From Acidobacteria bacterium Mor1 (GTDB lineage Bacteria > Acidobacteriota > Polarisedimenticolia > Polarisedimenticolales > Polarisedimenticolaceae): a stretch of 64,000 nucleotides of DNA. A program made the translations under genes and the position numbers. This document shows positions 1 to 64,000 of the stretch, one piece after another. A model generated the notes under the pieces. The model was given only the letters and a program-made list of their open reading frames with translations. It was not told the origin of the DNA and did no database searches. The DNA lies in the NCBI GenBank assembly GCA_001664505.1, contig CP011806.1, positions 2,391,138 to 2,455,137 of the forward strand, read 5' to 3'. Within the stretch, counting starts at the first letter, position 1. The number at the start of each line of letters is the position of its first letter.

Positions 1-1
1 C

Positions 2-442
2 GCCGTGCGCATCGGCGACAAGGCGCTGTTCGAGCCGTTGCCTGAAGGGGTTCACGCCCTGGACCTGGGTGAAGCCTGGCTCGAGACCCGCAAGCTGCCC
101 TTCGTCTTCGCCGTCTGGGCCGCTCGCCCGGGTGTCGTCGACCGGAGGCTCTACGAGGACCTCCATGATTCCCGGCGGGAAGGGACCGCCCAGGTCGATG
201 AGATCGCCCGGGAGTTCCTGTGGCAGGGACGCACCCACCCCGACGTCGTGCGCCGCTACCTGCAGAAGCACATCCTCTACCGCCTCGGCTCCGCCGAGCT
301 CGAAAGCCTGCGCCTGTTCCTCGATCGCTGTCACGCCCTGGGCCTGACCGACCGGGTGCCCGACCTCAAGTTGGCGCTCCAGCGCAGCGACACCCTTTGC
401 CACGAACGCGCCGCCGAAGCCGGCACTCTGGGAGCCCCGTGA
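2..442 (+). CDS. mqnA: Chorismate dehydratase MqnA, C-terminal part (cut by window edge)
   Basis: This is the C-terminal ~146 residues of MqnA, which dehydrates chorismate to 3-[(1-carboxyvinyl)oxy]benzoate, the first step of the futalosine route to menaquinone. The frame is open from base 2, so the true start lies upstream of the window; the GTG at base 5 is internal. The segment IGDKAL, then DLGEAW and LPFVFAVWAAR, is the family's typical C-lobe signature, with IGDxAL in the ligand-binding region. Its TGA overlaps the ATG of mqnC by one base (TGATG), so the two are translationally coupled and act in the same cytoplasmic pathway. Identification is from these motifs plus the mqnC neighbour. 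Confidence is high. Confidence 0.9.
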   Translation, partial: AVRIGDKALFEPLPEGVHALDLGEAWLETRKLPFVFAVWAARPGVVDRRLYEDLHDSRREGTAQVDEIAREFLWQGRTHPDVVRRYLQKHILYRLGSAELESLRLFLDRCHALGLTDRVPDLKLALQRSDTLCHERAAEAGTLGAP

Positions 443-1521
443 TGACCAACCTCGACACCATCACCGAGAAGATCCTGCAGGAAGAGCGGATCAGTACCGA
501 CGAGGCGCTGTGGCTCCTGGAGAACGCCGAGCTGTCGGAGCTGGGCGCCATGGCCGACCTGGTGCGCCGCCGCAAGCATCCCGACGGCGTGGTGACCTAC
601 ATCATCGACCGCAACATCAACTACACCAACTTCTGTAACGCCTTCTGCAACTTCTGCGCGTTCTACCGCCAGCCCCACCACGAAGAGGGCTACGTGCTGC
701 CGGTGGAGCAGATCGAGGCCAAGATCCAGGAGACTTTCGACCTGGGCGGCAATCAGATCCTGCTGCAAGGGGGCCACAACCCGGATCTCAAGATCGACTA
801 CTACGAGGAGCTGTTCCGGCGGTTGAAGACCACCTTCCCCTCGCTGTGGCTCCACGCCCTGTCCCCCCCGGAGATCGTGCACATCTACAAGGCCTCGCGG
901 CTGAGCCTCGATGAAACCCTGGACCGGCTGATCGCCGCCGGCCTCGACTCGATCCCCGGCGGTGGCGCCGAGATCCTGGTCGACTCGGTGCGCAAGAAGC
1001 TGGCCAAGAACAAGTGCAGCGCCGACGAGTGGCTCGAGGTGATGGAGGTTGCCCACGGCAAGGGGCTGCGCTCCACCGCGACGATGATGTTCGGCCACGT
1101 GGAAACCCGCGCCGAACGGATCGAGCACCTGAACCGGGTGCGCGAGGTGCAGGACCGCACCAAGGGCTTCACCGCCTTCATCGGCTGGACCTACCAGGCG
1201 GACAACACCGAGCTGGGCGGCGACGAGGTCACCACCGCCGAGTACCTGCGCACCCTCGCGGTCGCCCGGGTGTTCCTGGACAACATCGAGAACTTCCAGG
1301 CCTCGTGGGTCACCCAGGGCGCCAAGATGGCCGGCGCGTCGCTGGCCTTCGGCGTCAACGACATGGGCAGCACCATGATCGAGGAAAATGTCGTCGCCGC
1401 CGCGGGCACCGTGCACCGGATGAACGAGCCGGAGATCGTCGCCGCGGTGCAGGACGCCGGGTTTGTCGCCAAGCGGCGGGACATGACCTACGCCGAACGG
1501 CTGGAGCCGGCCCGCGCCTGA
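442..1521 (+). CDS. mqnC: Cyclic dehypoxanthine futalosine synthase MqnC (radical SAM)
   Basis: This 359-residue protein is a radical SAM enzyme that cyclises dehypoxanthine futalosine to its cyclic form in menaquinone synthesis. The 4Fe-4S motif CNAFCNFCAF (Cys65, Cys69, Cys72; C-x3-C-x2-C) sits in the expected N-terminal position after NYTNFC. The later segments ILLQGGHNPDL and DSIPGGGAEIL are typical of the MqnC/MqnE/CofH group. MqnC is preferred over MqnE because of the coupling to mqnA and the full-length match to the usual ~360 residues. The start ATG overlaps the mqnA stop. Nothing is missing. A perfect GC hairpin follows the stop. Confidence 0.93.
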   Translation: MTNLDTITEKILQEERISTDEALWLLENAELSELGAMADLVRRRKHPDGVVTYIIDRNINYTNFCNAFCNFCAFYRQPHHEEGYVLPVEQIEAKIQETFDLGGNQILLQGGHNPDLKIDYYEELFRRLKTTFPSLWLHALSPPEIVHIYKASRLSLDETLDRLIAAGLDSIPGGGAEILVDSVRKKLAKNKCSADEWLEVMEVAHGKGLRSTATMMFGHVETRAERIEHLNRVREVQDRTKGFTAFIGWTYQADNTELGGDEVTTAEYLRTLAVARVFLDNIENFQASWVTQGAKMAGASLAFGVNDMGSTMIEENVVAAAGTVHRMNEPEIVAAVQDAGFVAKRRDMTYAERLEPARA

Positions 1522-1558
1522 GCGATTCGCGCCGCATTCGGAGATCCGGGGCTCGATT

Positions 1559-1584
1559 GGGCCGCAGGCTCTCGCCTGCGGCCC
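1559..1584. terminator. Perfect 11-bp hairpin between convergent genes
   Basis: GGGCCGCAGGC, a TCTC loop, then GCCTGCGGCCC form a perfect 11-bp stem 37 bases after the mqnC stop and 27 bases before the end of the convergent heme-protein gene. No T-run follows on either strand, so it is either a U-less intrinsic terminator or a 3'-end stabilising structure that serves both directions. Confidence 0.55.
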
Positions 1585-1611
1585 GAAGAGGACGACCGCC
1601 TGCGGAGCCGG

Positions 1612-4600
1612 CTACGGGCTCGCCGTCTGTCCGATGTCCTGGGAGGTTGGGACACACTCGCCGACAAGTTGCGATACCCGCTTGCGGTACACCTGCCGGT
1701 TGTCCGCGTGATCCACTACTCGGATGGTGATCCAGGCATTGCCGATATTCGAGACGTTGAACACCGCCGAACCGTTGGGAATCGGATTGGCCGGACTCGT
1801 CCAGAGTTGCTGGTAGAGCGGTGCATTCTCGTTCGCCCGCTTGAGTACCGTGACCTCCTTGACCTTGTCGGAGTCGTCCCACCAGCCAACGCGGATGCGT
1901 GTCGGGTCGCAAGTCGGGGTCACCAACGCGGCATCGGCAGTTGGGTGGAAGCGATCGAAGTCCGCATCGTAGGGCCGGTCCTTGTTGCGGATTAGCCCGT
2001 GGTCGATCCATTTGCCCAGCTTCAACATCCAGTCGGCGTAGGCCTGGTCGCCGTTGACGCAATTGTCCGCGAGGACGGCATGCGCATCCGTGTGGTAGTA
2101 GGTACACCCATCGGTCTCGCCCCCCGCCTCACAGTTGTCATGATCCGCCGGATTGTAGTCGCTGTTGGGGCGACCGTCGGTGCGGCTGCCGGCCGCGGCC
2201 CAGAACAGCTGGCTACCCAACGCCCCGAGCCGGGCATCGGCATACTGGAGAGCCACGATGGCGTCGTAGACCGCCTTTTCCTCGCTGGCATCGAGGACTC
2301 CCCAGGACAACGCGTCGACACCGCTCTGATCTCCGGTAAGGGTGCTGTGACAACCGGCGCAATTGTCCTGCAGTCCAGCGACGATATCGGCTCTCCACTC
2401 CGGCATGGCTTCGGTGGGCGCGCTGACCGTGGCCAGGGTCGGATTGCAGAAAGCGTCGTAGGCGACCGTCGGAGTTGCTCGAACCATGTCCACCGGCGGG
2501 TTCTGATCGGCATAGGTCCCGCCGAAATCCACCGGCGACTCCAGCAGATCGTGTTGGTGGCAGCCTCCACAGTCCGTGCGGCTCTCCCTCGGCTTGAGAC
2601 TGTGCCAGCTGCGCACGTCGGCAAGTCGCATCCCGTACTCGCTGTCCAACAAATGGAAGTCGAAGGGAACGTTCGAGGGGATCAGCGCCTTGAAGGACTG
2701 GTCCTGCTGCCCGCGCACGTCGTGAACGCCGAGCAAGCGAGGCACTTCACGCTTGTGTTCGCCGGAATTGTAGCCTCCGTGAAAGCCGAGATTCGGCTCG
2801 TTACTGGTGGTATGGACTGCTATCCCAAGAATCTCCGAAGGGTCCGGCTTGGCGCAGTCCAGCGTGCCCTGGTCGTAGGTGACTTTGGTCCAGAGATCGC
2901 GGTTCTTGAACGTCTTGTCGCCGTCGCTGGACGAGGTCCACGGAGAGTAGATGTCGCCAGCCACCTTGACGCACTCAAAGGGTTTGATATCGGTGTTGTA
3001 GAGCGCCGAGGTGCCGACCTGAGCGAACGGCTCTCCTTCTAGAATCGGAGCCGCGTGATCAATGATCGGATCGGCGCTGAATTGCTGCTGACTGTCGCCG
3101 TTGCTGCGAGTCGACCATGGCACCATCGGCGTCGGCCAGGAAAGGTTGAAGCCACCTGTGGTGTCGACAACCACCTTGTAGGCGCCGCCGTTGGCGACGG
3201 TCTCTCCCGGCGTGAACGGCTCGAGGTCCGGCCGAAAGCCGATGTGAGCGGAGTAGAGGTTCCGATGGCATTCCCCGTCGTAGATGCGCGCGTTCGCACT
3301 TGTCGGGGTGTAGGAGAAGAACAACTCGTCAACCCCACCGCAGCGCGGGGCCGTAAACTTTCCGTAGTAGCTACCGTCGGCGCGCTGACAACTGGGGTAG
3401 TCCGCCGCCAGCGTCTGGGAGCATTCCGGTCCTACGGGCGTCAGCTCGATCGAGCCGTGCTGCTGCGGCGACTTGGTCCCCCCGGACGCATTGTCGTAGG
3501 TGTTGATCCCGATGATCTCCAGATCTTGCTTCCAAAGCGAGCCATAGCCCTCGTTCTGGTCGTTGTAGTACTTGGCCGCGACGACGTAGTCCTTGAACGC
3601 CCCACCCCCTTCGTCGGCCACGCAGAACGACTGCAGGTGAAACAGCTCCGGCCCGTGGCCGTAGCCGAGCAACGGATACCAGCGCCCTTCACTGTCCATC
3701 CCCTGGATGTGCCACAGCCGCCTGTCCTCGGTGGTTGCCTGATATGAGAACGCCAGCCCTTCTCTCAACGGCGACGGACTGAGAGCCGACGTGGTCGTGT
3801 AGTACTGAAACTGGTTTTCGATCTTGTGCAGCGTTCCGTCCGCCTTCAGGTCCGCCATGTGCAAGTTAAAGTTGTTGTTGACCACGTTGAACACGCTGTT
3901 GGAGTTGCCCAGTCGGCGCTTGTTGCTCACATAGACCAGCTTCAGCCCGGTCCGGGTGCGGACTTCCGTGGGGTGCATGTAAACCGTACCGTAGCGGGTA
4001 TCGCCGTAGTCGGTCGACGATGCCAGGGTCGGGTTCATCGCGTCCTTGTCCCGGTCGGCCTCGTCCTGTTTCATGGTCGTCCCCTGGTACTCCCGGGTCG
4101 TCAGTCGCTGCAGCGGCAGGGTGGCCGGATCGACCGAGGGGTCGGCAAGCAAGGCCGAGACATCGATGACGTAGATATCCGCCCCAGACCAGGGCAAGGG
4201 GGCGGAGCTGTTACCGGTGCTGTTGGCCGGCGTCGCGTCGTGGAAATACGAGAAGTAGATCCGCGTACCGTCCTCCGAGGCGCTGGGTTCGATGACCGAC
4301 CCGACTCCGATTGCCGCGTCGATTTCCGAGAGGTGTACCGGCAAGGGAAAGAGCTGCTTCACCGCTCCGTTGGCAGGAAGGTACATCCAGAGTTCATTAC
4401 CAGGATCCGGATCGTTGGCGGAGAGCACATCGGTTCCGATGTGGTACTTACCCTTGCGACCATCGACGATGGTCCCGTCGCACGAGCATCCCTCGCACTC
4501 GGAGCAGCTACCGTTGGCCTTCTGACAGTGCGGAGTGATCTCCTCGACGATCGGGGCGCGGACGAACGCGACCGGATAGTTCGGCAAGTAGAAGTCCGGG

Positions 4601-4710
4601 TCGCCTGGGTTGTTGCTTGCTGTATCGAAGGATGCGGCCACATGTCCGACCGCAAAGGGGGCGAGGCATAGCGCGATCGCTCCGTAGAGCACGGATTTTC
4701 GGTTCACCAC
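1612..4710 (-). CDS. Exported diheme cytochrome c protein, HzsA (hydrazine synthase alpha)-like
   Basis: This large exported protein (1032 residues) begins with a clear signal peptide (MVNRKSVLYGAIALCLAPFA...). The middle looks like a beta-propeller with repeated SxDGxxIYF and LVYVSN-type strands. Two c-type heme motifs lie late: CGGCH at about residue 713, in the context RESRTDCGGCHQHD, and CAGCH at about residue 787. The segment around the first, with an upstream SWHSLKP and then CGGCHxH, resembles the widespread HzsA-like family named after the alpha subunit of anammox hydrazine synthase. Membership does not imply hydrazine chemistry. A Cys-rich patch (CSECEGCSCDG) occurs near residue 70. 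The start is GTG (two in tandem at 4710 and 4707) behind AAGGAG. It is the last gene of a minus-strand set that begins with an ECF sigma factor. A periplasmic electron-transfer role is inferred. Confidence 0.72.
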   Translation of the reverse strand: MVNRKSVLYGAIALCLAPFAVGHVAASFDTASNNPGDPDFYLPNYPVAFVRAPIVEEITPHCQKANGSCSECEGCSCDGTIVDGRKGKYHIGTDVLSANDPDPGNELWMYLPANGAVKQLFPLPVHLSEIDAAIGVGSVIEPSASEDGTRIYFSYFHDATPANSTGNSSAPLPWSGADIYVIDVSALLADPSVDPATLPLQRLTTREYQGTTMKQDEADRDKDAMNPTLASSTDYGDTRYGTVYMHPTEVRTRTGLKLVYVSNKRRLGNSNSVFNVVNNNFNLHMADLKADGTLHKIENQFQYYTTTSALSPSPLREGLAFSYQATTEDRRLWHIQGMDSEGRWYPLLGYGHGPELFHLQSFCVADEGGGAFKDYVVAAKYYNDQNEGYGSLWKQDLEIIGINTYDNASGGTKSPQQHGSIELTPVGPECSQTLAADYPSCQRADGSYYGKFTAPRCGGVDELFFSYTPTSANARIYDGECHRNLYSAHIGFRPDLEPFTPGETVANGGAYKVVVDTTGGFNLSWPTPMVPWSTRSNGDSQQQFSADPIIDHAAPILEGEPFAQVGTSALYNTDIKPFECVKVAGDIYSPWTSSSDGDKTFKNRDLWTKVTYDQGTLDCAKPDPSEILGIAVHTTSNEPNLGFHGGYNSGEHKREVPRLLGVHDVRGQQDQSFKALIPSNVPFDFHLLDSEYGMRLADVRSWHSLKPRESRTDCGGCHQHDLLESPVDFGGTYADQNPPVDMVRATPTVAYDAFCNPTLATVSAPTEAMPEWRADIVAGLQDNCAGCHSTLTGDQSGVDALSWGVLDASEEKAVYDAIVALQYADARLGALGSQLFWAAAGSRTDGRPNSDYNPADHDNCEAGGETDGCTYYHTDAHAVLADNCVNGDQAYADWMLKLGKWIDHGLIRNKDRPYDADFDRFHPTADAALVTPTCDPTRIRVGWWDDSDKVKEVTVLKRANENAPLYQQLWTSPANPIPNGSAVFNVSNIGNAWITIRVVDHADNRQVYRKRVSQLVGECVPTSQDIGQTASP

Positions 4711-4855
4711 AAGGGCTCCTTTCCGGCGCGGTCTCGGCTGACGTGCTGTCGCCGGCCGGTGCGCCCGGAACCCTAGGAGTTCGCCCTAATGCAGATTGCC
4801 CAGGCGATTTCGGATCCCCGCAAAAAAAGAGTCGCCGAATGTCTCGCCCGCGAGG

Positions 4856-4888
4856 GCGCCGCAGGCTCCGTTGACGAGCCTGCGGCGC
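4856..4888 (-). terminator. Perfect 13-bp hairpin after the subtilase-like gene
   Basis: GCGCCGCAGGCTC (4856-4868) pairs perfectly with GAGCCTGCGGCGC (4876-4888) around a 7-base loop, starting 11 bases beyond the stop of the upstream minus-strand gene. A run of seven T on the minus strand lies about 27 bases further on (4822-4828), too far for a textbook terminator. It may attenuate transcription into the downstream heme-protein gene, which has its own ribosome-binding site. Confidence 0.5.
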
Positions 4889-4898
4889 TTGCCCGTAG

Positions 4899-6437
4899 CT
4901 ACGGCACGAGAATCGGCTGAGACAGGAAGAAGCAGACGGGATCGTCCGGATCACTTACGCTGCAGTCGGCCGCCGGGTCGGTCTTGAGCGCGAAGAACAT
5001 CGACGGCTGGGTCGGCGACAACTGAATGAGATCGCCGCCGCCGGTGATTGTTATCCCGGCGAGGTTACCCTGCTCCAGATCCGCGATTTGTTGTGGGCTC
5101 AACATCAACCGGTGAAAGTTGTTGCCGACGCGCAGATACGCGCTATCCAACAGAGTCCCGGTGGGCAGCCGAGAAGACTGAGACGTGTCGACGAAGAGGT
5201 CGGTGCTCCAGGGCCCCCCACCTCCGTTGTCTTGCTCGTCTCCGGTGCAGGGCAAACAAGGGTCCGCCTCGGGGGTCGGCCCCACCAGTTTGGTCCAGGC
5301 TGCCCAGCCGGGTAGGTCCGGTTGGTTCTGAGGCGGCGCGTACTCGGTTCCCGGTGAAAAGAAGCTACTCGCCCAGCAGGTGTCGCTGTAGCCTCCGGCC
5401 AACCCCTCCATGATCTCCCCGAACTCGGGGTGACAGGGACCCACCAAGGACCAATCGAGCCCCAGGCGGTAGCAGTTGTGCGGCGCCCAGTGCAGTGGAC
5501 GCCAGCGGCCGACCGAAGCCGGGTCGATCGCCGGGTCATGGTGGCGTGCATGGGCGATCATTCCGGAGGCGAGACTCGTGGAATAAGACGAACCACTGGC
5601 CAACGCCGTCGCGTCGTCGAGGCATAGCGAATTGCCCGGAAACAGCGCGTCGTAGCTTGCTGGAGATTCCCATGCGGGACGCATCAGCCCGTCTCGGATC
5701 ATGCGAGTGGTGTCGACCATCGAAGCGGCTACCACCATGTCGATCGAGGCGGGAAACAACAAATCTCGCTGGTTCCCCGCAGCCGCTACGACAACGGCGC
5801 CACTGCTGCCCGGCCCATCGGTCAGGTGCTCGATAACCCGGGTGAGATGACACGCGATCGAATCGACCGCACAGGTTTGCCCCGAAACCGGATCGCCTGC
5901 GATCGAGGCGCGCCCGAAGCTCATATTGATGGCGAGGGGGTACGTCCCGGCTCGATTGTCGACGCTCTCCGCCACGGCACACAACCGGGCAAGGACGTGG
6001 AAATCCGAAACGACACTCCCGAGCGGCGCCAGGTCGTTGGTGTCCAACCTCTTGCGAACGACGTCGACACCGCTCGGCACCATACGCGAGTGCATCTCGG
6101 TGGTGCTGGAGCCGTGATCGCCCTTGAAATCGAGAACCAGGGTCCAGGGCGACGGAGTCGTGGGCAACGCCGAGGCAAAGATCGACATCTCCAAATAGGA
6201 GTTCGTCGGCGGCGGCGGATAGATCTGGGCGGTCTCGGTGATCTGCGCGTTGGGCGAACAGCCTTGCGGTACGACGATGTCGCCGAAATGAAAGACTCCG
6301 AGATCCCCGCAAGGGACCTCCAAGGTCGACTGCCCACTTCGGCAGCCCTCGTCCAGTAGGGACCACGTCGTCTGCGCATCCGCGCTACTGACGCAGACCA
6401 GCATCGAGAGCAAGATCCAAGCGCATTTTCTGTTCAC
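4899..6437 (-). CDS. Exported subtilase-like (S8 family) protein, probably degenerate
   Basis: This 512-residue exported protein starts at GTG behind a strong GAGGAGG site and has a signal peptide ending near SADAQ. Three subtilisin-like landmarks are visible: a His motif HGSSTTEMHS, the core NMSFG ... VVVAAAGNQ with FPAS after it, and the Ser motif ASGSSYSTSLASGMIAHA, matching the usual GTSxAxPxxAG region. The usual Asp motif is not convincing: the nearest LVLDFKG lies only a few residues before the His motif, whereas subtilases normally have about 30 residues between Asp and His. The protein is therefore either a divergent protease or a pseudo-protease. The ~180-residue C-terminal part is unassigned. 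The gene is 22 bp after the anti-sigma-like gene and likely co-transcribed with the CHAT protease. Confidence 0.6.
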   Translation of the reverse strand: MNRKCAWILLSMLVCVSSADAQTTWSLLDEGCRSGQSTLEVPCGDLGVFHFGDIVVPQGCSPNAQITETAQIYPPPPTNSYLEMSIFASALPTTPSPWTLVLDFKGDHGSSTTEMHSRMVPSGVDVVRKRLDTNDLAPLGSVVSDFHVLARLCAVAESVDNRAGTYPLAINMSFGRASIAGDPVSGQTCAVDSIACHLTRVIEHLTDGPGSSGAVVVAAAGNQRDLLFPASIDMVVAASMVDTTRMIRDGLMRPAWESPASYDALFPGNSLCLDDATALASGSSYSTSLASGMIAHARHHDPAIDPASVGRWRPLHWAPHNCYRLGLDWSLVGPCHPEFGEIMEGLAGGYSDTCWASSFFSPGTEYAPPQNQPDLPGWAAWTKLVGPTPEADPCLPCTGDEQDNGGGGPWSTDLFVDTSQSSRLPTGTLLDSAYLRVGNNFHRLMLSPQQIADLEQGNLAGITITGGGDLIQLSPTQPSMFFALKTDPAADCSVSDPDDPVCFFLSQPILVP

Positions 6438-6459
6438 GGATTTCCTCCTCGGGCTTCCA

Positions 6460-7245
6460 CTACTCGTTGTCGTGTTCTCGGTTGGAAAGCGGCCGAGCTC
6501 GCAGGGTGAAGGTCTTGCGATACGCTGCGATGTGCGACTCCTCGCGCAGGTGATCCAAGAGCGCCTTCCCGGAAAGGCCGTCGGGAATCACCATCGAGGG
6601 TTGCAATCGCTCGGCGGGAGCCACGAGGACAAACAGCGAGTACTCCCCCGGCTGCGACCCGACGAACCGCGACGCCTCACCGCGGAACATGGCGCTATCG
6701 CGAGTGACCCTTCTTTCGATACCGAGCTGGCCGTCCAGCCGGACGAGGCTCCGGCCACTGCGGCTGTAGAGCCCGAAATCGACCCTCTGCGAAAGCCCCT
6801 CCTCCGCCGCCACATCGACCCGCAGGAGCGTGTCCGGAAACGCCTCGGACTCTGAGGCTGCCGACCGGACCTCGGCGAGACCTCCAAGGCTCACGGCGAA
6901 CTGACCGGGTGTCCAGACGTCCTGGTCGGCAGTGCGTGACACCCACAGCCCCACTAGCACGAGTGCACCGATCAGAGCCGCCGCAACCAAAGCCGGACCG
7001 GAGGAGGCGATCCTCCGTGACCGATGGGAGCCGGGCTGCGGGTCCCGGATTCCCGACAACTCCGCCAGGCGCCGGCGCCCTTCGGCACTGGCCGCCAACA
7101 AGTTCTCGATACGCTCCCGCTCGACATCGTCACAACTTCCCCGATGAAACGCCTCTAGATCCTCGTCGCTGAGGGCGACGTCGTCCGGGGCCGGATCGAA
7201 GCGCGCCGACTCCCAAAGCATTCTCTCCAGCTCCCGTTTCTTCAT
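6460..7245 (-). CDS. Membrane anti-sigma-like protein without zinc motif
   Basis: The start is taken at 7245, where the ATG overlaps the stop of the CHAT gene (ATGA); frames opening further upstream would overlap that gene and lack support. The 261-residue product has an N-terminal cytoplasmic helix-rich part (LSDEDLEAFHRGSCDDVERERIENLL...) like the anti-sigma domain. It has only one His and one Cys where HxxxCxxC would be expected, so it is a zinc-less variant. One transmembrane segment follows (ALVAAALIGALVLVGLWV, near residue 110). The exported remainder of ~130 residues is unassigned and contains SGRSLVRLDGQ and PGEYSLFVLVAP. Its place beside an ECF sigma gene suggests that it tethers that sigma factor at the membrane. 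This is inferred from architecture and context. Confidence 0.6.
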   Translation of the reverse strand: MKKRELERMLWESARFDPAPDDVALSDEDLEAFHRGSCDDVERERIENLLAASAEGRRRLAELSGIRDPQPGSHRSRRIASSGPALVAAALIGALVLVGLWVSRTADQDVWTPGQFAVSLGGLAEVRSAASESEAFPDTLLRVDVAAEEGLSQRVDFGLYSRSGRSLVRLDGQLGIERRVTRDSAMFRGEASRFVGSQPGEYSLFVLVAPAERLQPSMVIPDGLSGKALLDHLREESHIAAYRKTFTLRARPLSNREHDNE

Positions 7246-10001
7246 CGCGTCGCCGCCCTTGCTCGACCGGCGTTGCCGGCCCCCTGCTCCGCTCCCAAGA
7301 GCATCAGAGCCGCCCAACGCTCCACCGGATGCGAACGGCGAACGTCGCTGAGCGCGAGACGGAACGCCTCGGGCACGTCCACCGTGCGTCCGTCCTCCAG
7401 ATACGCGTAGAACGAGCGATTGAACCGCTCAGCCACGGCGTCGTCGAGGTCCGCACGCGAGGCAACCACCCAAGGAGTTCCCTTTCGCGCCAGAACCCCA
7501 GCAATGCCGTAACGGCCGCTGTCTGCGGTAGGCGGGTTCCGCCCCGTCCGGCATCCGCTGAGATTTGCCAGATACATGGAGTCCGGCAGGTCGCGAATTG
7601 CCTCGGCAAATACGTCTCGATCGTAGAATTTGAGCGCCGAGAGTTCGGCGAAGGCCGGATCGTAGGCAGCGTGGGTGTCCAGGTGCAGCCAGTCGACCTC
7701 GGGAAGCCGGTCGAGCACGGCCTGGGCTCGAGCATCCTCCCGGTGCAGCACACTCGCTTCCTCGTATCGCTGTCGGTAGTACTGCGCCATCCGGCGCCCC
7801 GAAGCTAGATTGCCCTCAGGATCGACGACGAACATGCGCCGGGGGTTCGCCGGCGGAAGGCGGTCACTCCCGGCTCCGGCAGGCCGGTAAACCACCGCAG
7901 TGTGGTCCGACAGCACACCGTCGCCGAGGGGAAGTGCATCCAGTGGGATCTCCTGCAACCGCCCGTGGACCGCAAAGATGGTCCGGGCCCCCATGTCGGA
8001 CGCCTCGGGGACCACTGCAGCCGAAAGCGGGCCCACTAGATCACCCCACGGCACCGCCGTGTCCGCGACATGACCGGGGTCGAGCCGCTGCGTAACCGCG
8101 TCGGCGACCGCTGCGACAGCCCGGCGTTTCATCTTGGTTCGCCGATAGATCTGCACGGTCCCCCGGTGGCGACGCAGCATCACGATCTCGCTTTGGAGCG
8201 GCGCGATCCGGAAGTCGATATCCCGCCCCAGTGTCGCGAAACCGGACGTGGAAGTCCGGTCCAACTCGCGCAGCTGCGCACGGAGCCGCTGCTCAACGGC
8301 TTTGCGATATCGGTCGGCCGTCTTCGTCGGCCGGCCAAGGCGTTCGAGCTGGGCAAGCAGGTGCTTGCGGCGTTGAGCTTGCTCCTCGGGCTCAGTCGAT
8401 GGGGACTTCGCCTGTGTCGACTGATCCAGCGCGGCCAGGTAGTCCCAGGCAGCCTCGGCGTCACCCCGTTCGACGGCGATGCTGGCGGCGAGCAAGTAGC
8501 GGTCGGAGTGACGTCCCGGAACGGCCGGCACCTGCTGACCCAACTTCCCCACCCCTTCGCGTTCCTGAAGCTCCACCGCGTCTGCCGCCAATGCAGCCGC
8601 TTCGCCGAGATTGCCGTTGGCGAGGGCAGCCCGAGCGCGACAGTCCGTAGCGAAGATCGCAGCAGCAGTGCGATCCGTACGGGATACGACCGACTCGCAG
8701 ATAACAGCCGCATCTCGAACCCGGCCCTGGCCGAGCAGGCGAGAGGCTTCGACCAGCTCGATCCAATCGGTGATTTCTCGCCCCCGCGAAGAGTTCGAGA
8801 GATCGGCGGAGGAACTGAGGATCCCCCGAGCCTCTTCCAGCGCGAGGCTGGAGTCAGCTCCGCGGATCCACTCCAGGTAGGCGAGGTTTACCTGCGTGTT
8901 CGCGCGCTCCAGCAGGTCGTCGGACTCCGCCTCTCCCGCGAGAGCCTCTTTCAGACCCGCCTCGACTGCCTCCAACTTGCCGTCTCCGAGGTAAGGGTCC
9001 GATAGCGCGTACCAGGCCAGCGTGCTCTGAGCGGCAGCGCGGTGTCCCATGTTGCAGTCCGACTCCCGGCACTGCTCGAGAGTCTCGGCCAGATGCGACC
9101 GCGCCTCACCTTCTGCGCCGATGCGCCAGAGCAACTGTGCCTGCTTGAGCGCGACCAACAGCATCCGTTGATCGGCAACCGGCCCGAACGCTCGCTCGGC
9201 TTCCTTGTAGTGGTGCCATGCCGTCCGCAGCTCGTTCTCCTCCAGGGCCAGGCTGGCTCGCTCGTAGGAGAGAGCTCCGCTCCAGATCAGGGCGCTGGGG
9301 CTTTCGAACCACTCGGGCTGCTCTTCGAGCAACGCCCGCGCCTGAACGAGCGCTGTGGGAGAACCTTGTTGCCGTAGCATGTAGGCGGCGATGGTCCGCG
9401 TCCGCATGCGGAACATCGGATATCCCAGTTCCTGGGCACGGTCACCTAGTTCGACCAGTCGAGCAACCAACTCCTCGACTGGCTCGCTGTCTCGAAGAGA
9501 GAGGATTTCCCTCAGGGTAGCGAAGGAAGTGGCGTAGCTGCCCGTGTCGACGGCGTACCGGAATTCGAGGGCTCGCTCTACAGCTTGCTGGCTGTAGATG
9601 TCCTCGAGCAGGACTCGCAACACGTGAGTTCCGGGTTCGAGATCCTCCGGTACCGATCGATGGAAACAAACACTTGCATCCACCCTCCAGTCGATCTCCT
9701 TCGATTCCACCCCTTCCTCCAGATAACCATCGATGGTCAGGAGCGCTCGCCAACTCGAGGTCGCCGCATTGATCGGAGGCTGGAAACAGACCCCGACATA
9801 TTCGGAGCGCTGCCCGTTGACCACCATCGGCAGCCATTCCCCCTGGTGCCGCGAGGCAACCTGTTGATGGCCACGCAGGTGCACGGGACCTGGGTCGAAT
9901 ACGGGTTCTTGGGCCTCGCCGCATCCGGTGACGACAGCTGACACCGCCAGCACCGAAAGAGGAAGCGCCCACCGGGTCAGAGCTTCAATTGTTGACTGCA
10001 T
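7242..10001 (-). CDS. Lipoprotein TPR-CHAT domain protease (module A)
   Basis: This is a 919-residue TPR-CHAT protein. ATG 10001 is chosen because it gives a lipoprotein signal (LSVLAVSAVVTGCGEAQ, lipobox TGC), placing the protein outside the cytoplasmic membrane; opening further upstream would run deep into the sigma gene. Helical TPR-like repeats occupy about residues 150-600. The C-terminal ~300 residues form a CHAT caspase-like domain with both catalytic residues: His777 in HLDTHAAYDP and Cys817 in NLSGCRTG, followed by GIAGVLARKGTPWVVAS. The gene overlaps the sigma gene upstream by 25 bp and the anti-sigma-like gene downstream by 4 bp. A periplasmic protease that acts on a partner in its own operon is a reasonable inference. 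The anti-sigma-like or subtilase-like protein are candidate substrates, but nothing in the sequence proves a target. Confidence 0.8.
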   Translation of the reverse strand: MQSTIEALTRWALPLSVLAVSAVVTGCGEAQEPVFDPGPVHLRGHQQVASRHQGEWLPMVVNGQRSEYVGVCFQPPINAATSSWRALLTIDGYLEEGVESKEIDWRVDASVCFHRSVPEDLEPGTHVLRVLLEDIYSQQAVERALEFRYAVDTGSYATSFATLREILSLRDSEPVEELVARLVELGDRAQELGYPMFRMRTRTIAAYMLRQQGSPTALVQARALLEEQPEWFESPSALIWSGALSYERASLALEENELRTAWHHYKEAERAFGPVADQRMLLVALKQAQLLWRIGAEGEARSHLAETLEQCRESDCNMGHRAAAQSTLAWYALSDPYLGDGKLEAVEAGLKEALAGEAESDDLLERANTQVNLAYLEWIRGADSSLALEEARGILSSSADLSNSSRGREITDWIELVEASRLLGQGRVRDAAVICESVVSRTDRTAAAIFATDCRARAALANGNLGEAAALAADAVELQEREGVGKLGQQVPAVPGRHSDRYLLAASIAVERGDAEAAWDYLAALDQSTQAKSPSTEPEEQAQRRKHLLAQLERLGRPTKTADRYRKAVEQRLRAQLRELDRTSTSGFATLGRDIDFRIAPLQSEIVMLRRHRGTVQIYRRTKMKRRAVAAVADAVTQRLDPGHVADTAVPWGDLVGPLSAAVVPEASDMGARTIFAVHGRLQEIPLDALPLGDGVLSDHTAVVYRPAGAGSDRLPPANPRRMFVVDPEGNLASGRRMAQYYRQRYEEASVLHREDARAQAVLDRLPEVDWLHLDTHAAYDPAFAELSALKFYDRDVFAEAIRDLPDSMYLANLSGCRTGRNPPTADSGRYGIAGVLARKGTPWVVASRADLDDAVAERFNRSFYAYLEDGRTVDVPEAFRLALSDVRRSHPVERWAALMLLGAEQGAGNAGRARAATR

Positions 10002-10612
10002 CGTTCCAGCGCCCGATTGAGTGCGAGTTTGAGGTTGTACGTGACCTTGCGGGACCACCCGGTCAGGGTTGAAATCTCCTCCGGTGTGTATCCGTCCACG
10101 TAACGCAGGCGATAGTAGAGGTAGATGCGCCCTCCCTTTCTCTGAATGCACTGGGCCAGTCGTTCGAGCATAGCTCGATCAACGCCTTGAGACTCGGGAT
10201 CCTCGTCCGGCGTCCCCAACTCGTATTCCGGGTGCAGAATCTGAGGAAGACGGGCCTTCGACCGGCGGCGATTCGCAGTGAGGCCACAGGCGATGTTCCA
10301 CAGCATCCGCTCAACCCGGGCGGCGGTGATCTCGCCTCCGCCCTTGTCGAGTAGCGCTCGGAACACCTGGGCATCGCGCTGCAGCGCACTCACGAAGGTG
10401 TCCTGCAACAGGTCGTCCGGATCGAGCCAGCGAGCCCTGCCATAGCGGCCCAGGATACGACGGTAGATTCGCGGAGCGAACTGCTCGTACAGCCAGGCCT
10501 TGGCCCGCTCGCTCCCGGCGACGATCGCCCGAAGTGACTCGGCAACCGACCCGGAGCCGCTGTGCCCCTCAGTGTCGCCAAGCTCCGAGGGCGCCTGCTT
10601 GTCCTGTTTCAT
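9977..10612 (-). CDS. ECF-type RNA polymerase sigma factor (module A)
   Basis: This 211-residue product has sigma region 2 (WLYEQFAPRIYRRIL ... LDPDDLLQDTFVSALQ, with the DDLxQ core) and a C-terminal region 4 helix-turn-helix (LRYVDGYTPEEISTLTGWSRKVTYNLK). It lacks regions 1.1 and 3, as ECF factors do. ATG 10612 is the best start, although the preceding bases contain no good Shine-Dalgarno site; a TATATT hexamer (minus strand, 10627-10622) lies 9 bases before it, so the mRNA may be nearly leaderless. It heads the CHAT / anti-sigma-like / subtilase / HzsA-like set and probably directs transcription of that set. Residue spacing is typical and no truncation is seen. Confidence 0.85.
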   Translation of the reverse strand: MKQDKQAPSELGDTEGHSGSGSVAESLRAIVAGSERAKAWLYEQFAPRIYRRILGRYGRARWLDPDDLLQDTFVSALQRDAQVFRALLDKGGGEITAARVERMLWNIACGLTANRRRSKARLPQILHPEYELGTPDEDPESQGVDRAMLERLAQCIQRKGGRIYLYYRLRYVDGYTPEEISTLTGWSRKVTYNLKLALNRALERCSQQLKL

Positions 10613-10805
10613 CCGATTCGGAATATACCGCGTCCCGCGGTTCAGCGGGTCCACTGCGACGCGACGGAGGCACGACACCCTCAGCCCTGAGGCGCCGCCG
10701 AGAAATCGACTCTGCGCGTGAATCGGTGTAACGCTCATCCTCCCGCCGGGACCTGTCTCCCGAATCCAACAACAGCCGCCGCCGGCGGCGCACAGGAGAC
10801 CCCCG

Positions 10806-11231
10806 ATGCGTTTGAAAACCCTGACCCTGGCCATCGTTCTGTTGGCCCTCTCCGCCTCTGTGGCCCAGGCCGATGCGCCCCTGGCCAAACGGCTCGAACT
10901 CGACACCGCCCAGGCGGGGACCGTCGCCGAGATTCAGGCCAAACACCGCGCCGAGATGCGCAAGGAGCGTGGTGCGCTGAATCGCGAATCCCGGGCGCTG
11001 CGGCGGGCTCGCGCCGCCAATGACAGCGAACTCGTCGCCAAACAGGAAGCGGTCGTCGCCGAGCTCCAGAGCAAGATGGCCCAGCGGATCCTGGCCGAGG
11101 ATGCCGAGATTCGCGCGGTCTTGAATCCGGAGCAGCAGAAGAAGTTCGACGCCTGGATCGAGGAGCGCAACAAGATGGTCGGCAGCTCCCGGGACGCCCG
11201 GGTGTTGAAACCGGCGAAGAAGGCTGACTAG
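10806..11231 (+). CDS. Spy/CpxP-like periplasmic helical protein
   Basis: This 141-residue exported protein has a signal peptide (MRLKTLTLAIVLLALSASVAQA) and then an almost entirely helical, highly charged body (EIQAKHRAEMRKERGALNRESRALRRARA). It ends with LNPEQQKKFDAW, close to the LTxxQ-type motif of Spy/CpxP-like chaperones and periplasmic stress sensors. Size and composition fit that group. The ATG follows AGGAG at good spacing. It is transcribed divergently from the module A sigma gene, with ~190 bp between them, so a link to envelope stress is plausible but not shown. It could also be an unrelated small coiled-coil protein. Confidence 0.6.
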   Translation: MRLKTLTLAIVLLALSASVAQADAPLAKRLELDTAQAGTVAEIQAKHRAEMRKERGALNRESRALRRARAANDSELVAKQEAVVAELQSKMAQRILAEDAEIRAVLNPEQQKKFDAWIEERNKMVGSSRDARVLKPAKKAD

Positions 11232-11271
11232 GCCGGCGGATCTCGTATCCGAAGAGCCTCTCCGAATCTCG

Positions 11272-11302
11272 GGGCGTCTGCGGGACCGTTCCGCAGGCGC
11301 CC
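11272..11302. terminator. 12-bp hairpin between convergent genes
   Basis: GGGCGTCTGCGG (11272-11283) pairs with CCGCAGGCGCCC (11291-11302), with one G-T wobble, around a 7-base loop. It lies 41 bases after the Spy-like gene and touches the stop codon of the convergent Rrf2 gene. TATTTG follows on the plus strand. It probably terminates the plus-strand transcript. Confidence 0.6.
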
Positions 11303-11772
11303 TATTTGCGTTTGCGCAGACGCGCCCCGGCGGTACGAGGTGTCCTTTCTTCGCAGAGCGGGCCCCTGCCCCCTTTCGAACCGACCAGTTGCGCGAGAGT
11401 CACCTCCGCGAAGGCGCTGCGGATCTTCTCGTAGGCGACATCGATCGCAGAATGGAGCGGACACAACGAGCGATGAGACTCGATGCCCAGGGGACAACGC
11501 TCGATCCGCGGAATCGGCGCCACCGCATCGACCACGTCGAGGATGGTGGTGAGCCCCGGCGGCTCCAGTAGTTCGTAGCCGCCCCCGGGTCCGCTGCGCG
11601 AACCCACGAGCCGATGCTCGCGCAGCGCCTGCAGCACCCTCGTCAGGTAGCGGCGCGGAATCGCCGTCCTCTCCGCGATCCGGTCCGCCGACAGCGGCGT
11701 TCCGGCCTCCGCAGCGAGGCAACTCACCGCGCGCAATGCGTACTCAGCGGTCTGCGACAGCACCTGAAGCAT
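11302..11772 (-). CDS. Rrf2-family transcriptional regulator
   Basis: This 156-residue regulator begins MLQVLSQTAEYALRAVSCLA, the standard Rrf2 N-terminus; ATG 11772 is chosen for that reason and longer frames add only unrelated residues. The winged-helix segment is complete (LSADRIAERTAIPRRYLTRVLQALREHRLV), followed by the wing SRSGPGGGYELL. The sensor region has RCPLG and LCPLH. Fe-S members such as NsrR and IscR have three Cys here; this one shows two, so a classical cluster site is incomplete. A pair of 23-bp direct repeats (11800-11849) lies 28-77 bp upstream, between this gene and the divergent propeller gene. It is a probable operator for autoregulation and for that neighbour. Confidence 0.85.
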   Translation of the reverse strand: MLQVLSQTAEYALRAVSCLAAEAGTPLSADRIAERTAIPRRYLTRVLQALREHRLVGSRSGPGGGYELLEPPGLTTILDVVDAVAPIPRIERCPLGIESHRSLCPLHSAIDVAYEKIRSAFAEVTLAQLVGSKGGRGPLCEERTPRTAGARLRKRK

Positions 11773-11799
11773 CCTCCCGGAAAAAGGCTTCGACGCCCG

Positions 11800-11849
11800 A
11801 ATTCTACACCTTGACGTACAGAACTCAATTCTATACCTTGACGTACAGA
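11800..11849. promoter_or_regulatory. Two 23-bp direct repeats, likely Rrf2 operator
   Basis: Copies at 11800-11822 and 11827-11849 read AATTCTAYACCTTGACGTA followed by CAGA. They differ at one position and have a 27-bp period, so they lie a little over two helical turns apart. They are in the intergenic region between the Rrf2 gene and the divergent PQQ-type propeller gene and contain TTGACG on the plus strand. A regulator-binding tandem site is the simplest reading; the identity of the binder is inferred from position. Confidence 0.65.
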
Positions 11850-11909
11850 TCATTCGACGGCGGGCATCCGAGATGACCGCGTGTCGATACCGCTTCGGGA
11901 GGTCCAGCC

Positions 11910-13355
11910 ATGAGAGTCCCGGTCAGGCGCCGTGATGCAATCCTGATTCTCGCTTCATGTCTACTTGCGATGCCGGTCCTCGCCGAGCAGAACTGGACCG
12001 GGTTCCGCAACGAAGGAACCGGCAGGATCCAGGCCGACGGCGTTCCGACCTCCTGGGCCCCCGACCGAAACATCGCCTGGAACGCGCCCATACCGGGCTA
12101 CGGCCAGTCTGCCCCGGTCATCTGGAAGGACACGGTCTTCGTCACCTCCAGCGACGGTCCGTGGCAGGAGACCGGCTTCGTCCACGCCTACGATCTCGCC
12201 GGCGGTGCTTTGAAGTGGAGTACTTCCGTACCGGCAACCACCAAGTTCGAGAACTACTTCCGCAACAGCCGCGCGGCTCCCACACCGGTCGTCGACGAGC
12301 AGCGGGTCGTCTCGTTCTTTCCGGGGGGTGACCTCACTGCGATGGATCACCACGGCCGGGTCCTCTGGACCGTCCCCCTGTTCCGGAAGTTCGGCATGCC
12401 GGAGAACGAACGAGGCACCGCCGGGTCCCTGGCGCAGTCGAAGGATCTGGTCTTCGCCGTTATCGACCATGCCGGCCCCTCCTACGCCGTTGCCCTGCGC
12501 AAGTCCGACGGGGCGATCGCCTGGAAGGTAGCCCGCGGCACAAGAGAGGCATCGTGGACATCGCCGGTCGTCATGCGTCACGAGGGACGAGAACTGCTGG
12601 TGATCTCCTCGGCGGGCAGTGTCGACGGCTACGTTGCGGAGACCGGAGCCTTCGCCTTCCAGGTAAGCGGGTTCCAGGGCAATCTGATCCCGTCGCTGAC
12701 CGTTCACGCCGGTTCGCTGTTCGTGGGATCGACCGAGATGTTCCACGGCAACTACGACCCCGACACCGTGGCCGCATCCAACAGCCGCATCGATCTGCTC
12801 GGCGGGAAGGGTGCGACCTACAGGTTCCGCTGGGGCACCGAGAAGGCGAACGCCTACTATGCGTCTCCCCTCGTCTTCGCCGGCTACGTCTACTACGTGA
12901 ACAAGTCGGGGGTGCTCTACGCCGTGGACGCGGGCAGCGGAGAGCGGGTCTTCGCCGCACGGCTGGGCAAGCCCTGCTGGGCCAGCCCGATCGGAATCAC
13001 CGACCGGCACGGCAACCCGCGGGTCTACTTCTTCATGAAGAGCGGCGAAGCCGTCGTCCTGCGCCCGGGCAAGACCTTCGACGTCGTCTCGCGCAACAAG
13101 CTCTGGACCCGCGCGACGATGGAGGCGGCCGCAAGCGAGGCCAGGACGCTGCGTCGCACCAACAGAGTCCCTGAAGGGGAGGCCCCACCCAAGGAGGGCC
13201 CCGAGAAGGTCCTCGGCAGCCTGCCCGAATCGGCGCTCCACCGGGTGTTCTCCTACGGGGACCCGATCGCCTACGCCGCGGCGGCGGTTGACGGAAACCT
13301 GCTGATTCGCACCGGTCAACAGTTGTTCTGCGTGCGACAGGACGAGGCGCCTTAG
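11910..13355 (+). CDS. Exported PQQ-type beta-propeller protein
   Basis: This 481-residue exported protein has a signal peptide ending near MPVLAEQ, then repeated PQQ-like blades: SAPVIWKDTVFVTSSD, AYDLAGGALKW, DLTAMDHHGRVLWTVP, YAVALRKSDGAIAWK, LYAVDAGSGERVF. This is the eight-bladed quinoprotein-type fold seen in PQQ dehydrogenases and in non-catalytic proteins such as BamB. No quinoprotein heme motif or calcium/Asp active site could be identified, so an enzymatic role is not claimed. Similar proteins are often annotated only as PQQ-binding-like propellers. It is divergent from the Rrf2 regulator with the repeat pair between them, which suggests regulation by Rrf2. A short GGTTC-type hairpin follows the stop. 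Confidence 0.75.
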   Translation: MRVPVRRRDAILILASCLLAMPVLAEQNWTGFRNEGTGRIQADGVPTSWAPDRNIAWNAPIPGYGQSAPVIWKDTVFVTSSDGPWQETGFVHAYDLAGGALKWSTSVPATTKFENYFRNSRAAPTPVVDEQRVVSFFPGGDLTAMDHHGRVLWTVPLFRKFGMPENERGTAGSLAQSKDLVFAVIDHAGPSYAVALRKSDGAIAWKVARGTREASWTSPVVMRHEGRELLVISSAGSVDGYVAETGAFAFQVSGFQGNLIPSLTVHAGSLFVGSTEMFHGNYDPDTVAASNSRIDLLGGKGATYRFRWGTEKANAYYASPLVFAGYVYYVNKSGVLYAVDAGSGERVFAARLGKPCWASPIGITDRHGNPRVYFFMKSGEAVVLRPGKTFDVVSRNKLWTRATMEAAASEARTLRRTNRVPEGEAPPKEGPEKVLGSLPESALHRVFSYGDPIAYAAAAVDGNLLIRTGQQLFCVRQDEAP

Positions 13356-13377
13356 CGCACCGCTCAGGCGCGTGTGG

Positions 13378-13398
13378 GAACCGCTGCGACGGTTCTTT
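13378..13398 (+). terminator. Short hairpin with partial T-run
   Basis: GAACCG (13378-13383), a 6-base loop and CGGTTC (13390-13395) are followed by TTTC. It stands 23 bases after the propeller gene stop. This is a weak terminator candidate. Confidence 0.35.
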
Positions 13399-13495
13399 CG
13401 TCCATTGCGCAAAACCAGGGAACCAGGCCCGTTTTTCGCCGTTTCTCCGTGCGACACTGAGATTCGTCACGCCTCCGACGGCGGAAAGGAGCCCC

Positions 13496-15685
13496 ATGTA
13501 CCTGCGCGCAATGGTCCTCTGCGGCCTCGTCCTTACCGCTGCCGCCGGCTTGCCCGCCTGGTGCGACAGCGACAGCGTCCAGCCCTCCGTAGCCGAGGCC
13601 GCCGCCGCCGCAGACCCCTTTCCCCACGCCGAGGCCGCTGACCTCGGCATCTCGGAGAAGGCCCTGGCCCTGCTCCGCCAGCGCATCGCCTCCCTGGTCG
13701 AAGAAGAGCAGATCGTCGGCGGTGAGCTGCACGTGATCAAGAACCGGCGCACGGTCCTGCGTGAGGCGGTGGGCTGGAAGGACCGGGACGCCGAGGTCCC
13801 CCTCGAAACCGACGCGATCTACTGCGTGCGCTCGATGACCAAGCCGCTGGTCGGCACTGCAATCCAGATGCTGCTGGATGAGAAAAAACTGACCCTCGAC
13901 ACCCCGGTGCACAAGATCCTGCCCTCCTTCGACACCGAGGCAACCCGGGCCATCACCGTCGAGCACCTGATGACCCACACCGGCGGCTTCCCCTTCACCA
14001 CGCTGACCGGGACGCTCGATCAGTACGCCGACATCGGCGCCGTGGCGGCCGAGGCCGCAGCACGCGGCGTCGACTTCGAACCGGGCTCACGCTTCGAGTA
14101 CAGCGACGCCGGCAGCGATACGTTGGGCGCGATCGTGGCCAAGATCACCGGCGCTCCTGCCGAACAGTTCATCAGCGAACGCATCCTGAAGCCCCTGGGC
14201 ATGAGCGATTCCCATCCGCTGATCGGCGGCAAGGACGCCGTGGTTGCCCGCATCCCGAGCGCCTACTCCGGCGGCACCGGAGCATGGGAACGCCACTGGT
14301 CCCCCGACGATCCGCCGATCTTCCCGCTGTTCCTCACGTCCCAGAGCCTGTACGCCACCACCACCGACTACGCCCGCTTCCTGACGCTGTGGATGGACGG
14401 CGGGGTCCACGACGGCCGCAAGCTGCTCTCCCCCGAGGCCGTCGAGCGAGGTTTGAAGCCGCGCAACGCCATCGCCATGCCCCGGGGTTTCTCCGGCCGC
14501 GATTCCCGCTACGGCCAGCAGTGGATCGTCTACGCCCCCGCGGAGCCCTCGCCCCGAAGCGGCGCCCTCTTCGGCCACAACGGTTCGGACGGCACCTACG
14601 CCTGGGCCTGGCCCGAGCAAGACTTGATCGTGCTGTTCTTCACCCAGTCCCGGGGCACCATGGCCGGCCTCGGACTGGAGCCGGTGCTCCAGACCCTGCT
14701 GATCGACGGCAAACTGGACGACCCGTCTCTGACCACCCGCGAGCCCGACTCCGTCGAACTCGAGCAGTCCGCCGGACTCTACTGGGACGAGACCAACGAG
14801 GCCGCCTACTACGTGATCTACCCCTCGGGGAAACGGCTGGTGATGGAGCGGCCGGGCAAGGCGCAGCTGGTGTTCAAGCCCACCCCCACACCGGGAAGCT
14901 GGGTCCACGAGGTGAACGCCGCGATCCGCCTGGACTTCGTGCGGGATGCCTCCGGCGCCGTGCCCGCGGTGCACATGCGCTTCGGCGAGAACTCCGAGCT
15001 CCAGCAGCGCCACAGCATCGACGAGAATCTGCCCAGCGTCGATGAGGTCGTCGCGCTGGTGCGTGGGCATCACAACCTGAACAAGCTGAGCGAAGTCGGA
15101 GGGGTCCGGCTGACCGGCACCGTCGACTTCAAGACGCGCAACACCAAGGGCCCGGTCGAGACCCTGTTCGACACCAGGCGGCACCGCACCGAGGTGAGCT
15201 TCGGAACCGCCGTGCAGACCGCAGTGACCGACGGCGAGCGCGCCTGGTCCCACAACGCGGCAACCGGCAGACAGGAACTGGAAGGCGTGCTGCGCGAGCA
15301 GCAGCTCCTGGCCCATCCCCTGGCCCAGTTCGACGACTGGCGCGAACACTTCGCGCAGGTCGAGGTGCTCAAGCGTATTCAACGCGGGGAGCGCTCGATC
15401 CTCGTGGTCCGTGCGGTTCCCGCCGAGGCGCCGGGAATGAGCTTTTTCGTCGACGAGGCGACAGGGCGGATCTTCCGTGCCGAATCCCTGGTACAGATGC
15501 CCGGCATGGGCATGCTCGGCGTGCGGCATGACTTCGGAGACCTGCGCGAGATCGCCGGCATGCGCTACCCGTTCAAGACCCGGGCGACCTACGCAACCCC
15601 CTTGATCGGCGAAGTGCACACCGTGCTGGAGAAGGCGGAACCGGTCGCCGAGATCGAAAGCAGCGCCTTCGAGTTGCCGGAGTAA
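13496..15685 (+). CDS. Exported class C beta-lactamase-like serine hydrolase with C-terminal LolA-like extension
   Basis: This 729-residue protein has a signal peptide (MYLRAMVLCGLVLTAAAGLPAWC). The first ~400 mature residues are a serine beta-lactamase/penicillin-binding fold: Ser113-x-x-Lys116 (SMTK), then HLMTHTGGFPF, the YxN position as Tyr202-Ser-Asp (YSD instead of YSN) and His361 in GHNGSDG. It is more likely an exported esterase or D-peptidase than an antibiotic-resistance enzyme. The last ~230 residues (GHHNLNKLSEVGGVRLTGTV, TAVTDGERAWSHN, LREIAGMRYPF) look like the beta-rich outer-membrane-lipoprotein/LolA-like domain common in exported acidobacterial hydrolases. GGAAAGGAGCCCC precedes the ATG. 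The stop lies 26 bases before the next gene, with a start-blocking hairpin between. Confidence 0.78.
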   Translation: MYLRAMVLCGLVLTAAAGLPAWCDSDSVQPSVAEAAAAADPFPHAEAADLGISEKALALLRQRIASLVEEEQIVGGELHVIKNRRTVLREAVGWKDRDAEVPLETDAIYCVRSMTKPLVGTAIQMLLDEKKLTLDTPVHKILPSFDTEATRAITVEHLMTHTGGFPFTTLTGTLDQYADIGAVAAEAAARGVDFEPGSRFEYSDAGSDTLGAIVAKITGAPAEQFISERILKPLGMSDSHPLIGGKDAVVARIPSAYSGGTGAWERHWSPDDPPIFPLFLTSQSLYATTTDYARFLTLWMDGGVHDGRKLLSPEAVERGLKPRNAIAMPRGFSGRDSRYGQQWIVYAPAEPSPRSGALFGHNGSDGTYAWAWPEQDLIVLFFTQSRGTMAGLGLEPVLQTLLIDGKLDDPSLTTREPDSVELEQSAGLYWDETNEAAYYVIYPSGKRLVMERPGKAQLVFKPTPTPGSWVHEVNAAIRLDFVRDASGAVPAVHMRFGENSELQQRHSIDENLPSVDEVVALVRGHHNLNKLSEVGGVRLTGTVDFKTRNTKGPVETLFDTRRHRTEVSFGTAVQTAVTDGERAWSHNAATGRQELEGVLREQQLLAHPLAQFDDWREHFAQVEVLKRIQRGERSILVVRAVPAEAPGMSFFVDEATGRIFRAESLVQMPGMGMLGVRHDFGDLREIAGMRYPFKTRATYATPLIGEVHTVLEKAEPVAEIESSAFELPE

Positions 15686-15691
15686 GATGCC

Positions 15692-15711
15692 GCCATCCTC
15701 AGGAGGATGGC
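15692..15711 (+). promoter_or_regulatory. RBS-sequestering hairpin (translational coupling)
   Basis: GCCATCCT (15692-15699), loop CAGG, AGGATGGC (15704-15711) form a perfect 8-bp stem that ends one base before the ATG at 15712. The ribosome-binding site AGGAGG (15701-15706) is partly in the loop and partly in the stem, paired with TCCT. The stop codon of the upstream gene (15683-15685) is 6 bases before the stem, so a terminating ribosome would open it. Confidence 0.6.
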
Positions 15712-16152
15712 ATGACGCCCGAACAACTCTTCACCATCGCCAACACCTCGGTGCTGCCGGGCTGGGCACTATTGATCTTTCTCCCCCGCTGGCGCTGGAC
15801 CGCCCGCTTCGTGGCGCCGGTGCTGATCCCGACGCTCCTGGCGCTGCTCTACGTCTATCTGATCGCCGGCAATCTGTTCGGCTCCGAGGGAGGCTTCCGC
15901 ACCCTCGAGGGGGTGGCGCAGCTGTTCCGATCACCGCCGCTGCTGCTGGCCGGCTGGGTGCACTACCTGGCCTTCGACCTGTTCATCGGCGCCTGGGAGG
16001 TTCGCGACGCACAGGCGAACGGCATCCCTCACCTGCTGGTGATCCCCTGCCTGCTCGGCACCTTCATGCTCGGACCGGCGGGTCTGCTGCTGTATCTGAT
16101 CCTGCGCGCGACCATGCGCCGGCGACTGCAGATCGATGAACAAGCTGCGTAG
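15712..16152 (+). CDS. ABA4-like (DUF4281) small membrane protein
   Basis: This 146-residue integral membrane protein has about four hydrophobic helices (WALLIFLPRW..., VLIPTLLALLYVYLIAG, LLLAGWVHYLAFDLFIGAW, LLVIPCLLGTFMLGPAGLLLYLIL). The pairing of WVHYLAFDLFIGAWE with PHLLVIPCLLGTFMLGPAG is characteristic of the ABA4-like/DUF4281 family, named after a plant plastid protein needed for neoxanthin synthesis. The bacterial members have no established role. Its ribosome-binding site is buried in a hairpin behind the upstream hydrolase gene. It overlaps the next membrane protein gene by 17 bp, so the three probably form one operon. Confidence 0.75.
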   Translation: MTPEQLFTIANTSVLPGWALLIFLPRWRWTARFVAPVLIPTLLALLYVYLIAGNLFGSEGGFRTLEGVAQLFRSPPLLLAGWVHYLAFDLFIGAWEVRDAQANGIPHLLVIPCLLGTFMLGPAGLLLYLILRATMRRRLQIDEQAA

Positions 16153-16939
16153 CCTCGCCGCGGAGCTGTGGCGCCGGGACCCGGTGCTGGCTGCCGGTGG
16201 CTGGCTTCAGCTGATCGCCCTGGCGGTCGTCGCTGCTGCTGCTCCATTCGACGATCGCACGATCCTCGGCATCAATCCGTGGATCAAGCCGGCCAAGTTC
16301 ATGATCTCCATCGCGATCTTCCTCTGGACCACCGGCTGGTTGATGCACCACCTCCCGGGGCTGGCTCGAACCAAGGCACTGATCCGTTGGGGGGTCCTGG
16401 TCTCGATGCTCGTCGAGATCGGCGCGATCACGATGCAGTCGGTTCGAGGGGTCCGCTCTCACTACAACTTCGACACGCCTTTCGACGCCACCGTGTTCGG
16501 CATCATGGGCGGCTTCATCGGACTGAACACGCTGTTGGTCGGGCTGCTGTGGCTGTTGTTCCTGTTTCGCCGCACGGAGTTGCCCGGCCCCTACCTGCTG
16601 GCGGTGCGCCTCGGACTGCTGATCTTCCTGCTGGCCAGCTACGAAGGGGGCCTGCTGGTTCAGAACGGCTCGCACACCGTCGGAGCCCCCGACGGAGGCC
16701 CGGGCCTCCCCTTCCTCAACTGGAGCCTCGACGCCGGAGACCTGCGGATCGCTCATTTCGCAGGGCTTCACGCCATGCAGCTTCTGCCGCTGCTCGCCTG
16801 GTTGCTCGCAGTGCGTTTCCCCGGCTGGCCCGCCGCGCGAAGGAGCCTGATCGTGACCACCTTCGCGTTGTTCTACGCCGCGGCCGGGCTCCTGCTGTAC
16901 CTGCAGGCGGTCGCCGGCCGCCCGCTGATACCGGGCTAG
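16136..16939 (+). CDS. Integral membrane protein of unknown function
   Basis: This 267-residue protein has about seven predicted membrane spans and no recognised catalytic domain. Notable conserved-looking polar spots are NPWIKPAKFMISI near residue 48, FDATVFGIMGGFIGLN in the middle, and a histidine-rich stretch AHFAGLHAMQLLPL near residue 205, which could bind heme or metal or mark a proton path. The start overlaps the preceding ABA4-like gene by 17 bp, so co-translation is expected. I do not recognise a named family with confidence. The pairing with DUF4281 suggests a joint membrane role, which remains inference. Confidence 0.65.
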   Translation: MNKLRSLAAELWRRDPVLAAGGWLQLIALAVVAAAAPFDDRTILGINPWIKPAKFMISIAIFLWTTGWLMHHLPGLARTKALIRWGVLVSMLVEIGAITMQSVRGVRSHYNFDTPFDATVFGIMGGFIGLNTLLVGLLWLLFLFRRTELPGPYLLAVRLGLLIFLLASYEGGLLVQNGSHTVGAPDGGPGLPFLNWSLDAGDLRIAHFAGLHAMQLLPLLAWLLAVRFPGWPAARRSLIVTTFALFYAAAGLLLYLQAVAGRPLIPG

Positions 16940-16976
16940 CGCCGCGACGACAATTCGCATTCACCGAGGGATGCGG

Positions 16977-18581
16977 CTAGAGCCGGTGCTTGTCGATCCC
17001 GAGCTTCTTGACGCGGGAGAGCAGCGTGGTCGGCTTGATGCCGAGGAGCGCGGCCGCGCCATCGGGTCCGTAGACCTTCGCGTTGCTCTGCTGAAGTGCC
17101 CGCTCGATGTTCCGTTTCTCGAGGGCGCGCAACTGCGTCTCGGTCATGACCTCGGCGTCCACCGGCTCGGAGGCCGGCACCTCGCCGCCCCCCTCGGGGA
17201 GATCCACCCGCAGCTGGCGCCCCGGTGAGGTGATCAGCCCACGCTCGATGGCGTTCTGTAGCTCCCGCACGTTGCCCGGCCAGGGATAGGCCTGGAGCCG
17301 CATCAGAAGCGCTCGGGAGACATGAGGCTCCTCCCGCTTGAGCTTGGCCGATAGACCGCGGACGAAGTGGGAAGTCAACGCCGGAATGTCCTCGGGCCGC
17401 CGACGCAGCGGCGGCACCTCGATGGGAAACACGTTGAGGCGGTAGAACAGGTCCTCACGGAATCGTCCGGCGTCCACCTCCCGGCGCAGGTCGCGGTTGG
17501 TGGCGGCGACGACCCGCACATCGGTGGTGCGGGTGCGCTCTTCTCCCAGCCGCTCGAACTCCCCCTCCTGAAGCACACGCAGCAGCTTGCTCTGGAGCTC
17601 CAGCGGAATCTCGCCGACTTCGTCGAGGAAGATCGTGCCGCCGTCGGCCAGGGAGAAGCGTCCGATGCGATCCCGCACCGCTCCGGTAAACGAACCGCGG
17701 GTGTGGCCGAAGAACTCACTCTCGAACAGTTCCCGGGGAATCGAAGCGCAGTTGACCCGGATCATCGGCCGGCTCGCGCGATCACTACGGCAATGAATCT
17801 CCCGGGCGATCAACTCCTTGCCCACGCCGGATTCGCCGGTGATCATCACCGTGGAGTCGGTCGGCGCCACCAGTTCGATCTGCCGCAGGATCGCCTGCAG
17901 TGCGGCGCTGCGACCGACGATGTCGCCGAAGTCCGCAGCATCGGAGGCCTCTTCGCGCAGGTACTCGTTTTCCAGTTCCAGCCTTTGCTTGAGTTGCGCG
18001 ATCTCCTCGAACGCCCGGGCGTTGGCCAGCGCCACGGCGAGGTGGTCGGCGATCATCCGTAGCCACTCCATCTGGCCCGGGACGCCGTCGACCCGCAGGA
18101 AGATCGCGAGCACGCCGATCAGCTCCTCGCGAAAGATCAGCGGCTGACCGGCGAAACCGTGGATCCCCTCCCCGGCGGCCCACTCGGGCCGGGCAAGCCA
18201 CTCCGGCGTCTTCTGGATGCAGCGCAGCTCCAGCGGCTCGCGCTTTTCGGCGATGGTGCCCACCTTGCGATGCCCGAAGGTGAAGCGCCTGAAGCCGCCG
18301 TCGATTCGGCTCCAGTCCGCTTCAGGATCGACCCGGGAGCGGCCGGCGCCGGCGACCAGATGCAGGCAGTCCACCTGGGTCGGGCAGCTTTCCCGGGCGG
18401 GACAGCGTGGACAGATGTCGCCCGGCTTCAGAAGCCAGATGCGGGCGAGGGCGACATGCTCCCGTTCCGCCAGCTTCCCGACGACGAGATTCAGCAGCTC
18501 CGGGGTGGTGTGGACCTGAGGCATGCCGAGCAAGAGCTCGCGCAGGGAGAGCGCTTCGGCCATGGGATCGATCGAGGACAC
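16977..18581 (-). CDS. Sigma-54-dependent transcriptional activator (GAF-AAA+-Fis)
   Basis: This 534-residue activator has an N-terminal GAF sensor (about residues 20-190) that includes a Cys cluster [21 protein letters not shown] central AAA+ domain carries Walker A (GESGVGKE), the sigma-54 contact loop as GSFTGA (normally GAFTGA) and Walker B ([13 protein letters not shown]). The C-terminal Fis-type HTH lies near residues 490-534 ([25 protein letters not shown]). This is the NorR/FhlA-like layout. The start is taken at GTG 18581, with ATG 18563 as an alternative. Three dyads begin 15 bp upstream and a -24/-12 promoter faces the other way, so the obvious target is the divergent peroxidase/isochorismatase pair. 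The GAF ligand is unknown. Confidence 0.92.
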
Positions 18582-18595
18582 GGGCCCCAGCCTAC

Positions 18596-18648
18596 AACGA
18601 ATTTTCGTGACCCTATAACGATATATCGCTTAACCACAATTTTTCGTT
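18596..18648. promoter_or_regulatory. Three AACGA-N4-TCGTT dyads, likely activator (UAS) sites
   Basis: The sites are AACGA-ATTT-TCGTG (18596-18609), AACGA-TATA-TCGCT (18617-18630, containing the perfect palindrome CGATATATCG) and CACAA-TTTT-TCGTT (18635-18648). Centres are 21 and 18 bp apart, so they face the same side of the helix. They lie ~75-120 bp upstream of the -24/-12 promoter, the usual place for hexamer-nucleating enhancer sites, and next to the activator's own start, allowing autoregulation. Confidence 0.7.
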
Positions 18649-18717
18649 GAGACCAATACGCCCTGACCTAGCCGCCAAGCTCCATCAAATCAACAACTTA
18701 ACGCGAGGCGCTGCCGT

Positions 18718-18732
18718 TGGCACGGCGTGTGC
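18718..18732 (+). promoter_or_regulatory. Sigma-54 (-24/-12) promoter
   Basis: TGGCACG-GCGT-GTGC matches the sigma-54 consensus TGGCACG-N4-TTGC at every position but one. GG (18719-18720) and GC (18731-18732) are separated exactly as required. Transcription would start near 18743-18745, about 42 bases before the AhpD-like ATG. Confidence 0.8.
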
Positions 18733-18785
18733 CCTTATCTCGGGCACCGCGAACTGAATCGCGGAACCCAAGAAGGAAGCAGATC

Positions 18786-19337
18786 ATGCCCCGTCTCGAA
18801 GCCTTGAACCCCGAACAGACCACCGGAAAGAGCGCCGAGCTGCTCCAGGCCGTCCGCGACAAGATGGGCATGGTGCCCAACATCACCCGGGTGATGGCCA
18901 ACTCCCCTGCCGCCCTCGAGAGCTACCTGGCCCAGAGCGGAGCCCTCGACGGCAGCTCCCTGTCCAAGCGGGAGAAAGAACAGATCGCGCTGATCGTCGC
19001 CGAGGAGAACGACTGCGACTACTGCCGCGCCGCGCACAGCGCCGTGGGCAAGATGGTCGGACTCAGCGAACTCGAGATCCGGGACGCCCGCCTGGGCAAC
19101 GGCACCAGCACCCGCGAGAACGCGATCCTGACCCTCAGCCGTGAAGTACTTCGCGAGCGGGGCGCCGTCAGCGACGCGGCCCTGGCCCGGGTCCGGGACG
19201 CCGGCCTGACCGACGGCGAGATCGCAGAGGTCGTCGCGGCCGTCAGCGTCAACGTCTACACCAACTACATCAACCGCCTGGCCCAGACCGAAGTGGACTT
19301 CCCGGCCGCCGCGCCGCTCGAAGCCCGAACCGCGTAA
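18786..19337 (+). CDS. Carboxymuconolactone decarboxylase-family (AhpD-like) peroxidase
   Basis: This 183-residue all-helical protein of the carboxymuconolactone decarboxylase/AhpD family has the redox pair Cys77-Asp-Tyr-Cys80 followed by His84 (NDCDYCRAAH), downstream of KREKEQIALIVAEEN. The CxxC(x3)H arrangement is that of AhpD-like alkylhydroperoxidase-related proteins. ATG 18786 follows AGGAAG and gives the family-typical N-terminus PRLEALNPEQTTGKSAELL. A longer in-frame opening would begin inside the sigma-54 promoter. The gene is first in the operon behind that promoter, with an exported isochorismatase-like enzyme next, so it is probably induced by the ligand of the divergent GAF activator, for instance an oxidative or electrophilic compound. 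Confidence 0.85.
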   Translation: MPRLEALNPEQTTGKSAELLQAVRDKMGMVPNITRVMANSPAALESYLAQSGALDGSSLSKREKEQIALIVAEENDCDYCRAAHSAVGKMVGLSELEIRDARLGNGTSTRENAILTLSREVLRERGAVSDAALARVRDAGLTDGEIAEVVAAVSVNVYTNYINRLAQTEVDFPAAAPLEARTA

Positions 19338-19364
19338 CCCGCTGCAGAACCCGAGGAGTTCACG

Positions 19365-20141
19365 ATGAAACCGACGACGCTGACCATCGCCGCGCTGATC
19401 CTGACCGCCCTGGCCTCGCCCCTCTTCGCCCAGATCCCCGATCCGGGTATGAAGATCGATCCCGCCGACACGGCGTTGGTGGTGACCGACCCGCAGAACG
19501 ACTTCCTCAGCCCCGACGGCGTTACGTGGGGTGTCGTCGGCAAGAACGTCACCGCCAACAAGACCGTCGAGAACCTCGAGGTTCTGTTCCGCTCGGCCAA
19601 GGCCGCCGGCCTGCCGGTGTTCGTCTCGCCCCACTACTACTACCCCCACGACCACGCCTGGGAGCATGAGGGCGCCCTCGAGACGTTGATGCACAAGATC
19701 GGCATGTTCGATCGCAAGGACCCGCTGTCCCTCGAGGGCTTCGACGGATCGGGCGCCGACTGGCTCGAGCGCTACAAGCCCTACATCGAGGACGGACAGA
19801 CCGTGGTGACCAGCCCGCACAAGGTCTACGGCCCCGAGACCAACGACCTGGTGCTGCAGCTGCGCAAGCGCGGCATCCAGCGGGTGATCCTGGCGGGCAT
19901 GTCGGCAAACCTCTGCACCGAGTCCCACATGCGCGAACTGATGGAACAGGGCTTCGAGGTCCTGGTGGTCTCCGACGGCACCGCCGCGGCGCAGGTTCCC
20001 GAGTGGGACGGCTACGCGGCCGCCCTGACCAACTTCCGCTTCATCGCCAACTCGGTCCAGACCACCGAAGAGGTCGCGACCCGGCTGGTCGGCGGCGAAA
20101 AGGCGAAGCTCTGGATCGCCGAGAGCCGCACGGCTCGTTGA
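19365..20141 (+). CDS. Exported isochorismatase-like cysteine hydrolase
   Basis: This 258-residue isochorismatase-superfamily hydrolase has an unusual signal peptide (MKPTTLTIAALILTALASPLFAQ), so it acts outside the cytoplasm. The catalytic triad is intact: Asp42 (VVTDPQNDF), Lys153 (SPHKVYGPE) and Cys184 (AGMSANLCTES). The segment HYYYPHDHAWEH adds histidines that could shape substrate or metal binding. The natural substrate cannot be told from sequence; amides, N-carbamoyl compounds and vinyl ethers are all known for this superfamily. It lies 27 bp after the AhpD-like gene and the pair ends in a strong terminator. The two are therefore a compact inducible unit under sigma-54 control. Confidence 0.85.
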   Translation: MKPTTLTIAALILTALASPLFAQIPDPGMKIDPADTALVVTDPQNDFLSPDGVTWGVVGKNVTANKTVENLEVLFRSAKAAGLPVFVSPHYYYPHDHAWEHEGALETLMHKIGMFDRKDPLSLEGFDGSGADWLERYKPYIEDGQTVVTSPHKVYGPETNDLVLQLRKRGIQRVILAGMSANLCTESHMRELMEQGFEVLVVSDGTAAAQVPEWDGYAAALTNFRFIANSVQTTEEVATRLVGGEKAKLWIAESRTAR

Positions 20142-20166
20142 ACCCCGCCCCGCCTGCTCGTAAAAG

Positions 20167-20206
20167 CGCCCGGCACCCGGCCGATTCGATCGGGTGCCGG
20201 GCGTTT
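20167..20206 (+). terminator. Strong 13-bp hairpin terminator
   Basis: CGCCCGGCACCCG (20167-20179) pairs perfectly with CGGGTGCCGGGCG (20191-20203) around an 11-base loop and is followed by TTTGA. AAAAG precedes it. It is 26 bases after the isochorismatase stop and closes that operon. Confidence 0.8.
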
Positions 20207-20335
20207 GAGCCCTCCACGCCTATTCAGCGGCCCCGACGTGCCAGGAACCCCCTCGCGGCACTAAACTTCCCGGTAGGCTGCTGAGTCCAACCCTCGAGGG
20301 ACCGGCGCTTGGTGCAGTCTCAATGAGGGGTTCCC

Positions 20336-21676
20336 ATGAGCATGCAGACACTCATCACGATCCTCTGGGCCGCCGTCTTGCTGGCCGGGCCCGTCTCGGC
20401 GGGCACCTGGCTCGAGGAACAGATCGCAAGCGACGGCGAGATCGACCGCTACTACCGGGCCTACGTTCCCGACGATTCCAGCCCGGGCATGCCTGTGGTG
20501 CTGTTGCTCCACGGCGGCGGCGGCGACTACATCTCTCTGACGGCCAACGGCCCCGAGGTGGAGTGGATCGAGCTTGCCGATCAGCAGCGCTTCCTCCTGA
20601 TCGTGCCCAACGGCTACAGCATCGCGACCGGCCAGGCCGACGGCGAGGACCAATCCTGGAATGACTGCCGGGGGGATGTCACGGCGGGCCTGTCGGAACA
20701 AGACGACATCTTTTTCTTCAACGAGTTGCTCGACTGGGCCATCGCGACCTACCAGATCGACACCCAGCGGGTGTACGTCACCGGAGCTTCCAACGGCGGC
20801 ATGATGAGTTTCCGCGCCGCCTTCGAGATGGGTGACCGGGTCGCCGCCATCGCCGCCTTCATCGCCAACCTGCCTGCTCGGGACGAGTGCGCAACCCCGG
20901 TCGACATCACGCCGACGGCGATCATCAACGGTGACGCCGAAGAGCTGTACATGCCCTGGGACGGCGGCTGCATCTTCAACGCGGACTGTTCCAGAGGGCT
21001 GGTGATCTCCGCCGAGGCATCCCGGGACTGGTGGCTGGCCCACAACCGGATCGATGACCCGGATCCGGTGGTGACCGAATTCCTCGACATCATCCCCGGC
21101 GACAACTCGACCGTGGTCCGCACCCTGTACGAGGGCGGCCTTCAGGGCAGTACCGTGGCGTTCTACCGGGTCCGCAACGGCGGCCACAACAATCCCTCGA
21201 TTCAACACCCCTACAACGCGCTGCTGCTGCTGGTCGCCGGGCTCGGCATCCAGAACCGGGACATCGAGAGCGCCCGGCAGGCCTGGAACTTCCTCTCCGA
21301 CCACACGCTGGACGGCCCGCCGCCGGCATCGGCGAACCCCGGAGGCTCGGCGTACCTGCGGGTCGGCAAGGAGGCCGGCGGCAATCTGGCCCTGGACTGG
21401 ACCTCCGACTGCGGCGCCGGCAACCGTTACGGCGTCTATCGCGGCGACCTGGCTCTCGGCTACAGCTCCGCGGCCCCGATTCCCGGCCTCTGCGATCTCT
21501 CCTCGACCAACGCCTCGATCTCCCCGTCGAGCGGCGCGGCGGAGTTCTACCTGGTCGTGCCCAACACCGGCGTGAACGAGGGAGACTACGGCAGCGCCTC
21601 GGCCGGCAAACGGACGCCGGCAGGTTCGGCCTGCTATCCCCAGAATCAACTGGACAGCTGCGCTTCCGGCCTCTGA
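20336..21676 (+). CDS. Exported LpqC/PHB-depolymerase-like esterase with C-terminal module
   Basis: This 446-residue exported alpha/beta hydrolase resembles LpqC, poly(3-hydroxybutyrate) depolymerase and feruloyl esterase-type enzymes. The signal peptide ends near VSAGTW. The oxyanion region is VVLLLHGGGGDY, the nucleophile is Ser152 in TGASNGGMMS, and a His in NGGHNNPS (residue ~283) is the likely triad His. Residues ~335-446 are a separate beta-rich module (YGVYRGDLALGY ... EFYLVVPNTGVNEGDYGSAS) that recurs at the C-terminus of four other exported proteins in this window; here it ends in CASGL instead of CP. The gene is preceded by the terminator of the previous operon. The substrate is not known. 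Confidence 0.82.
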   Translation: MSMQTLITILWAAVLLAGPVSAGTWLEEQIASDGEIDRYYRAYVPDDSSPGMPVVLLLHGGGGDYISLTANGPEVEWIELADQQRFLLIVPNGYSIATGQADGEDQSWNDCRGDVTAGLSEQDDIFFFNELLDWAIATYQIDTQRVYVTGASNGGMMSFRAAFEMGDRVAAIAAFIANLPARDECATPVDITPTAIINGDAEELYMPWDGGCIFNADCSRGLVISAEASRDWWLAHNRIDDPDPVVTEFLDIIPGDNSTVVRTLYEGGLQGSTVAFYRVRNGGHNNPSIQHPYNALLLLVAGLGIQNRDIESARQAWNFLSDHTLDGPPPASANPGGSAYLRVGKEAGGNLALDWTSDCGAGNRYGVYRGDLALGYSSAAPIPGLCDLSSTNASISPSSGAAEFYLVVPNTGVNEGDYGSASAGKRTPAGSACYPQNQLDSCASGL

Positions 21677-21822
21677 TCGAGGCCTGAATCCCCCGAAATC
21701 CGGTTCCTCTTGCCTGGGCTCCGGCGACACGGTATCTAGAGGCTGCTGACTGCGTAGCCGGATGAAGGATAGGTGCGGATTCTCGCCCCTTTTCGAGACC
21801 GGCCGCCCCCCGGAGCCATGAG

Positions 21823-24800
21823 ATGTCGAGACGTTCCCAGGTTTGCCTGATCGCCACCCTGATCCTGCTTGTCGCCGCCGGCCTCGCGACGGCCGTCGCG
21901 CAACAGGATGACCCGCCTCGGGAGCCGGTCTCCCGCATCGTCGACCGCAGCCTCGGCGAGGAGGAGCAGATCCTCAAGCGGCAGGAGTGGTTCTTCTCGA
22001 CCCGCCGGGCAGGAACCGAGTCCGGCGAGGAGATGGCCGAGCTGTGGCGCAGCGGCGTCGACGTCACCCGGGACGCCCTGCGGCGCCAACGATTCCGCCG
22101 CTCCGCCGGCATCGAATCCGAGGTGAATTTCTGGGTGCCCATGGGACCGGCTCCGTCGAACTTCGGCGGCTGGGCCTTCGGTACGGTCTCCGGCCGCATC
22201 TCGTCCCTGGCCGCCGACTGGGCCGGCGGCACCCTCTACGCCGGCAGCGCTTCCGGCGGTCTGTGGAAGTCGACCAACGACGGCCTCTCCTGGACCAACC
22301 TGTTCGACGACGGCGCCGGCACCCAGACCGTGGGCACCGTCGAGGTCGACCCCAATGACGCCAACGTGATCTGGGCCGGTACCGGCGAGAACGTCACCGG
22401 CTGCGAAGGCTATTTCGGCGTCGGGCTGCTGCGTAGCGGCGACGGCGGCCTGACCTGGGAAGCCCGCAACGGGAGCGGCGCAAGCACCCTGGAGGATCTT
22501 TCCTCCTTCGCCAACATCGTGATCGACCCCCGGGATTCCGATCATCTGATCACCGGCGGCCGCATGCGCGGCTGCTCGTCGGGAAGCGAACAGAACGGCG
22601 CCCTCTATACCTCGAACGACGGCGGCCTGACCTGGACCAAGCGGCTGGACAACATGCAGGTCTACGAGATCGTGCAGGATCCGCTGGTGCTCGACACCTA
22701 CTGGGCCGCGACCAACACCGGCGTCTACAAGTCGGTGGACAACGGCGTAACCTGGCTCGTGCAGACCGCCTCGGGCCTGCCCAACGGCAACACCGGCCGC
22801 ACCGAGCTGGCCGTCTCGCCCAGCGACAGCAACGTGGTCTACGCCCTGTTCAGCAGCGGCGGCAACACCTTCTGGCGCACCACCGACGGCGGCGCCAGCT
22901 GGACCCAGATGGCCAGCGGCTCCAACGCCTGCGACGGCCAGTGCTGGTACAACAGCGTCCTGCGAGTCCATCGCACCGATCCGGACATCGTCTACCGCGG
23001 CAACGTCCACGTGTTCAAGTCGCTGGACGGCGGCGCCAACTGGACCGACCTCTCCAACAACTGGGGTTCTTCCCAGAAGGTGCACCAGGACACTCACGAG
23101 TTCCTGATGGATCCGAACGATCCCGAGACCTTCTACGTCGGCTGCGACGGCGGCGTCTGGAAGAGTGAGGACGGCGGCGCCAACTTCCTCAACCGTAACG
23201 GCGATATGAACGTGACCCAGTTCTACGCCATCGGCGTCGACGCCAACAACACCGACGTGATCTGCGGCGGCGCTCAGGACAACAGTTCGCTGGTGCGCAC
23301 CAGCGGAAACGTCTGGGACCTGCAGGCGGTGACCGGCGACGGCTTCGTCTGCCACGTCAACCCGCAGGATCCGAACTACTCCTACATCACCTCCTACCCC
23401 AGCGGCGGCTACCCCAACGTGTTGCGCTCGACCAGCGGGGTGCTCGGCGGGTACGGGGGCATCACCGGTTCCGGCAGCGGCATCCAGAGCGGCGACCGCA
23501 GCAACTGGGTCACCCCCTACCTGCTCGACCCGCAGAACCCGTCGACCCTCTACATCGGCACCCACCGGGTTTACCGCTCCGACGATCACGGCGACAGCTG
23601 GGACCAGGTCGGTCCTACCGATCTGACCGCAGGCTCCAGCAGCCTGCTGTCCCTGGCGATCAACCGCAACTTCCCCGAGGTGCTGCTCTCGGGCAGTGTC
23701 AGCGGCCGGGTCTGGCGCACCGTGAACGGCGGTTTTGCCTGGGAGGACATCACGAGCGGCCTTCCCGGACGCTCGATCAACGACGTGGCCTCGGATCCGG
23801 CGGATCCCGACCGGGCCTTCGCCGTGGTCGGCGGCTTCAACACCAACCACGTGTGGGAATGGAACGCCGGCAGCGGCTGGACCGCCCGAGGGAACGACCT
23901 GCCCAACGTACCGGTCAACAGCGTGCTGATGCTGGGCAGCAACGACATCCTGGTCGGCACCGACACCGGCGTATTCCGCAGCATGGACGGCGGGGTGACC
24001 TTCTCCCCGTTCATGAACGGACTCCCCCAGGGCACGGTGGTCACCGACCTCAAGCTGAACATCCCCGAGAGCCTGGTCACCGCCGGCACCTACGGCCGCG
24101 GCGCCTGGCAGGTCTCGATCGATCCGGTGGAGCCGATGCTGCTCTACGACTCGATCGAACTACCGCTGACCGAACTGGACGGCGACGGCGACGGTTCGGT
24201 GGAACCGGGTGAGACCTGGGGGGTCAGGCCGATCCTGCGCAACGCCGGCGGCCAGACGGCGACCGGCGTGACCGCCCGGCTGGTAAGTCCTACCGCGGGT
24301 ATCAACATGCTGGACACCGCTGCGCAGTCCTTCGGCGACATCGCCGGCGGCGGCACCGCCCCTTCGCAGAACGTGTTCAGCTTCAGCGTCCACCCCGCCT
24401 TCTCCTGCGGGGACGTGATCCGCTTCGATCTGCTCGACGTCAGCTCTTCCAACGCCCCGGCAAGTTACCCGGACCGCATCGAGGCATTCACCGTGACGGT
24501 GGTCGGTGAGTACGACACGCCGATTCCAGCGACGCTGCTCGACGAGAACTTCGACGGCTCCACCGGTGACTGGACCCATGAAGCGGTCGGCGCCGGTGTG
24601 TTCCCCTGCGGCGGTATCCCGTACATCGACGAGTGGGGGCTCGGCACCAAGGATGCCGGGCGTGGACCCAGCTACCACTGCGGCAATGGCGCCGGCGGCA
24701 GCTACTCCACCTTCAACCACTCCTGGCTGTACTACGGCGGCAAGGACTCCCAGAACGGACCGGGGATCGACATCCCGGCCGACGCCTTCGGCGCGACCCT

Positions 24801-25506
24801 GACCATCGAACACCTCTACGACACTGTCGCCGGACAGGACGGCGGCAAGGTGGTGATCGACGCCGACGAGGACGACCTCAATAACTACGAAACCCTCGAG
24901 CCCGAAGGAGGCTACCCCGGCTCCACGCTGGGCACCTTCCAGTGCAACGCCATCGAAGGCGAGGCTGCGTTCCAGGGCTCGTCGGGCGGCTGGGTCACCA
25001 GCACCTTCGACCTGTCGGACTACGTGGGCAAGCGGGTCTACCTGGCCTTCGTCTTCGGCTCCGACCGTCAGGCTGCGGCCGGCGAGGGCTGGTGGATCGA
25101 TCAGGTCAACGTGACCTACCAGGTTCAGGGCGCCCCGATCTGCGACACCGTTCAGTGGCCCGGCAGCGTGCCGGCAACGGTGAGTTTCCGGCGGCTGGCC
25201 GGCGGCGACATCGAAGCCAGCTGGGCCGGCTCGTGCAATGCCGGGGCCCTGCCCGGACAGAGCTACTCGGTCCAGGCCGGCGACCTGTCCCTGCTGCACT
25301 CGTCGGGGACCTACTCCCACGCTCCGGTAGGCGGCGATTGCGCCCGCACCTCACCGGCGGTGTGGAGCCCCGGCTCGGGCAGCGAGTACTACCTGGTGGT
25401 GCCGACCGAGGCGACCCGTGAAGGAGGCGCCGGGCTGGCCACCAGCGGCCAGCGGCCCCAGGTCGACGGCACCTGCGGCGTCCAGCGGATCGCGACCTGC
25501 CCGTAA
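21823..25506 (+). CDS. Exported Asp-box (BNR/sortilin-like) propeller protein with C-terminal module
   Basis: This 1227-residue exported protein has a signal peptide (CLIATLILLVAAGLATAVAQ) and a charged linker, then a long propeller from about residue 105 to 765. At least ten Asp-box-like repeats are visible, for example STNDGLSWTN, SGDGGLTWEA, SNDGGLTWTK, TTDGGASWTQ, KSLDGGANWTD and SMDGGVTFSP. These are typical of VPS10/sortilin-like and xyloglucanase-like propellers; no sialidase catalytic set was recognised. A CARDB-like beta domain follows (PGETWGVRPILRNAGGQTATG), then a MAM/jelly-roll-like segment (YLAFVFGSDRQAA ... WWIDQVNV). The last ~110 residues are the shared module ending QRIATCP. 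It is a likely surface or secreted protein that binds polymer or protein. Transcription ends at a perfect GC hairpin. Confidence 0.8.
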   Translation: MSRRSQVCLIATLILLVAAGLATAVAQQDDPPREPVSRIVDRSLGEEEQILKRQEWFFSTRRAGTESGEEMAELWRSGVDVTRDALRRQRFRRSAGIESEVNFWVPMGPAPSNFGGWAFGTVSGRISSLAADWAGGTLYAGSASGGLWKSTNDGLSWTNLFDDGAGTQTVGTVEVDPNDANVIWAGTGENVTGCEGYFGVGLLRSGDGGLTWEARNGSGASTLEDLSSFANIVIDPRDSDHLITGGRMRGCSSGSEQNGALYTSNDGGLTWTKRLDNMQVYEIVQDPLVLDTYWAATNTGVYKSVDNGVTWLVQTASGLPNGNTGRTELAVSPSDSNVVYALFSSGGNTFWRTTDGGASWTQMASGSNACDGQCWYNSVLRVHRTDPDIVYRGNVHVFKSLDGGANWTDLSNNWGSSQKVHQDTHEFLMDPNDPETFYVGCDGGVWKSEDGGANFLNRNGDMNVTQFYAIGVDANNTDVICGGAQDNSSLVRTSGNVWDLQAVTGDGFVCHVNPQDPNYSYITSYPSGGYPNVLRSTSGVLGGYGGITGSGSGIQSGDRSNWVTPYLLDPQNPSTLYIGTHRVYRSDDHGDSWDQVGPTDLTAGSSSLLSLAINRNFPEVLLSGSVSGRVWRTVNGGFAWEDITSGLPGRSINDVASDPADPDRAFAVVGGFNTNHVWEWNAGSGWTARGNDLPNVPVNSVLMLGSNDILVGTDTGVFRSMDGGVTFSPFMNGLPQGTVVTDLKLNIPESLVTAGTYGRGAWQVSIDPVEPMLLYDSIELPLTELDGDGDGSVEPGETWGVRPILRNAGGQTATGVTARLVSPTAGINMLDTAAQSFGDIAGGGTAPSQNVFSFSVHPAFSCGDVIRFDLLDVSSSNAPASYPDRIEAFTVTVVGEYDTPIPATLLDENFDGSTGDWTHEAVGAGVFPCGGIPYIDEWGLGTKDAGRGPSYHCGNGAGGSYSTFNHSWLYYGGKDSQNGPGIDIPADAFGATLTIEHLYDTVAGQDGGKVVIDADEDDLNNYETLEPEGGYPGSTLGTFQCNAIEGEAAFQGSSGGWVTSTFDLSDYVGKRVYLAFVFGSDRQAAAGEGWWIDQVNVTYQVQGAPICDTVQWPGSVPATVSFRRLAGGDIEASWAGSCNAGALPGQSYSVQAGDLSLLHSSGTYSHAPVGGDCARTSPAVWSPGSGSEYYLVVPTEATREGGAGLATSGQRPQVDGTCGVQRIATCP

Positions 25507-25516
25507 GGACTCTTCC

Positions 25517-25549
25517 GGGGGCGCCGAGGTCTCGAACCTCGGCGCCCCC
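25517..25549 (+). terminator. Perfect 14-bp hairpin, no T-run
   Basis: GGGGGCGCCGAGGT (25517-25530), loop CTCGA, ACCTCGGCGCCCCC (25536-25549) form a perfect 14-bp stem 10 bases after the stop of the Asp-box gene. No T-run follows, so it is a U-less terminator or a 3'-end stabiliser ahead of the Kelch-like gene. Confidence 0.6.
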
Positions 25550-25645
25550 ACCATCCCCACAAACATCTCTGAGCCAAAACTCCCGCAGATTCCGCCTTTC
25601 TGTGGGAGGGGGCATTGGGGCTCCCGGACACCCGTGGAGCCACCG

Positions 25646-28600
25646 ATGTTTCGTGCAACTTCGATCCTCCGACCGACTCTGTATCTGCTTGTCACGGCGG
25701 CGCTTATGGCGCCGGCCGTCGCAGCCGGGCCCGCCGGGCCGACCGCCTTCGACCGTTGGGTCGACGACCTTTGGGCCCTGGAAGAGGTCTACTGGCAGAA
25801 CCGTATCTGGCCCAAGGCCAACCCCGGACCGAAGCCTGAGCTTTCCCAGGTGCTGGATCGCAGCGCCGTGAAAGCCCGGGCCCTCGACACCCTCACGGCA
25901 CTGGGCGAACTGGAGGCCGCCCATGGCTTCCGGATCGACGGCCACCGGCTACAGATCGAACTGGATCGCCTGGCGGCGGACACCCGGGCACCCAGGACCC
26001 TCGAACAACTCTTCGCCGCTCTCGACCATGATCCGGAGCGGCTGTCTCGCACTCTGGCGCTGACTGCCTACGTCCAGCGCCTGCGGGACCAACTGGACGC
26101 GGCGAATGGGGCCGGCCTGGGGCTCGCACCCCGGCCCGACAACCCGACCGAGCACCCGATCCTGAGCGACGGACTGAATGTCACACTGCCCCCGGTCACC
26201 GGCGAAGACGGAACCGTCGGCTTCAGCTCCGGATCCGGATGCACCGACGACACCTGGGCCTCGCTCACCGTCGAGCCCAGCCCCCGCGGGCTGCACAGCG
26301 CCGTCTGGACCGGCAGCGAGATGATCGTCTGGGGCGGCGGGAACGGAAACGAGCTGTACGACAACGGTGGCCGCTACGACCCGGCAACCGACACCTGGAC
26401 TCCGGTGACCCTTACCGGCGCCCCCGATGGGCGCGAGCGCCACACCGCGGTTTGGACCGGCACCGAGATGATCGTCTGGGGCGGCGGCATCTTCGAGGGG
26501 CTGGACACCGGCGGTCGCTACAACCCGTCGACCGACAGCTGGGCCGCGACGACCACCAGCGGAGCGCCCGACGGACGCACCGGCCATGTCGCGGTCTGGT
26601 CCGGTAGCGAGATGATCGTCTGGGGTGGGGAAGACTTCCCCGAGGCCGGTGGCCGGTACGACCCATCGACGGATAGCTGGACGCTGATGCCGCCGTTTGC
26701 CGGACCGGACGTCCGCCCTCATGCCGTCGCGGTCTGGACCGGCGGCCAGATGCTGATCATGGGTGGCGGGATCGAAGATGGTACCGATCTGTTCGACATC
26801 TACAACGACATCTGGCGCTACACGCCCGGATCGAACAGTTGGAGTTCCTCCGCATCCTTGCCCGGACCGCGCCGCACCCGGCACGCGGGGGTCTGGACCG
26901 GTAGCGAATTGCTTGTCTGGGGTGGCCAGGGACTGGAGTGGGACCCCGAGAACGAGGAGTACCTGACCATCGAACTCGACGATGGGTGGCGCTTCAACCC
27001 CGGCACGGGAAGCTGGTCCGCGATGGGAACCAACGGAATCGTCCCTCTGCCGCGCTACCTCCACACCGCCGTCTGGACCGGCTCGGAGATGATCATCTAC
27101 GGGGGATCCGGCGGGTTCGATGCCTCCGCCTACAACCCCTCGAGCAACTTCTGGAGTTTCGTGCCGAGCAACGGCCAGGGCAGCGAACTGACCGAACACA
27201 CGGCTGTCTGGACCGGCTCGGAGATGATCACCTGGGGTGGCCAGACCTCGAGCGCCGGGTTGATGTCCCGAGGCTCGCGCTTCGATCCGGGACCCGACAG
27301 CTGGACGCCGACCTTCTCGTCGAACCCTCCGCAGCCCCGTGAGGAACACGTCGCGGTCTGGACCGGTAGCGAGATGATCGTCCACGGCGGCCGCGGCCCC
27401 GAGGAACTCATCACCTACCGCTACGATCCCGCGCTCAACATCTGGAACCAGGCCGCGCCGTCGGGCCTGACCCAGCGGCTGCGGCTCCACACTGCCGTGT
27501 GGTCGGGTAGCGAGATGATCGTCTGGGGTGGATTGATGGGCTTCTCCACCGAGATGGACGACGGCGGGCGCTACAACCCGACCAGCGATAGCTGGAGCCC
27601 CGCCGACCAGACCGGCGCACCGGCGCCGCGCTACCGGCACCTGGCCGGCTGGACCGGCACCGAAATGCTTGTCTACGACGGCCACCTCGCCGACAACAAC
27701 GGCGGACTCTACGACCCGGTCGCCGACTCCTGGCGCTCGATGACCACCCTCAACGCGCCCCCTTCAAGCCAGACCGCCACCGGTGTCGCCGCCGATGGGG
27801 AGTTCATCGTCTGGGGTGGAAGCAGCACCAATATCGGCGCTCGCTACGACTGGACCGCCGACACCTGGACCCCGACGACGACCACCGGAGCCCCGGCGGA
27901 ACGTTCTAACCACACCGCTGTCTGGACCGGCAGCGAGATGTTGGTCTGGGGCGGCGCCAGCGCAGCCTCGCCCAACGGCCTCGACGATGGAGGTCGCTAC
28001 GATCCGGCTACCGACAGCTGGACTCCGATGTCGATCAGCGGCCCTCCGGCCGCCCGCTTCGGGCACATCGCCGTATGGAGCGGCAACGAGATGCTGGTCT
28101 GGGGTGGCTCGATCAACAGCAACTACCCCGACGACGGCGGCCGCTACGATCCGGCCACCGATAGCTGGCAGATCATGTCGCTGGAACAGGCCCCCATCGG
28201 CCGCGAAGAGCACACCGGTGTCTGGAGCGGCAGCGAACTGATCGTCTTCGGCGGCTTCCGCCTCAATCGTCCGCCGATCGGCGGACGCTACTGCTCAGCC
28301 GCGAGTTGCACCGCCACCGACTGGTTCCGGGATGCGGACGACGACGGCTTCGGCGACTCCGGCGATGTGGTCTCCGCCTGTACGGCGCCGGCCGGCTACG
28401 TCGGCACCAGCGGCGACTGCGACGACGGCGACGGCGATGCGTGGGCTACGCCGTCGGAGACCCTCGACCTGCTGCTGAGTCACGATCAGGTCGGCGGTGT
28501 GACGTCCCTCAGCTGGAGTGCACCGGCAGACCCGGGCGCGAGCATCCTGACCTATGACGTGCTGCGTTCGTCCGACGCCGGCGACTTCAACGGCGCCGGC

Positions 28601-28771
28601 GTCTGCTTCGAATCGGGAGACAGCGACCTGGTCGCTACCGATGCGTCGGATCCGGCCGGCGGCGCGGTGTTCTTCTATCTCTCCCGCGCCACCAACACCT
28701 GCCCACAAGGAGACGGAGACCTGGGAACCGACAGCCAATCCGCACCCCGTAGCGGAGCGGCCTGCCCGTAG
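25646..28771 (+). CDS. Exported Kelch-like repeat protein with metal-binding motif and C-terminal module
   Basis: This 1041-residue exported protein starts at ATG 25646, chosen because it begins the signal peptide (MFRATSILRPTLYLLVTAALMAPAVAAG); a longer frame would run through the preceding hairpin. After a helical region (residues ~30-170) come about fourteen Kelch-like units built on HTAVWTGSEMIVWGG and RYDPATDSWTPM, enough for two propellers. Near residue 890 is a MopE-like acidic motif, DADDDGFGDSGD ... GDCDDGDGD, expected to bind calcium or other metal. The last ~100 residues are the shared module (FFYLSRATNTCPQGDGD ... GAACP). No enzyme motif is seen. It is third in a tandem row of exported proteins that share that C-terminus. 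A role in surface binding is inferred. Confidence 0.8.
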   Translation: MFRATSILRPTLYLLVTAALMAPAVAAGPAGPTAFDRWVDDLWALEEVYWQNRIWPKANPGPKPELSQVLDRSAVKARALDTLTALGELEAAHGFRIDGHRLQIELDRLAADTRAPRTLEQLFAALDHDPERLSRTLALTAYVQRLRDQLDAANGAGLGLAPRPDNPTEHPILSDGLNVTLPPVTGEDGTVGFSSGSGCTDDTWASLTVEPSPRGLHSAVWTGSEMIVWGGGNGNELYDNGGRYDPATDTWTPVTLTGAPDGRERHTAVWTGTEMIVWGGGIFEGLDTGGRYNPSTDSWAATTTSGAPDGRTGHVAVWSGSEMIVWGGEDFPEAGGRYDPSTDSWTLMPPFAGPDVRPHAVAVWTGGQMLIMGGGIEDGTDLFDIYNDIWRYTPGSNSWSSSASLPGPRRTRHAGVWTGSELLVWGGQGLEWDPENEEYLTIELDDGWRFNPGTGSWSAMGTNGIVPLPRYLHTAVWTGSEMIIYGGSGGFDASAYNPSSNFWSFVPSNGQGSELTEHTAVWTGSEMITWGGQTSSAGLMSRGSRFDPGPDSWTPTFSSNPPQPREEHVAVWTGSEMIVHGGRGPEELITYRYDPALNIWNQAAPSGLTQRLRLHTAVWSGSEMIVWGGLMGFSTEMDDGGRYNPTSDSWSPADQTGAPAPRYRHLAGWTGTEMLVYDGHLADNNGGLYDPVADSWRSMTTLNAPPSSQTATGVAADGEFIVWGGSSTNIGARYDWTADTWTPTTTTGAPAERSNHTAVWTGSEMLVWGGASAASPNGLDDGGRYDPATDSWTPMSISGPPAARFGHIAVWSGNEMLVWGGSINSNYPDDGGRYDPATDSWQIMSLEQAPIGREEHTGVWSGSELIVFGGFRLNRPPIGGRYCSAASCTATDWFRDADDDGFGDSGDVVSACTAPAGYVGTSGDCDDGDGDAWATPSETLDLLLSHDQVGGVTSLSWSAPADPGASILTYDVLRSSDAGDFNGAGVCFESGDSDLVATDASDPAGGAVFFYLSRATNTCPQGDGDLGTDSQSAPRSGAACP
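26280..28262 (+). repeat. About 14 in-frame Kelch-like repeats
   Basis: The unit contains GTCTGGACCGGCAGCGAGAT in near-identical copies every ~130-170 bases, encoding VWTGSEM(I/L)(V/I)WGG. The first copies are the most uniform at the DNA level, which points to recent duplication or conversion. One copy (about 27650-27690) reads HLAGWTGTEMLVYDGH and one (about 27780) is degenerate (GVAADGEFIVWGG). Confidence 0.8.
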
Positions 28772-28792
28772 CCCTCACAAGCACCTGACCAG

Positions 28793-28837
28793 CCGCGGAG
28801 ATCGTAAAAGATTGTGAAATCTCGACGATCTCCGCGG
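28793..28837 (+). terminator. Long nested hairpin after the Kelch-like gene
   Basis: CCGCGGAGATCGT (28793-28805) pairs perfectly with ACGATCTCCGCGG (28825-28837). Inside it AGATT and AATCT form a second 5-bp stem. The structure starts 22 bases after the stop and lacks a T-run. It probably ends or protects the Kelch-like transcript before the next gene at 28888. Confidence 0.55.
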
Positions 28838-28887
28838 CGATCATGGGCCGGGGTGCCATGCTGCCCTCAACCACGAGGAGGTGCGGC

Positions 28888-29412
28888 ATGGGACGTCGGA
28901 TCCTGAAGGTCGAGGCCACGGCGATGCTGGCGCTCGCGATCTCGATGATGAGCCTGGTCTCAGGTCTCGCCACTCCCGTTGCCGCGGACGACGACTCCGC
29001 CTGGGTTCGCGAGATACGCGGTCCTCAGTACTTCGCGCTATCGGTCGAGGATGTCGATCGCTCCGTCGCCTGGTACCGGAACGTCCTGGGCCTTCAGCTC
29101 CTCGACGACACCCGCGATGAGGACGGCCGCTGGCGCATCGCCAACCTGGCCAACGACGCGCTCTTCGTCGAGATCATCTGGGACAGGCGGGACAGCGCCG
29201 CGGAAAGCGCCCGGGGCATCGTCAAGGTCGGCTTCTCGGTGCCCGACGTCGAGGCGGTGGCGGATCGCGTCGCGGCGGCAGGCGAGAAACGGCCGCGGGT
29301 CCTGACCTTCAAGCGGCACAACGTCCGTCTGGTTCAGTTGCGGGATCCCGACGGAAACATCCTGCAACTGACCACGCCGATCGGGACCGCGCCCGCTCCC
29401 GAGGGATCCTGA
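28888..29412 (+). CDS. Exported VOC (glyoxalase-like) protein lacking metal ligands
   Basis: This 174-residue protein starts at ATG 28888 behind GAGGAGG and has a hydrophobic signal segment (AMLALAISMMSLVSGLATPVAA). The mature part is one vicinal-oxygen-chelate domain pair: YFALSVEDVDRSVAWYRNVLGLQLLDD and KVGFSVPDVEAVADRVAAAG ... LRDPDGNILQLTTP. The usual first metal ligand (His in HHVAL) is Tyr here, and the last Glu (NLIEL) is Gln. It may therefore not bind metal or may act as a binding protein. An exported VOC protein is uncommon. It converges on the DOMON-like gene with only 10 bp between stops, filled by a hairpin. Confidence 0.75.
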   Translation: MGRRILKVEATAMLALAISMMSLVSGLATPVAADDDSAWVREIRGPQYFALSVEDVDRSVAWYRNVLGLQLLDDTRDEDGRWRIANLANDALFVEIIWDRRDSAAESARGIVKVGFSVPDVEAVADRVAAAGEKRPRVLTFKRHNVRLVQLRDPDGNILQLTTPIGTAPAPEGS

Positions 29413-29414
29413 GG

Positions 29415-29433
29415 CGCCGCGGTCAGCGCGGCG
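29415..29433. terminator. 7-bp hairpin shared by two convergent stops
   Basis: CGCCGCG (29415-29421), loop GTCAG, CGCGGCG (29427-29433) occupy the 10-bp gap between the VOC and DOMON-like genes and extend into the latter's last codons. The structure is symmetric, so it could serve both strands. Confidence 0.4.
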
Positions 29434-29953
29434 GAAATGACGCCGCGAAACAATCCGCGTGATGGAAGTCTTCGTCACCGGGCGGATGGTTCAACGCCCA
29501 GTAGCTCTTGCTGCCGTCAATCAATCGAATCACGCCGCTGATCGCCATCTTGACGAACACATCCTTCGGCGCCAGTTCGACGAACGCCTCCAGCTCGAGC
29601 AGATCCGGCTGCTCTTCGGCGGGCACCACCCTCGGATCGGCGAGGTCCAACGCATCCCGCATACCGGTCCGATGGCTGTCGAAGCGGAAGCAGGCCCAGG
29701 CCCCGGTGGGTGAGAAGTTGTATTCGACGTAGGTGCCATCGGCCGCCGCGAGAAACACCTCGAAGCAGGTCATCTCCCACAGCTTGAAGGTACGCACCGC
29801 GGGAGCCGGCGGCGGCATGACGATACGACCCGCCCCACCTCGCGCCACGTAGACCAGACGCAGCCGGTTCGGTTCGGGCAGGGTCGCCGTACAGGTCACG
29901 GTCAAACCGTCGACCGGTGTGTCCGGATGGGATTTCAGCGTGTATTCGGCCAA
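29423..29953 (-). CDS. DOMON-like domain protein
   Basis: This 176-residue protein matches the compact bacterial DOMON-like family: FKLWEMTCFEVFLA, then TYVEYNFSPTGAWACFRFDSHRTGM, and the end ALNHPPGDEDFHHADCFAASF. The family has a beta-sandwich related to cytochrome- and sugar-binding DOMON domains and is usually a stand-alone cytosolic or periplasmic protein of unknown role. No signal peptide is present. It starts 31 bp after the M20 peptidase gene on the same strand, so it may be the last gene of that operon. Whether it binds heme or a sugar cannot be told; the FHHADC end could ligate a metal. Confidence 0.75.
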   Translation of the reverse strand: MAEYTLKSHPDTPVDGLTVTCTATLPEPNRLRLVYVARGGAGRIVMPPPAPAVRTFKLWEMTCFEVFLAAADGTYVEYNFSPTGAWACFRFDSHRTGMRDALDLADPRVVPAEEQPDLLELEAFVELAPKDVFVKMAISGVIRLIDGSKSYWALNHPPGDEDFHHADCFAASFPPR

Positions 29954-29983
29954 TGGGATCTCCGTGGTGCGACGGCACGGGTA

Positions 29984-31489
29984 TCAGTCGGCGGCGACCA
30001 GGGTGGCCGCCAGCTCGATGCCGTAGACCAGATTCCCCAGCCTCAGGTTCTCGTCGGGCGCATGCTGGTTGTTGTCGTGGTTGGCGATCGGCACGATGAC
30101 GATCGGAGCCTTCAGCCGATCCTCGAACAGGTAGAGCGGCAGTGACCCGCCGAGCGTCGGCGTCAGGACGAGATCCGGTTGAAAACCCTTGACCGTCTCG
30201 ATCAGCCAACGGGTCAGCGGCTGCTCGGCGGAAGTACGCACTGCCCGGTACCCGGGGCGCCGCACTACCTTCGCGATCAGCGGGTGCTTGCGCCGTTCCT
30301 CGGCAGTCGGCTCCCGGTGCAGCACGTGATAACCCTGCTTGCGCACGTGGGCCTCGACCAGGTCCAGCATCTCGTGGGGGTCGTTGCCCTCGACCAGGCG
30401 AATGTCGATCGACGCGGTCGCCTCGGTGGCGATCACGTTGCGCGCCTTGTCGCCGACCCCGGCGGCCTGCATCCCGCGCACATTGAACGAGGGGAGCTGC
30501 ATCCGCTCGAAGTAGGGGGCGTTGTCCCCTTCGCTACGGGCGACGCCGAGCTCTTCCCGCAGCCCCGCCTCGAAGCCGGGCGGGTTCTTCCAGTCGGTCA
30601 CCGGCGGCTTGCCGCCGACGTTCCAACCCTCGATCTGCACATCCCCCTCGGCGTCCTTGCACGACGCCAGGAGATGGGCGAGGCGCAGCCCGGGATTGGG
30701 CGCCCAGTTTCCGTAGTGGCCGCTGTGGAGATAGCGCGCCGCGCCGTAGACCGTGATGTCGATTCCGGTGTAGCCGCGCACGCCGAAGACCAACTGAGGC
30801 CGCCGGGTTTGATGCGCGGGACCGTCGAAGATCAACCACAGGTCCGCCCGTAGGCGGTCCCCCAGTTGTTCCATGTAGACGTCGAGATGATCCGAGCCCG
30901 CCTCCTCCTCACCCTCGAACAGGAACACCAGATTCGCCTTCCGTTCGATGCCCGCGGCCTTCAACGCGTCGATGGCGGCAAGCCAGGCAATCAACGGCGC
31001 CCGGTCGTCGGAGGTGCCCCGCCCATAGATCCGCCACTCGGGATCGATCGAGTCGCCGGCGGCAGGGAACGCGCGGGGCTTGCCGCCGTCTTCCAGCGAG
31101 CGGGTGTAGAGGGTCGGCTCCCAGGGACTCTGGGACCACTGGGAAGGGTCGACGGGCTGACCGTCATAGTGCACGTAGATTCCGAGGGTCCGCGTGGCGC
31201 CGGGAGCCGGCAGACGCCCCCAGACCACCGGGGGCACTCCCTCCTGGGAGACCACCTCGATCTCCGCACCCCGCGCCTCGAAGGCCTGCTCGATCCATCG
31301 AGCATTGGCGGTAACCCCGGGAAGGTCCGAGGCGACGTTGGGGATCTTCAAGAGCTCGGCGAACTCGGCGAGAATAGCGGGTCCGTGCTGATCGAAATGA
31401 GTGCGGGACACTTCCGCCGGACTCGCGGCCGCAACAACGCCTGTCCACAGCCCGATCGATAAGCAACACCCGAAGAGCTTATGGATCAT
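29984..31489 (-). CDS. Exported M20-family metallopeptidase
   Basis: This 501-residue exported peptidase has a signal peptide (LFGCCLSIGLWTGVVAAAS) and a complete M20 metal site: HYDGQP (His and Asp), GRGTSDDR (bridging Asp), FEGEEEAGS (general base and metal Glu), and a C-terminal ANHDNNQHAPDENL (His). The inserted dimerisation domain is present (SGHYGNWAPNP, VRGMQAAGVGDKARNVI). Such enzymes cleave dipeptides or N-acyl amino acids in the periplasm. ATG 31489 overlaps the stop of the amidohydrolase gene by 4 bp. Together with the serine hydrolase and amidohydrolase it forms a degradative operon, perhaps for modified or D-amino-acid peptides, which is an inference. Confidence 0.87.
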   Translation of the reverse strand: MIHKLFGCCLSIGLWTGVVAAASPAEVSRTHFDQHGPAILAEFAELLKIPNVASDLPGVTANARWIEQAFEARGAEIEVVSQEGVPPVVWGRLPAPGATRTLGIYVHYDGQPVDPSQWSQSPWEPTLYTRSLEDGGKPRAFPAAGDSIDPEWRIYGRGTSDDRAPLIAWLAAIDALKAAGIERKANLVFLFEGEEEAGSDHLDVYMEQLGDRLRADLWLIFDGPAHQTRRPQLVFGVRGYTGIDITVYGAARYLHSGHYGNWAPNPGLRLAHLLASCKDAEGDVQIEGWNVGGKPPVTDWKNPPGFEAGLREELGVARSEGDNAPYFERMQLPSFNVRGMQAAGVGDKARNVIATEATASIDIRLVEGNDPHEMLDLVEAHVRKQGYHVLHREPTAEERRKHPLIAKVVRRPGYRAVRTSAEQPLTRWLIETVKGFQPDLVLTPTLGGSLPLYLFEDRLKAPIVIVPIANHDNNQHAPDENLRLGNLVYGIELAATLVAAD

Positions 31490-32982
31490 CGCGCCCCTCC
31501 CTGTCCACCGACTCGAATCGCTAGGCCAGGATAGGCGTCATCAACAAAATGTCCGCCTTGCTTGACCACGGTACCCGCCACGATCACGACCTCCATCCCG
31601 GCCGGCTCGCGTAGGGGCTCACGGTATGTGGCTCGGTCGATCACTCGCGCCGGATCGAAGATCACCACATCGGCATCCATCCCCGGCTGCAGTCGCCCCT
31701 TGCGGCCCATCTGAGGCGCGATGCGTTCCAGCGAACGCGCCGGAAACAAGGACATCTTCGCGATGGCCTGGGAAAGCGTGAGCAATCCCTTTTCCCGCAC
31801 GTAGCGGCCGAGTACACGGGTGTTGGTGCCCGCGACCCTGGGGTGCGACGCGGGACCGTCGGCTCCTCCGTCCGATGCGATCTGTGCGTGGGAGCTACGC
31901 ATACACGCCTCGATGACCGACTCCTTCCTCGGCCCGGCATGAATGATGACGAGGCCGCCCTCCTGGCGGTATCGCCCGAAACTGGCTCGGTCCAGCCGCT
32001 TGCCGGTCACCGGCCATTCGAAATCGGCGAATCGCTCGTCCGGCCAGTCGCGCCAGTCGTCAAACATCGCGGAACCAATCCAGGTCTGGCCTGCCGTGTA
32101 GGGATAGCACTCGGTGGTGACCGAAAGGCCGAGCGCCTGCGCATCGGAAATCATCTCGTGATAAAGATCGAAGTGATCGGTGGTGATCGAGTTCAGATGA
32201 CTCAGGTGGATCGAGGCTCCCGTCACCAAGGCTCCGGAGATGACCTCGTTGATACGGGCGTGCTGTCGACGGGGGTCCCAGGCGCGAGCGTGAATCTGCA
32301 CCGAGCGCCCGTAACGCGCCGCCAATCGAAAGACGTGCAGGGCCTCATCTTCGGTCGCGCCGGGAAAGTACTCGGGGCCCATGCCCACTGCAGGAGCGCC
32401 TGCAACAAACCCGGCTTCGACCTCACGGAGCAACTGCTGCAATTGGTCGTCGTCCAGTTGATGGGCGTTGATCGCAGAGGATTCATCCTCGGTGAGCCCC
32501 TCGGGGAGCGTCGCGATTCCGTCTTTGACAACCAACGCGTCCGCGGACGCCAATGCCATGCGCACCGCGCCATCGCTCACCGAAAAGCCGTAGTGAATCC
32601 GCGCCCGCCCCGCATGAGCCGCATACGCCGAGGCGACGTCATAGGCGCCCTCCTCGAAGTTGAAGGTGGTGGTCACGCCATCGGAAGCGCGCAAACGGAA
32701 CAGCTCTTCGCCCAGGACGTAGGTGTTTCGATCGATGAAACCGGGCGATACCACCTTGCCGCGAGCGTCGATGACCTGCGTTCCATCGAGCGGATGGCGC
32801 GACACCTCGGCGATAGTGTCTCCGCGGATCCCTACATGGCGTATTGCATCCAGAGAGGTCTCTGGGTCGATCACCCGCCCATTGTTGATAACCAGATCGA
32901 ACTCGGCGGCGGACGCAGCCACGCAGAACGCGATAATCGACACCAGGAGGCAAACCCAACGGGCTGTCACGTGCCCCCGCAC
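31486..32982 (-). CDS. Exported amidohydrolase-family protein with altered HxH motif
   Basis: This 498-residue exported protein resembles D-aminoacylase/N-acyl-D-amino-acid deacylase members of the amidohydrolase superfamily: N-terminal FDLVINNGRVIDPETSLDAI, VSPGFID, DGVTTTFNFEEGAYDVA, IHARAWD, HLSHLNS and C-terminal GADVVIFDPARVIDRATY-like ending. The metal-binding HxH after PGFID is replaced by RNTY, so the usual first metal pair is missing. Later histidines (HARAW, HLSHLN) remain. It may use one metal or be inactive. GTG 32982 is the start used; GTG 32970 is possible. It lies 2 bp after the serine hydrolase gene and overlaps the M20 gene by 4 bp. Confidence 0.72.
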   Translation of the reverse strand: MRGHVTARWVCLLVSIIAFCVAASAAEFDLVINNGRVIDPETSLDAIRHVGIRGDTIAEVSRHPLDGTQVIDARGKVVSPGFIDRNTYVLGEELFRLRASDGVTTTFNFEEGAYDVASAYAAHAGRARIHYGFSVSDGAVRMALASADALVVKDGIATLPEGLTEDESSAINAHQLDDDQLQQLLREVEAGFVAGAPAVGMGPEYFPGATEDEALHVFRLAARYGRSVQIHARAWDPRRQHARINEVISGALVTGASIHLSHLNSITTDHFDLYHEMISDAQALGLSVTTECYPYTAGQTWIGSAMFDDWRDWPDERFADFEWPVTGKRLDRASFGRYRQEGGLVIIHAGPRKESVIEACMRSSHAQIASDGGADGPASHPRVAGTNTRVLGRYVREKGLLTLSQAIAKMSLFPARSLERIAPQMGRKGRLQPGMDADVVIFDPARVIDRATYREPLREPAGMEVVIVAGTVVKQGGHFVDDAYPGLAIRVGGQGGAR

Positions 32983-32984
32983 AA

Positions 32985-34445
32985 CTACCGCCGCGTTCTG
33001 CGGTAGCTGTGCTGGGTCAGCGCGATCACCTTGCCCGAGTCGTCCCGTTCGAAGTGGATCGCCTCGGCCAGGTCGCCGTTATCCCGCTTGCGCCGGAAGG
33101 TGTCCCCTTCTTCGTGGACCCAACGCTGCATCCCGGTAACCGGGTCGTCGGCGAACACGCTCAGATAGAACAGCCCCTCGGTGTCGATCCCGACGTAGCC
33201 GTCCCAGTCGTAGTTCTCGACGGCGTAGTAGCCCTCGTAGTCGGCGCCGTTGAAAGCCGGCTTTTCCTCGTCCTTCTCTTCCTTCTTCTCGCCGTCCTCG
33301 TCGTCCTTGCCGTGAACGGCCTCGATCGAATCTGCGGTCAGACGGTAGATCCAGGTGGCGATCTGTCCGGGAGCGACATCGTTTGCCGTCATCATGCCGA
33401 TCAACCCGACTTTCTTGGGCAGGCGCATGGTGAAGGACGCCCGGGTGCCGGGACAGTAGCCGCCGTGCCCCCACAGGGTCTTCTCGTCGATCCGGCGGGT
33501 CGCGTAGGCCAGCCCCCAGGCCGGCGGCTCGAAGTCGGCGCCCATCCAGTGCACGCGCAGCATGTTCTTCTGGGTGGTCGCCTTCAGGACCTCCTCGCCG
33601 CCCTTCTCCTGCAGGCGGAAATGCCAGGAGGCGAACTTGGCCAGATCGTTGACGCTGGAGGCCATCCCCGCCGCCGGAGCGAACGCGAGGAACTGATGTT
33701 CCTGCACCGGCTTGCGCTCACCCCGGGCGTTGCGGACGTAGTAGCCCCGCGCGAAACCGTCACCGACCTGGTCGAAAGGCATGTCGGTAGCCGTCCGGGA
33801 CATGCCCAGCGGGGTGAGGATCTCGTCCTTGATGTAGCTGCCCCAGGCCTTGCCCGAGGTCTTTGCCACCGCCTGCCCCAGCATCGCCATACCCAGGTTG
33901 GAATACTGCCAGTAGTCGTAGGAACGATAGAGGCGCGATTGATCGCGCAGCGCCTCGGTCAGCACCTCGGCGGTCGGGAACTCGTTGGTCGCCCAGTAGT
34001 CGGTGCGGCTCTCACGGGGCAAACCGGATACATGGGAGAGCACCCCGTGGACCGTCACCGGCGCCTCGCCCCCGGTGGCGTCCTGAATCTCCACGCCGTC
34101 GATGTAGGCGGAGAGCGGCGCGTCGAGGTCCATCCGGCCCTCTTCCACCAGGTTCATCGTCGCCACGCCGTTGAACACCTTGGAGATCGAGCAGATGCTG
34201 AAGAGGGTGTCCCCGTCGACCGGATTCCTCCCGTCCAGGGTCTCGACGCCGTGATAGTGGGACCAGATCAAATCCTGATCGTGAACCACGCCGAAGGCGG
34301 CGCCGGGCACAGACTCCCGCTCGAGTTGGGCATCGACGATGGCCTCGACGGCCCGGAAGCGGGATGCCAGCGCCTCCTCGGGGCTGGCCGAGAAGGTCAG
34401 GGTGGAAGCCAGAACACACACAAGGGCGCATAGGGATCGATTCAC
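32985..34445 (-). CDS. Exported class C beta-lactamase-like serine hydrolase
   Basis: This 486-residue exported hydrolase starts at GTG 34445 behind AAAGGA and has a signal peptide (MNRSLCALVCVLASTLTFSA). All three serine beta-lactamase motifs are intact: Ser86-Ile-Ser-Lys89 (CSISKVFNG), Tyr181-Ser-Asn183 (YSNLGM) and His327-Gly-Gly (WGHGGYCPGT). An acidic-basic low-complexity linker (KDDEDGEKKEEKDEEKPAF) joins a C-terminal beta-rich domain. Enzymes of this group cleave D-amino-acid peptides, esters or beta-lactams; which applies cannot be decided here. It is first in the four-gene minus-strand operon with the amidohydrolase, M20 peptidase and DOMON-like genes. The ~220-bp region upstream is divergent to the next operon. 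Confidence 0.85.
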   Translation of the reverse strand: MNRSLCALVCVLASTLTFSASPEEALASRFRAVEAIVDAQLERESVPGAAFGVVHDQDLIWSHYHGVETLDGRNPVDGDTLFSICSISKVFNGVATMNLVEEGRMDLDAPLSAYIDGVEIQDATGGEAPVTVHGVLSHVSGLPRESRTDYWATNEFPTAEVLTEALRDQSRLYRSYDYWQYSNLGMAMLGQAVAKTSGKAWGSYIKDEILTPLGMSRTATDMPFDQVGDGFARGYYVRNARGERKPVQEHQFLAFAPAAGMASSVNDLAKFASWHFRLQEKGGEEVLKATTQKNMLRVHWMGADFEPPAWGLAYATRRIDEKTLWGHGGYCPGTRASFTMRLPKKVGLIGMMTANDVAPGQIATWIYRLTADSIEAVHGKDDEDGEKKEEKDEEKPAFNGADYEGYYAVENYDWDGYVGIDTEGLFYLSVFADDPVTGMQRWVHEEGDTFRRKRDNGDLAEAIHFERDDSGKVIALTQHSYRRTRR

Positions 34446-34623
34446 GGCGGTCCTTTCTTCAAGAAGTCGGCCCCTCAGGCTACCTGAAACTCTCGGTTCC
34501 GTGGAGCACCAAAGCACTCACATCGCACTCGCGGAACAACACGCCCCTCCCCGGGGGCCGGCGGCATACGCCGAATCGAGAAAGTCCGGCCGGCCTGGGC
34601 TTCGATTGACGCCCGATTTGCAC

Positions 34624-34629
34624 TATGAT
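34624..34629 (+). promoter_or_regulatory. Possible -10 box for the MoxR-cluster operon
   Basis: TATGAT sits 34 bases before the preferred TTG start at 34664. A consensus -35 at 17 bp is not clear (TTGACG at 34606 is only 12 bp away). If it is the -10 element, the ATG at 34625 lies inside the promoter, which supports the TTG start. Confidence 0.3.
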
Positions 34630-34663
34630 GCCGCGCAGGAGCACACCACGAGGAGGCGGAATC

Positions 34664-35386
34664 TTGCAAGAGCGGTTCAGTTCTGGGAGTGTGATCGGGC
34701 AGACCTTCTCGGTCTACTTCGCCAATTTCGTCCCGTTCAACCTGATTTGCGGCGTGGTCCTGGCCCCGGCGCTGATTCTCGAGACCATGGCGATCCTGCG
34801 AGAAAACGAGACTATCGGCGGCGGCGACCTCTATAGCGCGGTCGCCTCGCTGCTCCAGATTTTCCTGGCCCCGCTCGTCCAGGCCTCCCTGACCTACGGC
34901 GTGTTCCAGCACATCCGCAACAAAGAGGTGACCATTGGCGACTGCCTCGGCAACGGACTGAAGCGCATGTTCCCGGTGCTGGGAGTCGTCATCCTGGTCG
35001 GCCTGGCCACCACCGTCGGCTTCATCCTCTGCATCATCCCCGGCATTCTCGCCTCGGTCATTCTCGCCTGCGCGGTGCCCGCCGCAGTCATCGAACGCCC
35101 CGGAGTCTTCGGCGCACTGACCCGCAGTCAGGAGCTGACCGACGGACACCGCTGGACCGTCTTCGGCGTCATCTTCGGCGTCGGCATCATCAACATCGTT
35201 CTGGTTTTCTCCCTCGGGCTGATCGCGGGACTGATGTCCCTCGTTTGGGGCATGATCATCGCAACGATCTTCGGGGTGATTGTGGGTACCGCACTACAAG
35301 CCACAGCCCCCACATTGATCTACTACCACCTTCGCAAGGCCAAAGAATCGATCGATGTCGAGGAGATTGCCGCGGTATTCGACTAG
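34664..35386 (+). CDS. Multi-span membrane protein at the head of the MoxR cluster
   Basis: This 240-residue protein has about six membrane segments (FVPFNLICGVVLAPALIL, LGVVILVGLATTVGFILCII, VFGVIFGVGIINIVLVFSLG and others) and a conserved-looking PGVFGALTRSQELTDGHRW loop. Its layout resembles the glycerophosphodiester-phosphodiesterase membrane domain/DUF975-like group. TTG 34664 is preferred because a strong GAGGAGG site lies 9 bases upstream; the in-frame ATG at 34625 overlaps a TATGAT box and lacks a ribosome-binding site. It is 13 bp before the DUF4129 gene and is probably the first gene of the seven-gene operon. Confidence 0.65.
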   Translation: MQERFSSGSVIGQTFSVYFANFVPFNLICGVVLAPALILETMAILRENETIGGGDLYSAVASLLQIFLAPLVQASLTYGVFQHIRNKEVTIGDCLGNGLKRMFPVLGVVILVGLATTVGFILCIIPGILASVILACAVPAAVIERPGVFGALTRSQELTDGHRWTVFGVIFGVGIINIVLVFSLGLIAGLMSLVWGMIIATIFGVIVGTALQATAPTLIYYHLRKAKESIDVEEIAAVFD

Positions 35387-35399
35387 GGGCGTCCCGGGG

Positions 35400-36038
35400 A
35401 TGCGGAAGCTCGCACTGCTCGTGGCCGTCGGGATCGCGGCTGCGGCATCCGTCGTGCTGGTCGCACAGGAACCCGAACCTGCGCTCGCTCCATCGGACGC
35501 AGCCCGCGAGGCGCTCCAGGCGGACCGCTATCAGACGGAGTTGCCCGTCGAGGAAACCCCTCAAGCCCCGCGCCGCGGTTTCGGTGGCGGTTTGGCCACA
35601 ATACTGTTGTGGACCCTCACCGCCGTAGGCTTCGTCTTGCTGGCCTATTGGCTTGCTCAAGAATTGGTCTTCGGCCGCGCCGGCGCCGCTCAACGCGATG
35701 CCGAAACCGCGGCGGGGCGCGGCGGGGAAACCGACCCTCGGCAACGTGTTGCGGAAGCGGAGAGGCTGGCGCAACTCGGTCGCTTCGACGAGGCCATCCA
35801 CCAGCTCCTGCTCGCCGGCATTCAAGTCGCTTCGAAAGTGGGTATCGAGTCGCTGGCACCCTCTCGGACCAGCCGTGAGTTGTTGCGCCGCCTACCCCTC
35901 GAGGATCGCCGGCGCGAAGCTTTCGGCCTGTTGGTGCGCCAGGTCGAAGTCTCACTGTTCGGCGGCCGTGCGGTAGATCTTGACGACTACACCCGTTGCC
36001 GCGAGAGCTTCGACGTGCTGGCCGGCGAGGTGGTCTGA
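35400..36038 (+). CDS. DUF4129 domain membrane protein
   Basis: This 212-residue protein has an N-terminal signal or anchor (MRKLALLVAVGIAAAASVVLVAQ), a periplasmic stretch of ~50 residues and a transmembrane helix (GLATILLWTLTAVGFVLLAYWLA). A cytoplasmic helical domain follows that matches DUF4129: ERLAQLGRFDEAIHQLLLAGI ... PSRTSRELLRRL ... FGLLVRQVEVSLFGGR. This domain regularly accompanies MoxR ATPases and DUF58 proteins. ATG 35400 is chosen because it begins the signal segment; an in-frame ATG at 35355 would overlap the preceding gene by 32 bp. Its stop overlaps the start of the DUF4350 gene (TGATG). Confidence 0.78.
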   Translation: MRKLALLVAVGIAAAASVVLVAQEPEPALAPSDAAREALQADRYQTELPVEETPQAPRRGFGGGLATILLWTLTAVGFVLLAYWLAQELVFGRAGAAQRDAETAAGRGGETDPRQRVAEAERLAQLGRFDEAIHQLLLAGIQVASKVGIESLAPSRTSRELLRRLPLEDRRREAFGLLVRQVEVSLFGGRAVDLDDYTRCRESFDVLAGEVV

Positions 36039-37285
36039 TGGCGCAGGCTTCCTCGTTCGGCGGCCGCGCCCTCGGCTGGCTGATCGGCCTGGCGGGAGTC
36101 TCGTTGTTCCTGGCGCTTCTGTTGACCGCCTTCGCCGATGATCTCGGCGACCCCGAGAGCAGCGGACCGAACGGCTTCAGCCGCAGCGCCCTCGGCCATC
36201 GGGCGTTCCTCGGATTCCTGGAGCGAATCGGGATGGAGGTCTCGCTACGCAGGACCGACCGGATCTCGATGTTGTCGCCGGACACGCTCGCCCTGGCACT
36301 GGACCCACCGCCACGCTCGACGGAAACCAACGACGACGACCCGTTCCAGCGGCTGATCGACGGCGCCGAGGCTGCACAGGCCCCGGTCCTGATCACCGCC
36401 CCGAAGTGGGCGCCGGCGCAACTGAGTACCAACCCCCGCTTCCTGCGCCGAGTCGCGCTGATACCGGCAAACATCGCGACCTCCACGCTCTCCCCTTTCG
36501 ACGAGGATCTGGCCGTGATCCGGCGTCGCACGCCGACAACCTGCAAAGCCGGAGATCGGGCCTTTCGAGTGGAGTTGCGTTCGGCACAGCTCTTCATGCA
36601 GAGCGACGAGTTCGAGGTTCTCGCGGAATGCGACGGCTACCCGCTGGCCGTCCTGCTCGACGAAGCCTGGGGCGAGGGGCCGGTCTACGCCCTCAGCGAT
36701 CCTGACCTGCTCAACAATCACGGCCTGGGTCGAGCCGAACACGCCGATCTGCTTCACGACCTCCTCGTCCGCCAGATCGGACTCTCGACGATCATCGTCG
36801 ACGAGACCATTCACGGCTTTCAACGCAGCGACAGCCTGCTCGAGGAGATGGTCCGCTTCCCTCTGGCCTTTGTCACGATCCACGTCAGCATCCTGCTCGG
36901 GCTTCTCGTCTGGGGTGGCTTCCGCCGCTTCGGCAAGCCACGCAAGGTCGGGGAAGCCCTGGACCAGGGCAAACGGATCCTGGTCGACAACACCGCCAAC
37001 CTGCTGACCCTGGCGGCCGAGCATGGCGAGTCCCTTCGCCTTTATCATCGCTACTGTATGCGCGACGTTGCGCGCTACTACTACCTCGCGCCCGACCTCC
37101 CCCACGACCAGGTGGTCGCGCGACTCGCCGACATCGGCGGGTCGCGCGGAGTCACCGAGTCGATCGAACGGCTGGATCGGGAGATTCGCGAGTTGATCAA
37201 GACCCGGCAACGGAAGCCCGACCGCACGGTGCGGTTGGGAGCCCGGCTGGATCAGTGGAGAAACGAGATGACCGATGTCGGTTGA
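36038..37285 (+). CDS. DUF4350 domain membrane protein
   Basis: This 415-residue protein has an N-terminal membrane helix ([22 protein letters not shown]) and an exported Rossmann-like domain of the DUF4350 type: [18 protein letters not shown], a GAT-like stretch around VLITAPKW, and [17 protein letters not shown] second membrane helix follows ([20 protein letters not shown]), then a cytoplasmic helical tail. It is the standard partner of DUF4129, MoxR and DUF58 in this cluster and may bind a ligand in the periplasm. The function is not established for the family. The stop overlaps the MoxR start by 11 bp. Confidence 0.78.
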
Positions 37286-38231
37286 GGAAGTACGCGAAAC
37301 CTGGGAATCGCTCCGCGACCAGATCGGTCGCGTGGTGATCGGACAGGAACAAGCCGTACGGCTGCTGACGGTCGCGCTGCTCTGCGAAGGGCATGCGCTG
37401 CTCGAGGGCGTTCCCGGCACCGCCAAGACGCTGCTCGCCCGCTGCTTCGCCGCCAGCCTGCGCCTGGAGTTCAAGCGAATTCAGTTCACGCCGGATCTGA
37501 TGCCGGGGGACATTCTCGGCACCAACCTTTTCGATTTTCAATCGAACCAGTTCAACTTGACCAAGGGGCCGATTTTCACCGAGTTCCTGCTGGCCGACGA
37601 GATCAACCGTACGCCGCCCAAGACCCAGTCCGCGCTGCTCGAGGCGATGCAGGAGCGAACCGTGACCATCGACGGCAAGAGCTACCCGCTCTCCGGCGGG
37701 TTCATGGTCGTCGCCACTCAGAACCCCGTCGAACACGAAGGCACCTACCCGCTGCCCGAAGCCCAACTCGACCGGTTCCTGCTGAAGATGCTGATCGACT
37801 ATCCCGAACGAGACCAGGAACGCGAGATGCTGCGCGTTCACGGGCATCGCTCGGCGATGGCACGCATCGACGATTTCAACCTCCAACCGGTCGCAAGCCT
37901 CGAGTTCCTCGACCGGGCGCGGCGATTCGTGGCGGAGCTCCGGCTGGCCGACGAGATGATCGAGTACGTGGTTGAACTGGTGCGTGCCACGAGAAACCAC
38001 CCGGCGCTTCAGGTCGGCGCCTCGCCCCGATCCTGCAACATGCTTGCCGCCGCCGCCCGATCCAGCGCTGTGCTCGACGGGCGAGACTTCGTGATTCCCG
38101 ATGACGTAAAGGAGTTGTTCCTACCCGTGATGCGCCACCGTGTCCTGACCTCTCCGGGTGCCGAAGTTGAGGGCCGCTCGACCGATCAGGTTCTCGAGCA
38201 GATCCTCGAACAGGTTCCGGCGCCACGCTGA
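37275..38231 (+). CDS. MoxR-family AAA+ ATPase
   Basis: This 318-residue AAA+ ATPase is of the MoxR type. Walker A is EGVPGTAKT (residue ~45), Walker B is [23 protein letters not shown], sensor 1 is [24 protein letters not shown], and the C-terminal lid includes [19 protein letters not shown]. Length and all motifs are normal. MoxR proteins act as chaperones for maturation of protein complexes, often with a DUF58/VWA-type partner encoded next door, as here. The gene overlaps the upstream one and is followed by the DUF58 gene after 7 bp. Confidence 0.92.
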
Positions 38232-38238
38232 GTCCACG

Positions 38239-39546
38239 GTGCACCCGACTCAAAGAGCCATCGGAACGTTCGCTGCGGGTCTCGCCATCTCGCTGATTCC
38301 GGCGTTGGGCTTCACCCGGGCCTGGCCGGTGGTGATCGTCGTTTGGGGTGCCTACCTGCTGGTGCTGGGTATCGACGGGGTCCGCTGCCCGCGACGCCGC
38401 AACCTGCGGTGGGAGGTCCAGAGGCCCGAGGCGCTCTACGTCGGGCAGTTCGCGGCCTTCGGCCTTGAGCTATCGACCGTATCCGGCCCGAACGTCCCGA
38501 TGCGAATGGCCGTCGATCTCTCCGACAACCTCACCCCACACAGAGACGTGAGCGGGCTGGCCACGCGGGAAACGAGCATCCTCGAGTACCCCCTGGAACC
38601 GGTGCGGCGAGGAACGGCGACTCTCGAGACCCTGTGGCTTCGGAGCACTAGCCCCCTGGGCCTCTGGCATCGCACCTTCACCGAAACCCTCGACCTCGAA
38701 ATACCGGTCTTGCCCAACACCCCGCTGGTCCGTTCAACGGCGCTGCGCTTCTTCGCCGACCGGACCTTTCGCGCGGGCCTCAAGGTCGAACGTTACCGCG
38801 GAGACGGCACCGAGTTCGAATCCCTCAAGGACTTTCTCACTGGAGACGATCACCGCACCATCGATTGGAAGCAGTCTGCGCGGCACCGCCGGCTCTACTG
38901 CCGTCACAATCGCGCGGAGCGCAACCATCAGATCGTCATGGCGATCGATACGGGCGTCCTGATGAGTGAGCGGCTTGCGGGCCTGGCCAAGCTGGACCAC
39001 GCGATCAACGGCGCACTGACCCTGGCCTACGTCGGACTCGCCGGCGGCGACCGGGTCGGGATCTTCAGCTTCGGCGCGACCCTCGGCCCGTCGGTGGAAC
39101 CGTTGCGCGGGATGCGCTCCATGATGAGCCTCGTGCATCTGTGCGGCTCGTTGAGCTACTCCCACGAGGAGACCAACTACACCCTGGGCCTGACAACCCT
39201 GGCCCAGCGGCTACGGCGGCGTTCTCTGATCGTCCTGCTGACCGATTTCGTCGACACCGTCACCGCGGAACTCATGCTCGAGAACATTCGCCGGATGGGG
39301 CGCCGCCACCTGGTCATCTTCGCGTCGCTTCGCGACCCCCTGCTGGGGCAGGTTTCCCGCACCCACCCCGGCGACGTCGACCACCTGAATCGAGCCGTCG
39401 TGGCCGGCAACCTGCTGCAGGATCGCGAGGTCGTCCACCGCCGGCTTCAGCGCCTCGGTGTCCACACCCTGGATGTAGAGCCGGCCGGCATCACCGCGAA
39501 CCTGATCAACCAATACCTCGATATCAAACGCCGAGAGCTTGTCTGA
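38239..39546 (+). CDS. DUF58 (VWA-like) protein
   Basis: This 435-residue protein has two N-terminal membrane helices (TFAAGLAISLIPALGFT and WPVVIVVWGAYLLVLGI) and the DUF58 signature FESLKDFLTGDDHRTIDWKQSARHRRL near residue 200. A VWA-like domain follows with a MIDAS-type start IVMAIDTG and later LIVLLTDFVDT. DUF58 proteins are the usual clients or adaptors of MoxR ATPases. GTG 38239 is chosen because it follows the MoxR stop by 7 bp and gives a membrane-leading N-terminus. The stop overlaps the ATG of the SpoIIM-like gene (TGATG). Confidence 0.85.
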   Translation: MHPTQRAIGTFAAGLAISLIPALGFTRAWPVVIVVWGAYLLVLGIDGVRCPRRRNLRWEVQRPEALYVGQFAAFGLELSTVSGPNVPMRMAVDLSDNLTPHRDVSGLATRETSILEYPLEPVRRGTATLETLWLRSTSPLGLWHRTFTETLDLEIPVLPNTPLVRSTALRFFADRTFRAGLKVERYRGDGTEFESLKDFLTGDDHRTIDWKQSARHRRLYCRHNRAERNHQIVMAIDTGVLMSERLAGLAKLDHAINGALTLAYVGLAGGDRVGIFSFGATLGPSVEPLRGMRSMMSLVHLCGSLSYSHEETNYTLGLTTLAQRLRRRSLIVLLTDFVDTVTAELMLENIRRMGRRHLVIFASLRDPLLGQVSRTHPGDVDHLNRAVVAGNLLQDREVVHRRLQRLGVHTLDVEPAGITANLINQYLDIKRRELV

Positions 39547-40553
39547 TGGAGCAATACCGCCTCAAGTCATCGGAGTTCCGCAACGAGCGGGAAGACTCCT
39601 GGCGCGCGCTGGAGAAGCTGGTTCAGCGCGCGGAAACCCACGGACTGGGCTCGTTGTCCCATGAGCAACTCAGCACGCTGCCGTCGCTCTACCGCGGACT
39701 TCTCGGATCGCTGTCGGTTGCGCGCGCGATCAGCCTCGACAAGAACCTGCTGGACTACCTGACGAATCTGGCGAGCCGGGCCCATGTGGTCGTCTACGCC
39801 AACAAGCGGCGGCCGAGCGAAGCGGTCGTCGACTTTCTACTCCGCGGATTCCCTCGCGCGGTCCGGCGACACGTGGTCCATCTGGCGGCCGCCCTGCTTT
39901 TCCTGACGGCCGGCGTGGCCTGCGGCCACCTGATGACGATCCATGACATGGAGCGCTACTACGCGTTCGTTCCCGATACGATGGCACAGGGCCGCACCCC
40001 TGCGGCGACCACCGAGTCGCTACGCGAGGGGCTTTACTCCGGTCGCGAAGACCTGGGCGAAGACCTGCAGTACTTCGCCAGCGTATTGTTCACCCACAAC
40101 TCGAAGGTCGGCATTCTCTGTTTCACCCTCGGTTTCGCCGCCGGCGTCCCGGTCGTGCTGCTGCTGTTCTACAACGGCCTGGTGTTGGGTGCCATGTCGG
40201 CACTGTTCACCAGCCGTGGACTCGGCATGGATTTCTGGGCCTGGGTGATGCCCCACGGCGTCACCGAACTCCTGGCTGTGGCGCTGTGCGGGATGGCGGG
40301 TCTGGTCTTCGGTACAACCCTCGTTTTCCCCGGAGAACGCTCGAGGCTGGATAATCTCGCCCACAACGGCCATCACGCGGCAACCGCCGTGCTCGGAGCG
40401 GTCGCGATGCTGTTCATCGCGGCGTTGATCGAGGGGTTCTTTCGCCAGCTCGTACAGTCGATCCCCATCCGCTGGGCGGTGACCCTGACCACGCTCGCGC
40501 TGTGGACGTTCTACTTCGGTTGGATCGGACGGGAGCACCCGAATGAAGGGTGA
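39546..40553 (+). CDS. SpoIIM-like (stage II sporulation protein M family) membrane protein
   Basis: This 335-residue protein has a cytoplasmic helical N-terminus (SSEFRNEREDSWRALEKLVQRAE) and then a SpoIIM-type membrane domain of about five spans (VVHLAAALLFLTAGVACGHLM, NSKVGILCFTLGFAAGVPVVLLLFYNGLVLGAM, MPHGVTELLAVALCGMAGLVFGTTLVFPG). The HGVTELLA motif is characteristic. Nothing in the window suggests a sporulating organism. SpoIIM-like proteins commonly pair with RDD and MoxR-cluster genes. It overlaps the RDD gene by 11 bp. Confidence 0.85.
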   Translation: MEQYRLKSSEFRNEREDSWRALEKLVQRAETHGLGSLSHEQLSTLPSLYRGLLGSLSVARAISLDKNLLDYLTNLASRAHVVVYANKRRPSEAVVDFLLRGFPRAVRRHVVHLAAALLFLTAGVACGHLMTIHDMERYYAFVPDTMAQGRTPAATTESLREGLYSGREDLGEDLQYFASVLFTHNSKVGILCFTLGFAAGVPVVLLLFYNGLVLGAMSALFTSRGLGMDFWAWVMPHGVTELLAVALCGMAGLVFGTTLVFPGERSRLDNLAHNGHHAATAVLGAVAMLFIAALIEGFFRQLVQSIPIRWAVTLTTLALWTFYFGWIGREHPNEG

Positions 40554-41433
40554 GACCATCCGCATTCGCAGGTTGAACACCCCGGAGGGCGTGAAGCTGC
40601 CCTTCGAGGTCGCCAGCGCCGGTGACCGGTTCGCGGCCCTGACCCTCGACCTGTTGATCGTACACCTCGTCGTGATCGCAGTCGTGATCGTCGCGGCGCT
40701 GATCGGGTCGCCGGGGGTCAAGTCGATCGGCCTGCTGGTCAGCTTCTTCATCCGCAATCTCTACTTCGTCTACTTCGAGATGCGCTGGCACGGATCCACC
40801 CCCGGCAAACGCAAGTTCGGCTTGCGGGTAATCTCGCGCCAGGGCGGCCCGCTGTCGGCCGAGGCGATTTTTGCCCGCAACCTGACTCGCGAGCTGGAGG
40901 TCTTCCTCCCGATGTCCGCCCTGTTCGCGCCGGGCGAGCTCTTGCCCGGCCTGCCCATGTGGGGCGCTCTGCTGGGAACGATCTGGCTTTTCGCCTTCGG
41001 CCTGCTACCGCTGTTCAACAAGGACCGCCTGAGGGTCGGCGACCTGATCGCCGGCACCCTGGTGGTGCTGATGCCCGCCGCCAAACTCCTGCCGGACATG
41101 ACCGACACCACGGCCGTCCAGATTCCCCAGGAGATGGATCTGACATTCAGCGAAGCCCAGCTCAGCCTCTACGGCAGCCAGGAGCTGCAGGTCTTGGAAG
41201 ACCTGATGCGAAAAGAGCGCGGACGCAGTTCCGAAGTACTCGACGCGGTCGCCGAGAAGATCAAGATCAAGGTCGACTGGACCCGTAGCCGCTGGGATGT
41301 GGACACCTGGGAGTTCCTCTCTGCCTTCTATCGCGCACAGCGCGCCCACCTCGAGCACAAGATGTTGTTCGGGGAACGGCGGACCAAGAAGAAGCAGGGA
41401 ATCCTCGGACAAACCGGCCCCGAGGACACCTAG
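40543..41433 (+). CDS. RDD-family membrane protein
   Basis: This 296-residue protein has the RDD domain in its first ~170 residues: VASAGDRFAALTLDLLIVHLVV, FFIRNLYFVYFEMRWHGSTPGKRKFGLRVI, then GDLIAGTLVVLM. The three named residues Arg-Asp-Asp are present in AGDRFAALTLDLL. About four membrane helices are expected. The C-terminal ~120 residues are soluble and helical. It closes the MoxR/DUF58/SpoIIM operon and is followed by a short palindrome rather than a clear terminator. Confidence 0.87.
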   Translation: MKGETIRIRRLNTPEGVKLPFEVASAGDRFAALTLDLLIVHLVVIAVVIVAALIGSPGVKSIGLLVSFFIRNLYFVYFEMRWHGSTPGKRKFGLRVISRQGGPLSAEAIFARNLTRELEVFLPMSALFAPGELLPGLPMWGALLGTIWLFAFGLLPLFNKDRLRVGDLIAGTLVVLMPAAKLLPDMTDTTAVQIPQEMDLTFSEAQLSLYGSQELQVLEDLMRKERGRSSEVLDAVAEKIKIKVDWTRSRWDVDTWEFLSAFYRAQRAHLEHKMLFGERRTKKKQGILGQTGPEDT

Positions 41434-41470
41434 GCGCCCTTTCACCTCCGGCTTCGGCAGCTCCGGGCGC

Positions 41471-41485
41471 GGACCGCAGCGGTCC
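41471..41485. repeat. Short perfect inverted repeat
   Basis: GGACCGC-A-GCGGTCC is a perfect 7-bp inverted repeat with a one-base centre, 38 bases after the RDD stop and 85 before the next start. A second small stem, GTGGGG/CCCCAC, follows at about 41495-41513. The first could be an operator for the next gene; neither has a T-run. Confidence 0.35.
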
Positions 41486-41569
41486 AACCGAAAAGTGGGG
41501 AATTGGCCCCACTGACCTGCCGTCACGCGAGTAGTTTCGACGGAGACGCCGAAACACAAAGGAGCGCCT

Positions 41570-42322
41570 GTGAACCGAACGAAGCCGAAGCGCAAACGAC
41601 CGACCGTCTCCGCCTGGGCGTGTTGCGTCCTTGCCGCCTGTTGCGTAGGTATCCTTGACGCAGGCGGTGCCGACAACGCAGGGACATCGCGCGAAGCGGA
41701 AGCCCCGAACGCGGCGGCACCGCACAACCCGCTGTTACCGCAGGCATGCGAGACCGATCTGGCACTCAGCGCCGCTCCGGCTCACCTCCGGGACGATGCG
41801 ACGATCTACCTGCTGCGCGACGCGGGCTACGAGCGTACCCGCAGCGGCACCAACGGCTTCACCTGCATCGTCAATCGAGACGACCCGCGAGTCCTGAAAC
41901 CGACCTGCTTCGACGAGGAGGGAGCCGAGACCATCGTGCCCAAGATCCTGTTCTTCGGGCGGCGTATGATGGCGGGAGAAAGCACCGCCTCCATTCGAGA
42001 TGAGGTCGCCCGCGGGTTCGAGGAGGGTACGTTCGTCCGTGCCCGGCGCCCCGGCGTCGCCTACATGCTGTCCCGCTACAACCGCCCGGTGAACCCGCAA
42101 ACCGGGAAACGCGGCTGGTTCCCGCCTCACGTCATGTTCTACGCCCCTGATCTGACCAACGAGGACATCGGCCACGACATGAGCACCGACAACCCCGAAC
42201 AGCCGCTACCGATGATCGGCTATCAGGGGCCCCACGGCTACATGATCATGATCAGCGATGACGGCACGCCGCGCAGCCGCGACGATCTACGCGGCTGCCC
42301 CGACTGGGTTCACGCCGACTGA
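41570..42322 (+). CDS. Exported protein of unknown function
   Basis: This 250-residue product starts at GTG behind AAAGGAG and has a basic N-terminus and hydrophobic core (AWACCVLAACCVGILDAGG), so it is probably exported or a lipoprotein. The mature part shows ETDLALSAAPAHLRDDATIYLLRDAGYERTR..., GTNGFTCIVNRDDPR, PTCFDEEGAETIVPKILF and WFPPHVMFYAPDLTNEDIG. I do not recognise a named family. Related proteins seem to be single-copy exported proteins with two Cys that could form a disulfide. The gene overlaps the convergent MocR-type regulator by 13 bp at their 3' ends. Confidence 0.65.
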   Translation: MNRTKPKRKRPTVSAWACCVLAACCVGILDAGGADNAGTSREAEAPNAAAPHNPLLPQACETDLALSAAPAHLRDDATIYLLRDAGYERTRSGTNGFTCIVNRDDPRVLKPTCFDEEGAETIVPKILFFGRRMMAGESTASIRDEVARGFEEGTFVRARRPGVAYMLSRYNRPVNPQTGKRGWFPPHVMFYAPDLTNEDIGHDMSTDNPEQPLPMIGYQGPHGYMIMISDDGTPRSRDDLRGCPDWVHAD

Positions 42323-43764
42323 ACGATCGATGCCAGGGAGGCGATGCCGCGGCCAATCTGCGCTTCGGAGAGAGCCCCGTAGCCGAGAATAAGGGCGCGG
42401 TCGTCGCTGACCGGGTGCTGCCGGTAGCGCTCGATCGGGGTGACGTAGATGCCGCGCTTTGCGGCGGCCGCCACGACCCTGGCCGGTGGTACACCTGGTT
42501 CCAGCAGGACGGTCCCGTTGATGCCGGAGTCGATCCCGCAAAGCTCACCGGGGAAGTTGCAGTCCGCCATGGCCTCCCGCAGCGCTCGTCGCTTCTGTGC
42601 GTAGATCCGGCGCATCCTCAGGATATGGCGCTCGAAGTCTCCGTCCTCGATGAAGCGAGCCAGCGCGATCTGCGGCAGCGCGCCGCACTGGTAGTCCAAC
42701 GCGTTGCGGTAGGCCGCCAGCTCATCGATCAATTCGCGCGGCGCGACGGTGAACCCGATTCGCAGCGACGGAAACAGGGTCTTCGAGAAGGTACCGAGGT
42801 AGATCACGTACCCGCAGGTGCTCAGGGAGGCAAGTGGCGGGAGCGGCGGGACGTCGTAGCGGAACTCGCCGTCGTAGTCGTCCTCGAGCACCAGCACGCC
42901 GTTGGCCACCGCCCAGTCAATCAGCTGCACACGCCGTGGTCGTGACAGGCGGCTACCGGTCGGAAACTGGTGCGAGGGCGTCACGTAGACCAACCGGTGC
43001 CCTCCGCCGTCTGCCGGCAACGCGTCGACCACCAGCCCGTGTTCGTCTACCGGATAGGAGACCACCCGGGCCCCGTTGAGCTCGAAGGCCTGCCTCGCCA
43101 GCGGATAGCCGGGGTCTTCCATCGCGACCGAGTCGCCGGGACGTGCGAACAGGCGGCAGAGCCAATGCACGGCCTGAATCGCGCCGTTGGAGATCAAGAT
43201 CTCGTCGGGCTCGACCTGCAGCCCGCGGGCGCGGCGCAGATAAGTGGCGATCGCCTCGCGTAAGCGGGGTTCTCCCCTCGGGTCCCCGTAGTCCGGGCCG
43301 CGGGTGAATTCGGCGGCCGCGGCGAAGGCCCTCCGCCAGGGGGTGACCGGAAACGCCTCGAGAGAAGGACGGCACGGCTGGAAGTTGATGCGACTGTCGG
43401 TCGAGGGATCGACATCGGGGATGACCCGCAGCACCCTCGGGGGGAGGCGTTTCTGCCGGCGGTTGGAAACCGGGGATGCGGTGGCGTCCTGAGCCACGAA
43501 TGTCCCGGAACCTCGGCGCCCCTCCAGCAACCCCTCGGCGATCAACAGCTCGATCGCCGCGAGCACCGTTCCCCGCGAGACCCCCAGTTCCTCGGCCATG
43601 GCTCTGCTCGGTGGAATGCGGTCACCGGGCAGGAGTGTTCCCGAGCGGATCTGCTGCCGGATCTGGTCGCAGATGCCGGCCCACAACGCCCCCTCCCGGG
43701 ACGGGTCCAGCGAAACGGCGGCCGGCTGCTTCAGGCGACTGCTCCTGGTCTTTGTGCGCTTCAA
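42310..43764 (-). CDS. MocR/PdxR-type GntR-aminotransferase regulator
   Basis: This ~484-residue MocR-type regulator has an N-terminal GntR winged helix (GALWAGICDQIRQQIRSGTLLPGDRIPPSRAMAEELGVSRGTV...) and a type I aminotransferase-like domain with LISNGAIQAVHWL, EDPGYPLARQAF and the PLP-Lys region YLGTFSKTLFPSLRIGF. The DDYDGEF motif contacts the cofactor. Such proteins sense PLP or an amine. No ATG is available; TTG 43764 is used tentatively, which places it next to a pair of AAATYGGMCC direct repeats. It is divergent from the small-enzyme operon that starts at 43848 and may control it. Confidence 0.85.
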   Translation of the reverse strand: MKRTKTRSSRLKQPAAVSLDPSREGALWAGICDQIRQQIRSGTLLPGDRIPPSRAMAEELGVSRGTVLAAIELLIAEGLLEGRRGSGTFVAQDATASPVSNRRQKRLPPRVLRVIPDVDPSTDSRINFQPCRPSLEAFPVTPWRRAFAAAAEFTRGPDYGDPRGEPRLREAIATYLRRARGLQVEPDEILISNGAIQAVHWLCRLFARPGDSVAMEDPGYPLARQAFELNGARVVSYPVDEHGLVVDALPADGGGHRLVYVTPSHQFPTGSRLSRPRRVQLIDWAVANGVLVLEDDYDGEFRYDVPPLPPLASLSTCGYVIYLGTFSKTLFPSLRIGFTVAPRELIDELAAYRNALDYQCGALPQIALARFIEDGDFERHILRMRRIYAQKRRALREAMADCNFPGELCGIDSGINGTVLLEPGVPPARVVAAAAKRGIYVTPIERYRQHPVSDDRALILGYGALSEAQIGRGIASLASIVQSA

Positions 43765-43796
43765 ATTGGCCCACCCAAAATCAACTAAATCGGACC
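43763..43796. promoter_or_regulatory. AAATYGGMCC direct repeats, possible MocR operator
   Basis: AAATTGGCCC (43763-43772) and AAATCGGACC (43787-43796) are tandem 10-mers 24 bp apart between the MocR-type gene and the divergent operon. Tandem sites of this kind are known for MocR-type regulators, so operator function is plausible, but the match is short. Confidence 0.35.
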
Positions 43797-43847
43797 TATC
43801 ACATATACCACCCGCCTCGTACCTTGCAAGCCTCAAAGGAGGTGGAC

Positions 43848-44303
43848 GTGCGCGATTTCGATTTCTTGCTCGGCAGGTGGAGGGTCAAGCACCATCGCCT
43901 GAAGGAGCGCCTCGCAGGCTCGACTGAATGGGAGGTCGCCGAGGCCGTCGACGAGGTGCGAAGCGCCTTTCTCGGACAGGGGAACATCGGCTGTTTTAGG
44001 CGGGTGCTCAACGACGCGGCCTACGAGGGTGTCCCGATCCGGCTCTTCGACCCGCGCACCGAGCTCTGGAGCATCTACTGGCTCGACACCGTGGACCGGC
44101 GGATGGAGCCGCCGGTGATCGGCCGGTTCGACGGCGATCGCGGCGAGTTCATCGGCGACGACCACCACGCCGGCCGGCCGATCAAGGTCCGTTTCGTCTG
44201 GAGTGGGACCAGCGGCCCGCACCCGCGATGGGAACAGAGCTTCTCCGCCGACGGCGGCCGCAGCTGGGAACTCAACTCGATCATGGAGTTCGAACGCGCA
44301 TGA
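43848..44303 (+). CDS. Small beta-barrel-like protein (DUF1579-like), function unknown
   Basis: This 151-residue protein starts at GTG 43848 behind a strong AAAGGAGG. It begins VRDFDFLLGRWRVKHHRLKERL and continues with YWLDTVDRRMEPPVIGRFDGDRGEF, IKVRFVWSGTSGPHPRWEQSFSADGG and WELNSIMEFER. The opening DFDFLLGxW plus later beta strands resembles lipocalin/DUF1579-like small-molecule binding proteins. It has no signal peptide. It overlaps the DUF885 gene by ATGA. No function is claimed beyond a likely ligand-binding beta barrel. Confidence 0.55.
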   Translation: MRDFDFLLGRWRVKHHRLKERLAGSTEWEVAEAVDEVRSAFLGQGNIGCFRRVLNDAAYEGVPIRLFDPRTELWSIYWLDTVDRRMEPPVIGRFDGDRGEFIGDDHHAGRPIKVRFVWSGTSGPHPRWEQSFSADGGRSWELNSIMEFERA

Positions 44304-46222
44304 CCAGAGCAAAGCCGGTAGCCCCCCACCTGAGCCGCCCCGTTGTCGCGATCCTGTTCGCGGCCGCGCTGTGTCTGGCATGCACCGACGCGTCGGACAC
44401 CCGCCGGAATCCAGCGGCAGCGGCTGACGGACGCGCCTCGGCCGACCCGTCGGCGGCGTTCCTGGAACTGGCCGAACGACACGCAGCGGAGATCCTGGCA
44501 ACCGCTCCCGAATGGGCTTCCGGCCTGGGCGTGCCGGAGACCGTGGCCGGCGCCGGCTACACCGGACGTTGGTCCGACTTCTCGCCTGCGGCGGATCGCG
44601 ATGCCGTTGCCCTCCTGGACCGGCTTCACCGCGAGCTCGAGCAGGTGTCGCGCGGCGAACTACGCGGCACCGCGCTGGTGACCTACGACATCATGGAGAA
44701 CGCCTACGCTCAGGCGAAGCGGCGCAACGGCTTCAACATGGGCGCCGCATCGATCCTCGGGGCGAACCCGCCCTACCCGGTGACCCAGCTATCCGGCGTA
44801 CACATCGAGATGCCGCGGCTGCTCGCCTCGGCGCAGCCCCTCCGAGAACCCGGCGACATCGACGCCTACGTCTCCCGGGTCGCAGGGATGGCCGAAGTGT
44901 TGGATCAAACCGTCGCCCTGATGAAGCGCGACGCCGACGCCGGTGTCGGTGCTCCCTCGTTCGCTCTCCGCGGCTCGGCCGGCTCGATTCGGGCCCTGAT
45001 CGAGCCGAGCCCCGCCGAGCATCCGATCCTCGAGACCCTGCGGCGCGGCAGCGAGTCCATCCAGGGGCTGACACCCGAGCGCCGGACCGAGGCGATCTCG
45101 GCGGTGGAACGAGAGCTGGCGGACCGGGTTTACCCGGCATACCTCCGCATGGCCGAAGCCCTGGACCAGCTGGCCGATGGCGCCGGGGACACCCCCGGGC
45201 TCTGGCGCCACGAAGGGGGCGACCGGCTTTATCAGTTCTTCCTCGACAGCTACGGCGCCAACGGCAAGAGCGCCGAGGAGATCCATCGAATCGGTCTGGA
45301 TGAGGTCAAACGCATCCACCATGAGATGGACCGCATTCTGCACGGCATGGGCCGCCGCGACGGAGGCGTGGGCGCCCGCATGTCCGCGCTGGCCTCGGAT
45401 CCGGCCGTTCTGATCGCCAACGACGACCCGAGCAAGGAGGCGATGCTCGAATCGCTGCGCGACGAGGTCGCGGCCATCATGGACCTGGCGCCCCGCTGGT
45501 TCGGGACCCTTCCCGACCAACAGGTCGAGGTACGGCGGATCCCGGTATATGAACAGGACGGATCAGCCGGCGGCTACTACACCGGTCCCTCGCTGGACGG
45601 CAGCCGGCCGGGCATCTTCTGGATCAACCTGAAAGACACTGCCGACTGGCCGACCTACAGCTGGAAGACGATGACCTACCACGAAGCCGTGCCCGGCCAT
45701 CACTTCCAGGTCTCCCTGCAGCAAGCGGTTCGAGACATGCCGTTGGTGCGCAACATGCTGTTCTATTCGGAGTACGGCGAGGGCTGGGCACTCTACGCCG
45801 AGAAGTTGGCTGTCGAGATGGGCATGTATCGCGACGACCCCCTGGGCAATCTGGGGCGTCTGCGTTTCGAACTCTACCGGGCAGTGCGCCTGGTCGTCGA
45901 CACGGGCCTCCACCATGAACGCTGGTCGCGGGACCAGGCCATCACCTGGATGATGGAAAACATCGGAGAGACCCGCCCCGCCGCCACGCGTGAAGTTGAA
46001 CGCTACGCGGTCTGGCCCGGCCAGGCCACCTCCTACAAGTTGGGCATGCTGCAGATTGAAGAGCTGCGCCGGGAGGCGGAACGCAGCCTCGGCTCGCGCT
46101 TTGACATCCGCAGCTTCCACGACACGATCCTGCTCGCCGGATCGATGCCACTGCCGGTGCTCGAACGCCGTGTGCGAGAGTGGATCGAACTCGAGCTTCA
46201 GACCAAGACGGAGAAATCATGA
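44300..46222 (+). CDS. DUF885 family lipoprotein metallopeptidase-like
   Basis: This 640-residue lipoprotein (signal VVAILFAAALCLACTDASD, lipobox LAC) belongs to DUF885. The signature HEAVPGHH (His461-Glu462 ... His467-His468), preceded by YSWKTMTY, is intact and is the likely zinc-protease site, with a downstream YSEYGEGWALYAE motif. Family members are periplasmic peptidases in many Acidobacteria and Proteobacteria; substrates are mostly unknown. The ATG overlaps the preceding stop and the stop overlaps the GST start (both ATGA), so three genes are tightly coupled. Confidence 0.85.
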   Translation: MTRAKPVAPHLSRPVVAILFAAALCLACTDASDTRRNPAAAADGRASADPSAAFLELAERHAAEILATAPEWASGLGVPETVAGAGYTGRWSDFSPAADRDAVALLDRLHRELEQVSRGELRGTALVTYDIMENAYAQAKRRNGFNMGAASILGANPPYPVTQLSGVHIEMPRLLASAQPLREPGDIDAYVSRVAGMAEVLDQTVALMKRDADAGVGAPSFALRGSAGSIRALIEPSPAEHPILETLRRGSESIQGLTPERRTEAISAVERELADRVYPAYLRMAEALDQLADGAGDTPGLWRHEGGDRLYQFFLDSYGANGKSAEEIHRIGLDEVKRIHHEMDRILHGMGRRDGGVGARMSALASDPAVLIANDDPSKEAMLESLRDEVAAIMDLAPRWFGTLPDQQVEVRRIPVYEQDGSAGGYYTGPSLDGSRPGIFWINLKDTADWPTYSWKTMTYHEAVPGHHFQVSLQQAVRDMPLVRNMLFYSEYGEGWALYAEKLAVEMGMYRDDPLGNLGRLRFELYRAVRLVVDTGLHHERWSRDQAITWMMENIGETRPAATREVERYAVWPGQATSYKLGMLQIEELRREAERSLGSRFDIRSFHDTILLAGSMPLPVLERRVREWIELELQTKTEKS

Positions 46223-46872
46223 GCCGGCCGACTCTCTACATCGCAAACAAGAACTACTCCTCCTGGTCGCTGCGGCCCTGGATCGCGATGAAGGTCAAGG
46301 GCATTCCCTTCGAGGAAGACCTGCAGACCTTCGACATCCAGCCCGAGGAGCGGAATCCCCACTTCCGCGCATTTTCTCCCACCGGAAAGGTCCCGGTGCT
46401 GGTCGACGGCGACGTGACCGTCTGGGAATCGTTGGCGATCCTCGAGTATGTCGCGGAGCGTCATCCCGCAGCGGGGCTGTGGCCCGCCGAACCCGAAGCA
46501 CGGGCAGTAGCGCGAGCGATCGCGCACGAGATGCATGCGGGGTACGCCGACCTTCGCGGGGAATGCCCGATGAACATGCGCCGCAAGCCGGGCTCCCTCG
46601 CCATCTCGCCGGCGGTCGAGAAAGACATCCGGCGAATCCGGCATATCTGGCGAGAGAGCCTGGAGCGCTCGGGTGGTCCGTTCCTCTTCGGCGATTTCGG
46701 CATCGTCGATGCGATGTTCGCGCCGGTGGTCAGCCGCTTCGAGGTCTACCTGCTGGGCGACTCCGACGAGGTCCGGCGCTACTCGGCGGCGATGACCGGG
46801 CTCGAGCCGTGGAAGGCGTGGAAGCGAGCGGCCGAGCAAGAACCGTGGACTGTCGAGAGTGTGGAGTTTTGA
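46219..46872 (+). CDS. Glutathione S-transferase family protein (YfcF-like)
   Basis: This 217-residue GST-like protein has a thioredoxin-fold N-terminus with NKNYSSWSLRPWIAM (a likely catalytic Ser) and PTGKVPVLVDGDVTVWESLAILEYV (glutathione-binding region). An all-helical C-terminal domain includes FLFGDFGIVDAMFAPVVSRF. This layout resembles the YfcF/YfcG-type bacterial GSTs. It is cytoplasmic. The ATG overlaps the DUF885 stop. Whether the organism makes glutathione is not shown in the window; members of the family can use other thiols. The stop overlaps the GNAT start. Confidence 0.83.
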   Translation: MSRPTLYIANKNYSSWSLRPWIAMKVKGIPFEEDLQTFDIQPEERNPHFRAFSPTGKVPVLVDGDVTVWESLAILEYVAERHPAAGLWPAEPEARAVARAIAHEMHAGYADLRGECPMNMRRKPGSLAISPAVEKDIRRIRHIWRESLERSGGPFLFGDFGIVDAMFAPVVSRFEVYLLGDSDEVRRYSAAMTGLEPWKAWKRAAEQEPWTVESVEF

Positions 46873-47363
46873 GCGGCGGTCCCTTCGTCGTCCGCCGATT
46901 TCGCGAAGGCGATGTCCCGGAACTGATCGAGCTGATGCGCGGTCTCGCGGCGTTCGAGGGCTACCTCGACGAGTTCCGCGTGACGCCCGCCGACCTGATC
47001 GAGCACGGCCTCGGCGATACCCCTCGCTTCGAGGCATACGTCGCTCAGGCCTCGGCGTCGAGTCCCCTGGCCGGCATGGCCGTGATCTACCAGATCCCTT
47101 GGACCTACGATCTGCGGCCGACGCTGGTGCTCAAGGAGCTTTTCGTCGCCGACGGCGCGCGGGGGCGCGGTGTCGGCAAAGCGCTGCTGCGGCGGGTGGC
47201 GTCTCGTGCGGCGGAGCTCGATTGCCCCCGTGTGCACTGGACCGTGCTGGAGAACAACTCGGCGGCAATCCGGTTCTACCGGGAGCTCGGCGCCCGGCGC
47301 GATACGGTCTGGCAACACTGGCTGCTGGATGCGCCGGGTATCGAGGCGCTGCAGGCCGAATAA
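46869..47363 (+). CDS. GNAT-family N-acetyltransferase
   Basis: This 164-residue GNAT acetyltransferase begins SGGPFVVRRFREGDVPELIELM and contains the acetyl-CoA motif ELFVADGARGRGVGKALLRRV (the RGRGVG loop) and the C-terminal WTVLENNSAAIRFYRELGA. No ATG or GTG fits in frame at the start; TTG 46869, which overlaps the GST stop as TTGA, is chosen. A longer in-frame stretch upstream runs inside the DUF885 and GST genes and is ignored. Diamine N-acetyltransferases have a similar opening (VRxxxxxDxxxIxxLI...), so an amine substrate is possible. Its operon position, after a GST, supports a detoxification role. Confidence 0.85.
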   Translation: MSGGPFVVRRFREGDVPELIELMRGLAAFEGYLDEFRVTPADLIEHGLGDTPRFEAYVAQASASSPLAGMAVIYQIPWTYDLRPTLVLKELFVADGARGRGVGKALLRRVASRAAELDCPRVHWTVLENNSAAIRFYRELGARRDTVWQHWLLDAPGIEALQAE

Positions 47364-47408
47364 CGCCACCGGGGCCCATCCGAGCCGCAAATCCCCGATA
47401 ATCGAGGG

Positions 47409-47954
47409 ATGCCCCAGGACCCTCCCCGCACGCCCTCCGAGAAAAGCCTCGATTTCGAGGCCATTCGCGGAGAAGTCGTGCGCGCCGTGCGGGCCCACTG
47501 CCCGCCCTCGATGGTGCCCCAGGCCGATGACCTGGCCCAGGAGGTGCTGGTCCGGCTGCTGGAAAGACAGAAAAAGGGTGAAGTCCCCGAGGTCCGGCAT
47601 GCGTCTTACTGGCGTAGGGCTGCCTACAACGCACTGATCGACGAGCTGCGCCGGCGCCGACGCCGGCGAGAGGAGCTGTTCGATGATCAGCCTCCGGGCG
47701 GGGACATCCCCGCCACGCCATCTCAGGATCCCGATCGCCGGGCGGAGAGCGTTGAGCTCGCCGAGGCGATCGAGGACTGCCTTTCCCGGCTCACCTCCGG
47801 GCGCCGCGTCGCGGTGTTCCTGCATCTCCAGGGCCACACCACCGCTGAGGTGGCCAAGATCCTCGACTGGGCGATCAAGCGTGTGGGGAGCGCGCTGTTT
47901 CGCGGGATGCGCGATCTACGCGCCTGTCTCGCGTCGAAGGGGTGGACCGCATGA
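47409..47954 (+). CDS. ECF-type RNA polymerase sigma factor (module B)
   Basis: This 181-residue sigma factor has region 2 (VPQADDLAQEVLVRLLERQ ... SYWRRAAYNALIDELRRRRRRREEL) and region 4 (EDCLSRLTSGRRVAVFLHLQ, TAEVAKILDWAIKRVGSALFRGM). It is shorter than the module A sigma factor and clearly distinct in sequence. A GATAAT hexamer ends 6 bases before the ATG, so the transcript may be leaderless, though CGAGGG could act as a weak ribosome site. The ATG of the anti-sigma gene overlaps its stop. It presumably drives its own operon and an unknown regulon. Confidence 0.85.
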   Translation: MPQDPPRTPSEKSLDFEAIRGEVVRAVRAHCPPSMVPQADDLAQEVLVRLLERQKKGEVPEVRHASYWRRAAYNALIDELRRRRRRREELFDDQPPGGDIPATPSQDPDRRAESVELAEAIEDCLSRLTSGRRVAVFLHLQGHTTAEVAKILDWAIKRVGSALFRGMRDLRACLASKGWTA

Positions 47955-48598
47955 GTCTCGATGACCGCAGCCTGCGGGAGGCTTGGCGTGCCCGCGAGCC
48001 CGGCCCCGGCGCGAGTTGCCCCGACTCCGACTCGGTCTGGCAGGCGGCGAGCGGCGAACTCCCTCCGGCAGAGGCCGCCCGCATCGCGGAACATGCCTCC
48101 GCCTGCGCCGCCTGCGCCGAGGCGTGGCGGCTGGCCCGGGCGATGCACGGCCCGGTCGCAGCCGACGAGGCCAGCGCGGGCGTCGCTGCCGAACCGGGCT
48201 TCCCGTGGCGGCCGCTGCTGGCAGTCGCGGCCCTGCTGCTGTTGACCTTCGCCGGTTGGAGCCTGCTGCGGCAGAGCGAACCGGGCCCCGCTCCGGTGCT
48301 GCGCGAGACGGTCGTAGAGATTCGATCCTCACTCGGTGACGACACCCCCCTGCCCCGGGGCGCCTTCGTCCTGCGCTGGGAGGGCACGCCGGAAGGGAGT
48401 ATCTACGCCGTTGAGGTGGGCACACCGGACCTACGCAGTCTCGACCGGGCCGCGGGCCTGGTCGATGCCGAATACCGGGTACCGGTGGAACGACTCGAGT
48501 CGGTCGAGGCGGGCGGCAGCGTTGCCTGGCGGGTCGAGGCGACCCTCCCCGACGGCCGGCAGATCACCTCGGTGACCTTCATCAACCGGGTGGAGTGA
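47951..48598 (+). CDS. Zinc-type membrane anti-sigma factor (module B)
   Basis: This 215-residue anti-sigma factor starts at ATG 47951, overlapping the sigma stop. It has a cytoplasmic ZAS motif HASACAACAEAW (HxxxCxxC) near residue 55, one membrane helix (PLLAVAALLLLTFAGWSLL, near residue 95) and an exported domain of ~100 residues (PRGAFVLRWEGTPEGSIYAVEV ... SVAWRVEATLPDGRQIT) that is FN3-like. The ZAS motif marks it as the binder of the adjacent sigma factor. It overlaps the CHAT gene start by GTGA. The exported domain probably senses or is cut by something outside the membrane. Confidence 0.85.
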   Translation: MSLDDRSLREAWRAREPGPGASCPDSDSVWQAASGELPPAEAARIAEHASACAACAEAWRLARAMHGPVAADEASAGVAAEPGFPWRPLLAVAALLLLTFAGWSLLRQSEPGPAPVLRETVVEIRSSLGDDTPLPRGAFVLRWEGTPEGSIYAVEVGTPDLRSLDRAAGLVDAEYRVPVERLESVEAGGSVAWRVEATLPDGRQITSVTFINRVE

Positions 48599-51441
48599 GG
48601 GTGCGGGCCCTGGGCGGCATCGTGGCGGCTCTGGGTTTCCTGTGGGGACTCGCGACCCATGCCACGGCGGCGCCGCGGAACGAAGCTACCGGCGCGGCCG
48701 AAGCTGCGCAGTCGTGCAGTCAGCCACCGTCGCTGTTTCCGGCGAGCCCCTTCGACTGCGAGTGTTTCCGGGTCACCGAGATCGATCGCAGCAACCCGAA
48801 CCGCGCCGCCCTCGAAGGAGCACGCGCCGAACGCCCGGACGATGACTGGCTGCTTGCCGCCCATGCGGCCTACCACACCGAACGCCCCGGACCGAGCGGC
48901 CTGGAACTGGGCAGCGAAGCGCTGCAGCGTTTCGTCGCGGCCGGCGACGCCCGGGGCGAAGCCTACGTCCGAACCCTGCTGGCGCGGATCCACCAGCGCT
49001 TCCGCCGTAGCGATGCCTCCAACCGGGAGATCGCCGCTCTCGACACCTTGCTCGACTCGGTAAACGATCCGGTGGTCCACGCCCGCTACGCCCTGGCCCG
49101 GGTCCGCGCCGCCGAGGAGGCGGGCGAATTCGATCGCGCCTACCTGACCGCCCGCCGCGCGACGGTGTCCGGCACCTTCGCCGGACTCCCTCCGTCGACC
49201 CGTTCGGCGCTGTACGGTTCCGCGGCGAGCATGGCGTTGCGGCTCAATCGATTCTCCGAGGCGCTGGCGCTCAACCGGCGGCAGGAGGAAGCCTGCCGCG
49301 ACCTGCCCGGTTGCGAAACGCGCACCCGGCGCTTCCGGGCGATGATCGCCCGGGGCATGGCAACTCATGGACTCGCCTCGAAGGAACAGGCGGCGAACCT
49401 GACTCTGGCTGCCTATGAGGACGCGCGGAAGGCAGGGAGCCGCTGGTCGGAACTGCTGCAGGTTTGCGAGGCCGGGCACTGGCTCGAACCACCCGAAAGC
49501 CTGGACTACTTCGACCGCTGCGCGAACCTCGCTGACGAACTGAAGTGCGAGGACATCAAGCTGGTCGCCGAGATGATGCACACCGTCGGCCACGGGCGGC
49601 TCGATCCTGCGCGGCTACCAGAGGCCATCGACCGCATGAAGCAGATCGCCGTCGAGATGCGCGAACTCGGCAGCGGCGGCGATCAGATCGCGGCCTACGG
49701 CTTTCTGGCCCAGCTTTACCAGCACGCCGGCGATGAGGACGCCGCCGTCGAGGCGCTCTCCCGGGCGATCTACCTGTCCGAGCTGGATCAGGACCGCCAG
49801 TGGGACGCGGGCAGCCGGATCGGCACCCTCGGCGCCGACGCCAATCACTTCCATCGCCTGGCCCGGCTGTTGCTCGAAAAGCAGGGCTCGGACGACGCCG
49901 ATCTTGAACGGGCCTATCAGGTAGTGGAGCGCTTTCGACGCCGGGCAGTGATGGTCGAGCGGGCGCGGGCGGACGGCGAAGGCGCCGGCGCCGGCGCGGA
50001 CCGGCCGCAGACATCACAACAGCGGACCGGATTGCGGCAGCTCCGGCGGGATATTCAGGCCATCCAGCAGCGGCTACCGGCGGCAGCTCCGACGGAGCGA
50101 GGCGAGCTGTTGCGCGAGCTCGACGCCCTGGAGCTGGACGAGCGCAGCGCCCTGCGGGAACTCGCACGGCAGGATCCCGGCCAGACCCACTTCGAGTACC
50201 CGCAGATCCCCGATCTCGAGAGCGTGCGCGCCGCCCTGGAACCGGGCGAGGCGTTGATCAGCTACCAACTCCCCCCCTCCTCCGAAGGTTCCTCCTGGGC
50301 CTGGGTGATCGATCGTGCCTCCGTGCGCACGGTGCAACTGCCGGTCGAGGGGATCGAGCGAACCCTCGGCCTCTACCTGGGATTCGTCTCCCGCCGGGAC
50401 GGCGCGGAAACGGCTGCCTCCGATGCACTATCCGCCGCGCTGATCGCGCCGGTCCTGCGGCACGTTCCGATGGGGGTCAGCCGGCTCACCGTGATTCCCG
50501 ACGGCCGGCTTCATGGTCTGCCCTTCGCCGCGCTCCCGATCGAGCCCGGCGGCCCGCCGCTGGCACTGACCTACAGCCTCTCCTTCGCCGGATCCATCGG
50601 CGAGCGTGTGCGGCAATCGGATGAAGCCCTGCTGCCCCGGGCGGTACTCGGCATCGCCGGCGCCGGACGGCCCGGCCGGCAGGACGCCATGCGCGGGGAA
50701 GCCGACCCGATCTGGCCCGAGTCGACCTGGACGCCGTTGGCCTGGGCGCAACGGGAGGTCGCCCGGGTGGTCACCCGGCTCGGCGGAGACAGCCTGCTGC
50801 TCGATGCCGACTCTCCACCGTCGGCCTGGGAAGGGCTCGACCTGCGAAGGTTCGGCGTGTTGCACCTGGCCAGCCACGCCGTGTCGAACCATGAGCACCC
50901 GCAACGCTCTGCCGTGTTGATCCCGGCGCGCTCGCCGGAGGACGACGGACTGCTGCAGCCCCGGGAGATCGCCCACCTGGACCTCGACGACACCCTGGTG
51001 GTGTTGGCCGCCTGCAGTAGCGCCGGGGGTCCCGGAGTGCGTGGCGGGGGCCCGCTGAGCCTCGCCCGCTCCTTCCTGGCCGCGGGAGCGCCGGCAGTGA
51101 TCGGAACGCTGTGGCCGGTACGCGACGACGAAGCGGCGCGCTTCTCCGAGTTGTTCTACGACCGCTTCGCCGCCGGTGAGCCGGCCCAGAAAGCGCTGAA
51201 CGAAACCCAGCAGGCGCTGCTGGGCCAGGACGTTCCCGCCGCCGACTGGGCCGCCTTCGTGTTGATCGGAGACGGTCAGGTGCGCCTGGCCGGCGAGGAT
51301 GGCGGCGAAGGCGATCGAGGCACCGAGGACAAGCGGGGCGAGGCCGCCTCGTTCGGCCGCTTTCCGCCCTGGCTTCCGGGAACGCTGATCGCAGCGGCGC
51401 TGCTGATCGCCATCTGGGGCCTGCTCCGGCGGCGCCGCTAG
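48595..51441 (+). CDS. TPR-CHAT domain protease with membrane anchor (module B)
   Basis: This 948-residue protein starts at GTG 48595, which overlaps the anti-sigma stop (GTG 48601 is an alternative). It has a signal peptide (GGIVAALGFLWGLATHATAA), TPR-like helices from about residue 70 to 480, then a CHAT domain. The dyad is intact: His761 in LHLASHAVS and Cys807 in VVLAACSSAGG, followed by SLARSFLAAGAPAVIGTLWPVRDDEAA and DWAAFVLIGDG. A C-terminal membrane helix (LPGTLIAAALLIAIWGLL) and RRRR tail orient the protease outward, with the tail in the cytoplasm. It is the module B counterpart of the lipoprotein CHAT protein at 7242-10001. Cleavage of the anti-sigma exported domain is a testable idea. 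Confidence 0.85.
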   Translation: MRVRALGGIVAALGFLWGLATHATAAPRNEATGAAEAAQSCSQPPSLFPASPFDCECFRVTEIDRSNPNRAALEGARAERPDDDWLLAAHAAYHTERPGPSGLELGSEALQRFVAAGDARGEAYVRTLLARIHQRFRRSDASNREIAALDTLLDSVNDPVVHARYALARVRAAEEAGEFDRAYLTARRATVSGTFAGLPPSTRSALYGSAASMALRLNRFSEALALNRRQEEACRDLPGCETRTRRFRAMIARGMATHGLASKEQAANLTLAAYEDARKAGSRWSELLQVCEAGHWLEPPESLDYFDRCANLADELKCEDIKLVAEMMHTVGHGRLDPARLPEAIDRMKQIAVEMRELGSGGDQIAAYGFLAQLYQHAGDEDAAVEALSRAIYLSELDQDRQWDAGSRIGTLGADANHFHRLARLLLEKQGSDDADLERAYQVVERFRRRAVMVERARADGEGAGAGADRPQTSQQRTGLRQLRRDIQAIQQRLPAAAPTERGELLRELDALELDERSALRELARQDPGQTHFEYPQIPDLESVRAALEPGEALISYQLPPSSEGSSWAWVIDRASVRTVQLPVEGIERTLGLYLGFVSRRDGAETAASDALSAALIAPVLRHVPMGVSRLTVIPDGRLHGLPFAALPIEPGGPPLALTYSLSFAGSIGERVRQSDEALLPRAVLGIAGAGRPGRQDAMRGEADPIWPESTWTPLAWAQREVARVVTRLGGDSLLLDADSPPSAWEGLDLRRFGVLHLASHAVSNHEHPQRSAVLIPARSPEDDGLLQPREIAHLDLDDTLVVLAACSSAGGPGVRGGGPLSLARSFLAAGAPAVIGTLWPVRDDEAARFSELFYDRFAAGEPAQKALNETQQALLGQDVPAADWAAFVLIGDGQVRLAGEDGGEGDRGTEDKRGEAASFGRFPPWLPGTLIAAALLIAIWGLLRRRR

Positions 51442-51559
51442 GGCGACTCCAAAAAACTTCCGGCCGAGGTGAAGACGAACCGCCGCGAGGTTCGTCAAGG
51501 CCAGCGAGGGAACGGCAAACCGATGTCCGGCTGCCGAAGCTCCCCTCCTGGAGGCCACC

Positions 51560-54460
51560 ATGGCTACCCGCCTCGCCGCAGTTCTCTGCGGTTTGCTACT
51601 CAGCACCACCCTCGCCGGAGCGCAGACGACCATTCCCGGCGGCACCATCTCCACCGACACGACCTGGGATCTCGCAGGTTCCCCCTACACCCTCACCGGC
51701 GCGGTGACGATCCAGGGAACCGACGGCCCCGACGGCATCACCACCCTGACCATCGAAGGGGGTGTCGAGGTCCGGATCAACGACTTCCACGAGCTGATCG
51801 TCGGCACCAGCGAACCGGGGGCTCTAATCGCCGACGGCGATACAGGCCCGAGCCCGGGGCCGATCCTGATCACCAGCTCCGACGCCGTGCCGGTCGGCTC
51901 GCAACATGGCGGTGTGTGGTTCCGGGGCCAGGCAGCCGCATCGGTGATGCGCAACGTGATCGTCGAGCACGGCGGCCGCGGCGGGTTCCCCGGCGGGGTC
52001 GTGTTGGCCACGACCACCGGCGAGAGCTTCATCTTCGACCGCCTGACGGTGCGCAACATCGACAACGGCAACAACGGCCTCAACCTCGACGGTGGCGTCT
52101 CGACGGTGACCCAGGCGAGCATCAGCAACGTCAACGGTTACCACCTGCGCCTGGACGGCGGCAGCGGCTCGATCTCCGACTCGTCCCTTTCCAACATCTA
52201 CCGGGATCCCTTCGGCGGCGCCGACTTCACCCTCCAGGGCAACACCTTCACCGACTGGGGCGGCACGACCTCGAACATCAGCGCGGCCATGGCAGCCCGC
52301 CTGATCCTCGACAACACGGTGACCTCCGTCGCCGGCGGAGTCACCGATGTACAGCAGGGAACCATCGCCGTCGACGGCACCTTCGGTCCGGCCGCCGGCA
52401 CCTACGTGGTCGGCGGAGACATCACGGTGCGCGGAACCAATGGGCCCGACGGGGTCACTACCCTGACCCTGCAGCCCGGGACCCGCATCGAGATGGGCAT
52501 TGCCGACAGTCTGGTGATCGGCGGCTTCAGCGGCGATCCGGGACGTCTGGAGAGCCTGGGTGGCGGCGCGCCGGTGGTGATCACCAACGATTTCGGCACG
52601 CCGAACACCTCCTGGTGGGACGACATCGAGATCGGCAATACCGGGTCGGCTGCCCTGTTCAACATGGAGATCGACTCGGCAAACACCTGCATCGACGTGC
52701 AGGGAGGCACCCTCGAGGCGGGAGACATCGACCTGGCGCGCTGCTTCACCGGAATGCGGCTCTCCAGCGCCACGACACCTTCGGTAATCGACGGCATCCG
52801 CTGCACGGCGGTTTCCGACTGCATCGCGTCGAGCAGCTCAACCCCGACGATTCGCAACAGCGACCTGATCGGCACCACCGACGGACTGAGCAACAACACG
52901 CCCTTCGACGTGGTCGACGCCATCGGTAACTGGTGGGGCTCGCCCGACGGTCCCTCGGGGGCCGGACCGGGCAGCGGTTCGGAGGTCAGTACCGGCGTGC
53001 TGTTCGACCCGTGGCTCACGGCGCCCGCCGACGACTTCGACGCGATACCCGCCGACGACGGCGACGGACAGACCGACCCCTGCACCGGCGGCAACACCGT
53101 CGACTGCGACGACAACTGCGTTCGCGTCGCGAATCCTTCCCAGGCCGACGAAGACGGCGACGGCATCGGCGACGCCTGCGAATCCCGCGCGACACTGACC
53201 GTCTCTTCGGATGCCTTCGACGCGGCGGACTTCGCAACGATTCAAGAGGCGATCGACGCCGCGCCCGACGGCGCCACGATCCGCATCCACCCGGGGCTCG
53301 GCAGCTACAACCAGGATCTGCGGCTCGATCGGGCGCTCACCCTGACCCTCGAAGGCACCTCGACCCAGCCCCCGGTGATCATCGACGATCGCTTCACCAC
53401 GACGCTGCTGATGCGGGACAGCTCGGGAGCGCCCCACGTGGTGCGCAACCTGACCTTCCGCGGTGACGGGCGCACCATCGATGCCTACGTCGACTCGATC
53501 TTCGAGAACCTGATCTTCGACGACAGCACCACCGGTGTGGGGATCGGGCTGCGTTCGGGCACCCATCAGATCAGCGACGTGCTGATGGACGGGGTCAGCA
53601 CGGGCATGGTCATCGACGACCCTGCCGTGGCCCATGTGGAGCGCACCCAGATGATCGACGGCATCCAGGGCATCCTGCTGCAGGACGGTGAGGTGAACCT
53701 CAAGAGTTCGACCATCGCCGGCAACTCCGGTCTGGGAATCCTGATCCAGGCCTTCGACTTCGATTCCGTCCTGACCATGGAGTACGTCACTCTCGCCGAG
53801 AACGGCGGCATCGGGCTGGACAACCGGCCGGCGGTACCGCTTTCGATCGAAGACTCGATCATCTTCGGCAACCTGGGCGGCGACCTGTCCCAGGTGCCCT
53901 GCACCGATCTGACCGACAGCAACGTCGGCGACCCGGCCTGCTCCGGAATCAACGGCAACATCTCGTCGGATCCCCTGCTCGACGCCGGATACCGGCTGAC
54001 CTCGGGCTCACCCTGCATCGATCTCGGTGACGACGGGGCGGCCTTCGACGGCACCCCGCAACGGGATGTCGACGGCGAAGCCCGTGTGGCCGACGGGGAC
54101 GAGGACGGAACCGCCCGGGCCGACTGCGGGGCCGACGAGTACCTCGCCGCGCCGCTGATCGCCGAGGTCACCGGCGTTCGCTGGCTCGATGACATCACTT
54201 TGGTCTGGGGCAGCCTCGCCGGAGCGGTGGAATACCACCTCTACGGTGACGACCTGTCGGCGCTCACGGTGGGTTACGCCGGCTCCTGCCTCGACAGTCT
54301 CGACGGAAACCGCACCGACACCCAGGCCACCCTCGTCGAACTACCGGCCGTCGGCGCCGGACGCTTCTATCTGGTCACCGGCGAGAACGGCGCCGGCGAC
54401 GAGTCGCGGCCGGGATCCGGCTCCGCCGTACAACGGATCAACGCGACCCCTTGCCCCTGA
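51560..54460 (+). CDS. Exported right-handed beta-helix protein with C-terminal module
   Basis: This 966-residue exported protein has a signal peptide (MATRLAAVLCGLLLSTTLAGAQ) and two related beta-rich halves: VTIQGTDGPDGITTLTIEGG near residue 50 and ITVRGTNGPDGVTTLTLQPG near residue 290, each followed by helix-like rungs. A calcium-type acidic stretch (DDNCVRVANPSQADEDGDG) of the thrombospondin-3 kind lies near residue 520. A second parallel beta-helix block (FATIQEAIDAAPDGATIRIHPG, HQISDVLMDGVSTGMVIDD and others) follows. The last ~100 residues are the shared module ending NATPCP. It follows module B by 119 bp on the same strand and is probably a target of that sigma factor or part of its operon. 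A terminator follows. Confidence 0.8.
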   Translation: MATRLAAVLCGLLLSTTLAGAQTTIPGGTISTDTTWDLAGSPYTLTGAVTIQGTDGPDGITTLTIEGGVEVRINDFHELIVGTSEPGALIADGDTGPSPGPILITSSDAVPVGSQHGGVWFRGQAAASVMRNVIVEHGGRGGFPGGVVLATTTGESFIFDRLTVRNIDNGNNGLNLDGGVSTVTQASISNVNGYHLRLDGGSGSISDSSLSNIYRDPFGGADFTLQGNTFTDWGGTTSNISAAMAARLILDNTVTSVAGGVTDVQQGTIAVDGTFGPAAGTYVVGGDITVRGTNGPDGVTTLTLQPGTRIEMGIADSLVIGGFSGDPGRLESLGGGAPVVITNDFGTPNTSWWDDIEIGNTGSAALFNMEIDSANTCIDVQGGTLEAGDIDLARCFTGMRLSSATTPSVIDGIRCTAVSDCIASSSSTPTIRNSDLIGTTDGLSNNTPFDVVDAIGNWWGSPDGPSGAGPGSGSEVSTGVLFDPWLTAPADDFDAIPADDGDGQTDPCTGGNTVDCDDNCVRVANPSQADEDGDGIGDACESRATLTVSSDAFDAADFATIQEAIDAAPDGATIRIHPGLGSYNQDLRLDRALTLTLEGTSTQPPVIIDDRFTTTLLMRDSSGAPHVVRNLTFRGDGRTIDAYVDSIFENLIFDDSTTGVGIGLRSGTHQISDVLMDGVSTGMVIDDPAVAHVERTQMIDGIQGILLQDGEVNLKSSTIAGNSGLGILIQAFDFDSVLTMEYVTLAENGGIGLDNRPAVPLSIEDSIIFGNLGGDLSQVPCTDLTDSNVGDPACSGINGNISSDPLLDAGYRLTSGSPCIDLGDDGAAFDGTPQRDVDGEARVADGDEDGTARADCGADEYLAAPLIAEVTGVRWLDDITLVWGSLAGAVEYHLYGDDLSALTVGYAGSCLDSLDGNRTDTQATLVELPAVGAGRFYLVTGENGAGDESRPGSGSAVQRINATPCP

Positions 54461-54473
54461 CGGGCTCCCGCGC

Positions 54474-54520
54474 GCGGGCGGCCCGCCCCTCCTGGGCCGC
54501 CCGCGGCGGGATTCTTTTCT
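54474..54520 (+). terminator. 11-bp hairpin followed by a T-rich stretch
   Basis: GCGGGCGGCCC (54474-54484) pairs with GGGCCGCCCGC (54494-54504); after six more G/C bases comes ATTCTTTTCT. It is 14 bases after the beta-helix stop and is the end of the module B transcription unit. Confidence 0.65.
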
Positions 54521-54567
54521 CTGGCTTCCAACTAGCGTCGCGTACAATCGCCGGCAATGGAGCCGGT

Positions 54568-55026
54568 ATGAGCGACGAGCAAACATCGAAGTTCGAGAGA
54601 TGGGTCCCCACGATCGTGCGGCTTCTTGCCGCGGGGATGAGCCTGGCCATGGCGCGCTGGCTGGTCGAATTCACGCTTCCCGAGGAAAGAGGATTCGACG
54701 CTGATTCGACGGCGGTCTTTCACCCGATCGTCGCCCTCGTGCCTTATGTGTTCTTCACCGCGATGGTCTCCCTCGGCGCCTGGAGGCCGAAGCCCGGCAA
54801 ACACGTGTTCCACCCGGCGGAGGTGTCGGGGCTGTGGGAGCAGGTCGCGGCCATCGTTCTCGGGCTCGGAGGAGCGATCGCCTTGATCCTGGGGCGCTCG
54901 GTGGAGATGCCATCGCTCAACAGGTTCATCTCGGCGGCGGTGATGGCCATCGGCCTGGGATCGCTGACCGGCCATCTGATCCAACGACTGTTCCGCAGAC
55001 CGAATGAAATCGGGCCATCGAACTAG
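54568..55026 (+). CDS. Small membrane protein of unknown function
   Basis: This 152-residue protein has about four membrane segments (WVPTIVRLLAAGMSLAMARWL, VALVPYVFFTAMVSLGAW, AAIVLGLGGAIALILG, FISAAVMAIGLGSLTGHL). A GGAG in the loop of a small CCGGC/GCCGG stem sits directly before the ATG. The start at 54568 is preferred because a longer frame would pass through the terminator. No family was recognised. It converges on a 40-residue membrane peptide gene 21 bp away. Confidence 0.6.
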   Translation: MSDEQTSKFERWVPTIVRLLAAGMSLAMARWLVEFTLPEERGFDADSTAVFHPIVALVPYVFFTAMVSLGAWRPKPGKHVFHPAEVSGLWEQVAAIVLGLGGAIALILGRSVEMPSLNRFISAAVMAIGLGSLTGHLIQRLFRRPNEIGPSN

Positions 55027-55047
55027 CGAACCACGTCCGGCAAGCCC

Positions 55048-55170
55048 CTAGAAGATCAAGTGCCACAACCGGAGCGGCAGGCCGAGAATCCACCCGATGA
55101 GCCCGCCCCCCGCAAGCACCACCAGACAGAACCAGACCTTCCATTCGGCGTACCAGGGCCGCTCTTTCAT
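55048..55170 (-). CDS. Short (40-residue) single-span membrane peptide
   Basis: An open frame of 40 codons starts at ATG 55170 behind AAAGGAG (7 bases away) and ends in TAG. It encodes MKERPWYAEW followed by KVWFCLVVLAGGGLIGWILG and LPLRLWHLIF: a short charged N-terminus, one membrane helix and an aromatic C-terminus. The ribosome site and codon use support real translation. It lies 36 bp after the probable Imm21 immunity gene on the same strand, with which it may be co-transcribed. Function unknown; it could be an accessory of that system or an unrelated small membrane protein. Confidence 0.55.
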   Translation of the reverse strand: MKERPWYAEWKVWFCLVVLAGGGLIGWILGLPLRLWHLIF

Positions 55171-55206
55171 CGAGTCTCCTTTGCGCACGTGAACCAGGGC
55201 CGGCGG

Positions 55207-55728
55207 CTAGCGCCACAGCTTGTGGACCATCAGACTGTAGGCTCCGCCGTCATCTTCCATCTCGGTGGTACCGATCTTGAAGCGTCCCGGTTCCATCCAA
55301 AGTACCGCCGCGGACTCGACCGCGTCGCTGCCCGGGTAGGCTGAATCGAACAGTAGGGCTCGGGGCTCGTCCAGGGTGTACTCCAGTTCCGGCTTCTGCT
55401 CGACGGGGTGGACGACATCTTCGAGGATGCCGCGGAGATCTTGCGGTTCCGGCGCACCGATCATGCGGATCACCGCGATGAATTCCGGGCAGTGCCAGAC
55501 CAGGGTGTCGTTGGGCTCATCGCCGAACACCAGGGCCTGAAGGCCGTCAATATCGACGAGTCCCATGAACTCTCCGGCCAACGTGCAGGCCCGGTCGTAG
55601 TGAGCCTTACCCGCCGGCCCGTCGATCCCCTGCCACTCCTCGAGCCGGGACTCGGGTACGAGCACGAACGGTCCGCCGTTACTGGTGACCCACTGAAACT
55701 GGGGCGGCCTGCGCATGATCTTCTGCAC
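55207..55728 (-). CDS. Probable Imm21-family immunity protein (orphan)
   Basis: This ~173-residue protein contains FQWVTSNGGPFVLVPESRLEEWQGID, YDRACTLAGEFMGLVDIDGLQALVFGDEPNDT and VWHCPEFIAVIRM, which I recognise as Imm21-like (WVxSNGGPxxLxPxxLxxWxG and QALVLGDEP). Imm21 proteins neutralise toxins of polymorphic toxin systems. GTG 55728 is preferred because GAGAGGA lies just before it; ATG 55716 is four codons later. No toxin gene is nearby, so it is an orphan: a protective spare copy, or a member used for another purpose. The divergent S9 peptidase starts 151 bp away. Confidence 0.65.
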   Translation of the reverse strand: MQKIMRRPPQFQWVTSNGGPFVLVPESRLEEWQGIDGPAGKAHYDRACTLAGEFMGLVDIDGLQALVFGDEPNDTLVWHCPEFIAVIRMIGAPEPQDLRGILEDVVHPVEQKPELEYTLDEPRALLFDSAYPGSDAVESAAVLWMEPGRFKIGTTEMEDDGGAYSLMVHKLWR

Positions 55729-55879
55729 GGTGTTCCTCTCACTGCCGGGATTCGGGCCGAGGATACCGCCCCGGGGCCCCAAATTTGCCCGCCCGGCGCC
55801 CCGATGCCGCGTTTCCGGCCGGAATAGGCTAGGATTCATCGGTTGTCCCCACGTTGACATCACGAAGGAGAGAGGTTCG

Positions 55880-57958
55880 ATGCGGATGCGATCGATGATC
55901 CGGAGCGCCCTGATGCTGCTCCTGTTGGCCATGCTGGCCCTGACGCCGGCGATGGCCCGGGGCATGACCGCCGAAGACGTGACCAAGCTGCGTTCGGTCA
56001 CCTCGGCCAAGATGTCCCCCGACGGCAAGCACGTCGCCTTTCTGGTCTCGGTGCCCCGGGACCCCTACGACGACGATGACGGCTCCGCCTGGACCGAACT
56101 TCACGTGGCCTACGGACCGGGCAAGTCCCGCCCCTTCGTGCACGGCAAGGTCAATGTCTCGGGCATCGCCTGGAGCGCTGACGGGGGCGCCATCTTCTAC
56201 CGGGCGAAGCGTCACGACGATGAGCACACCGCCGTGTACAAGATTCCGGTGGACGGCGGCGAATCCACGAAGGTCGCAGAGTTCGACACCTCGATCTCGA
56301 GCTTCGACATCTCCGCCGACGGCAAACGCATTGCTTTCATCGCCAAGGCCAAGGAAAGCAAGTCCGACAAGAAGTTGAAGAAGAAGGGCTTCAAGGCCAA
56401 GGTGGTCGAGGAGCAGCTGCGCTTCTCCCGGGTCTGGGTCGCCGAGTTCAACGGCGGACCTGTCGATGCCGACGACGCCAAGGAGCTGGAGCTCGGCCTC
56501 TCGGTCTCGGCCCTGCGCTTCAGCCCGAACGGCAAGCAGCTCGCCGTGGCCGGCGCGCCGACGCCGCTGATCGACGACGAGTACATGAAGACCCGGCTGC
56601 GGGTGGTCAACCTCGAGGGTCGCACCCTGGGCGAGATCGAGAACCCCGGCAAGCTGGGGAACTTCGCCTGGTCCCCCGACGGTCAGGCGCTGGCGCTGAT
56701 CTCCGCCGAGGACCTCAACGACCCCAACGCCGGGCGGCTGATGGTCGCCGCGGCCACCGGGGGCCAGCCGCTGGACCTGTTCCGCGGCCTGCTCGCCGAC
56801 ATCGAGTACATCGAGTGGATCGGCCGTTCGACCCTGGCCTTCGTCATCGACAAGGGCACCGAGTCCGCCTACGCCGAGGTCGGTAGCGACGGCGGCGACT
56901 ACGAGATGCACATGGACTACGGCGGCCCGATCTGGGCCGGCATGAGCCACGCCGCCGACGGCAAGCGCGCCGCCTTCGTGGCCAACACCGCCGAGCACCC
57001 CGGCGAGCTCTACGTCTACGACGGATCGAAGGCGACCCGCTGGACCGACCACAACCCGTGGCTGGCCGACATCGAACTGGCCGAGCAGGAGTCGATCACC
57101 TGGAAGGCCCGGGACGGCAAGGAGATCGAGGGCGTCCTCAACTACCCGCTGGGGTACAAGAAGGGCAAGCGCTACCCGCTGATCCACGTGGTTCACGGCG
57201 GACCGGAGAGCCACTACTCCAACGGCTGGAACACCAACTACTCCCGGCCGGGCCAGGTCGCCGCAGCCCAGGGCTACGCGGTGCTTCACGCCAACTACCG
57301 GGGCAGCACCGGCCGGGGCGTCGAGTTCTCCAAGGCCAGCCAGGCGGACTACGCCGGCGACATCACCGGCAAGAAGGGCGGGGAGTTCCTCGACCTGGTC
57401 GACGCCATCGACCATCTGGTAAACGAAGGCCTGGTCGACCGCGAGAAGGTCGGCATCACCGGCGCATCCTACGGCGGCTTCGCCTCGGCCTGGGGCGCCA
57501 CGGCGCTGACCGAGCACTACGCCGCGTCTGTCATGTTCGTCGGCATCAGCGATCAAATCTCGAAGTTCGGCACCACCGACATCCCCAACGAGATGTTCCT
57601 GGTTCACGCTCGCCGCTGGCCCTGGGACTACTGGGATTGGTTCATGGAGCGTAGCCCGATCAAGTACATCGAGCAGGCCAAGACGCCGATCCTGATCATG
57701 CACGGTGAGGACGACACCCGGGTCCACCCGAGCCAGTCGATGGAGCTCTACCGCTACCTGAAGACCGTAGGCAACGTCCCGGTGCGGCTGGTGCTCTACC
57801 CCGGCGAGGGCCACGGCAACCGCAAGGCCGCGGCGCGCTACGACTACAGCCTGCGGCTGATGCGCTGGATGAACCACTACCTGAAGGGTCCCGGCGGAGA
57901 GCCGCCGGCTCACGAGCTGGAGCTGGACGCCGAGAAGCTGGGCGTCGACAAGGACTAG
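55880..57958 (+). CDS. Exported S9-family prolyl oligopeptidase-like peptidase
   Basis: This 692-residue exported serine peptidase starts at ATG 55880 behind GAAGGAG and has a signal peptide (SALMLLLLAMLALTPAMA). An N-terminal beta-propeller (SPDGKHVAFLVSVPR, ISADGKRIAFIAKA, SPNGKQLAVAG, SPDGQALALIS) is followed by an alpha/beta hydrolase domain with the triad Ser530 (GASYGGFAS), Asp612 (HGEDDTRVHP) and His645 (GEGHGN). The loop HGGPESHYSNGW supplies the oxyanion hole. It degrades oligopeptides in the periplasm. A strong bidirectional terminator follows. Confidence 0.92.
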   Translation: MRMRSMIRSALMLLLLAMLALTPAMARGMTAEDVTKLRSVTSAKMSPDGKHVAFLVSVPRDPYDDDDGSAWTELHVAYGPGKSRPFVHGKVNVSGIAWSADGGAIFYRAKRHDDEHTAVYKIPVDGGESTKVAEFDTSISSFDISADGKRIAFIAKAKESKSDKKLKKKGFKAKVVEEQLRFSRVWVAEFNGGPVDADDAKELELGLSVSALRFSPNGKQLAVAGAPTPLIDDEYMKTRLRVVNLEGRTLGEIENPGKLGNFAWSPDGQALALISAEDLNDPNAGRLMVAAATGGQPLDLFRGLLADIEYIEWIGRSTLAFVIDKGTESAYAEVGSDGGDYEMHMDYGGPIWAGMSHAADGKRAAFVANTAEHPGELYVYDGSKATRWTDHNPWLADIELAEQESITWKARDGKEIEGVLNYPLGYKKGKRYPLIHVVHGGPESHYSNGWNTNYSRPGQVAAAQGYAVLHANYRGSTGRGVEFSKASQADYAGDITGKKGGEFLDLVDAIDHLVNEGLVDREKVGITGASYGGFASAWGATALTEHYAASVMFVGISDQISKFGTTDIPNEMFLVHARRWPWDYWDWFMERSPIKYIEQAKTPILIMHGEDDTRVHPSQSMELYRYLKTVGNVPVRLVLYPGEGHGNRKAAARYDYSLRLMRWMNHYLKGPGGEPPAHELELDAEKLGVDKD

Positions 57959-58010
57959 TCGGACATTCACGACACGCGGCGACCGACGGCCGCCTCAGCA
58001 CAAAAGAAAC

Positions 58011-58046
58011 GGGCCCGGCACCTTTTGGTACCGGGCCCTTTTGTTT
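58011..58046. terminator. Strong bidirectional terminator
   Basis: GGGCCCGGCACC, loop TTTT, GGTACCGGGCCC (one C-A mismatch) is followed by TTTTGTTTC on the plus strand and preceded by CAAAAGAAAC, so it has a U-tract in both directions. It separates the S9 peptidase from the convergent gene at 58107. Confidence 0.9.
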
Positions 58047-58106
58047 CAGCGGTGCGCACCGGGCGGGAGGAGTCCTTTTCGTGGGGTGCGAACCCTGTAA
58101 GTCGTG

Positions 58107-58664
58107 TTAGAAGCGGACGCGAACACCGATGCGGCCGTTGTTGATGGCGATCCCGCCACGGGTGCGATCGGCGTACCGTCCACGGCGATCGCGACGATCC
58201 CAGCGATCACCACGGTCGTAGCCGATGCGGTCGATCCGTTCGACCCGGTTGGCCACCCGATGCACCAGGCGATCGACACGGTCGAACTTTCGGTGCACGA
58301 CCGGGCGATGGAGGGCGCCGACGCGACGCTGAGCCTGCTCGAAGGCAAAGCACAGATCGTTCAGTTCACGCTCCACGCGGTGGAAGCGGCGGATCCCGTT
58401 GCGTTCGACGACACGGACGAAGTCGAGAGTCTCCGCCTCGAGCACTCGCAGGGATCGGATCGCCCTGCGCTTGGCCGGCGAACGGCCGCGGGTCGACCAC
58501 TCGGCGGCGTCGACCAGCTCTCGGCTCGCGTCGTGGAGCCGGTAGGCGAGCTCGGTCAGCCCGGGAGCATCTCCTCGATTGTGGTGACCTTGACCCGCCA
58601 GGGCGACGGGGGCAAGGACCACGGCGAACAACACTGCACTTCCGATGATCAATTTCTTCTTCAT
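58107..58664 (-). CDS. Exported basic Arg-rich protein, function unknown
   Basis: This 185-residue exported protein starts behind a strong AAAGGAGG and has a signal peptide (MKKKLIIGSAVLFAVVLAPVALA). The mature part is helical and charged (LTELAYRLHDASRELVDAAEW, KFDRVDRLVHRVANRVERIDRI) and ends in an Arg/Asp/Tyr-rich tail (RWDRRDRRGRYADRTRGG). It looks like a four-helix type periplasmic protein with an RNA- or surface-binding tail. No named family was recognised. It converges on the S9 gene with the strong terminator between. Confidence 0.6.
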   Translation of the reverse strand: MKKKLIIGSAVLFAVVLAPVALAGQGHHNRGDAPGLTELAYRLHDASRELVDAAEWSTRGRSPAKRRAIRSLRVLEAETLDFVRVVERNGIRRFHRVERELNDLCFAFEQAQRRVGALHRPVVHRKFDRVDRLVHRVANRVERIDRIGYDRGDRWDRRDRRGRYADRTRGGIAINNGRIGVRVRF

Positions 58665-58874
58665 GGTCTCGCCTCCTTTCAGTTAGGCGCCCCTTCTCAT
58701 TGCACCAGCCGTGCCACCGCCGGCAAATCGTTGGAAAATAGGAACTTAACGAAATGCCGCGCTCTCGAGCGGCCGCAAAACGTCCTCTAGAGAGGTCGTT
58801 TCCGATCCTTGAGTGAGGGCGATTCGGCCACTCGCGGGTGTTAGCCTGCGCGGCATTGGGGGTGAGGAGTTCTC

Positions 58875-59699
58875 GTGAAGATCGCGCTGATTCAACAACA
58901 CGCCACCGACGACAAGCAGCAGAACCTCGAGCGGGGTCTCGCCGCCGCGCGCAAGGCAGCTGCCGACGGAGCGAAGCTGATCTGCTTCGCCGAACTCGCC
59001 TTCGAGCCCTTCTATCCCCAGAAGGTCGCAGGCCCGGGCGCCCGGGATCTGGCGGAGCCGATTCCCGGCCCGATCACCGAGGCGTTCCAAAATCTATCCA
59101 GGGAACTGGGCGTGGTCAGCGTGCTGAATCTCTACGAGCGGGACGGCGACAAGGCCTACGACACCTCGCCGGTGATCGATGCCGACGGCACCCTGCTGGG
59201 CCGCACGCGGATGGTGCACATCACCGAGTACGAAGGCTTCCACGAACAGGGCTACTACGACCCCGGCGATACCGGCGCTCCGGTATTCGATACCGCCGTG
59301 GGCAAGGTCGGCATCGCCATCTGCTACGACCGCCACTTCCCCGAGTACATGCGCGCCCTGGCGCTCAATGGCGCCGAACTGGTGATCATCCCGCAAGCGG
59401 GATCGGTCGGAGAATGGCCTGCCGGTCTGTACGAGGCGGAACTTCAGGTCGCCGCCTTCCAGAACGGCTACTACGCGGCCCTCTGCAACCGGGTGGGCAA
59501 GGAGCCGGTGCTGGACTTCGCCGGCGAATCCTTCGTCTGCGCTCCCGACGGCCGCATCGTGGCCCAGGCGCCCCAGGGAGACGACCACGTGTTGTTGGCG
59601 GAAGTCGACCTGGGCACGGTTGCCCAGAGCCACGCGCGCACCCTGTTCCGGCGGCACCGGCGGCCGGAGCTCTATTCGGACTGGGTCGCAAAACCCTAG
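58875..59699 (+). CDS. Nitrilase-superfamily (N-carbamoylputrescine amidase-like) protein with Lys-to-Met change
   Basis: This 274-residue carbon-nitrogen hydrolase starts at GTG 58875 behind GAGGAG. The nucleophile is Cys150 (AICYDRHFPEYMRAL) and the base is Glu40 (CFAELAF). The catalytic Lys, expected 73 residues after Glu and 37 before Cys, is Met113 in GRTRMVHIT. In the N-carbamoylputrescine amidases I recall, the triad is Glu48-Lys121-Cys158, with exactly this spacing, so the substitution is in the active site itself. The rest (GFHEQGYYDPGDTG, PQAGSVGEWPAGLYEAE) is typical of that clade. It may use a neighbouring Arg or be a binding protein. It opens a plus-strand run with the TPR and phosphatase genes. 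Confidence 0.82.
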   Translation: MKIALIQQHATDDKQQNLERGLAAARKAAADGAKLICFAELAFEPFYPQKVAGPGARDLAEPIPGPITEAFQNLSRELGVVSVLNLYERDGDKAYDTSPVIDADGTLLGRTRMVHITEYEGFHEQGYYDPGDTGAPVFDTAVGKVGIAICYDRHFPEYMRALALNGAELVIIPQAGSVGEWPAGLYEAELQVAAFQNGYYAALCNRVGKEPVLDFAGESFVCAPDGRIVAQAPQGDDHVLLAEVDLGTVAQSHARTLFRRHRRPELYSDWVAKP

Positions 59700-59797
59700 G
59701 TCGAAGGGCCGGCGGCGAGAGCGCAACGAAGTTGGCGAATCGGGATGACCCGCGGTACAAAGAATTCGCTGAGGGTTGCCGAGGGGAGGCGTCGCTT

Positions 59798-60676
59798 ATG
59801 CGGATGATGACCGCCTGCAAACCAGCGATCGGCGCGCTGCTGCTGTGGCTTGCAATCCAGCCGGCAACGGCCCATCCGGCCCACGAGTTGCTGGTCCAGC
59901 GCAAGACCGCGGAGCTGGAAGCCCAACCGTATCGAGCCGAGCTGTACCTCCAGCGCGGCGAACTGCACCGGGACCACGAGGAGTTCGACGAAGCCGCCGC
60001 GGACTACCGCAGGGCCCGTGAGCTCGATCCCGCGCTACCGGGCCTGGCCCTCGCCGAAGCCGCCCTCCACCTGGACCTTGACGATGCCGCCGGCGCCATT
60101 GCAAAGCTCGATGCCGTCCTGGCCGCCGATCCGCGAAACCTGGATGCCCTGACCCTGCGCGGACGCGCCCTCTCGGCCGCCGGCCGCCATGACGAGGCCG
60201 CCGTCGATCTGGGCCGGGGGATCGAAGCCGGCCTCGGCATGGCCCCCCTCTCACCGGAGATGTACCTGCGCCACGCTCGAGCGCTCACCGCAAGCACGCC
60301 GCCACGGCCGGACGCGGCGCTCGAGACCCTGGAGCGGGGGCTCGCTGAACTCGGCCGACCGATCTCGCTGGAGCTTGCGGCGCTGCGCGTCGAGATCGAG
60401 GCAAAGCGAATCGATGCCGCCCTGCAGCGTGTCGACCGGCTGGCCGCCGGCGCCAACCGGCCCGCCGGCTGGCTGGAGCGCCGGGGAGAAATCCTGGAGA
60501 GCGCCGGCCGCCCCGGCGAGGCGCAAGCGGCCTACACCGCCGTACTCGAGGCCCATCGGGCACTCCCTGCGACCAAGCAAGGTTCCGCCGCCGTCCGTGA
60601 GCGGGAAAACCGCGTGCGCCTGTCCCTCAGGCGACTCCAAAGCCTGCAACCGACCCACTCGGAGAATCCGCGATGA
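59798..60676 (+). CDS. Exported TPR protein
   Basis: This 292-residue exported protein has a signal peptide (IGALLLWLAIQPATA) and TPR repeats: AELYLQRGELHRDHEEFDEAAADYRRARELDP, then AAGAIAKLDAVLAADPRNLDALTLRGRALSAAGRHDEAAVDL and a later LERRGEILESAGRPGEAQAAY. ATG 59798 follows GGGGAGG and is chosen over a longer in-frame stretch that runs inside the nitrilase gene. The stop overlaps the ATG of the phosphatase gene (ATGA). TPR plus purple-acid-phosphatase pairs suggest that the TPR protein helps assemble or present the phosphatase, which is inference. Confidence 0.8.
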   Translation: MRMMTACKPAIGALLLWLAIQPATAHPAHELLVQRKTAELEAQPYRAELYLQRGELHRDHEEFDEAAADYRRARELDPALPGLALAEAALHLDLDDAAGAIAKLDAVLAADPRNLDALTLRGRALSAAGRHDEAAVDLGRGIEAGLGMAPLSPEMYLRHARALTASTPPRPDAALETLERGLAELGRPISLELAALRVEIEAKRIDAALQRVDRLAAGANRPAGWLERRGEILESAGRPGEAQAAYTAVLEAHRALPATKQGSAAVRERENRVRLSLRRLQSLQPTHSENPR

Positions 60677-63114
60677 GACAGCTATCGGCATCGTGCGCCC
60701 TCGTCGCGGCGCTGGTTCTCGCCACGGCGACCCCTGCCCAGGTGGTCGTCGACCACTACGACTCGATGCGCTATCTGGACAACAGCTCCGACCCGGGCAT
60801 CGGACTGAGCTGGGTCCAGGGGACGTTCGACGACAGCGGCTGGAACACCGGCACATACGGGATCGGCTTCGAAACCGATACCGGTGACTCCAGGGCCGAC
60901 GTGCTGATCGAAACCACGGTGCCCAGCGGCACTCGCTCGGTCTACACCCGGGTCGAGTTCCAGATCGACGACGTGAGCGCCGTGCAGAATCTCTTCCTCG
61001 GCGCCGACTACGACGACGGCTTCGAGGCCTGGATCAACGGCGTACAGGTTTTTTGTTCGTCGCAGATGCCGACCTGCAGCCCCTCCTGGGACAGCGTGCC
61101 CGGGTCCCACGAGTCGAGCAACGCGCCGACCCCCGACGTCACCCCACTACAGGACATCTCGGCGGCAGGCATCGGCGCCCTGCAGAACGGAACCAACGTG
61201 CTGGCCATCGGGGTCTGGAACCGGTCGGGCACCTCGAGCGACCTGGTGCTCTCTCCACGCCTGATCGTCAACCGCCCATCGGTGGCGGTGACCCGCGGGC
61301 CGTACCTGCAGCAGCTGACCGACACCGGCGTGATCATACGCTGGCGCACCGCCACGGCGACCGACAGCCGCGTGCACTTCGGGCCGTTCCCCGATGAGCT
61401 CTCCCAGACCGTCGACGACCCGGCGGTCACCACCGAGCACAGCATCACGTTGACCGGCCTGAGCCCCAATACCGAGTACTGCTACTCGGTGGGCAGCACC
61501 ACCGAGGTGCTGGCCGGCGACGACCTGCAGCATTTCTTCTGGACCGGCCCCCCGGCGGGGACCCGCCAGCCGGTGCGGGTCTGGGCCATCGGCGACTCCG
61601 GGACCGCCAACGCCGACGCCGGCGAAGTACGCCGGGCTTACGAACGCTACGACGAGATCTACACCGACCTCTGGCTGATGCTGGGAGACAACGCTTACGA
61701 CGACGGCACCGACGCCGAGTATCAGGCCGCGGTGTTCGAGACCTATCCTCGGCAACTCCGTACCTCGGCGGTCTGGCCGACCCTGGGAAACCATGACTCC
61801 CGCAACTCGTTCTCCGACACGCTGTCCGGACCCTACTACGACAGCTTCGAGTTGCCGGCAGCGGCGCAGGCAGGCGGGATCGCCTCGGGAACCGAGGCCT
61901 ACTACTCCTTCGACTACGCCAACATCCACTTCATCAGCCTCAACTCCGACGACGTCGATCGCACCCCGGGCAGCGCCATGCTGACCTGGCTGGAGCAGGA
62001 CCTGGCCGACACCCTTCAGGATTGGATCATCGCCTTCTGGCACCACCCGCCCTACACCAAGGGCTCCCACGACTCCGACGACGTGGGCGACAGCGGCGGC
62101 CGGTTGTTCGACATGCGGGAGTACGTGCTGCCGCTGCTCGACGACTATGGAGTCGACCTGGTGTTGACCGGCCACAGTCACTCCTACGAGCGCTCGTTCC
62201 TGCTCGACGGCCACTACGGCATCTCCTCTACCCTGGCCCCGGCGATGGTGCTGGACGACGGCGACGGCCGGCTCAGCGGCGACGGCGCCTACGAGAAACT
62301 CTCCAGCGGCAGCGCCCCCTACGAGGGCGCGGTCTACCTGGTGGCCGGGAGCTCGGGCAAGCTCAGCGGCGGCACCTTCGACCACCCGGCCATGGCGCTC
62401 TCGCTGCAGGAACTCGGCTCGGTGGTGCTCGATGTGTTCGGAGACCGGCTGGACGCCTCCTTCCTGCGGGACGACGGAACCGTCCGCGACGTGTTCACCA
62501 TCGTCAAGAGCACCGCCACTCCGCCGGCCGCCGAATTCGAAGGAAGCCCGCTGAGCGGGGCGGCGCCGCTGACCGTCGACTTCCTCGATCTTTCTTCTAC
62601 TAACACCACCGGCTGGTCCTGGGACCTGGACGGCGATGCGATCGATGACAGCACGGACCGCGATCCGACCTTCACCTACACCCAGCCCGGCAGCTACACC
62701 GTGCGCTTGACCGCCAGCAACCAGAGCGGCGCCGGCCAGGAGCAGAAAACCGGCTACGTCTGCGTCTCCGGTAGCGATCCTGCGCGGGTGGCCCAACTCC
62801 TCTTCGGCGACTCCACCACGTTCTCCTGGTCCGCGGCCTCGCTGGCCACCGGCTACGACGTACTCAAGGGAGATCTGGGGCAGCTCCGGGCCGCCAACGG
62901 CGACTTCTCCACGGCGATCACCGAGTGCCTCGGCGACAACGATGCCTCGACCAGCGCCGCCGACCCGTCGGCGCCGGGCGCCGGCCAGTCGTTTTTCTAT
63001 CTGGTGCGGGGGGTCAGCTGCGCCGGAGAGACCGGAAGCTACGACAGCGCAGGCGCACAACAGGCGGGGCCTCGCGACGCTTCCATCGGCGGATCGCCGG
63101 CGGCCTGCCCCTGA
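60673..63114 (+). CDS. Exported purple acid phosphatase-like metallophosphoesterase with PKD and C-terminal module
   Basis: This 813-residue exported protein has a signal peptide (VAALVLATATPAQ), an N-terminal beta sandwich, an FN3-like purple-acid-phosphatase N-domain (PYLQQLTDTGVIIRWRTATATD, SPNTEYCYSVGS), then a calcineurin-type metallophosphoesterase: AIGDSGT, MLGDNAYDDG, LGNHDSRN, WHHPPYTKGSH, LTGHSHSYERS. The metal set is complete. A PKD domain follows (PLTVDFLDLS ... PGSYTVRLTAS), then the shared C-terminal module (YDVLKGDLGQL ... SFFYLVRGVSC ... GGSPAACP). It probably releases phosphate from organic phosphates outside the cell. It overlaps the TPR gene by 4 bp. Confidence 0.88.
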   Translation: MRQLSASCALVAALVLATATPAQVVVDHYDSMRYLDNSSDPGIGLSWVQGTFDDSGWNTGTYGIGFETDTGDSRADVLIETTVPSGTRSVYTRVEFQIDDVSAVQNLFLGADYDDGFEAWINGVQVFCSSQMPTCSPSWDSVPGSHESSNAPTPDVTPLQDISAAGIGALQNGTNVLAIGVWNRSGTSSDLVLSPRLIVNRPSVAVTRGPYLQQLTDTGVIIRWRTATATDSRVHFGPFPDELSQTVDDPAVTTEHSITLTGLSPNTEYCYSVGSTTEVLAGDDLQHFFWTGPPAGTRQPVRVWAIGDSGTANADAGEVRRAYERYDEIYTDLWLMLGDNAYDDGTDAEYQAAVFETYPRQLRTSAVWPTLGNHDSRNSFSDTLSGPYYDSFELPAAAQAGGIASGTEAYYSFDYANIHFISLNSDDVDRTPGSAMLTWLEQDLADTLQDWIIAFWHHPPYTKGSHDSDDVGDSGGRLFDMREYVLPLLDDYGVDLVLTGHSHSYERSFLLDGHYGISSTLAPAMVLDDGDGRLSGDGAYEKLSSGSAPYEGAVYLVAGSSGKLSGGTFDHPAMALSLQELGSVVLDVFGDRLDASFLRDDGTVRDVFTIVKSTATPPAAEFEGSPLSGAAPLTVDFLDLSSTNTTGWSWDLDGDAIDDSTDRDPTFTYTQPGSYTVRLTASNQSGAGQEQKTGYVCVSGSDPARVAQLLFGDSTTFSWSAASLATGYDVLKGDLGQLRAANGDFSTAITECLGDNDASTSAADPSAPGAGQSFFYLVRGVSCAGETGSYDSAGAQQAGPRDASIGGSPAACP

Positions 63115-63189
63115 TCCGAGGCTAGCCGGTGCTAACCTCTCGATCGTCGGTCTTCGATCCGGAGACCACTACCGAGAGGCCCTTCAGCC

Positions 63190-63816
63190 ATGAGCTGGCT
63201 ACCGATCATCGATCTGGCCGGGACCTTCGCCTTCGCCCTGAGCGGGGCCACCGTCGCAGTCCGTCGCGAACTCGATCTGTTCGGGGTGCTGGTGCTGTCC
63301 TTCGCCGCGGCGACGGCGGGCGGCATCACCCGGGATGTCCTGATCGGAGCGATCCCGCCGGCAGCCCTGGTGGACAGCCGATACCTGATCGTGGCCACCC
63401 TGGCCGGCGTGCTGACCTTCTACGGCTCCAGCCTGGTGGAACGACTCGAGAACCCGGTGCAGCTGTTCGACGCGGCCGGCCTGAGCCTGTTCGCCGTCGC
63501 CGGCACGGCCAAGGCGCTGGCCTTCGACCTGAACCCGACCACGGCGGTGCTGTTGGGTGTTCTGAGCGCCATCGGCGGAGGGATCGCCCGGGATGTGCTG
63601 GTCGCCGAGGTGCCGGCGGTGTTGCGGGCGGAGTTCTACGCCAGCGCCGCCATGGCGGGTGCTGCGGTGGTGGTGATCGGAGACGGGTTATCGATCGCCC
63701 GAACGCCGGTGATGATCGTCGGCGCCCTGGTCTGCTTCGTGCTGCGCTTCATGGCGATTCGTTACCGCTGGCGCCTGCCGACGGCGCGGCGGCAAAAGCA
63801 AGACCGAGCGACTTGA
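63190..63816 (+). CDS. TRIC/UPF0126-family membrane protein
   Basis: This 208-residue membrane protein has two homologous halves of three helices each with the repeated signature AFALSGATVAVRRELDLFGVLVLSFAAATAGGITRDVLIG and AVLLGVLSAIGGGIARDVL. GGGIxRD is the mark of the bacterial trimeric intracellular cation channel (UPF0126/YadS-like) family. Family channels pass K+ or related cations; the role in bacteria is not settled. It begins 75 bp after the phosphatase gene. Confidence 0.88.
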   Translation: MSWLPIIDLAGTFAFALSGATVAVRRELDLFGVLVLSFAAATAGGITRDVLIGAIPPAALVDSRYLIVATLAGVLTFYGSSLVERLENPVQLFDAAGLSLFAVAGTAKALAFDLNPTTAVLLGVLSAIGGGIARDVLVAEVPAVLRAEFYASAAMAGAAVVVIGDGLSIARTPVMIVGALVCFVLRFMAIRYRWRLPTARRQKQDRAT

Positions 63817-63820
63817 ATCC

Positions 63821-63836
63821 CCCTCGCCTGCGAGGG
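63821..63836. terminator. Small hairpin between convergent genes
   Basis: CCCTCG (63821-63826), loop CCTG, CGAGGG (63831-63836) lies 4 bases after the TRIC-like stop. No T-run follows. It is a weak terminator candidate between convergent genes. Confidence 0.35.
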
Positions 63837-63873
63837 TGACTGCAGCGTGGCCGCCCGAAGGCGAAGCCGGGAT

Positions 63874-64000
63874 TCAGGCGATCAGCGCCCGGCCGGCGTG
63901 GGGCGCCCGGGCACGACCCAAACGCCTGTTCACACGCTTGACGGCGATCTCGGCGGCAGCCTCGAAGTGTTCGTCGCTGCGCTGCTCCCAGTCCACGTCC
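63874..64000 (-). CDS. C-terminal end of an unidentified protein (cut by window edge)
   Basis: The minus-strand frame open to the window edge ends in TGA at 63876-63874 and encodes the last 41 residues of a protein, including DVDWEQRSDEHFEAAA, EIAVKRVNRRLGRARA and PHAGRALIA. The mostly helical, basic tail is not enough to name a family. The gene extends beyond the window and converges on the TRIC-like gene. Confidence 0.5.
   Translation of the reverse strand, partial: DVDWEQRSDEHFEAAAEIAVKRVNRRLGRARAPHAGRALIA

Follow-up and report, generated by a model that had tools for sequence, protein, structure and literature searches.

The three consecutively overlapping genes at positions 6460–10612 in the analysed DNA of Acidobacteria bacterium Mor1 (the window, a stretch of 64,000 nucleotides) raise the question whether a caspase-like protease outside the cell membrane could control the release of a sigma factor, as a preliminary description of the locus had proposed. 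The coordinates, order and minus strand given there for a sigma factor, a CHAT protein and an anti-sigma-like protein are all correct, and a fourth gene has to be added to complete the unit, here called module A. The ECF sigma factor gene (9977–10612, 211 aa, with an ATG start at 10612) overlaps by 25 nt with the gene for the CHAT lipoprotein (7242–10001, 919 aa), and the CHAT stop codon overlaps the start of the anti-sigma-like gene (6460–7245, 261 aa) by 4 nt, ATGA. The S8 subtilase-like gene (4899–6437, 512 aa), which encodes an exported protein with a signal peptide, follows the anti-sigma gene after a gap of 22 nt, and all four are on the minus strand. Further downstream (1612–4710) is an exported protein of 1032 aa that matches PF18582 (hydrazine synthase alpha middle domain) with E=1.5e-9 and contains a c-type cytochrome-like CxxCH region, and the divergent neighbour (10806–11231) encodes a small exported protein with a weak Spy-like match (NF007769), which lends the surroundings an envelope-stress flavour. 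A futalosine menaquinone gene and deep-branching relatives hint at Acidobacteriota as the phylum. No shared ECF promoter motif was found upstream of 11 operons of this type (A-type), the best bipartite word being present in 3 of them, equal to shuffles.

The sigma factor matches TIGR02937 over residues 40–206 with E=3e-8 and 33.4 bits, below the cut-off of 42.9, and the matches to PF04542 and PF08281 (sigma regions 2 and 4) are likewise sub-threshold. With 211 aa and regions 2 and 4 only, it has the layout of an ECF sigma factor, and the only PDB match of the profile made from the A-type family (A8) is an ECF sigma factor, E=0.005. Judged by these profiles the product is a divergent ECF sigma factor, and the original reading is supported, for a protein that falls under the Pfam cut-offs.

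The C-terminal part of the lipoprotein (residues 658–904) matches the CHAT domain PF12770 with E=3e-20 and 73.3 bits against a cut-off of 24. His777 (codon 7671–7673, minus strand) and Cys817 (codon 7551–7553, minus strand), which can be read directly in the sequence, belong to the motifs expected for them, HxDxHA and NLSxC, and in the alignment of the family (A5) this catalytic dyad is invariant in all nine A-type homologues. The N-terminus carries the lipobox VVTGC with Cys27; this cysteine does not vary among the first five homologues, and a comparable one is found in eight of the nine N-termini, the exception being L050 with a plain hydrophobic N-terminus. In E. coli the residue following the lipoprotein cysteine guides membrane sorting (the +2 rule), and since this residue is never Asp in the A-type homologues, the CHAT protein is likely to be an outer-membrane lipoprotein facing the periplasm. 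The TPR repeats that had been assigned to the protein could not be retained, as Pfam detects none; the N-terminal part, with Ig-like sequence and helical repeats that have weak PDB matches only, is predicted to be a helical-repeat-like region at best. The anti-phage defence library PADLOC gave no match for module A.

PF00082 is matched by the S8-like protein with E=9.6e-8 and 32.1 bits, above the cut-off of 21.8, and by seven of the eight family members, and Asp103, His108, Asn222 and Ser284 are invariant in all eight. In the AF2 model, whose pLDDT of 77 compares with 56–67 for other models, the invariant residues have the expected positions, at the ends of strands and the starts of helices, with Asp and His only 5 residues apart. 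A Foldseek search with this model found no subtilase below E=0.2, so that the assignment rests on PF00082 and the invariant residues, and the activity of this divergent protein is uncertain. In a draw of 149 genomes of the phylum, which left out the cassette carriers G367 and G385, the subfamily occurs five times, only in G000 and G001 and always in the cassette. The invariance of the dyad and of the four S8 residues makes both proteins look as if they have been kept as enzymes.

The third gene encodes a membrane class I anti-sigma-like protein with one predicted TM segment. In an AF2 model made from the nine-row alignment, with a pLDDT of 79, the N-terminal three-helix domain typical of class I anti-sigma domains (ASDI) is formed by helices 27–34, 40–52 and 54–64 (pLDDT 80–96), followed by a TM helix at 87–104, within the predicted TM segment of 85–104, and an exported beta-sandwich at 116–248, for which Foldseek returns an Ig-like fold with matches that cover the exported domain only. 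Among 177,635 PDB sequences a five-row profile had a single, weak match, 3HUG_B with E=0.05, aligned over the zinc-motif region, and this sequence, which we take to be RslA, the anti-sigma-L of M. tuberculosis, is still the top match of the nine-row profile with E=0.24. A weak profile-profile relation to the zinc-type anti-sigma encoded elsewhere in the window (E=4e-4, probability 34%) and weak matches to zf-HC2 in three of nine A-type members are also found. The three-helix domain, the TM segment and the weak but specific similarity to RslA are shared with class I anti-sigmas such as RslA, RskA and RsiW (ASDI/zf-HC2); the Ig-like fold of its exported domain and its genomic link to CHAT and S8 set the protein apart from them. 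The three helices and the weak RslA-like match agree with the earlier assignment, and so does its name “zinc-less”, since the Hx3Cx2C motif is absent and no Cys or His is conserved among the nine members. As an unusual trait the loss does not stand, as about half of the membrane class I anti-sigmas lack the zinc motif (PMC7406223) and so do L015 and L019 of the B-type described below. By analogy to the family, the N-terminal domain is predicted to hold the ECF sigma factor.

The preliminary description proposed recurrence of the neighbourhood in related genomes as a check, with its absence as a refuting result, and the neighbourhood is found again in the same genome, in the class and elsewhere in the phylum. 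The full order ECF, CHAT, anti-sigma and S8 is kept in eight cassettes, always with the S8 gene in the same position. Four are in the Mor1 genome, namely the one in the window, L017 (4247–10125), L029 (4348–10153) and L030 (3647–9218), one is in another family of the same order (L033 in G001), and three are in two distant families of the phylum (L048 in G367, L046 and L049 in G385). The pairwise identity between cassettes is 0.28–0.38 for CHAT and 0.21–0.33 for the anti-sigma. The 4-nt ATGA overlap is found in five of the eight (the window, L017, L029, L033 and L046), which suggests that the two proteins are produced in a coupled manner. The A-type ECF family comprises 12 loci, ten of them with CHAT next door; in L050 (G195) and L034 (CAJQNK010000275.1) ECF and CHAT are visible up to the contig end. 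In L032 of the Mor1 genome (6926–7782) the gene after the ECF encodes a soluble protein of 62 aa, homologous to the N-terminal domain of the anti-sigma, and CHAT and S8 are absent, a natural minimal sigma/anti-sigma pair which shows that it is the N-terminal domain that remains with the sigma factor. L047 in G367, a genome that also carries the full cassette L048, encodes an ECF sigma factor, another, unrelated ECF-like protein and a complete membrane anti-sigma, with neither CHAT nor S8, so CHAT is not obligatory in cis.

The association of CHAT with ECF genes extends beyond this cassette. By search matches and fetched stretches the Mor1 genome contains 21 CHAT domains and 74 sigma region-2 matches, and 14 of the CHATs are located within 6 kb of a PF04542 match, where random placement would give 2.95 (binomial about 5e-8). 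The number near an ECF gene is 17 once ECFs found by other models are added, and 17 CHAT neighbourhoods combine an ECF gene with one for a membrane anti-sigma-like protein. The eight full cassettes and the excess of CHATs near ECF genes together argue that the arrangement in module A is not due to chance. In a wider sample, with one or two CHATs taken from each genome and several of the unlinked ones cut by contig ends, an ECF gene is present within 3 kb of 19 of 35 CHATs in the class and 9 of 20 in other classes of the phylum, and 16 and 6 of these, respectively, also have a protein with Hx3Cx2C and a TM segment. In each of two genomes of the phylum, G087 and G098, at least 25 CHAT matches are strong (66 first-look candidates), and many of the CHAT genes are in tandem on one contig.

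A second arrangement (B-type) is represented in the window by module B (47409–51441) on the plus strand, and has no S8 gene in the cassette. It consists of an ECF sigma factor (47409–47954; PF08281 E=3e-9, PF04542 E=5e-7), a zinc-type membrane anti-sigma (zf-HC2, 47942–48598; PF13490 E=3e-5, above cut-off) and an exported TPR-CHAT protein with a C-terminal TM segment (48595–51441; PF12770 E=3e-50, separase similarity in PDB E=5e-5), which in PADLOC weakly matches BovA. The B-type ECF profile finds 24 loci in 12 of the 41 genomes of the class, and 21 of them have a CHAT domain no more than about 3.5 kb away on their contig; L112 and L113 run off the contig inside an exported third gene, and L111 has no CHAT.

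Other exported proteins are found beside CHAT genes. Exported beta-propeller-like proteins of about 520 aa (YVTN/YncE-like by eye) are present in four CHAT/ECF/anti-sigma neighbourhoods of the Mor1 genome, L022 (8733–10280), L023 (8307–9866), L025 (8625–10259) and L026 (2647–4212), which suggests exchangeable partner modules; they were considered as S8 proteins and rejected, being beta-propeller-like by sequence with no Pfam match. Canonical-looking S8 subtilases are encoded directly downstream of CHAT in other genera of the class, in L074 (2718–4283) and L078 (5962–7527), which is an independent S8–CHAT pairing. These two and the large exported proteins at 51560–54460 in the window and at 7884–11336 in L032, all near CHAT cassettes, have similar-looking C-terminal ends (FYLVTGENGAGDES..., FAYLVRAGNACP..., FFYVFRD...DGAAWG), which may represent a shared domain for sorting or sensing.

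A CHAT protease in the place of a sigma-release protease had been regarded as new, which is true in part. In Craspase a TPR-CHAT protease is encoded together with an ECF sigma factor and its inhibitor, and the system is switched by cleaving the inhibitor (PMC10028731). The parts of this type III-E CRISPR system, also known as CASP, are Cas7-11, the TPR-CHAT protein Csx29, Csx30 and CASP-sigma. A CHAT protease, a sigma inhibitor and an ECF sigma factor are common to both systems, with inhibition and cleavage being predictions in module A, but Craspase is cytosolic, bound to the RNA-guided effector and under CRISPR control, whereas the CHAT of module A is predicted to be exported, and the putative inhibitor of module A is a class I membrane anti-sigma with a single TM segment, which Csx30 is not. 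Membership of the module A CHAT in the Csx29/Craspase family was considered and rejected, since no NCBIfam model matches it and no match in the genome exceeds the Csx29 cut-off, no CRISPR-like array repeats are present at 1–20000 of the window, and none of the seven neighbours of module A is cas-like, all belonging to ordinary families or to no family. If the model below is right, module A would be an extracytoplasmic relative of Craspase in its logic, leaving kinship with Csx29 beyond the CHAT domain aside.

The same three-part logic of protease, anti-sigma and ECF sigma factor is seen in the type III CRISPR proteins CalpL (Lon protease), CalpT and CalpS (PMC11417357), where a cytosolic SAVED-Lon protein is activated by cyclic tetra-adenylate, in contrast to CHAT and S8 proteins predicted to be outside the cell membrane. 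Sets of protease, inhibitor and ECF sigma factor thus have precedent in two systems that are both cytosolic and CRISPR-triggered. With RseA/DegS/RseP module A shares an anti-sigma that spans the membrane once, between cytoplasmic helices predicted to bind sigma and an exported domain, and an expected site-1 protease outside the membrane; it differs in that the operon encodes no DegS-like protease, the candidates in cis being CHAT (a clan CD cysteine protease) and S8 (a serine protease). M50 proteases, candidates for the site-2 step, are encoded in the Mor1 genome and equally in all 14 control genomes. In the literature searched, which covered few subscription papers or supplements so that absence is weak evidence, Craspase is the only system joining CHAT, anti-sigma and ECF, and an exported, CRISPR-free, multi-copy version appears to be undescribed there.

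We give a probability of roughly 45% to module A being an envelope signalling switch in which one or both exported proteases cut the anti-sigma and start the release of the sigma factor. At rest the membrane anti-sigma would hold the ECF factor by its cytoplasmic three-helix domain, as in its family, while its Ig-like domain would share a compartment with the lipoprotein CHAT and the S8-like protein from the same operon; the predicted topology agrees with the earlier proposal that protease and exported anti-sigma part are on the same side of the membrane. Proteolysis would be turned on by a ligand or an envelope state, for which the helical-repeat part of CHAT or the exported anti-sigma domain would be the sensor, and CHAT, either directly or by switching on S8, would cut the anti-sigma outside the membrane. 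An M50-type intramembrane cleavage and cytoplasmic proteolysis should then free the sigma factor for its presumed regulon. S8 is an equally good candidate for the site-1 protease; we rank CHAT as this protease first, with S8 acting downstream of CHAT as a close variant and the proteases as regulon outputs as the main rival.

Gene linkage fits the proteases equally well as members of the regulon. The ECF/anti-sigma pair could sense the envelope alone and autoregulate the operon, with CHAT and S8 acting on surface proteins, debris or competitors, which we consider unlikely but worth serious weight. ECF operons often include their own targets, the fourth position varies (S8 here, the beta-propeller-like proteins or canonical S8 subtilases at other loci, nothing in module B), and L047 holds the membrane anti-sigma without proteases. 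Against such a role as output, CHAT accompanies 10 of the 12 A-type and at least 21 of the 24 B-type loci, tighter than would be expected for an exchangeable effector, the CHAT and anti-sigma genes overlap in five of the eight cassettes, and in L032 the loss of CHAT accompanies the loss of the exported anti-sigma domain.

A two-protease cascade, where S8 is the site-1 protease and CHAT an upstream sensor that activates it, would be in line with SAVED-CHAT and PCaspase, in which a CHAT protease activates a second protease. The restriction of the S8 subfamily to cassettes among the 149 genomes points the same way, as do the identity matrices of the eight cassettes, uncorrected for shared descent, where the anti-sigma correlates with S8 (r 0.72, p 0.001) and not significantly with CHAT (r 0.35, p 0.12), so that, if they point to anything, they weakly favour S8 over CHAT as the partner of the anti-sigma. 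The B-type cassettes have no S8, however, and CHAT there would need another route, and the uncertain activity of S8, whose model found no significant subtilase, also makes the cascade rather improbable. The large N-terminal region of CHAT could instead serve as a binding platform, with cleavage being predicted only, so that CHAT would work without proteolysis, as a sensor or scaffold whose binding changes the conformation of the exported anti-sigma domain. This is the most improbable of the alternatives, as the dyad is invariant in the nine A-type proteins and intact in 36 of 40 ECF-linked CHAT domains, the remaining four being three with an unaligned His and L064 with a substitution.

Module A is a real, conserved, multi-copy cassette, wider than the preliminary description had it. 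The reading as a proteolytic switch can be extended, tentatively and at somewhat less than even odds, to a large undescribed class in which exported CHATs, sometimes together with S8, are dedicated site-1 proteases of membrane anti-sigmas, with more than ten parallel channels in a single genome, each with its own ligand, an extracytoplasmic and CRISPR-free counterpart of Craspase and possibly its source pool. Bacterial relatives of caspases are discussed mainly as effectors of cell death and anti-phage defence; the cassettes suggest that at the cell envelope bacteria may switch on genes with their help, by a cleavage that is predicted only. If true, caspase relatives would join everyday signal transduction across the envelope, the few site-1 proteases would be joined by CHAT and possibly S8, and Craspase would gain a plausible non-CRISPR cousin. 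Since one genome has 17 of its 21 CHAT genes in such settings, there are many natural replicates for a testable question.

Follow-up and report, generated by a model that had tools for sequence, protein, structure and literature searches.

Most of what is known of CHAT proteases comes from immunity and from Craspase, which is guided by CRISPR. To our knowledge, neither BovA nor separase is anchored in a membrane or partnered by a sigma and an anti-sigma factor, and we know of no evolutionary account of why the CHAT protease of Craspase controls a sigma factor. In Craspase (Csx29, Csx30, and CASP-sigma, in type III-E CRISPR systems), a TPR-CHAT protease is combined with an ECF sigma factor and the inhibitor of that sigma, and the inhibitor is cleaved (PMC10028731). 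ECF54 sigma factors have CHAT and subtilase genes in their neighbourhood, and an anti-sigma factor is supposed not to be involved (PMC8999054, a review). In myxobacteria, the ECF sigma factor DdvS has the transmembrane protein DdvA as its anti-sigma factor and is active once DdvA is inactivated (PMC4374960). In the open-access literature, searches for CHAT together with sigma and anti-sigma factors led to the Craspase papers and to one sentence on ECF54 in a review; they gave no description of a split, exported CHAT form or of its expansion, and no paper on the structure of DdvA.

The window analysed here, a stretch of 64,000 nucleotides from Acidobacteria bacterium Mor1, encodes a locus (module B) that, like Craspase, brings together an ECF sigma factor, its predicted inhibitor, and a TPR-CHAT protease (Table 1). 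The genes follow one another on the plus strand in the order sigma, anti-sigma, CHAT. The stop codon TGA of the sigma gene lies inside an ATGA overlap (47951-47954), and the anti-sigma stop and the CHAT start both lie inside a GTGA overlap (48595-48598), as read from the bases; these, together with the profile matches, bear out the order and the overlaps described in an earlier note on this DNA. The sigma protein is of the ECF type, with PF04542 and PF08281 both above their curated cut-offs and a TIGR02937 match of 65.2 bits (cut-off 42.9, E=5e-18). Next to the module, there is a gene for a secreted beta-helix-like protein whose N-terminal segment recurs in proteins beside two other cassettes of the same type (L062 and L079; type B, see below), and which is possibly a target or client of module B. 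A search in the window and at L062 for a promoter common to the sigma and beta-helix genes gave best matches at or below the shuffle level, and autoregulation of the sigma factor is neither supported nor excluded by it.

Table 1. Features of modules B and A and of the genes adjoining them in the window.
Feature	Coordinates	Strand	Remarks
ECF sigma factor, module B	47409..47954	+	181 aa; regions 2 and 4
Anti-sigma factor, module B	47951..48598	+	zf-HC2, one helix, FN3-like domain (predicted periplasmic)
Arg121 codon, anti-sigma factor	48302..48304	+	linker between helix and FN3-like domain
TPR-CHAT protein, module B	48595..51441	+	signal-like N-terminus, TPR solenoid, CHAT, C-terminal helix, RRRR tail
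Secreted beta-helix-like protein adjoining module B	51560..54460	+	signal-like N-terminus
Sigma factor, module A	9977..10678	-	TIGR02937 E=4e-8, below curated cut-off; PF04542 E=0.0015
CHAT protein, module A, lipoprotein-like	7242..9953	-	PF12770 73 bits; lipobox-like VTGC
Anti-sigma candidate, module A	6460..7245	-	one helix; assigned from its place in the module and from an alignment to three paralogues of type II
S8-like secreted protein	4899..6404	-	PF00082 32 bits

The anti-sigma gene starts more probably at the ATG at 47951, within the overlap, than at the alternative GTG at 47942, from which residue numbers are counted here. Its zf-HC2 domain (24.3 bits, just above the cut-off of 22.2) and single transmembrane helix are those of a zinc-finger anti-sigma factor. 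In the structure model (pLDDT 84), the cytoplasmic domain is helical and is followed by a helix at residues 90-109 and a beta domain that resembles FN3 modules. The linker between the last two is variable except for Arg121, which all 23 type-B anti-sigma factors share, those devoid of the zinc motif among them. This conservation makes Arg121 a candidate cleavage or recognition residue; the residue may also be structural, since it is placed at the edge of the folded FN3-like domain.

The CHAT domain of module B is clear (PF12770, 171.8 bits, E=3e-50), and the dyad proposed in the earlier note, His761 and Cys807, is invariant across the 19 aligned homologues; His and Cys are kept in 42 of the 43 sigma-linked CHATs. 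The structure model (pLDDT 82) aligns with a Z of 26 to both Csx29 and separase (the latter at 3.0 Å over 299 residues). With the domain above its cut-off, the dyad, and a caspase-like fold, proteolysis by this protein is predicted. The catalytic fold with its His/Cys dyad is common to separase, Csx29, and BovA of the Borvo system, and as modelled the overall fold is also that of Csx29. Yet the protein scores 12.6 bits against the Csx29 profile NF041237 (cut-off 300) and does not qualify as a Csx29; moreover, Csx29 is cytoplasmic and controlled by RNA through Cas7-11, whereas the module B protein is predicted to be exported. No Cas7-11/gRAMP was seen in the window or in the cassette loci read. 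A known defence system is not indicated either, as PADLOC gives only weak matches to BovA, limited to the catalytic core.

The prediction of export rests on topology called from hydropathy and motifs only. All 23 type-B CHATs examined start with a signal-like segment and end in a helix with a basic tail behind it, in which 2 to 8 residues are basic and nearly always none acidic. The protease is accordingly expected on the periplasmic side, next to the FN3-like domain of the anti-sigma factor. Most CHATs of the other types (II to IV, see below) have lipoprotein-like starts, and the contrast drawn earlier between a C-terminal helix in module B and a lipobox-like N-terminus in the second module of the window (module A) stands. 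In one CHAT paralogue, a PDZ domain precedes the TPRs (PF17820, E=3e-7); Pfam matches no PDZ in the module B protein, which thus lacks the combination of trypsin-like protease and PDZ typical of DegS.

The genome, a single contig of 5.985 Mb, encodes 21 CHAT genes and has about 80 matches to sigma region 4. Using Pfam matches alone, a sigma gene is found within 5.5 kb of 14 of the 21 CHAT genes, against 2.96 expected; the observed number was reached in 0 of 20,000 shuffles. Some sigma and anti-sigma genes were missed by simple gene calling and recovered by six-frame profile searches, and with the family profile an ECF sigma factor lies within about 5 kb of 18 of the 21 (the exceptions being the CHAT genes in L056, L066, and L069). 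Because one sigma serves two CHAT genes, the 18 linked CHATs amount to about 17 cassettes. The earlier note had two instances at hand, from which it suggested that the association was less likely to be due to chance and that the cassette was reusable; the enrichment over shuffles confirms the former, and the rise from two to about 17 cassettes, with sigma and CHAT inherited together, supports the latter, the regulatory mechanism itself being proposed.

The cassettes fall into four lineages, each with its own adjoining secreted partner proteins. Type B, which includes module B, has the order sigma, anti-sigma, CHAT. Type II, which includes module A, has four copies in the genome, in the order sigma, CHAT, anti-sigma, S8-like. 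Type III encodes larger CHATs and in this genome follows the order sigma, CHAT, anti-sigma, and type IV has a gene for a YncE-like propeller beside the CHAT or the sigma gene in five of five loci. Over 43 sigma-CHAT pairs, the number of changes that these labels require is minimal on the CHAT tree and on the sigma tree alike, and the distances in the two trees are correlated (Mantel rho 0.79, 0/2000 shuffles), also within this genome alone (0.74, 0/5000) and, with 35 of 5000 shuffles as high, within type B alone (0.41). The nearest sigma and the nearest CHAT to those of module B occur in one and the same cassette of a relative, and those nearest to module A are both in one other type-II cassette of the same genome. 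Such matching trees imply that sigma and CHAT were inherited together; the unrelated histories that would have undone the earlier proposal are not seen, and modules A and B are separate lineages, each co-inherited.

Module A (6460-10678, minus strand) has the order sigma, CHAT, anti-sigma. Its sigma gene groups with the type-II sigmas in the tree, and the true start of its CHAT gene is possibly slightly upstream of the annotated one. The earlier description is to be corrected in one point: only the anti-sigma factor of module B has a zinc-finger motif, whereas the candidate of module A has no Pfam or NCBIfam family match and shows no such motif by eye. The S8-like gene is the fourth gene here, as in all four type-II cassettes. 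Their CHAT and subtilase neighbours recall ECF54, which differs by being reported without an anti-sigma factor.

A search by the type-B anti-sigma alone found matches in 24 of the 247 genomes of the phylum, whereas A-like (type-II) CHATs occur in 4 of the 247, so type B occurs without type A, a point on which the earlier note had asked for a check. Among 30 type-B anti-sigma loci, 27 have an adjoining sigma gene and 19 a CHAT gene within 1.5 kb; on a wider reading, three more (L188, L190, and L198) have a CHAT a few genes downstream or divergent, and some of the remaining loci without CHAT in the sequence read stop at contig ends. Beyond the phylum, a scan of genome contigs with a five-member CHAT alignment as the query gave type-B cassettes in Myxococcus eversor, M. 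qinghaiensis, and Pyxidicoccus caerfyrddinensis (named records), where a small secreted protein is encoded between anti-sigma and CHAT. CHATs of Rhodobacterales, Sphingomonas, and betaproteobacteria have no sigma gene beside them in the sequence read, which shows that the link is not a general property of CHAT genes.

Fused forms complete this picture. In M. eversor and P. caerfyrddinensis, we found six two-gene operons in which an ECF sigma gene is followed, with a 4-base overlap, by the gene of a protein of about 990 residues. All six proteins have a zf-HC2-like N-terminus, a hydrophobic stretch after this N-terminal domain, and the conserved His and Cys; anti-sigma domain, helix, and TPR-CHAT are joined in one polypeptide in L144, L145, L147, L149, and L150. 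In the one member searched against Pfam, zf-HC2 and CHAT both exceed their cut-offs, and this protein aligns from end to end with PDB 8ROT (E=1e-134). The PDB titles of 8ROT, solved by cryo-EM, and 8RW5 name the transmembrane anti-sigma factor DdvA. This homology provides the association with a fused relative that has been characterised by experiment. From the fusion, the anti-sigma domain is expected inside the cell, with the helix spanning the membrane and TPR-CHAT on its outer side. Module B shares with DdvS/DdvA (8ROT, 8RW5, 8RLZ) an ECF sigma gene directly before the zf-HC2, helix, TPR, and CHAT parts, and differs in having these split over two genes, hence two proteins, in the signal-like N-terminus and C-terminal anchor that its CHAT carries for itself, and in the FN3-like domain that its anti-sigma factor bears instead. 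That sigma and CHAT are neighbours merely because both families are large in this genome, with the gene numbers given above, is very improbable: the enrichment over shuffles, the matching trees, the recurrence in two phyla, and the fusion rule out chance.

We propose that module B serves in envelope signalling. The ECF sigma factor would be kept inactive in the cytoplasm by the zinc-finger domain of an anti-sigma factor whose remaining part is predicted to span the inner membrane once and expose the FN3-like domain to the periplasm. The TPR-CHAT protein, once exported, would stay attached to the inner membrane through its C-terminal helix, an arrangement in which its active site faces the FN3-like domain and the linker. 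The TPR solenoid, and in one paralogue also the PDZ, might sense a ligand or a misassembled surface protein, upon which the CHAT dyad would make a cut in the anti-sigma factor close to the membrane, Arg121 being a possible site. Cleavage would be completed by RseP, the general site-2 protease, of which the genome has one clear homologue (E=1e-84); the sigma factor released in this way could then transcribe its targets, plausibly the adjoining secreted-protein genes. We give an even chance to this reading, in which CHAT is a dedicated envelope protease of its own anti-sigma factor and RseP frees the sigma. It is favoured by the linkage and co-inheritance of the genes, the conservation of the dyad, the topology, the fusion, the fold, the PDZ paralogue, the presence of RseP, and Arg121, and it has a precedent in the cleavage of the sigma inhibitor Csx30 by the TPR-CHAT protease Csx29 (PMC10028731). 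It also resembles the DegS-RseP-RseA-RpoE pathway, where a periplasmic protease releases an ECF sigma factor by cutting a one-helix anti-sigma factor, all the more so given the RseP and the PDZ paralogue found here; the protease would in this case be a caspase-fold CHAT with TPRs, not a trypsin-like one, and each sigma would have its own.

Against this reading count the type-B anti-sigma genes without CHAT in the sequence read, the lack of a promoter common to the sigma and the adjoining secreted gene in the search described above, the possibly structural role of Arg121, a topology called from hydropathy, and the DdvA-like fusions, which put the protease inside the inhibitor and fit a sensor as well as a cutter. 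TPR-CHAT could thus be a ligand-binding scaffold on the periplasmic domain of the anti-sigma factor that affects sigma release by a conformational change, with any proteolysis left to general envelope proteases. The description of 8RW5 as a dimeric transmembrane anti-sigma factor agrees with this, as do the role of TPR-CHAT as part of the inhibitor in the fusions and the divergence of the type-II CHAT domain (73 bits, against 172 in module B); but the retention of His and Cys, both in nearly all CHATs linked to a sigma gene and in those fused proteins that were checked, suggests that catalysis matters, and we consider a sensor devoid of cutting unlikely. It is also rather improbable that the protease is the output of the system instead of its input, i.e., the main product controlled by an ordinary sigma/anti-sigma pair, exported as an effector to process surface proteins or to attack competitors or phage. 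The place of CHAT as the last of three genes that in type B probably form one operon, the type-specific secreted partners, and the occurrence of CHAT proteases in defence, with the weak PADLOC match of the core to BovA, would all suit such an effector. However, the fusion with the anti-sigma domain in one polypeptide argues against a pure output role, as do the anchoring in the membrane rather than free secretion and the gene order of type II, in which CHAT precedes the anti-sigma gene.

Returning to the cleavage reading, we propose that module B and its kind are split, exported, and heavily duplicated relatives of DdvS/DdvA that work like Craspase and are distinct from it. More broadly, and tentatively, they might form a new class of envelope signalling in which exported site-1 proteases of the caspase fold are each dedicated to one anti-sigma and one sigma factor, in about 17 parallel channels whose types are tied to distinct secreted surface proteins; DdvA would be the fused form and Craspase a cytoplasmic offshoot, a possibility that we put below an even chance. 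An exported CHAT family that co-evolves, and is sometimes fused, with anti-sigma factors is a concrete candidate for the evolutionary account of the link between Craspase and its sigma factor. It also makes testable the question of what inactivates anti-sigma factors of the DdvA type (PMC4374960). Cultured species of Myxococcus and Pyxidicoccus hold split and fused forms alike.

Secreted proteins recur beside the sigma/CHAT cassettes. The fourth gene of the type-II cassette encodes an S8-like secreted protein in all four copies (the window, L054, L067 and L068). By eye, the Asp, the His-Gly pair and the GSSYS serine are kept in these proteins, at an unusual spacing, and because of this conservation the protein may be an active, divergent subtilase. 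Five of five type-IV cassettes (L060, L061, L063, L064 and L089) have a gene for a secreted YncE-like beta-propeller protein of about 520 aa adjoining CHAT or sigma. The secreted proteins next to three type-B cassettes, from two genomes, share a TTIPGGTISTDTTWDLAGSPY-like N-terminal segment. Downstream of other type-B cassettes (L072, L073 and L078) lies a second recurrent secreted pair, one member with a YQGVLRDA-like start and the other with an NAGGxP motif.

Features of the window and of other loci (L-numbers).
Feature	Locus	Positions	Strand	Remark
1032-aa protein	window	1612-4710	-	PF18582 match
S8-like secreted protein	window	4899-6404	-	fourth gene of type-II cassette
MoxR AAA ATPase	window	37275-38231		in same-strand run of membrane-protein genes
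DUF58	window	38239-39546		in same-strand run of membrane-protein genes
Secreted protein	window	51560-54460		TTIPGGTISTDTTWDLAGSPY-like start
Secreted protein L062_2	L062			TTIPGGTISTDTTWDLAGSPY-like start
Secreted protein L079_6	L079			TTIPGGTISTDTTWDLAGSPY-like start
PDZ-TPR-CHAT protein	L052	6333-9749		signal-like N-terminus, C-terminal helix
1943-aa CHAT protein	L066	7452-13283		no sigma gene nearby

CHAT genes also occur without a sigma neighbour, as at three loci of the Mor1 genome, including L066. The signal-peptide CHAT paralogues of Pyxidicoccus caerfyrddinensis (L132-L141; about 12, similar to one another), nearly all lacking a neighbouring sigma gene, are a separate expansion. Sphingomonas loci L113, L114 and L118 carry two tandem CHAT genes with no sigma gene nearby. 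Four alphaproteobacterial operons (L106, L109, L111 and L115), in which no sigma gene was found, begin with a gene whose product has a caspase-family-peptidase-like start (LLIGVSDYDD-like), followed by one or two secreted proteins and CHAT.

The PDZ-TPR-CHAT protein has a DegS-like layout, but its protease is of the caspase fold; L198_7 resembles it by eye. Elsewhere in the window, the membrane-protein genes enclosing MoxR and DUF58 span 34691-41433, all on one strand, and the 1032-aa protein matches the hydrazine synthase alpha middle domain at 38.7 bits.

Follow-up and report, generated by a model that had tools for sequence, protein, structure and literature searches.

A predicted Fn3-like tail domain of Acidobacteriota proteins and a beta-helix family encoded beside ECF sigma factor modules

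The final ~100 residues of a 966-aa beta-helix protein encoded at 51560-54460 (+ strand) of the window (the whole stretch analysed, 64,000 nucleotides of the Acidobacteria bacterium Mor1 genome; CP011806.1, positions 2,391,138 to 2,455,137) represent a lineage-specific domain, confined mainly to one class, that is best read as a building block in general use among exported or surface proteins, found on >100 unrelated proteins per genome. The beta-helix body of the same protein places it in a small family whose genes recur beside two types of ECF sigma module.

The tail lies in frame at the end of the ORF (…ATPCP-stop) and was matched at 54161..54457 (+) as a predicted C-terminal Fn3-like domain with two conserved cysteines and a …PCP-stop terminus (iE 5e-26, with a profile that includes the window copy among its members). 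That the beta-helix gene behind the second sigma/CHAT module bears the tail, as claimed in the earlier note, is borne out, since the peptides quoted there are in frame at the end of 51560-54460; of the span given there for the tail (54151-54457), the end is exact but the start is one base off frame (codon start 54152; profile start 54161). The profile also detected tails in the window at 21359-21637, 25201-25479 (a weak match, iE 0.0085), 28475-28768 and 62782-63111, five in all, an order consistent with the earlier designation of the beta-helix tail as copy 4. A terminal signature, AERSN(F/Y)..CP, is common to beta-helix-associated tails in L002, L004, L078, L084, L144, L146 and L147, while the window tail instead ends in AVQRINATPCP.

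Searching the window's own genome (G000; 5.985 Mb, single contig) with the plain window-tail sequence gave 56 matches at E <= 10, and the similarity between tails is far beyond chance, as judged by the best non-self matches of this single sequence (1.4e-17 and 1.3e-16) together with the profile matches in the same genome. With a profile of 30 copies, at least 150 tails were identified in G000 at E <= 0.02 (319 first-look candidates). Across these 30 copies Trp is invariant and Cys46, Pro65, Tyr73, Leu74, Gly85, Gly88 and Cys101 (window-tail numbering) are near-invariant, the two Cys columns being occupied in 27/30 and 29/30 rows. In the phylum sample, 58/297 genomes had a tail profile match at 1e-6: 34/34 of those from the same class (own, family, order or class) versus 24/263 outside it, where half of the matching genomes (12/24) carry one or two copies only, copies per genome being counted among the best <=17 candidates.

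Scans of the 30 tail members against Pfam and NCBIfam gave no family match beyond scattered single ones (best E 0.018), and 0/30 matched an Fn3 model from either collection at E <= 1. The tail profile had three matches in PDB at E <= 10, all to Fn3-like chains (3mpc, 4.3e-5; 5g56, 0.0012; 1k85, 0.021). An AlphaFold tail model built from 8 sequences (window and L078/L081) contains six strands of >=3 residues, against seven in an Fn3 sandwich, at a mean pLDDT of 61.9 (<50 for residues 86-102); Foldseek ranks Fn3 domains highest for it, with 5g56 and 3mpc at the top (best E 7.8e-3). As predicted from profile and model, the latter of moderate confidence, the tail is a divergent, uncatalogued Fn3-like beta-sandwich family, in which the two near-invariant cysteines probably form a disulphide (Cys-Cys staple). 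The family is new to Pfam and NCBIfam as searched, its associated parts (Fn3-like domain, ECF module, TPR-CHAT protease, beta-helix protein) being of known kinds, and a literature search found no report on the tail family, on an Acidobacteriota C-terminal sorting domain or on an Fn3 tail in Thermoanaerobaculia.

Tail placement was compared in 53 distinct copies, a non-random set comprising 34 from best-scoring lists and 19 picked down the list (55 rows before removal of the duplicates L162/L163 and L022/L166). Forty copies are C-terminal (<=30 residues from the stop), with 33/53 lying <=1 residue from it, eight are N-terminal and five internal, and most of the eight N-terminal copies sit behind a signal-like segment. 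N-terminal copies in G000 are those at L006, L010, L014, L015, L017, L024, L027 and L070; after the tail, one common sequence type follows in L010, L014 and L015, and a second one in L006 and L027. Among ten scanned tail proteins, two have no partner domain and eight do, most of these domains being characteristic of exported or surface proteins; those upstream of the tail include TSP_3, FG-GAP, Laminin_G, Kelch, Big, PAD and Sortilin. Given its N-terminal copies, the tail is more than a plain C-terminal signal, and its likely job would be structural, capping the protein and attaching or retaining it at the cell surface. With at least 150 occurrences in a single genome and presence in 34/34 sampled class members, the domain points to a general rule of surface building and would help to identify many unannotated proteins as exported.

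The 966-aa window protein (51560..54460, +) starts with a hydrophobic signal-like N-terminal segment. Among beta-helix models it matches NosD only, below cut-off (E 0.029), and its relatives L123, L146, L147 and L144 match Pfam Beta_helix above cut-off; a full-length AlphaFold model from two sequences had a pLDDT of 40.3. The N-terminal beta-helix region (51560..52567, +) defines the regulator-linked family, with matches of E <= 1e-15 at 8 loci of 5 genomes. Further along, an Asp/Cys-rich, thrombospondin-type-3-like linker (53054..53182, +) corresponds to a segment also matched in records from other phyla; TSP_3 is called by Pfam in the paralogue L123 but not in the window copy. A relative in G181 (L144, 9419-18790) is 3123 aa long and, between its beta-helix and the tail, has DUF7619 as well as RHS repeats (PF05593, 7 stretches).

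Upstream of the tail gene, Pfam searches confirmed the sigma/CHAT module named in the earlier note (module B), which consists of genes encoding ECF sigma factor B (47409..47954, +; Sigma70_r4_2 3e-9, Sigma70_r2 4.6e-7), an anti-sigma-like zf-HC2 protein with a single transmembrane segment followed by a C-terminal domain (47942..48598, +; zf-HC2 3.4e-5), its gene overlapping those of sigma B and the CHAT protein, and a TPR-CHAT protein (48595..51441, +; CHAT 2.8e-50) with a signal-like N terminus, a His757/Cys806 dyad and a C-terminal transmembrane segment plus RRRR. On Pfam matches above cut-off, sigma B and the zf-HC2 membrane protein are a predicted ECF/anti-sigma pair, and the TPR-CHAT protein, with a CHAT domain carrying a His-Cys dyad behind TPRs (Pfam TPR matches below cut-off only), is a predicted protease. 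A perfect 8-bp inverted repeat with a 7-nt loop and no T-run lies between the CHAT and beta-helix genes (51474..51496, +), and a terminator-like hairpin followed by a T-rich stretch lies behind the beta-helix gene (54497..54509, +; three such sites in the region versus 2.4 expected from shuffles). A sigma-70 consensus promoter scan gave no match in the region scanned. Elsewhere in G000, L095 (G000:C1:3352000-3368000) has two tandem TPR-CHAT genes behind one sigma/anti-sigma pair, both proteins with signal-like starts and C-terminal membrane segments.

With the N-terminal 336 residues as query, the beta-helix family was found at 8 loci in five genomes (5/41 class genomes, and the same five among 396 phylum genomes), namely in four G000 genes (11 matches) and in four other class genomes. 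Seven of the eight loci lie <=4 kb from an ECF sigma gene, most directly adjacent and in varied orientations, five with sigma/anti-sigma/TPR-CHAT modules and two with ECF/kinase modules. At the seed locus the order is sigma, anti-sigma, CHAT, beta-helix and at L146 (G303) beta-helix, sigma, anti-sigma, CHAT, each in one direction, while at L123 and L148 (G251) the beta-helix gene is divergent from sigma, anti-sigma and CHAT genes; the G251 gene continues on another contig (L149), whose ORFs are those of the public contig L078 from an Acidobacteria MAG. At L144 (G181) the beta-helix gene is divergent from a different sigma gene plus zf-HC2 gene, and a TPR-CHAT gene is convergent on these. In the ECF/kinase arrangements, a PF07638 ECF gene is followed by a gene for a Ser/Thr kinase with TPRs and then the beta-helix gene (L114), or the beta-helix gene is followed by a PF07638 ECF gene and a kinase-like gene (L115). 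L147 (G227), with no module in the 18 kb read, is the exception. Gene calls in the fetched loci come from a home-made G+C-frame script, which leaves starts and some small genes uncertain. All proteins of the family end in the tail, that of G251 on its second contig. In G001, the genes of beta-helix proteins whose similarity is confined to the second half and the tail have no sigma gene beside them in the stretches read (5/5). The G002 relative adjoins a kinase-like gene near a contig end, and in G000 a fifth relative (L116) is encoded divergently from a kinase-like gene.

In sigma and CHAT trees of loci chosen by homology to module B, the beta-helix-linked modules are scattered and do not form one clade (4 changes, at least 3 of them forced); the CHAT tree leaves out L151, L152, L154 and L155, which have broken reading frames in the gene picks. 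The nearest module B relatives, at L150 and L151 of G227 (sigma 56 and 51% identical), have no family gene beside them, and no such gene adjoins the modules at L152-L155. Scattered positions in the trees, and closest relatives without the beta-helix gene, therefore indicate that the pairing was made or kept repeatedly and not inherited once with one module lineage, loss in some lineages being equally possible. A literature search found no report on a beta-helix/ECF pairing, nor on CHAT proteins with a sigma factor in Acidobacteriota.

The explanation favoured here, with somewhat more confidence than doubt, is that the tail is a general surface-protein module and that the beta-helix protein is the output or the input of a unit for envelope signalling, whose anti-sigma factor is probably cleaved by the membrane-anchored TPR-CHAT protease. 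Membrane-anchored and facing the periplasm, TPR-CHAT B would receive an envelope signal and cut the ectodomain of the zf-HC2 protein; once freed, sigma B would transcribe the operon that encodes it as well as the neighbouring beta-helix gene, giving on-demand production of a large surface protein. Within the same reading, the beta-helix protein may alternatively be the thing sensed. Secretion, cleavage and regulation in this circuit are predicted from gene order and sequence features. The pairing of beta-helix genes with sigma/anti-sigma/TPR-CHAT and ECF/kinase modules offers a concrete case, amenable to testing, in which the expression of a surface protein is linked to a caspase-like protease outside CRISPR.

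The suggestion in the earlier note that the tail ties module B to exported tail-bearing proteins stands in that the tail is carried by a beta-helix protein with a signal-like segment, whose body is found near ECF modules at 7/8 loci, but is not supported for the tail as the link. Extended to the genome, it would have sigma B transcribing tail-bearing genes generally, in keeping with the tail gene directly behind module B and with tail genes as immediate neighbours in 3/12 sigma/CHAT clusters (B, L123 and L108); in view of the distribution of tails, such a regulon is barely credible. G000 has 21 CHAT genes, 74 Sigma70_r2 matches and 17 strong PF07638 ECF matches, merged into 89 sigma loci. Of its at least 150 tails, 143 were used in a rotation test (seven of 150, with E above 1e-4, were left out): 12/143 lie <=5 kb from any sigma gene, below the 20.0 expected by rotation, and 6/143 lie <=5 kb from a CHAT gene versus 4.8 expected. 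The 3/12 adjacency has a P of ~0.03 with the seed locus and ~0.1 without it (assuming ~5,200 genes), and among 19 stretches around all 21 CHAT genes a tail gene is directly downstream on the same strand only at module B. At L123 the tail gene is divergent from the sigma gene, and at L108 (G000:C1:2245000-2259000) a CHAT gene on one side and divergent sigma/anti-sigma-like genes on the other flank a subtilase gene (PF00082, 1e-35) that has a weak tail. Tails occur in 34/34 class genomes, but relatives of CHAT B at E 1e-60 in 6/41. A shared promoter motif, put forward in the earlier note as a check on sigma B control of tail genes, did not emerge above shuffles in 21 upstream stretches (13 sigma and 8 beta-helix genes), where the best exact 5-mer/4-mer pair of ECF-like type was present in 5 sequences versus 4-6 in shuffles, a comparison that is weak because several start sites were guessed, the loci again being those selected for their homology to module B. 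Both the rotation and the adjacency test led to rejection of the tail as a mark of regulation; attached to well over 100 surface proteins, it is therefore no regulatory mark in itself.

That the beta-helix gene adjoins module B by chance, the other ECF neighbours being due to the abundance of ECF genes in such genomes, is unlikely though not strikingly so. The 89 sigma loci of G000 give any gene of such size a 17% chance of lying <=4 kb from one, and both L147 and the nearest module B relatives, which lack the beta-helix gene, would fit. Against this, proximity is seen at 7/8 loci, most directly adjacent, including all four in G000 (P 6.5e-4 by random placement); leaving out the seed, 6/7 are near a sigma gene (P 1.3e-4) and 4/7 beside a sigma/CHAT cluster (P 2.8e-5), in tests conceived after seeing the data and assuming G000 gene density for all genomes. 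A different role for the tail, as a C-terminal sorting signal for a dedicated export or attachment machine, like the C-terminal domain of type IX secretion, appears distinctly unlikely. It would account for the very many copies on unrelated partners, for the 40/53 C-terminal placements, 33/53 within one residue of the stop, and for the restriction to the class, but not for the 8/53 copies at the N terminus, mostly behind a signal-like segment, and none of the 30 tail members matched a Pfam or NCBIfam sorting-domain model. A search for the type IX marker SprA_N gave no match in the genome, but none in control genomes either. A bolder reading, considered improbable, would have the tail label well over 100 proteins per genome for a protein sorting or surface-attachment system of this class that has not been described so far, and would make the beta-helix family what ECF circuits place on the surface under the control of a caspase-like TPR-CHAT protease anchored in the membrane, in analogy to the Csx29 circuit of CRISPR.

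Several known systems resemble the parts described here. The C-terminal domains of type IX secretion, which we take to be those modelled by TIGR04183 and PF18962, are small beta-sandwiches present in many copies per genome at the C termini of varied surface proteins. The tail is alike in its predicted small beta-sandwich, its high copy number and its C-terminal use on varied surface proteins, but has no sequence match to these domains and is N-terminal in some copies. Fn3 domains of bacterial extracellular enzymes (3mpc, 5g56, 1k85) are similar in profile, in predicted fold and in their setting within exported multidomain proteins, whereas the tail has no Pfam fn3 match in 30 members, carries a conserved Cys pair, is usually at the extreme C terminus and is found mainly in one class.

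For the regulatory module, the part of PMC8999054 drawn on here notes CHAT or subtilase neighbours of ECF54 sigma factors, describes this group as lacking anti-sigma factors, and also describes ECF/kinase pairs acting by phosphorylation. Module B is like ECF54 in having an ECF gene beside a CHAT gene, and L108, with its additional subtilase gene, resembles the ECF54 neighbourhood described in that part of the source. Module B differs in the zf-HC2-type gene between sigma and CHAT genes, and a beta-helix partner is unmentioned for ECF54 in the text consulted (PMC8999054); a zf-HC2 gene overlapping the sigma gene does not fit the description given there of ECF54 as without a cognate anti-sigma factor. 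A precedent for control of a sigma factor by a CHAT protein is provided by type III-E CRISPR, where, in the part of PMC10028731 used here, the TPR-CHAT protease Csx29 cleaves the inhibitor Csx30 and thereby frees the ECF-like CASP-sigma. Csx29 acts with the RNA-guided Cas7-11, whereas the CHAT protein of module B has a signal-like N terminus and a predicted membrane anchor, and its putative inhibitor substrate is a membrane protein of zf-HC2 type.
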